From: a virus
DNA length: 20,216 bases
Virus record (IMG/VR): IMGVR_UViG_3300000101_000260
Location: 1 to 20,216 of that record
Direction: 5' to 3' (one strand)
The notes under the pieces were generated by a model. The model was not told where the DNA came from. It worked only from the letters and a program-made list of their open reading frames with translations, and ran no database searches. Below, in pieces: positions 1 to 20,216 of this stretch (positions within the stretch are counted from its first letter, which is position 1; the number at the start of each line of letters is the position of its first letter). The position numbers and the translations under genes are program-made.

Positions 1-77
1 CCTGACTCCTTTACGATGAATTCCAGGGCAAAGTCGGTCCCTTGGTCGATGATTAGGTTATAGCGTGCTGCGCTCAT
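1..77 (-). CDS. Putative virion protein, N-terminal fragment (partial at left edge)
   Basis: Only the first 25 codons are inside the window. The ATG is at 77-75, preceded by a strong Shine-Dalgarno GGAGG at 89-85 with a 7-nt gap. The visible start reads MSAARYNLIIDQGTDFALEF. From memory, a 'YN-hydrophobic-DQG-x-x-F' opening is common at the start of small phage virion beta-domain proteins encoded near tail fibre genes, so a structural or tail-accessory role is plausible. The fragment is too short to test this. The gene has its own promoter (98-126), unlike the tail genes upstream, so it opens a separate transcription unit. I am sure that it is a gene and unsure of the function. Confidence 0.6.
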   Translation of the reverse strand, partial: MSAARYNLIIDQGTDFALEFIVKES

Positions 78-84
78 ATGATTT

Positions 85-89
85 CCTCC
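85..89 (-). promoter_or_regulatory. Shine-Dalgarno site of the left-edge gene
   Basis: GGAGG on the minus strand lies 7 nt before the ATG at 77. It falls only a few bases after the predicted transcription start (about 91-92), giving a very short leader of about 15 nt. Confidence 0.75.
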
Positions 90-97
90 ATTACAGA

Positions 98-126
98 ATT
101 ATAACTAAGTTGACATTTTATGTCAA
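98..126 (-). promoter_or_regulatory. Perfect consensus sigma-70 promoter
   Basis: On the minus strand, TTGACA (126-121) is separated by exactly 17 bp from TATAAT (103-98). Both boxes match the bacterial housekeeping consensus at all 12 positions with the optimal spacer. Predicted transcription start is an A at about 91-92. It sits in the short gap between the 66-aa gene and the left-edge gene and points at the latter. The -35 box lies inside a 7+3+7 palindrome (110-126), which may be an operator. Confidence 0.85.
110..126. promoter_or_regulatory. Palindrome over the -35 box, possible operator
   Basis: TTGACAT and ATGTCAA are perfect 7-bp inverted arms separated by 3 bp. One arm contains the whole -35 hexamer of the promoter at 98-126. 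A repressor bound here would block RNA polymerase. The symmetry is seen directly; operator function is inferred. Confidence 0.4.
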
Positions 127-144
127 GGTTTATTTTTTAGGTGG

Positions 145-169
145 TATGGTTAGAGCGGGTCTAACCATA
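145..169 (-). other. Hairpin spanning the stop codon of the 66-aa gene
   Basis: A perfect 10-bp inverted repeat (arms 145-154 and 160-169, 5-nt loop) includes the TAA stop (152-150) of the 66-aa gene. On the minus strand it is followed by CCACC and then an A-rich run, not a U-run, so it is not a standard intrinsic terminator. It could still mark the 3' end of the long tail transcript by stabilising it or by a weaker termination mechanism. Confidence 0.4.
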
Positions 170-350
170 AGTATTGTACATTTACACCCTCGTGTTCGTA
201 TGCTAGAAAATAGTAAAGTATGTCATCTTGTGTCGCTTTACTTTGTTGAAGCGCCAGAATAGCAGCATCAGCCGCAGGTTGTCCTCCGACTGATACTGTT
301 GAATGAATTGTGTCTACGCCTTCTGATGTTGTATATCCTATTTTTATCAT
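150..350 (-). CDS. Small orphan protein coupled to J (66 aa), function unknown
   Basis: The ATG at 350-348 overlaps the TAA stop of the J-like gene by one base (TAATG), a classic re-initiation arrangement, and a GGAG lies 11 nt upstream. The 66-aa product begins MIKIGYTTSEGVDTIHSTVS, has an Ala-rich middle (about residues 26-34) and ends with an aromatic, acidic tail (YYFLAYEHEG..., ending LWLDPL). No signal peptide or membrane segment is evident. I do not recognise the family. Its place as the last gene of the tail operon, directly behind the receptor-binding protein, makes a tail-fibre accessory or chaperone role possible, but that is position-based only. Confidence 0.65.
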   Translation of the reverse strand: MIKIGYTTSEGVDTIHSTVSVGGQPAADAAILALQQSKATQDDILYYFLAYEHEGVNVQYLWLDPL

Positions 351-3300
351 TATACTATATGCTCCAATTTGAATGCCCCTGTTGGGAATGTTACGTTTAA
401 ATTACTCGGAAGTACTTTTCTATTTCTGACTCGAAGCCTAAACTCCGTTGCAGTTGATGTCTTTGGGAGCGAGGCAGATAGATAAGTCTTATCATAGAAA
501 GTTTCATTGTTTGGTAACGCAATAATACTATGTTTATCAGTAGCGTCATCAAAACCTGATTGAATTTGAACATATCCGTTGGCCGAAGTAAAGTTTTCTG
601 CACTGTAATAAATCGTGTCTCCCGAGTCAAAACTAAGACTTGCATCTAGGTACTGGATATATGTTCTATTGGTTGGGGCATCATAATATACTCCAATTAC
701 ATCACCTTGTCCACTACTTCCATTAGCTGCCGCGCTAACACTGCCCGCAGAGCCAAACTCTTTTAGCTTGTTTCCTGAGATATAAACAGTTTCTGCAGAG
801 AGACCTGCTCCTACTGCATCTGCAGCTGCTGTTCCCAGGTTAGTGGCTGCGGTACCTTTTGCTTTCATTTCCAAGTGTATAGAATACTCTGTGCTTTGAG
901 TACTTCCTGTGCCATTAAACGCTCTTGTAGATAAAGTTCCACTAATTTTAACAGCCTTCGCCACGCCTTCCGGTGCAGGAATGCTAAACGCTTGAATAGT
1001 GGAATAAGTACCGAGTGTAGAAGCAAGCGTGTGATCTCCTGTCTGAACAGCTCTAAACTGTGTAGAATATTCTTCGTTTACGTCACCAGTTAGCTTGTTT
1101 ACCGCAATCGAGTTTACAGCAATAGCATCTGCAGTAATAGCGCCTGCCTGTATCTCACTTGCTGTAACAGCATTTGCAGCTATCTCATTTGCTGTAACAG
1201 CATTAGCAGCTATCTCACTTGCTGTAACAGCATTAGCAGCTATCTCATTTGCTGTAATAGTATTAGTAGCTATCTTACTTGCTGTTATAGCATTAGCAGT
1301 TATCTTAGCACTTGTAATCGCATTAGCAGCTATCGAATCAGCTGTAACAGCATCAGCAGCTATCTTACTTGCTTCAATAGAACCTGCCTGTATAGCTACC
1401 GCAGTGACAGCATTAGCTACCAAAGAGTCTGCATTTACTGCATCAGTTGCTATAATGGCATTGGTGACTGCATTGTCTGCCATTGTTGCTGTTGTTACTG
1501 CGTCATTTGCAATCTGATCGGTTGTAACCGCATTATCGGCAATCTTAGCAGCTGTAACTGCATCAGCACCTAGTTTCGCTTCTACAATAGCCCCTGCTGC
1601 GATTACGTTGCCTTGAATAGCATCGACAGCTATCTTAGCATTAGCGACAGCACCATCTAGAATAGCATTCACTGTGATTGCATTATCGGCAACGGCAGCG
1701 GCTGTAATCGCATTGGTTGATATTTGTTCGGCAATAATCTTACCTACTTGAACAATATCATCTTTTCTTAGTTTTTCGCTATACCCGTCAGCAAAGTATT
1801 CTTTGCTAAACTCGTCGTTTGTTCTTAGTGCAAAGGTACCTGTACCAGTGAACTTCCATAGATTCGAACCCCCTCCAAGTGCGTTTGCCGAATCGTATTC
1901 GAAGTCATTCGAACCTATTTTAAGACCTACTAGATTAAGGGCAGAGGCCGACATAAGGTCATGAGTAGCGTGCTTTATCCATTTTGAGTCTGTACCATCC
2001 CAATAACTAACAGTAATAATAGTAGGCTCAACACTTGCTACTTGGTAATTTGATATTCTATGCGGAAGCATATACACGTCACCGCACATATTCCAGGGCA
2101 GGGCTGAGACACCGTCCCCTCCGGTCCCGTCCCCATTATCAAAAGACCCAATGAGTCTAGTATTCGAACTGGCAATGCTCCAGTCGTTAGATGTTCTAAT
2201 ATCTAATACTTCTGTCTTTGTAGGATCAAAGTATACAGGCGCTATAGCGTTGTCATATGTCAAAACCCTGGTTGAGGCGGGACGCACTTGAACATTATCA
2301 TTTACTCCTGATTGACAAGCTACAAGTAGTGGAGTGTCGGATAAGATCCAAACATATACTTTGCTAGTACCGCTGAGACCTGTGAAAGACTTTCTCAGCA
2401 CTGTAGATTCGCCTATTTCCGCAACCTCAAAGCCTTCTAAACTTTGTACGGTGCCATTTACTTCGCCTTCTGTGCTTACTAGAGGGCCGGCTCCGGTTGC
2501 TGTGAACTCGGTATTAGGGTTGCTATCCGCCGCACCTATAGTGGTAAAATCTGTGTTTCCTGTTGTTAATATTTTATACTTCACTCCCGCAATCAATGAA
2601 CCTGAGGACAATGTTTTATTTTTCTCAAAATTACCGTTCCACTCAATAAGAGGAGAACCGTTCAACTTAGTAGGCGAGGGGCTAGTGGAGTTAAAATACC
2701 TTATATTTCCTGAGCCATAAGGCGCGTAGAAATCATAGTGGTTATTAGTTCCTACGGAGAAGTTACAAAACTTTGTGCCTGTGGAAGAGAAAGCATTTAA
2801 AGCTCTTCCCTTTCTAACAAAAGAAACTGCCTTATTTGATTTCATCACATCACCAGCAGCAAGCGTAAGAGTTCCTTTTGTGCCCGCAGCTACGTCTACT
2901 AGTATAGGCTCTTCGTTTTTGAATATATGAGTACCGCTCTCGCCTACAGCATACTGCACAGCAGTATTATTGGTCATATTAACACGAGGGCTTATTGTAG
3001 CTTGACCCTCTGGGTTGCGTCTAGTTACAACATCCGAAACAGGAACTCCTCCTATTACAGAGCCTCCACCAAGATTAAAGTTTCCTGCCAACAGAAGCTC
3101 CCCATTCACCAGGAGCATATTAGTAGTGAAAACGGCTTGATTCGTGCCGGTCTTGAGCAATTGACCTACTATAAAATCTTGAGCAAAGTTTAAGCGTAGC
3201 TTTTCTCTTGCGAAAGTTTTATTAGTCCAACCAGCCTTAGGGTTTCTATCTACTGTTAAGTGTGTGTCATTTTTAATAGTAGCTACCCTATAGTACATAT

Positions 3301-6300
3301 TATTCGACGCTTTTAGGGTATCTCCTAGTTGTAGCTCTGTTGTGAACGAAGTGCCTGAACCCGTAATTACATGACTATTCGAAGCCTTACTAATTGTACC
3401 TGTTAAATTAGCTGTAAAGGCATTAGTAAGTGTAGCATCTCTCCACGTATCAAGAGGCATGCCCGAAATTTGCTGTTCGTAAGTATCCCGGACAATCGGT
3501 ACTAGTTGGTCCGCATCGGCATCATACATAACATCATAAGGAGTAGTAGAGATCGCCAAACCAGATAAAGAGATGTCTACCCCTGTAGGTCTTGGTATAC
3601 TTTCAGCCTTACTGGATTGAGCAGGTTGCACAACTATTTGATCCGCCTGAAAGTTTAGTTCGGTTTGGGTGGTCCCATTTGAAGTAGCTATATCTACAGT
3701 TGTATTTGCTTTGCCCCCTACGGCTAGTCCATACTTACTCGCATAGCCTCTGCCCAGTAAACTGTTACTGTTATGTGGAGGTACTGTTAGACTTACATTG
3801 GCAGGATAAGAGGTTTTGCCTGTTGAAGTAATTGTTGTGATACTAAAGACTATATCGCCCTCTAGAAAAGGTCTTGCGAATACATACTCTTGAGTGCCTG
3901 AACTGACGACTTTTTCTCTGACGAAAGTTCCCACGGCATCGTCTTCGCCGAAGGGGAAGACGGCCTTATTACAAGTTATTTTATAGCTATCAACATCTTT
4001 GAACAAAGAACCGTCGCTATTTACAGGAGGCTCCCAGTGAAGAGAGTAAGTCCCTCCCAAGTCGCCAGGAACCAGAGATAGATTTGTAGGTTCCTCTACA
4101 GAGGTTCCTGACCTAGATGCTAGATCTGGGTAGGCCTCTTCGCTGCGAACTACTGTGTATACTTCTTCATTCTCGATGGCAGCAAATTTCTCGTTATAAT
4201 GCTCAACTCCTGTAAGCGTATGTACTCCCTGAGAACCTTCCTCAATAGACAGCAGTTTATATTGCTTTGCTGTTCCCGCAACAAGTTGACCATTTGCATC
4301 TACCTCATTGATAACAAATACAGACTGTTCAGCAGGGCGCTGACTAAATTCTGCGGTAAGAGGTAAAACGTCGACTTCCGACACTCCGCCCGAAAAAGTT
4401 AGCGCAGACATATCTATGTTTCTTGTCTCTGTTTTTATCGGGCGCTCTTCGCCTTCGATACCCGCATTCTGGGCTTGGGGCATAAGAACGGTTACACTAT
4501 AGGTGTTGGTCTCTTTCAGAACAACAGATCGATCTAGTGGTAATATATCAAAATCTGGATCACTATAGAAAGACAGATCAGAGGTTGTTTGGCCTGTCCA
4601 AAAATTGGTCGAATGCTCGCCTGCAGTTGCAGCGGCTCCTTTTCCCCAGCCTCCGTCATTATTTCCTGCCCACAAACCACTATCAAAATTACTCTTATCG
4701 GAAGTCTGTAAGTCAAGTACCTTACGATTACCAATATATAATCTTGCTATGCCATCAGGAAGTACATATTCTATAGTAATTTTGTGAGACTGTCCGTTAA
4801 ATTCGGGTATCTCTGAAATAGGAATCAGTCTAAAAACTCCGCCTGTTGTATTTCCAGTAATCGTCGAGGCGCCATCGCCTGCTCGGAATACTAGATTGTA
4901 GGCTCCTCCGCTGTTAATAACGCCTAGATAAGTACCTACACCGGTTCCCCCTATCTCAAATAAGCATTCATCTCGTGTGAAAGTGGCGGGGAGGTTCGCT
5001 GTTCCCGAAATAATAGCAGTTTTTGCTCTATTATCACCGGAAGCTGGTACGAATGTACCGGGGGAGATGGTGGCACCATTATCTACTCTTGAGATCGAGC
5101 CTGTCACGGCCCTTCCTTTTGCAGGGTCTGAAGAAATTCTTCCGCCAAGACCTAGTCCTTGTCTTCCTGAGTCTTGTATGCTTACAATGTCGCCCGGGAC
5201 CAAGAAGCCTGAATCAAGCGAAGTACTAAAGCTTACAACCTCTGTTTGGTTAACGCTTGTCCATAACTTCCACTTAGCGTATCGTAGAGCTTGGCCCTCA
5301 GAAGTACACCCAAATGCCATCGCCTCTTGCTTAATTAGTTTACCTGTTTTTGCTATATTTTCAGAATCTTCTAATAGAAGAGGTTCAAGGTCATAATTAG
5401 ATTCTGGATTATTCCAAGAGACTACTATCTGGTTTGCGCGTGTTTTTTCTCCTGAGGTTTGGTAAGAGAATAGCCCTTTGGACACATTGGAGTTTGAAAA
5501 AGTATATACAGGGTCTTTAGCTTCATCAACTATAGTTTGCACTTTTCCATCTAACCAGTATAGCATACCTCTAAAAATAGTGGCCATGTCTTTTAATACT
5601 TTATAAGACTCTACGGCTTTTGTAAGGTATATGTTTGCTCTAAAACGAGGCTCGGTTCCTCCCTTTCCATCAGGGACTAGCTCGTCACAGTATTTGGCAA
5701 CTCTATATAGTTGAAATTTATCAATATCGACCTCTTGTATGAAGCCGCCTAGTCCATACCTATCATTAGTAAGTATATCGTAAAATACCCAAGCAGGATT
5801 GTCTGTATAAACAGGCTTAACTGCAAAAGAGCCGTTCCATAGACCAGAGTATACCGCAGTATCGTTAGCAGTCAGATGCCTCGGCGTATAGTTATTAGGA
5901 ATTTTTACTAATCGGCCCCTGCAGTGGTACGTTCGTACGGGTAGTCGAGGATATTCTTTAGATGTAAAGCTAGTATGGGCATACGCGGTTAAAGGGTAGC
6001 TTAAATGTGATTCCGAGGTACTTTGGATACTCGTTATAGCTGCTTTTGCAAAAACCTCGTGTCCTGATGTTCCTGATGTAGCTAAGCCGTCATGTCGACT
6101 TTTTCTCTCCACTGTTATCGCAAAATCAGTAAAAGGCTTGTAAGGCTCTAGATTTATCTCCTGTTCAAACCTTATAGGCCTACTAACTCCTTTCGATCTG
6201 ACTACCGTATTTATACCCTGTTTTCCGTGGTCTACTGAGAATATTTTGAAAGTATCAGAAGCAGTCCCACGATAAATTGTAAGTTTTATATCGTGTTTAG

Positions 6301-7501
6301 CCTCAGCTTGGTAGGATTCTCCGTTATCGATATTAACATTTCTTAATTGATCATAGGAAAATTCCAATGATACATTGCTGACCTGGCTTACCTGCTCTCC
6401 AGTAAGTCCGAAACCTGCCGCAGAAGTACCTCTAAATATAGGTGCTGCTGTGGCCGGAGTATTCGGTGTTTTAGACGAGGAGTCTACAAATTCCAAAAGG
6501 CCATTACTAAATGAAGATCCCGCGCCTACATTTATCGAACTGCCCGCGCCGCTAAATATAGGTGCCTGGTACTGGTATCCGTGTCTAAAAATACTTATGA
6601 CATCGCTACTCGTTAGATACGCATTAGAAAACTCTGAAGGAGTTAAGGTAGTGCCATTGTTGTCCCCCAAGTCTCCATCTATTCCGCTTGGATCAACTGT
6701 TATGCTGTCAGTCTTAAAGTCTGCAATCTCCCAATCATAAGTACCATTAGGAATAATGCTGTTATTGGTGTTTTGAATGGTAATATAATCGCTGTCAATA
6801 TTAGCAGTATTGGCAATAATTACACTTCTATCGGCTCGTAGCGTTGCGGAAAACGCGCTACTTTCAGTGAAAGCCGCAACGTGTTCAGCATTGTTAAAAT
6901 ATATGTTTGGTTCGAAAACAGCAGAGCCTGTATTAGTAACTGTTACAGATCCCCAGATCTCGATGCCTGTTGCAGGGTTTTCAAGTGTGGCATAAAAATT
7001 TCTTTCTCCGTCAGAAGGAGTAACATCTAGCCTATCAAGATTCGAGGTAAATTCGTTGCCTGATGAAGTAATACTGATACCCGGCAGCTCGCCTTCCACA
7101 GAGGGAGCAACTAGAGCAGGCTGAACACTTACAGTTAAGGTAGCAACTCCAATAATTCTCAGAGGCTTATTCATAGTGTACATTGCCCCTCCATTAGTCA
7201 TAAGCTCTACTCTTCTTGGATTAGAAGAAAAAGTACCTGAAGGGAAGGTGGCCGTACTGCCGTTAATGGTCACTTGACCTACGTCAGAGTTAGCTTCAGA
7301 AGTTACCGAATTTACTTCGCGACTTACTATAGAATCCCCGTCAAGATAGACGCTAGATCTACCGTCTACAAGGCCTTCGATAGGCCCTTCAGATATAAGA
7401 TCCGTAGCGTCTATTCGTGTTATTGTACTTTCATAGTAGAAAGTAGCATCATATTTATTCTTTTCATTTTCCGCTATCTGCGAATCTCTAGTTGTTGACA
7501 T
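350..7501 (-). CDS. J: Giant J-like tail tip / host-specificity protein (2383 aa)
   Basis: This is the central tail hub and host-recognition protein. The start (MSTTRDSQIAENEKN) is followed at residues 36-43 by ISEGPIEG, the hallmark opening of lambda J. From about residue 516 to about 790 it tracks lambda J closely: YHCRGRLVKIPNNY, YSGLWNGSF, DNPAWVFYDILTNDRYG, YCDELVPDGKGGTEPR, AFGCTSEGQA and VPGDIVSI. Added segments are an extra region at about 110-400, a LamG-like beta sandwich at about 830-975, an FN3-like domain at about 1137-1230, beta modules at about 1367-1420 and 1635-1690, about 20 decapeptide repeats at about 1925-2137, and a C-terminal domain (2138-2383) likely to contact the receptor. 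It is about twice the length of lambda J (about 1130 aa). The start is supported by AGGAG nine nt upstream. Confidence 0.95.
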   Translation of the reverse strand: MSTTRDSQIAENEKNKYDATFYYESTITRIDATDLISEGPIEGLVDGRSSVYLDGDSIVSREVNSVTSEANSDVGQVTINGSTATFPSGTFSSNPRRVELMTNGGAMYTMNKPLRIIGVATLTVSVQPALVAPSVEGELPGISITSSGNEFTSNLDRLDVTPSDGERNFYATLENPATGIEIWGSVTVTNTGSAVFEPNIYFNNAEHVAAFTESSAFSATLRADRSVIIANTANIDSDYITIQNTNNSIIPNGTYDWEIADFKTDSITVDPSGIDGDLGDNNGTTLTPSEFSNAYLTSSDVISIFRHGYQYQAPIFSGAGSSINVGAGSSFSNGLLEFVDSSSKTPNTPATAAPIFRGTSAAGFGLTGEQVSQVSNVSLEFSYDQLRNVNIDNGESYQAEAKHDIKLTIYRGTASDTFKIFSVDHGKQGINTVVRSKGVSRPIRFEQEINLEPYKPFTDFAITVERKSRHDGLATSGTSGHEVFAKAAITSIQSTSESHLSYPLTAYAHTSFTSKEYPRLPVRTYHCRGRLVKIPNNYTPRHLTANDTAVYSGLWNGSFAVKPVYTDNPAWVFYDILTNDRYGLGGFIQEVDIDKFQLYRVAKYCDELVPDGKGGTEPRFRANIYLTKAVESYKVLKDMATIFRGMLYWLDGKVQTIVDEAKDPVYTFSNSNVSKGLFSYQTSGEKTRANQIVVSWNNPESNYDLEPLLLEDSENIAKTGKLIKQEAMAFGCTSEGQALRYAKWKLWTSVNQTEVVSFSTSLDSGFLVPGDIVSIQDSGRQGLGLGGRISSDPAKGRAVTGSISRVDNGATISPGTFVPASGDNRAKTAIISGTANLPATFTRDECLFEIGGTGVGTYLGVINSGGAYNLVFRAGDGASTITGNTTGGVFRLIPISEIPEFNGQSHKITIEYVLPDGIARLYIGNRKVLDLQTSDKSNFDSGLWAGNNDGGWGKGAAATAGEHSTNFWTGQTTSDLSFYSDPDFDILPLDRSVVLKETNTYSVTVLMPQAQNAGIEGEERPIKTETRNIDMSALTFSGGVSEVDVLPLTAEFSQRPAEQSVFVINEVDANGQLVAGTAKQYKLLSIEEGSQGVHTLTGVEHYNEKFAAIENEEVYTVVRSEEAYPDLASRSGTSVEEPTNLSLVPGDLGGTYSLHWEPPVNSDGSLFKDVDSYKITCNKAVFPFGEDDAVGTFVREKVVSSGTQEYVFARPFLEGDIVFSITTITSTGKTSYPANVSLTVPPHNSNSLLGRGYASKYGLAVGGKANTTVDIATSNGTTQTELNFQADQIVVQPAQSSKAESIPRPTGVDISLSGLAISTTPYDVMYDADADQLVPIVRDTYEQQISGMPLDTWRDATLTNAFTANLTGTISKASNSHVITGSGTSFTTELQLGDTLKASNNMYYRVATIKNDTHLTVDRNPKAGWTNKTFAREKLRLNFAQDFIVGQLLKTGTNQAVFTTNMLLVNGELLLAGNFNLGGGSVIGGVPVSDVVTRRNPEGQATISPRVNMTNNTAVQYAVGESGTHIFKNEEPILVDVAAGTKGTLTLAAGDVMKSNKAVSFVRKGRALNAFSSTGTKFCNFSVGTNNHYDFYAPYGSGNIRYFNSTSPSPTKLNGSPLIEWNGNFEKNKTLSSGSLIAGVKYKILTTGNTDFTTIGAADSNPNTEFTATGAGPLVSTEGEVNGTVQSLEGFEVAEIGESTVLRKSFTGLSGTSKVYVWILSDTPLLVACQSGVNDNVQVRPASTRVLTYDNAIAPVYFDPTKTEVLDIRTSNDWSIASSNTRLIGSFDNGDGTGGDGVSALPWNMCGDVYMLPHRISNYQVASVEPTIITVSYWDGTDSKWIKHATHDLMSASALNLVGLKIGSNDFEYDSANALGGGSNLWKFTGTGTFALRTNDEFSKEYFADGYSEKLRKDDIVQVGKIIAEQISTNAITAAAVADNAITVNAILDGAVANAKIAVDAIQGNVIAAGAIVEAKLGADAVTAAKIADNAVTTDQIANDAVTTATMADNAVTNAIIATDAVNADSLVANAVTAVAIQAGSIEASKIAADAVTADSIAANAITSAKITANAITASKIATNTITANEIAANAVTASEIAANAVTANEIAANAVTASEIQAGAITADAIAVNSIAVNKLTGDVNEEYSTQFRAVQTGDHTLASTLGTYSTIQAFSIPAPEGVAKAVKISGTLSTRAFNGTGSTQSTEYSIHLEMKAKGTAATNLGTAAADAVGAGLSAETVYISGNKLKEFGSAGSVSAAANGSSGQGDVIGVYYDAPTNRTYIQYLDASLSFDSGDTIYYSAENFTSANGYVQIQSGFDDATDKHSIIALPNNETFYDKTYLSASLPKTSTATEFRLRVRNRKVLPSNLNVTFPTGAFKLEHIV
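1081..1740 (-). repeat. About 20 tandem 30-bp (decapeptide) repeats inside J
   Basis: The DNA has a strict 30-bp period across this interval with no indel, and the best-preserved block is 1111-1710 (20 units). Each unit encodes ten residues close to A-N-A-(I/V)-T-A-x-x-I-A, for example TANEIAANAVTASEIAANAV. Units at 1171-1260 differ from each other at only a few positions, while those nearer 1700 are much more diverged. The regular small/hydrophobic pattern suggests an extended trimeric beta or fibre shaft between the tip body and the C-terminal domain. That structural reading is inference. Confidence 0.9.
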
Positions 7502-7510
7502 TATTAAACT

Positions 7511-7515
7511 CTCCT
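7511..7515 (-). promoter_or_regulatory. Shine-Dalgarno site of J
   Basis: AGGAG lies 9 nt before the ATG at 7501 and directly after the stop codon of the I-like gene. J therefore has its own strong ribosome entry site, unlike several neighbours that rely on coupling. Confidence 0.8.
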
Positions 7516-7516
7516 A

Positions 7517-8161
7517 TTAACTTCCAAAACCATGACCCATGTTCCAAGGTCCGTATATCGGGGTAACGTATTCCCCTGTGTTTGCACCTAAATTGCTTGT
7601 TCTGAAGCCAATAGGTCTACCTGGTACTCTTAATTCTCCGTACAGCAAAGGTACGGGATCTCCTTCAATTACATTCTGTTGAGAGCCATCGAACAGATAT
7701 GTAGGAGGCTGCTCTTTATCTACAGCCGGGTCGGGGGCCATTATCATCGCAAGGCTCGCGCTTGCTAGACTTACTCCAATCCCGAGTAGGGCCATACCTA
7801 CTTGCGCGTTTGTAAAGTTTCCAAAAGCCAGAAATTGAGGGCTCGCCAGTCCAATACCTATAAGGGCTACACCCAGAATCAAAGATGTAAACTTACTTTT
7901 GGAGCCTCTTGGCACAGGATGAAACGAGATGTCTCCTAACTCTTCAGACTCAAGTATCTCTTTCTCTGACTTTTCCTTTTTATCAATCTCTACAACAAAG
8001 TCCAAGCCTTTAGAATCCGACTCTGCTAAGTATTTTCTAAAAGCACCGTCAAAGTTAGCGTCTAAAAGCTTGATTGCGTCTGATACGTTCCTAACATCGG
8101 CCTCTAGCTCAGGTGTGAAGAGCTGGCCTAGTTCTCCTTCTAAATATATTTTACGTTTCAT
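7517..8161 (-). CDS. I: I-like tail tip assembly protein (214 aa)
   Basis: Lambda gpI acts in assembly of the tail tip together with J, K and L. This protein shows the same architecture. An N-terminal beta-grasp-like region (about 1-83) ends at ISFHPVPRGSKS and parallels the VIHIVPRV segment of lambda I. A very hydrophobic Gly/Ala-rich stretch follows (about 91-142, probably two helical hairpins), ending MIMAPDP where lambda has MLAP. The C-terminal signature is NVIEGDPVPLLYGELRV (163-179), matching VAQGNVLPVLYGEMRV of lambda. Length is near the usual 200-225 aa. The ATG overlaps the end of the K-like gene by 11 bp, and J begins 15 bp downstream. The Gly-rich C-terminus (NMGHGFGS) is typical of the family. 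Confidence 0.9.
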   Translation of the reverse strand: MKRKIYLEGELGQLFTPELEADVRNVSDAIKLLDANFDGAFRKYLAESDSKGLDFVVEIDKKEKSEKEILESEELGDISFHPVPRGSKSKFTSLILGVALIGIGLASPQFLAFGNFTNAQVGMALLGIGVSLASASLAMIMAPDPAVDKEQPPTYLFDGSQQNVIEGDPVPLLYGELRVPGRPIGFRTSNLGANTGEYVTPIYGPWNMGHGFGS

Positions 8162-8858
8162 ATCTATAAATTTCCGTTAAGTGCTTTGTCCAGAAAGGGT
8201 ATAGATTCTCTCTGCATGAAAGCCTGTCTGCGCAATGATGAAAAAATACATCATTACCTAAATAAACCCCACAATGATTAGGTACTTTTGAGTCAATTGA
8301 AAAGATAAGCAGGTCATGTTTCTCTGCGCTGTCTACTTTCTTAAAACCCCAACTATTGATATAATCTTCTGTGAAGTAGTTCAACCCTTTCTCCCACCAT
8401 AAGTTTTCATATGCGTCTCGGGCAGGGAGTTGAATGCCTTGAGTACTGTACCAGTCTTTAGAAGCCTCGAAACAGTCCTGCACTCCGAAAATATACTCTC
8501 TACCTATAAGAGACACTGTATTGTGTTTTGGCTGTTGTACGTGGAGTTCTAGGTCTGGATAGCTAAATATATAGTAAGGTATACAAAGCGCATCGCAGTT
8601 GTTAATATCAGAATCAGAAGGCTCACAACTAGCATCTGGATGACTATGTACAATACCTACTATCTCTGCTGTTCTTTTTATTTCTAAATATTGCTTGGAG
8701 TCCATAATAAAATCATCATTATTATTCGCCAAATTTGTACAAGGAAACCATTTCAGCCTCCCTTTAAATATAGCAAAAACTCCACAACCTTCTCTTGGGT
8801 ACTCAGATTCAAAATGTTCTGCTAATTCTTCTAGTATCTCTTTACTTAAATTTAACAC
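8151..8858 (-). CDS. K: K-like tail tip peptidase, JAMM + NlpC/P60 (235 aa, GTG start)
   Basis: This is a two-domain tail protein like lambda gpK. With the GTG at 8858 as residue 1, the JAMM/MPN zinc-peptidase domain is at about 1-115: Glu23 in PREGCGVF, then H71-S-H73 with PSDSD ending at Asp84, the HxH...D metal site. The NlpC/P60 domain is at about 120-235, with candidate catalytic Cys129 (QDC) and His196 in NHCGVYLG, then the FFHH...RLSCRE stretch shared with lambda K. All key residues are present, so both domains may be active, in cell-wall cleavage or in processing during assembly. The frame is open further up (TTG/ATG at 8924/8921), but the GTG has a GGAGG upstream, fits the family N-terminus, and reduces the overlap with L to 17 bp. 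Confidence 0.9.
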   Translation of the reverse strand: MLNLSKEILEELAEHFESEYPREGCGVFAIFKGRLKWFPCTNLANNNDDFIMDSKQYLEIKRTAEIVGIVHSHPDASCEPSDSDINNCDALCIPYYIFSYPDLELHVQQPKHNTVSLIGREYIFGVQDCFEASKDWYSTQGIQLPARDAYENLWWEKGLNYFTEDYINSWGFKKVDSAEKHDLLIFSIDSKVPNHCGVYLGNDVFFHHCADRLSCRENLYPFWTKHLTEIYRYET

Positions 8859-9993
8859 TGGCGGGGAACCCTCCGAAAGGTATAGACCCTTGTGTTGTTG
8901 ATTTTCTTGAGCCAGGTACATCAATACCTGTACTCGAGGAGGAGAGACCTATTCTTGTACCTTGAAATCTACACCTACACCCTGTAAGCGTTTTACTACA
9001 AAGGTCTATACGAGACCACAGGGTTAAAGAAGGGTCGGGAGTATTTCCAGCAGATAAACTAACATTCGCTTGCCATATTTTATTGTCGTACCTTACTAAA
9101 GCGTTTGCTGAATAAGTAGCAGAGGCAGAGTAGTCGCTCCAGCCTCTAACCTCCTGCCAAAAAGCCTGCGAACCTGAGGGCGTTGTTTGGTTTGAAGCGG
9201 TCTCACTTCTCCAAAATTTAGAGATGTGTGAGACGAGCACATCTCGAGCATACGTACCCGAAGAATACGCACTAGAGTTGGCGTTGAGCACTGTGGCGGA
9301 GACAAGAGGTCTATTTTGTGTATCAAAGAAAGCATTGTACTCAACAACAGGATTAGAGGTGTTGCCCAACACAGTAACAGAGTGATTGCTGTCTGCGGCC
9401 CAGTTACATGCACCACGAGACCTAGAAACTCCTTGATATTCCCAAGAGCAGTATTTTCCTATTATAGATCTAGAAGGTATAGTTACACCCTCTAAATCAA
9501 AGGGACTACTTAGCTCAAAAGATACAAGCGAGCTATCCTCCTCTGCTACTCTGTCTATTATATAGCGCTTAACAGGAAACTCTATTGGATCTGAAGCATC
9601 TACACCGCCTACTAAATATTTTGCAAAAGTTGTTCTCAGAGTTATAGTCTTACCTATCAGAGCCTGGAAGTTAAATCCCGCACTTTGAAGAGTTGTTCGC
9701 AGTAGAGGAAGAACATTCGCCATCGTAAGAGTAGGCCTAGTAGCAGAGCCTTCGGACTTGTGCGAAACACCCTCTAATAGCATCGGCAAAGCTACATAAG
9801 TATTGGCGGCGCTAGAAGTATTGTTCGTAGGGTTGCCTTCAGGGTGAAACTGAAGATCTGCTATTAGCTCATTTTTTCCTGGGTGAAAAAATAAAGTAGA
9901 GGTGTCGCTAAGTTTGAGCTCAAATAACTCTACTATAGCATTATCAATAGCTAGTGTCTGGAGATCACTAGAGATTATATTATTGGTACTCAT
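8842..9993 (-). CDS. L: L-like tail tip protein with inserted carbohydrate-binding module (383 aa)
   Basis: Lambda gpL is a tail tip protein whose C-terminal part coordinates a [4Fe-4S] cluster through four conserved cysteines. Matching motifs here are ATRPTLTMAN (84-93), SFELSSPFDLEGVTIPSR (158-175), YCSWEYQG (181-188) and LCSKTLTGCRCRF near 331-343, followed by IPFGGFPA (371-378). Candidate cluster ligands are Cys182, Cys196, Cys332 and Cys339; Cys341 is extra. The stretch between the second and third cysteine is about 135 residues, far longer than in lambda. Near its end it holds a CBM5/12-like motif (about 279-329; WSDYSASATYSANALVRYD, then KIWQAN and a closing LW). This explains the length of 383 aa against about 232 in lambda. 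The start overlaps the M-like stop as ATGA. Confidence 0.9.
   Translation of the reverse strand: MSTNNIISSDLQTLAIDNAIVELFELKLSDTSTLFFHPGKNELIADLQFHPEGNPTNNTSSAANTYVALPMLLEGVSHKSEGSATRPTLTMANVLPLLRTTLQSAGFNFQALIGKTITLRTTFAKYLVGGVDASDPIEFPVKRYIIDRVAEEDSSLVSFELSSPFDLEGVTIPSRSIIGKYCSWEYQGVSRSRGACNWAADSNHSVTVLGNTSNPVVEYNAFFDTQNRPLVSATVLNANSSAYSSGTYARDVLVSHISKFWRSETASNQTTPSGSQAFWQEVRGWSDYSASATYSANALVRYDNKIWQANVSLSAGNTPDPSLTLWSRIDLCSKTLTGCRCRFQGTRIGLSSSSTGIDVPGSRKSTTQGSIPFGGFPASVKFK
8870..8874 (-). promoter_or_regulatory. Shine-Dalgarno site that decides the K start
   Basis: GGAGG on the minus strand lies 11 nt before the GTG at 8858. The alternative ATG at 8921 has only a weak AGG nearby and would make K and L overlap by about 80 bp. 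Confidence 0.6.
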
Positions 9994-10352
9994 GGTTCAT
10001 ATACTCGTTTTAAAGTTGCACTAAGACTATAAAAATCATCATAGCTGTATGTTTTTGAATATTCGGATACTATTACTTTTACAGTAACCTCTCCTCCTGT
10101 GTTCGGTGTGGTAAAGTCAAAAGGTGTAACACCTTTTAATAAGTCAAAAAAGCCGGAAATTGCATCAATCTCCGCTTTAGTTCTATTCACGAAACTGACG
10201 GTAAAGGATTCATTAGAGCTATTTATGCCGTCCTGAATTCTTTGCTCATACCCGTCCCCAAAGGAGACTTTACGCACTCGCGGAACTGCTTGTAGCACCA
10301 TTGATTTATCGGGTATTCTTTGAACCCCTGACACTGTAAAGCCTATAGCCAT
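9990..10352 (-). CDS. M: M-like minor tail protein (120 aa)
   Basis: This is a small tail tip component homologous to lambda gpM. The recognisable core is AVPRVRKVSFGDGYEQR (about 22-38), matching SVPSVRKVRFGDGYSQR of lambda M. A beta-rich body follows, with GVTPFDFTTP (about 74-83) in the place where lambda has the WKSFLWTPP segment. Length is close to the usual 105-120 aa. It begins 2 bp after the tape measure stop, with GGAG seven nt before the ATG and inside the tape measure 3' end. Its stop overlaps the L-like start (ATGA), so the three genes are translationally coupled. In lambda the M protein is added late in tip assembly with L; the same role is expected here. Confidence 0.93.
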   Translation of the reverse strand: MAIGFTVSGVQRIPDKSMVLQAVPRVRKVSFGDGYEQRIQDGINSSNESFTVSFVNRTKAEIDAISGFFDLLKGVTPFDFTTPNTGGEVTVKVIVSEYSKTYSYDDFYSLSATLKRVYEP

Positions 10353-10354
10353 TA

Positions 10355-13300
10355 TTATACTCCATAAGGGCTAAGCATTCCGCCCGATCTTTGTTGTTTT
10401 GATAGTTCTTCTTGTATAGCCTTTGATATAGCTCTACCAAAATTCTCTACGTTTGAATCGTCTCCAGATGCAGAAGAGGAGGCGCTTCCATTTTTATCGA
10501 CTGAAACATTAACAGTTACATTATTAGTTTGCTGGCCTCCTGACTTCATTTCGACAGGAATTGAGTTGCCATTCGGCAGAGGTACTACTGCTTCTGTTCC
10601 GTGCAACACTGCAGGGTATCCCGAAGTGGAACCTCTTGCTACACCGCCGGTTGAGTAACCTGTAGGAGGTGTAGCGATACCTCCGTTTCTGTAGCCATAT
10701 TTTGCTGCTATATTTGCTCCGGCATTAGGTGCCCCTGAATAGACTGTCTTGCCTGCGGAGTTTACTGCAGAATCACCGCCTCCACCGAAAGTGGATAAAG
10801 CTGCCTGAATTATTCTTGCTGCCATCATCTCCGCAACCATTCTTGCAAGGTGTCCTAGTATGGCCTTTGCCATATCTGCGAATGCTTCTTTTGCAGTTTT
10901 AGTTCCGTCTATTATACCTGTAAATGCGTCAGCCAGGCTATTCTCCAAAGCATCAAATAGGGCCACTTTTCTCTCGTAGGCATCGTTTAGGGTTTGCTGG
11001 GCTTCTAGCTCGGCATAGAGAGAGTCCTTCTGCTGTGTAGTAAGTATAATGTTCTTTTCTTTTAAAGCATTAAGGCGCGTATTAAATTCAGTGACTACAG
11101 GGTTCGCGCTAAGTCCCTCGAACCTCAGTCGTGCCGCTTCTGTATCTGCTTGCACATTTAACAACGCTGCTTGACCTCTTTGCCCAAACAGGGTAATTTC
11201 CTGACTTAAAAGTGCTACATTTTGTTTTGATATTTCTAGTTTTCTCTCTGCTGCGGCGAGTTGCTCGGGGCTGGCGGCGAGATTCCCCTTTCTTCCAGAA
11301 AGATTAGTCTCCTCAAGTTGAGCATCTCGTTGTTTTTGTTGGGCCGAGCGCAACTGCTCTTGTAAGGTTATTCTCTGCTGGTTAGACTGCTCTACACCTC
11401 TTGCTATACCGAAAGACCCCGTACCTCCTGCCTCAATAAATTTACTTTTCTGTTTTGCTCGTAATAGGGACAGTTCAAGATTTAGTCTCTTCTTTGAATC
11501 CTTACCTAACTCTTTCTGAAGCTTGAGGTTTTCGGCTAGAATGTTATTTTTAATTGTTTCAAGTTTAACCTCTGAATCAATAATAGAAAGCTTGCCATCC
11601 ATCTGATTTTTTTGCTCAGTGAGTATCGATAAGCTTTCTTTCTCGTCATCGGTTAAAGTCTGTGTCTTATCTGCCTGCTTTGCAAGAAGCACTCCCTGGG
11701 CCGCTAATACAACTTCTTTTTTTGCTTCCAGAGTATTTCGTTTTGTAGCTATGAGGGTGTTTTGCGCCTCTAGATTTGTTATCTTTTCTGACAACGTAAC
11801 CCCTCTAGTTTTATCGGCTGCAAATGTCTTTTCTGCAGAGGCGCGCTTGCCAAGTAGTTCATTGATTCTCGTTTGTCGCTTCTCAAGAGCCACAATACCA
11901 TTAGAGGCGTTATCTACTTGCGAATTAAACTTCTCCTGAGAATCAGAGGCTTCCTTAATTAGCTTATCAAGGTTGTTTAATTCCTTCAGTTTCGTTCTAT
12001 CAAATATCTTACTCCCCTCGTCTTCTTTGCCATCAAGAGTAGGAATATCAGAGAATACCAATGAGGTGTTGTCAGCCACAAATTGCTTTCTTTTCTGGGT
12101 TAGCTTCGCCAACTCTTCGCCGGAGGCTTCGGATGCAATTTTGCTGTCTGTAACCATCGTAGTTAAAGAAGCCTTATACTCTGAACCGAAAGGTTTCTTC
12201 ATGCTGCCTACAAGAGCGGTGAAGGCCTTATTAACACCTTGAATAGTCTCTGGCATCTGCGACAAAGCTCTTTTCTGCTCTAGTAAATGGTTACTTAGAT
12301 TACGGGTCTGCTGTGCAGCTTTGTCGGATACTTCTGTTCCGCCTCTTATTGACTTTCCTAAAACTCTGAAACGATTGTCTAATACTATAAGCTGGTTAAC
12401 TGCGTCTATTACCTGCGGTCGTAGCTTTTTGAACATATCTGAATTAGGGTCGAGCTTTGATATAAAGTTAATATCTTCGATTACCTTATTTACGTCCATG
12501 CTCTGTACACTACTTGCAGTTGCCTGTATACGCTCATCAGGGGTAAGATTCATCTGTGAAAAATCATTTAACACTTTAATGGTTCTCCCCACCTCCTCCG
12601 TTAGGGTAGAGTATCTCTCACTTATTTCTTTAACTTGCTTATTTAACTCCTTTGTGGCTTCTGAGACAGGGTTAAAATGTCTGTAGACCATTTTAAATGC
12701 GTCAAAAGCCATTACCGCAATACCAAAATAGAAAAATGCCTTACTTAAGGCCGCACCAAGCTTAGCTGCACCAGTGGCCATAGCAGCAAAACCTCTTTGT
12801 ACAGTTTTTGAGAAACTTTTAAAAGTAAGGCTCGTTAGCTTTATTCTATTTTGTATATTTTTAAGAGAGAAAGTAAACTTGCGCTCACCTTCTTTAATAA
12901 TACCAGCCTGTAGTTGATATCCAGTTCTAAGATCTGCCACTTGCTGTACTGTCATGTCTTTAAACATACCCGTACGCTTTTTAACATTGCCCTCTGTCTG
13001 GGCCTCGAAGTGAGTAAGTGCCTTATCTGCTGCGGTTTGTGCTTTTTTACTGTCAGAGCCGCCTGTTAGGAACTCTGTCGCACCTTGGCCGCTCTTAGAG
13101 GGTTTGAAGTCTTTTAGTATATCCTGGGCGCCACCTTGGGCTCCGAGCATTGTCTGTTGTTGTGCTTGGTTTAGTTTGGCATATTCAAGGCGGGTTTGCT
13201 GGAGCTCAGCACGAATAACCTGCTGGCTAGTTTTTGCCGCAGTCATTGCAGCTTTTGAGCTCTCCTCCCAGGCGCCCATGCTTGGAAGTATTTGTTTTAA

Positions 13301-14194
13301 GATACCTGCCGCAAATAGCCCGAGTACAGAGATTAGAGATAAGATATTTTCGCTCAAGAATGTAGCAATACCTGCCATGGGTCCTGCAATTGCATTCTGT
13401 ATACTCTTTGAGACATCATCAAACGCTTTAGCAAACTGGTTAAGAGCAGCGGCATTGGGATCCATTAACTTTTCCATGGCCCCAAACTTTCTCTCTGCTT
13501 GTTCGAGAACTTCATTTGCTACTGCCTGACTTCTCTCGAAAGCATTTAAATCTCCGGCGGCTTTACCAATTTGTAGTCCATATTTCTCAGTGGCCGCTTC
13601 CAGTCTAAGGATAATACCAAGTTCGTCTAGCAGTTCTGGCTCAGCTTTTGTTGTACCACGGATAAGTCGATCGAAGGAATCTCCAAGATCTCTACCTAGG
13701 GCTACCGAGGCTGTTTTAGCTGCAGCACCTAGTCGAGTGAGTTGCTCGGGAGACAGGCCAGAGGCAGTACCAATAGCGGCAGCTTTTGCTGCATCTGCAT
13801 ATTTTAACTGACCATCTGTTGCGGCAATTACAGAGTTTGTAATAGTCTTATATGCAACACCGGTTACAGCACCTAAAGCTTTTTGACCTTCAAGAAGGTT
13901 ACGAAAGTCAGAAGCACCTTTTAGAAACTGAAAGGCAGCAGATAAAGCAAATGCAGAAGCAGCAAGAGTGGCGTAGACACCTACTAAGCCTCCCATACCT
14001 TGTCCCATTTTTGAGAAGTTCTTAGTTCCGTTAGCGGAAGCCTGGGCAGCTCCTTTGAGGTTTCGATCAGCAGTACGTGCGCCCTTACCAAGGTCGTCCA
14101 TACCTTGGGCAGCTTTTTTAGACTCTAAGCCCAACTTTTTGGTAGTGCCTTTATCGTCTACGTTTACATCTATTTCAACTTTATTCTTTGCCAT
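10355..14194 (-). CDS. H: Tape measure protein (1279 aa)
   Basis: It sets tail length, scaffolds tube assembly and is ejected ahead of the DNA. The N-terminus (MAKNKVEIDVNVDDKGT) opens a long helical protein. Hydrophobic segments at about 70-92, 269-303 and 470-500 would span membrane during ejection. Long Lys/Glu/Gln-rich coiled coil fills about 700-1100. The C-terminus has the ENSLADAFTGIIDGTKTAKE motif and amphipathic HLARMVAEMMAARIIQAAL typical of lambda-type tape measures, then a Gly-rich tail containing VLHGTEAVVPLPNG. No lytic transglycosylase or peptidase motif is evident. At about 1.5 angstrom per residue it predicts a tail of roughly 190 nm, longer than lambda. Its ATG overlaps the chaperone stop (TAATG) and no good Shine-Dalgarno is seen, so translation probably depends on coupling. 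Confidence 0.95.
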   Translation of the reverse strand: MAKNKVEIDVNVDDKGTTKKLGLESKKAAQGMDDLGKGARTADRNLKGAAQASANGTKNFSKMGQGMGGLVGVYATLAASAFALSAAFQFLKGASDFRNLLEGQKALGAVTGVAYKTITNSVIAATDGQLKYADAAKAAAIGTASGLSPEQLTRLGAAAKTASVALGRDLGDSFDRLIRGTTKAEPELLDELGIILRLEAATEKYGLQIGKAAGDLNAFERSQAVANEVLEQAERKFGAMEKLMDPNAAALNQFAKAFDDVSKSIQNAIAGPMAGIATFLSENILSLISVLGLFAAGILKQILPSMGAWEESSKAAMTAAKTSQQVIRAELQQTRLEYAKLNQAQQQTMLGAQGGAQDILKDFKPSKSGQGATEFLTGGSDSKKAQTAADKALTHFEAQTEGNVKKRTGMFKDMTVQQVADLRTGYQLQAGIIKEGERKFTFSLKNIQNRIKLTSLTFKSFSKTVQRGFAAMATGAAKLGAALSKAFFYFGIAVMAFDAFKMVYRHFNPVSEATKELNKQVKEISERYSTLTEEVGRTIKVLNDFSQMNLTPDERIQATASSVQSMDVNKVIEDINFISKLDPNSDMFKKLRPQVIDAVNQLIVLDNRFRVLGKSIRGGTEVSDKAAQQTRNLSNHLLEQKRALSQMPETIQGVNKAFTALVGSMKKPFGSEYKASLTTMVTDSKIASEASGEELAKLTQKRKQFVADNTSLVFSDIPTLDGKEDEGSKIFDRTKLKELNNLDKLIKEASDSQEKFNSQVDNASNGIVALEKRQTRINELLGKRASAEKTFAADKTRGVTLSEKITNLEAQNTLIATKRNTLEAKKEVVLAAQGVLLAKQADKTQTLTDDEKESLSILTEQKNQMDGKLSIIDSEVKLETIKNNILAENLKLQKELGKDSKKRLNLELSLLRAKQKSKFIEAGGTGSFGIARGVEQSNQQRITLQEQLRSAQQKQRDAQLEETNLSGRKGNLAASPEQLAAAERKLEISKQNVALLSQEITLFGQRGQAALLNVQADTEAARLRFEGLSANPVVTEFNTRLNALKEKNIILTTQQKDSLYAELEAQQTLNDAYERKVALFDALENSLADAFTGIIDGTKTAKEAFADMAKAILGHLARMVAEMMAARIIQAALSTFGGGGDSAVNSAGKTVYSGAPNAGANIAAKYGYRNGGIATPPTGYSTGGVARGSTSGYPAVLHGTEAVVPLPNGNSIPVEMKSGGQQTNNVTVNVSVDKNGSASSSASGDDSNVENFGRAISKAIQEELSKQQRSGGMLSPYGV

Positions 14195-14625
14195 TAGCCA
14201 TTCACGTTATGGGTGAAATTCTTTCCACCGCCCGCAGATTTCTTTCTTTCCTCTGCCTTTCGTTTCTGTTCTGCTTGTTCTGCTTTGTGGACTACCAAAA
14301 TACTCTCGTATACTTTGAGAATATAAAGCATTGTTCTAGGTTCTTCTATTTCGTAAAGCTTGAAAAGATATTCTATATTGCCCCATTTTTTTCCTAAGAA
14401 GCTTCCGGACATTCCGTCCCAGTTATCTTCAAGTAGTCCAAATATAAAAAATGCCACTTGGACCACCACCGGAAAATCGGAGGGGTCGAGCGGCATCTTT
14501 TGGGGGTCAGGCTCTTCTCCTAACTGTTCACAGATACGTAAGTACTTATCAAGATCAATAGGCTGATTTTGAGACTTTACATATCTTTCAAGTAGGGACC
14601 TTAGTTCCCCTACTTGTTCCCAGTA
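14194..14625 (-). CDS. Tail assembly chaperone, frameshift extension (T-like domain)
   Basis: This is the second half of a G-GT type chaperone. The frame is open from the slippery site at 14631-14625 down to the TAA at 14196-14194 and has no convincing independent start. After a -1 slip at Phe136 of the upstream gene it continues YWEQVGELRSLLERYV..., then EPDPQKMPLDPSDFP, DNWDGMSGSFLGKKWG and a Lys/Glu-rich helical end, adding 143 residues for a fused product of about 279 aa. The DGMSG...LGKxW motif is one I know from phage tail chaperone C-terminal parts. The fused form is expected to bind the tape measure while the G part recruits tail tube subunits. The first ATG in this frame (14496) would give a 100-aa product that lacks the first part of the domain. 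Confidence 0.88.
   Translation of the reverse strand, partial: YWEQVGELRSLLERYVKSQNQPIDLDKYLRICEQLGEEPDPQKMPLDPSDFPVVVQVAFFIFGLLEDNWDGMSGSFLGKKWGNIEYLFKLYEIEEPRTMLYILKVYESILVVHKAEQAEQKRKAEERKKSAGGGKNFTHNVNG
14589..14616 (-). promoter_or_regulatory. Frameshift-stimulating stem-loop
   Basis: CAAGTAGGG and CCCTACTTG form a perfect 9-bp stem around a 10-nt loop. The stem starts 8 nt after the slippery heptamer, the usual distance for stimulating -1 frameshifting. The zero-frame stop TAG (14612-14610) lies within its first arm. Confidence 0.85.
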
Positions 14626-15032
14626 AAATTTTCAAGATCGCCTACTGTCTCTGTAACCCAGGTATCAAAGTCGCCTGAGTTTTTCATCAGAAGCTCTGCG
14701 TTGTCCTGAGTGTATGCAAGTTCATCATCTGCATCCAGTGCCGAGATATCTACCAAAAGAAGCTCTTCTAGGTAACGATACTTTAGGCCTGTCCAGCCTT
14801 TGATTACTGCCTTACAGTACTCTATCAAGAATTTATCTTCGTCAAGAATTTCTTCTGGTTGACGAGTTTTCTTACTGAACTTAGTGCTAACACACTTCTT
14901 ACGAAGCTTTACTAGCTCTTCTCTGCCTAAGTAACATAGGCTTACTTCCATTCCTGTGTAACCGGGGAAGTCAATTGATACTGTCTTACTTGGTGTCATT
15001 AGAGTGGCTAATGAAATAGGGGTGTCGCTCAT
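14610..15032 (-). CDS. Tail assembly chaperone, G-like (140 aa)
   Basis: This is the unshifted form of the tail chaperone, made in excess over the fused form. The start MSDTPISLATLMTPSKTVSI leads into a small beta region, YLGREELVKLRKKCV, and then a helical, acidic second half (EEILDEDKFLIEYCKAVIKGWTG split across about 80-102, ending DLENFTGNK). An AAGGA lies 7 nt before the ATG. It sits between the major tail proteins and the tape measure, exactly where lambda G and HK97 gp13 lie, and it ends at TAG just after a slippery site. The family is poorly conserved in sequence, so the call rests on position, size and the frameshift signal, which together are strong. Confidence 0.88.
   Translation of the reverse strand: MSDTPISLATLMTPSKTVSIDFPGYTGMEVSLCYLGREELVKLRKKCVSTKFSKKTRQPEEILDEDKFLIEYCKAVIKGWTGLKYRYLEELLLVDISALDADDELAYTQDNAELLMKNSGDFDTWVTETVGDLENFTGNK
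14625..14631 (-). promoter_or_regulatory. -1 ribosomal slippery site A AAT TTT
   Basis: In the zero frame the codons are GAA AAT TTT ACT, so the heptamer AAATTTT fits X-XXY-YYZ. A -1 slip re-reads T at 14625 and enters the open T frame (TAC TGG GAA ...). Only four sense codons separate it from the zero-frame stop. Confidence 0.88.
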
Positions 15033-15059
15033 GTTTTAGTCCTTATTATTTGATTGTGG

Positions 15060-15090
15060 AAACAAAACAGGGATGAAAAATCATCCCTGT
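15060..15090 (-). terminator. Intrinsic terminator / attenuator after the major tail proteins
   Basis: On the minus strand, ACAGGGATGA and TCATCCCTGT form a perfect 10-bp stem with a TTTT loop, followed at once by TTTGTTT. It lies 66 bp after the stop of the second major tail protein and 28 bp before the chaperone start. It would let abundant tail tube message accumulate while only read-through reaches the chaperone, tape measure and tip genes. In the plus direction the U-tract is poor. Confidence 0.85.
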
Positions 15091-15108
15091 CTCGATTTTC
15101 TATTACAT

Positions 15109-15137
15109 AGTATAGTTCAAATAACCTATGAAGTCAA
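15109..15137 (-). promoter_or_regulatory. Sigma-70-like promoter directly before the terminator
   Basis: TTGACT (15137-15132), a 17-bp spacer and TATACT (15114-15109) give one mismatch per box. Predicted start is about 15102, only about 12 nt before the terminator stem. It is either a source of a roughly 40-nt terminated RNA or of a transcript controlled by read-through. AT-rich gaps can mimic promoters, so this is moderately supported. Confidence 0.5.
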
Positions 15138-15155
15138 GAACTATTTTTTGTAACG

Positions 15156-16514
15156 TTATACTGTCTGATATTGCACTTTTGCCTCATAATCCGTTGTTGT
15201 AGTATTAGGATCAATATCCTTTGGCAGCGCATGGAACGTTGTCTCTACACTAATTGCATCATCAATAGAGTGTGTTGGAATCTCTAAATGACAGCGAGGC
15301 ATTGTTACAAGCAGTCGAGGACCTGCGGCAGCCCCTCCGATGGTAAACACCATGTTGAAACTATTTACCGTCTTGCTTGTTGATTCGATCAAAGCCTTAA
15401 ACAAGTCAGCAGACCCTCCAGTTGCATCATTCAAGTAACATGTAATACTACCGCCAATTACACGAGTACCGGCTATATGGCCCAGAGGAATGTTTACTTT
15501 GCCTAAGTCATTGGGGGTTAAGAAAGTAATATTATTCGCAAAAGTCAAGCTACCGCCAGTAAGAGTAAGATTATATACACCATTTGAATTAGCTCCTGGG
15601 AAAGTAGCGAAACTATCTGCATCTGCGGTTACTGCAAGAGTGGTTAAACGATTACGGATAAAGTTATCTGTATCAAGAGTTTTTTCTGTAATAGTTGTGG
15701 TCGGGACAGTAGTTCCTTGATCAGAAATCAGACTTGCAAAACCTGACCAATTGATAGTTGCAATACCATCAACCTCAAAATCAACAGTTGCTTCATTTAC
15801 AACAGCACCGTCACACTTATAGACTTGCTCTGCACCTGCTTTACCCATCACAAAGTATAGCTCAAAGGTACCAAGCTCTGCAACCTCTGAGGCATTCCAG
15901 TTGATTGTGCAATTGCTTGTGTTATTGACTAGACCGCCAGACCACGCGCCGTCTGATATAAAGGCGAGATTGCCACTTACCTGCGAGCTTGTGGCGTTAG
16001 TAAGTGTAATCGTATTGGTACCGGTATTGATGCTATCAATTTCCGTATTTGCAGCGATGCCGGTGCCAGAGACAGGATCCCCTATTGATAGGTGGGTTAC
16101 ATTATTTAGTGTAACAGTCGTGGCTCCGCTAGCTCCGCCTGAAGCAAAGGTCTTCGTTATTACTGCGGAAGCTCTCCAGGCATTGTTAGCAGCAAGGTTT
16201 GCCCAGAGTGCCTCTTCAACGGCATGAACATCATTATTGGCGCCGGCGATCAGCCAACCCTTTGTTGTGTCGGGCACACCTTTAACAGGTCGAACATAAG
16301 TGCTAAAGCTCCACTCGGCAGGTGCTAGAGAGTCATTAAACATTTGACGAGATCTGCGACTCTTACCAGTAGTTGCATTTAGTGCTTCGTTCAGAGTAAT
16401 CTCGGAACTATTCGTTGCCTGTGAGAAGGAGAAGCCATCAAGAACAGGAATTTCCCACACATTAGCACCCTGCTTTAAAAGTACGCGGGTGTCTCTACTA
16501 AAAAACATTGACAT
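15156..16514 (-). CDS. Major tail protein paralog 2 (452 aa)
   Basis: Probable tail tube subunit. It is clearly paralogous to the neighbouring 425-aa protein. Shared blocks include FSRDTRV (4-11), VLDGFSFSQATN (24-35), RQMFNDS-APAEWSFSTY (56-73), DGIATINWSGF (249-259), the TLTGG...T-T region (317-332), HIAGTR..GG..TCYL (346-361), RCHLEIPTHSIDDAIS (407-422) and FHALP (427-431). A 63-residue insert at about 124-186, with SGATTVTL and SIGDPVSGTGI, resembles a small beta module that I recall from many phage structural proteins. It starts 4 bp after the stop of paralog 1, with purine-rich AGGAAAAGGA as ribosome site inside the upstream gene. The annotation as tube protein rests on position and size and on its tandem partner. 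Confidence 0.82.
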   Translation of the reverse strand: MSMFFSRDTRVLLKQGANVWEIPVLDGFSFSQATNSSEITLNEALNATTGKSRRSRQMFNDSLAPAEWSFSTYVRPVKGVPDTTKGWLIAGANNDVHAVEEALWANLAANNAWRASAVITKTFASGGASGATTVTLNNVTHLSIGDPVSGTGIAANTEIDSINTGTNTITLTNATSSQVSGNLAFISDGAWSGGLVNNTSNCTINWNASEVAELGTFELYFVMGKAGAEQVYKCDGAVVNEATVDFEVDGIATINWSGFASLISDQGTTVPTTTITEKTLDTDNFIRNRLTTLAVTADADSFATFPGANSNGVYNLTLTGGSLTFANNITFLTPNDLGKVNIPLGHIAGTRVIGGSITCYLNDATGGSADLFKALIESTSKTVNSFNMVFTIGGAAAGPRLLVTMPRCHLEIPTHSIDDAISVETTFHALPKDIDPNTTTTDYEAKVQYQTV

Positions 16515-16518
16515 AATA

Positions 16519-17796
16519 TTATCCTTTTCCTACGTAGCTTACAACAAGCTCGTCTGTGCCGTCGAATCCGCTCGGCAGTGCGTGAAAGTTAGTCTCTAAA
16601 GAGATTACATCTTCGATAGAGTGTTGAGGTATTTCGATGTGACAGCGGTTCATTCGGAAGTTTACAGAAGGACCATTCGCAGCAATATTGCCGCCAATAC
16701 TAAAGTCAAGATCTACATCAGTGGTAACGTTAGTAATTCCTTCAATAGAATCTTCAAATAAGTCAGCGCTGCTGGTTGTGAGATCAGAATCAAGATAGCA
16801 AGTAAAGCTGCCCGATATTGAACGAGTTCCTGTTACATGTCCGATTGGCTGATTTACTACACCGAGAGTTTCTGGAGTAATATAAGTAACATTGTTACTA
16901 ATTGTAATATTACCACCAGTAAGTGTTAATGTGTATGCGTTTGGAGATCCGCTAACAATGTCTGAACTTGTAATATCAAGAGAGGAAAGCTTATTTTTGA
17001 TATAGTTATCAGTTGAGGAAATACCAGCAACGAATGGTGTTGTTACACTACCAAAATCAACTGTTTTTGCAAAGACGATATTCCCTGGTGTTGCGTGATT
17101 AGTATCAAGCCATACAGAGCCAATAGGATTGGTTCCAGCACCTTCACCACTATCTGTGGGACTAGCATCTTGACTATATGCTTTTACTTCACTAATGAGA
17201 GAGCCAAAGCCTGACCAGTTCAGAGTTGCAATACCGTCAATATCAAAGTCCATAGCAACTTCGTTTACTACACACTTTTCAATCTTATAAGCGGTAAGAG
17301 TATCACTTGCAACTGTGCGTCGATTTCCGCCCATAATAAAGTAGATATCAGCAGTACCAAGAGTACTAGTGTTTGAAGTAGAGAAGTTAATCTCCTGTAG
17401 ATTGCCAACCTGTTTAACATACTGATTTACGCTGCCGGAACCAGCAGCAAGGTCTGCTCGCTTGTTAAAAGCTTTATTGGTGTCATCCCAATAAGCCTTG
17501 CCTGCTATCAAACCCCAAAGAACTTCTTCTACTGAACGATCTTTTGAAGATGCAAAGTATGGGCGAGTATATGTAGAAAAGGACCATTCTGCCGGAGCAT
17601 ATGAATCATTGAACATCTGACGTCCTCGATTACTAACACCCGCAGTGCTTTCCATTTCTGAGAGGCTTACCTCTGTTGCGTTTGTAGCTTGAGAAAACGA
17701 AAATCCATCAAGCACAGGGACTTCCCAAATGAAGTCTTGCCCTGTTAGCTTGATAAAAACTCTAGTATCTCTGCTAAAATATAAATTATCTGCCAT
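16519..17796 (-). CDS. Major tail protein paralog 1 (425 aa)
   Basis: Probable tail tube subunit in the lambda V position, directly after the tail terminator. It aligns end to end with the 452-aa neighbour, with conserved blocks LYFSRDTRVF (5-14), VLDGFSFSQATNATEVSLSE (28-47), RQMFNDSYAPAEWSFSTYTR (59-78), DIDGIATLNWSGFGSLIS (185-202), HVTGTRSISGSFTCYLDS (320-337) and HIEIPQHSIEDVISLETNFH (386-405). It lacks the beta insert of paralog 2 but has its own extra segment at about 205-255 (GSVWLDTNHATPG). A strong AGGAG lies 6 nt before the ATG, after a 61-bp gap from the upstream gene, consistent with high expression. Which paralog dominates the tube cannot be told from the sequence. Confidence 0.85.
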   Translation of the reverse strand: MADNLYFSRDTRVFIKLTGQDFIWEVPVLDGFSFSQATNATEVSLSEMESTAGVSNRGRQMFNDSYAPAEWSFSTYTRPYFASSKDRSVEEVLWGLIAGKAYWDDTNKAFNKRADLAAGSGSVNQYVKQVGNLQEINFSTSNTSTLGTADIYFIMGGNRRTVASDTLTAYKIEKCVVNEVAMDFDIDGIATLNWSGFGSLISEVKAYSQDASPTDSGEGAGTNPIGSVWLDTNHATPGNIVFAKTVDFGSVTTPFVAGISSTDNYIKNKLSSLDITSSDIVSGSPNAYTLTLTGGNITISNNVTYITPETLGVVNQPIGHVTGTRSISGSFTCYLDSDLTTSSADLFEDSIEGITNVTTDVDLDFSIGGNIAANGPSVNFRMNRCHIEIPQHSIEDVISLETNFHALPSGFDGTDELVVSYVGKG

Positions 17797-17857
17797 AGTA
17801 TTCTCCTATGTTTCTTGAAAAGGCTAGGACGTGAACATTTGCTCGTGCCTGCATTTT

Positions 17858-18310
17858 CTAATATCGAACCTCGATCAGCATCTCTCCGACGCCTAAAGGT
17901 TCTAGTACACCTTCATCAGTATCAATACTAATGATTGTGATTTGCTGAGTAGACTGAGCGGCTCCGGTTCTATCAGTATAAGATAAACTTGAGTTATCTT
18001 CGAGAACAGTTTCCACATCGTCTAATAAGTTATCTAACGCCTCTACGGCATCTTCATCATGTACATAACATCTAACAGTTACGGACAAGAATCTATCTTT
18101 GTAGCCAGCGCCCTGATACGCTCTTGTCTCCGAGCCTGCATTTAAATGAACAGCAGGAAACTCCTCTACTTCGTCCCAGAACTTAAGCCTGGGAGAGACA
18201 TTATGGTTTAGATCAGATAAAAAGCCTCCAGAACCATCAATATCCTTTAGCTTCTCCGCTATAGCCTTAACTATAGCGCTTCGTCTGGTTGTGTAATCTC
18301 GTGTTGCCAC
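17858..18310 (-). CDS. Tail terminator protein, U-like (150 aa, GTG start)
   Basis: It caps the tail tube and provides the interface to the head. A basic helical start (TTRRSAIVKAIAEKLKDID) is followed by FPAVHLNAGSETRAYQG (52-68), KDRFLSVTVRCYV (71-83), an acidic helix with LLDDVETVLEDN, and a final DTDEGVLEPLGVGEMLIEVR. I recognise this pattern from tail terminator/minor tail U families. The GTG start overlaps the upstream TAG (TAGTG) and has AGGAGA six nt before it, so the start is well supported. It sits just before the major tail proteins, as U does relative to V in lambda. Confidence 0.82.
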   Translation of the reverse strand: MATRDYTTRRSAIVKAIAEKLKDIDGSGGFLSDLNHNVSPRLKFWDEVEEFPAVHLNAGSETRAYQGAGYKDRFLSVTVRCYVHDEDAVEALDNLLDDVETVLEDNSSLSYTDRTGAAQSTQQITIISIDTDEGVLEPLGVGEMLIEVRY

Positions 18311-19671
18311 TATGTTCTCCTAGTGTAGAATCTTCCGACTGCGAACTCTGCTGCAATCTCTCGAATGGATTTATCAATGAGACTTCTTGGGTCTCTTTGA
18401 CCGTTTGCCCAAGGCGGGGCGCCTGCTCCGTCCTCGAATACCTGATAAGGATCTCTCTGATAGGTATAGCCTATACTTGGAAACCCTTTATTGGTTGCCA
18501 TAATATCAGTTGCTCGTACACTATCTGCAAAGCGCCCTGTTTGGTTTTGTAGGCTAGGGCTGTTCATATTCTTTCTTACAGTTTCCGGAAGCTCTTTGTT
18601 AATTGATGCAAGTAAAGCTAGTGGTGACCCCGCAACTCCTTTTTTAGCAGAAGAAGTTAGGTTTGTTGTATCATTATCTTTATACTGCTTTGTTGACCCT
18701 TTCGGCTTACTACTTTTAAGAGTGCCTTTACCTTTTGATCTTTTTACTTTTGTAGACTCTGTTTTAACTTTAGCATGGGAGCTTTTTCGTAGCGGCCCAG
18801 CAAAGTCTTCAATTATAATCTTTCTTCGCTTCTGTACAGAGGAGTCCGAACCTTCTATATAGGCCCATTCTTCGCCAATTTGTTCAGCTGCTTTCTTTAG
18901 GGCTTTATTTAGTTCGAGTACCTCATTCTTTTCTTTAGAAGTAGAGGCTCGGTTAATTGCCTTACTCTCCATTTTTACACGAATAACGTCAAGAGGAGGG
19001 CCTTTATCGTCTTTTCCTATCTCGAAGGTTATTACTCCCGCAAGCTCGTCTATAACTTTCTTTGCTAAGGGGCTGAGGGTTTTATTTCCGTCTAACTTCC
19101 AAAGGGCTTGCTGTACTTTTGCTGCTCGTTGAAGGGAGACAGAGCTATCATTTTCGTGCCCTAAATCAAGGAAACCTTTTCTACTTGAGATTAGTTCTGC
19201 TTGACTTCCTTCTTTTCTGCCTCTGTTTAGATCTTTTAGCTTTTTATTTAGTGCCTTGATTAGAGGTCTTTGTGCAACCTGTTTCATTCTTTTAAAAGTG
19301 TTAAACACGTTTGCAGTTCTGCCGGGCTTTGATGCCAGTACGAACGTAAAGTTGAGGGAACTCCCTTGCAGCTCTGACGTTCTAGTCCATTTCTTGCCTG
19401 TTTTATCAAACTCTTTTGGGTGAAACTGTTTATAGAGAGTTCTTACCATTTTTCGCACTTCTTTGCGAATAATACCTCTAGTACCTTGAGACAACGTGCT
19501 TACGCCCTCTCGGGCTTTCATTTCAGTCTCTACTTGTAAGATAATGTCTTCGGCATCAAGTGTAAACTCGTGAACCTCATAGTTACTAATAAGTGTTCTG
19601 TATGCTTCTGAGCTTTTCTTAATGTCCTCTTCTATATCCTTCAGGACGCTTAGTAAGGATACTTTGGACAT
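18310..19671 (-). CDS. Neck / tail-completion protein candidate (453 aa)
   Basis: The gene lies between the head-tail connector and the tail terminator, the place of lambda Z or HK97 gp10. The first 280 residues are mainly helical and charged (SKVSLLSVLKDIEEDIKKSS at the start, REGVSTLSQGTRGIIRKEVR near 54-73). Residues about 293-335 are a Lys/Ser-rich linker (KVKRSKGKGTLKSSKPKG). The last 105 residues look like a compact folded domain: LLASINKELPETVRKNM, TGRFADSVR, GFPSIGYTYQRDPYQVFEDG, RDPRSLIDKSIREIA and FYTRR. I have an impression of having seen this C-terminal type in phage neck regions, but I cannot name a family with certainty. The length is 2-3 times that of usual tail completion proteins. 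The ATG overlaps the upstream stop (TAATG). The functional call is mainly from position. Confidence 0.6.
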   Translation of the reverse strand: MSKVSLLSVLKDIEEDIKKSSEAYRTLISNYEVHEFTLDAEDIILQVETEMKAREGVSTLSQGTRGIIRKEVRKMVRTLYKQFHPKEFDKTGKKWTRTSELQGSSLNFTFVLASKPGRTANVFNTFKRMKQVAQRPLIKALNKKLKDLNRGRKEGSQAELISSRKGFLDLGHENDSSVSLQRAAKVQQALWKLDGNKTLSPLAKKVIDELAGVITFEIGKDDKGPPLDVIRVKMESKAINRASTSKEKNEVLELNKALKKAAEQIGEEWAYIEGSDSSVQKRRKIIIEDFAGPLRKSSHAKVKTESTKVKRSKGKGTLKSSKPKGSTKQYKDNDTTNLTSSAKKGVAGSPLALLASINKELPETVRKNMNSPSLQNQTGRFADSVRATDIMATNKGFPSIGYTYQRDPYQVFEDGAGAPPWANGQRDPRSLIDKSIREIAAEFAVGRFYTRRT

Positions 19672-20216
19672 TAGAAGTTCTTATAAAAATCCAGTATACG
19701 TTTGATATGATCGGGGAAGCCTACATTGCCAGACTGCCCAGAAGTACCTTGGTTCTGGATGCTTGCGCCTGACAAAGTCTGACGCTGTTTATGTTCGTCT
19801 TTGTGGTAGTACGAAATTAAGTCAATTACTGCTAACTTGAGGTCTGCTGGACAGGCTGAGTAGCCGCCTTTGTAAGTAACTTTAACAGCTCCTGGACCTT
19901 TTGCAAAGTTCTTGTATCCGTTCGATCCGTTACTGCGAAGAATCGAGTCAGTCTCAAAATCTACGTAGTAGTCTGAATCGTTTACAAGAGTAACATAAGA
20001 AGATGAGATAGACTCTCTTTCTTCTACAGAAACTACGGAGTTAAGAGGTACCTCGTCTACAGAGACGGTATAGTTATCAAAATCTATATTGAAAGTCTCA
20101 GTTTTATTACTAGCAAAAAAGTCTACAAAAGTATTATTGCAGTAAGTTTTTACTAATTGACTCACGGAAGTGACTAATTCTTCAAGACGAACATCATCAC
20201 CGAAACCAGTGATCTT
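19671..20216 (-). CDS. Head-tail connector, HK97 gp6-like (partial at right edge)
   Basis: The reading frame has no stop up to the window edge, so the gene starts beyond 20216. The first residues visible are KITGFGDDVRLEELVTSVSQ, followed by LVKTYCNNTFVDFF. This is the classic opening helix of gp6-like connector/adaptor proteins ('D-x-L-x-x-L-I-x-x-A-x-x-x-I-x-x-Y-C-N-R-x-F'). The body is beta-rich (VDEVPLNSVVSVEE; YYVDFETDSI; AVKVTYKGGYSACPADLKLA), then a helix SYYHKDEHKQRQT and a C-terminal IKRILDFYKNF. It would form a ring under the portal. A GTG at 20165 could be read as a start, but it has no Shine-Dalgarno and would remove the conserved first helix. The stop overlaps the next gene's ATG (TAATG). 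Confidence 0.85.
   Translation of the reverse strand, partial: KITGFGDDVRLEELVTSVSQLVKTYCNNTFVDFFASNKTETFNIDFDNYTVSVDEVPLNSVVSVEERESISSSYVTLVNDSDYYVDFETDSILRSNGSNGYKNFAKGPGAVKVTYKGGYSACPADLKLAVIDLISYYHKDEHKQRQTLSGASIQNQGTSGQSGNVGFPDHIKRILDFYKNF

Follow-up and report, generated by a model that had tools for sequence, protein, structure and literature searches.

A phage tail tube is generally regarded as a stack of many copies of a single protein. Two-form tubes and tip rings arising from tube duplication are already known: phage SPP1 reportedly makes a second form of its tube protein by translational frameshifting of one gene, and the Afp and PVC injection systems build two tube paralogs into each particle (Afp1/Afp5, Pvc1/Pvc5), which account for the bulk tube and the first ring. 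In phage T5, the tube protein pb6 consists of two fused copies of the tube domain and assembles into trimeric, pseudo-hexameric rings (PMC5717097; PMC10038345); expressed by itself, pb6 is able to assemble into tubes (PMC5717097). A second pb6-like protein, p140, structurally a duplicate resembling pb6, makes up one trimeric ring, which lies between pb6 and pb9 (PMC10038345). In phage LSH1, a T5-type double-domain tube, for which one gene (gp18) is described, is coupled to a distal tail protein of the lambda gpM type (PMC13243795).

The stretch of DNA analyzed here (the window), a virus record of 20,216 bases from an uncultured phage, is apparently a fragment, and all of its main genes lie on the minus strand. 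In order of transcription, the tube genes are preceded by genes for a head completion or head-tail adaptor protein (19671..20165; PF24163, E 4e-13; phrog_442), whose frame is open to the window edge and may extend beyond the called ORF (it was read as 181 aa, cut); a tail completion protein resembling the C-terminal part of T5 p143 (18310..19671; phrog_3725, E 1.5e-4; PF25747 below cut-off); and a T5 p142-like tail terminator (17858..18310; PF23818, E 9.4e-32; phrog_3907). The first and second tube genes, MTP1 (16519..17796) and MTP2 (15156..16514), are followed by two tail assembly chaperone genes (14610..15032; phrog_313, E 2e-10; and 14194..14496; phrog_3914, E 4.1e-10) and by the gene for a 1279-aa tape measure protein (10355..14194), assigned from its position, its length, and a weak Tape_meas_lam_C match below cut-off. 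The tip genes come last and encode lambda gpM-like (9990..10352; PF05939, E 1.1e-21; phrog_14) and gpL-like (8842..9993; PF05100, E 1.8e-24; phrog_18) tip proteins, a gpK-like tail protein with JAB and NlpC/P60 domains (8151..8924; PF14464, PF00877; phrog_30), a gpI-like tail assembly protein (7517..8161; phrog_32, E 2.3e-30), and a gpJ-like central tail fiber of 2383 aa (350..7501; PF13550; phrog_31, E 2.8e-118). MTP1 and MTP2 are flanked by T5-like connector genes and a lambda-like tip. The p143-like protein, 453 aa as against about 255 in the T5-like phage DT57C, matches its family at residues 307-437 only and so has a long N-terminal extension, and the p143 proteins of relatives are similarly long; within the gpL-like protein, residues 288-326 weakly resemble a carbohydrate-binding module (CBM_5_12, E 0.0017, below cut-off).

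MTP1 (425 aa) and MTP2 (452 aa) both match phrog_3575, a PHROG major tail protein family (E 4.5e-45 and 6e-52, respectively); MTP1 also matches Phage_tube_2 (E 4.1e-8), and the family profile matches pb6 chains with E 8.7e-63 over pb6 residues 3-355. AlphaFold models of MTP2 and MTP1 (mean pLDDT 80.2 and 78.5) align to the T5 tail tube, 9iny_A, over residues 3-452 of MTP2 (Z 36.9) and 4-425 of MTP1 (Z 35.5) as two fused tube domains, with no C-terminal Ig domain in MTP1. The P74-26 and SH-Ab15497 tubes trail at Z of about 24, and 9ioz_A, a chain of 293 residues from the T5 tip complex and presumably p140, to judge by its length, falls far below pb6 (Z 23.8 for MTP2, 23.4 for MTP1). The position of both genes between the tail terminator and tail assembly chaperone genes is also that of a pb6-type tube. 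By sequence and predicted fold, MTP1 and MTP2 are T5 pb6-type tube proteins. A lambda-type single-domain tube, the frame in which a sequence-only reading of this DNA had placed the pair, is ruled out by the phrog_3575 matches and the pb6-like double-domain models, and the heterohexamers envisaged in that reading are likewise mistaken, pb6-type proteins forming trimers in T5; by analogy, MTP1 and MTP2 would form trimeric rings. MTP2 was also considered as a p140 homologue and rejected, since it matches neither phrog_3889 at E 0.001 nor PF23779 at E 0.1.

The two ORFs are intact, begin with ATG, and lie 4 nt apart. Each is preceded by a Shine-Dalgarno-like site (AGGAG at 17803..17807 for MTP1 and AAGGA at 16522..16526, within the last MTP1 codons, for MTP2). 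Their products are about 47% identical end to end in a full alignment, and BLASTP aligns them over 283 C-terminal columns (41% identity, E 5e-62). The sequence-only reading was right to see tandem paralogous major tail proteins, but its "near-identical core blocks" overstate a resemblance that amounts to 67% (residues 3-78), 48%, and 49% identity in the separate segments. At the DNA level, only short patches are alike (72-78% identical), and the tandem order recurs on an independent contig, L013, whose MTP1 and MTP2 are 84% and 69% identical to the window copies; a recent duplication or an assembly repeat is ruled out by this short, weak similarity and by the pair on L013. A second tube form made by frameshifting is ruled out by the presence of two full-length ORFs, each with its own ATG and Shine-Dalgarno-like site. 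The 4-nt spacing was considered as a sign that the proteins are made in equal amounts and was dropped, the gap between the tube and p140 genes of DT57C also being 4 nt.

Each copy carries an insert that is missing from the other, as had been noticed from the sequence, and from the single-copy relatives aligned. In MTP1 the insert (residues 205-260; 17017..17184) falls, by sequence alignment to pb6, within the linker that joins the tube domains; the MTP1 proteins of L013 and a further contig, L014, share it. The MTP2 insert (residues 118-187; 15954..16163) follows, again by alignment, the first helix of domain 1 and corresponds to a module of about 65 aa that occurs once in the window MTP2, twice, at two sites, in the L013 MTP2, and not at all in the L014 MTP2. 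The insert regions are modeled at low confidence (pLDDT roughly 52-74) and probably face outward from the tube. Neither insert has a match among cultured phages or in Pfam.

How common such pairs are was addressed by scanning IMG/VR. Single-sequence scans returned no relatives for MTP1 and 4 for MTP2, whereas profile scans returned hundreds, with at least 583 loci of the pb6-type tube family; the 80 best from each scan were retained. Among 122 distinct intervals from tube to chaperone genes, a single tube gene is present in 115 and two in 7, the latter fraction not being an unbiased frequency because the sample was ranked by similarity to the queries. The tandem loci include two groups: the window, L013, and L014, which have a lambda tip and lack p140, and L062, L086, and L116, which have p140 and whose upstream tube copy is enlarged (677 aa in L062 and 626 aa in L086; the contig cuts it off in L116). 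In L062 (4866-6899) and L086 (5771-7651), the upstream copies carry large inserts that include a repeat-rich GYTSxPTVTVSGGG stretch near the N terminus. L115 stands apart with a divergent second tube copy of 346 aa, and L143 holds a partial tandem pair. No tandem pair was seen among 903 matching records of cultured phages, each of which matches at one place, or in the six relatives in a genome collection, all of them metagenome-assembled genomes of mixed assignment. Literature searches turned up no account of full-length T5-type tube genes in tandem, which is not proof that no such account exists.

In a maximum-likelihood tree, the MTP1 proteins of the window, L013, and L014 form one clade together with the tube protein of L015, a contig that ends within its tube gene (support 100/99), and the MTP2 proteins of the same three tandem loci form another (97/94). 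Because the copies each form their own clade, the tandem pair predates the split of these three contigs; the phylogeny called for in the sequence-only reading therefore places the duplication before the divergence of these relatives. The upstream copies of L062 and L086 form a clade of their own (100/100), far from those of MTP1 and MTP2, which makes at least two origins of tandem pairs probable. The best tree does not place MTP1 and MTP2 as sisters, but a joint clade is not rejected (p-AU 0.245), so that the second tube gene may have arisen by local duplication or may have been imported. Relative to L013, dN/dS is 0.17 for MTP1 and 0.29 for MTP2; neither copy is decaying and both are under purifying selection, which bears out the impression that both are intact and speaks against the relaxed selection that had been named as grounds for abandoning it. 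MTP2 evolves faster, as its lower amino acid identity to L013 indicates.

The tips that these tubes carry are of two kinds. Across about 120 IMG/VR loci, p140 (38 loci) and lambda-type gpM/gpL (55 loci) never occur together, and a pb9-like distal tail protein is found at 15 loci, all with p140; at the remaining loci the contig ends before reaching the tip genes, or these went unmatched. L046 (p140 and a pb9-like protein) and L018 (gpM, gpL, and gpK) are examples. The T5-type tube thus couples to two interchangeable tip modules, one T5-like and including p140, the other lambda-like and lacking it. The coupling of a T5-type tube to gpM is not new, having been described for LSH1 (PMC13243795), and our survey shows that it is widespread. 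The window gpJ-like fiber (350-7501) contains, at about residues 800-990, a domain of some 165 aa that was judged lectin-like only by eye. The domain recurs, with E about 1e-22 to 1e-29, as an insertion near the N terminus of long p140 proteins (495-773 aa) in relatives with the other tip (L029:8408-9895, L052:4572-6083, L077:7412-9733); this module seems to move between two unrelated tip proteins.

Whether MTP2 is a bulk subunit or forms a single ring, as p140 does, can be approached through codon bias, which we expressed as an amino-acid-matched z value relative to genes at the same locus; a simpler measure, how often two-fold codons end in C, separated the gene classes too weakly to be of use. 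Single-copy tube genes have a median z of 4.9 (5th percentile 1.56) and p140 genes a median of -0.95 (95th percentile 1.04), and the tube gene exceeds p140 in 38/38 loci. With z values of 3.1 (MTP1) and 2.5 (MTP2) in the window and 3.0 and 1.7 in L013, both copies look like tube genes in their codon bias, unlike p140. The sequence-only reading had offered a mixed tube, a special ring, and a decorated variant as options; together with the varying insert module, this codon usage favors, if indirectly, a mixed or decorated tube over a single ring. We posit that MTP1 and MTP2 are both bulk subunits of a mixed tube in which MTP2 is the variable, decorated form, a reading to which we would give about an even chance. 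The two proteins would be separately encoded pb6-type subunits, each fused double domain supplying one third of a pseudo-hexameric ring, as its predicted fold and the T5 trimer suggest. Both would be produced in bulk and incorporated over the length of the tail, so that a compositionally mixed tube would sit on a lambda-type tip. MTP1 would be the slower-evolving core copy and MTP2 the variable one, its modules inserted in domain 1 loops and presumably protruding from the tube and perhaps making contact with the cell surface, as has been proposed for Ig-like domains on the tubes of other siphophages. The probably separate origin of a tandem pair in L062, L086, and L116, there with an enlarged upstream copy, argues for a mixed tube. 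Against it stand the low codon bias of both copies in L014 (0.7 and 1.4), the location of MTP2 in the slot that the p140 gene occupies in T5 relatives, and the departure of MTP2 from family-conserved positions, which exceeds that of any single-copy tube and would fit a special contact too. The MTP1 insert weighs against MTP2 as the decorated copy, and decoration is not the sole role of MTP2, because the L014 protein lacks the module.

The main rival, which we consider possible but doubtful, is that MTP2 forms one special ring by the gpM ring at the tip (or MTP1 one by the terminator), as a newly evolved counterpart of p140. The precedent is T5 itself (PMC10038345), and in T5-like phages the gene that follows the main tube gene, as MTP2 does, is p140. 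MTP2 is also the faster-evolving copy. Out of 152 family-conserved positions, the MTP2 proteins depart at 18-19 (18 in the window) and the MTP1 proteins at 12-13, compared with a median of 5 and a maximum of 15 in single-copy tubes, and the changes include charge changes common to all three MTP2 copies. L115 has a divergent second tube copy with p140-like codon bias (z of -1.0). Evidence against a special ring comes from the lack of any p140 family match in MTP2 and its much closer structural match to pb6 than to the presumed p140 chain, from codon bias above the p140 range in the window and L013, and from the 53 single-copy relatives that have the same lambda-type tip and manage without a second tube protein. 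In L115, the gene for the divergent copy adjoins a true p140 gene (L115:7915-8955 and L115:9046-10128), and this copy may form a true special ring, perhaps a third kind of ring.

A comparison with L013 bears on how the pair has been kept. Synonymous divergence is 0.64 and 0.80 in MTP1 and MTP2 as against 0.15 in the terminator and 0.06 in the chaperone gene, rises to 0.54 in the second chaperone gene, and approaches saturation in the tape measure and tip genes; positions 14194-17796 are a mosaic with sharp edges at the tube cassette. These divergences are most simply explained by exchange of the tube cassette and the tip module among close relatives. Such exchange, and the separate placement of MTP1 and MTP2 in the best tree, would also be expected if the second gene were an interchangeable spare, either protein being able to build the tube and recombination swapping tube genes so continually that the pair persists. 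We think this improbable: both copies have been kept through the divergence of three contigs, each in its own clade, and each shows conserved deviations from the family that are peculiar to it, a pattern for which specialized roles account better than redundancy. That the pair answers a host defense sensing the tail tube protein, such as DSR2, which recognizes the phage tail tube protein (PMC10981675), is highly improbable even though the tube cassette is exchanged faster than neighboring genes, as a second tube protein would be an added target rather than a hidden one and no feature of the window points to a DSR2-type defense.

A mixed tube, if that is what MTP1 and MTP2 build, invites a further conjecture, rather unlikely in our view, that the tube is an obligate ordered co-polymer of two separately encoded pb6-type subunits, in mixed or alternating rings and with exchangeable display modules on one of them, a design that would have evolved repeatedly among uncultured phages whose tubes are of the T5 type. 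Two full-length tube genes that are both kept, one of them free to gain and lose modules, would offer a natural test of what tube decoration is for, and the tandem lineage would also test how ring composition is controlled and what the first steps are from a tube copy to a tip ring such as T5 p140.

Among known systems, the pb6 proteins of T5 and DT57C (phrog_3575; PDB 5NGJ, 7QG9, 9INY) resemble MTP1 and MTP2 in family, in predicted double-domain fold over the whole tube part, and in the gene slot after the terminator, but there is one such gene there and two in the window, and where pb6 has a C-terminal Ig-like domain the window proteins instead have inserts in domain 1 (MTP2) or the inter-domain linker (MTP1). 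T5 p140 (PF23779, phrog_3889) is, like MTP2, a tube-fold protein encoded directly after the main tube gene and is thought to derive from a pb6 duplication; it is about 300 aa long, only 9% identical to pb6, and confined to one ring, whereas MTP2 is about 47% identical to MTP1, falls outside the p140 families, and in the window has tube-like codon bias. LSH1 shares with the window a T5-type tube on a gpM-like tip and differs in having one tube gene and its decoration at a different place. The Afp and PVC particles are contractile and built from single-domain hexamers, unrelated to the pb6-type proteins at the family level. SPP1, with gp17.1 and gp17.1*, parallels the window in having two forms of tube subunit, one with an extra domain, whereas the window devotes two full genes to them.
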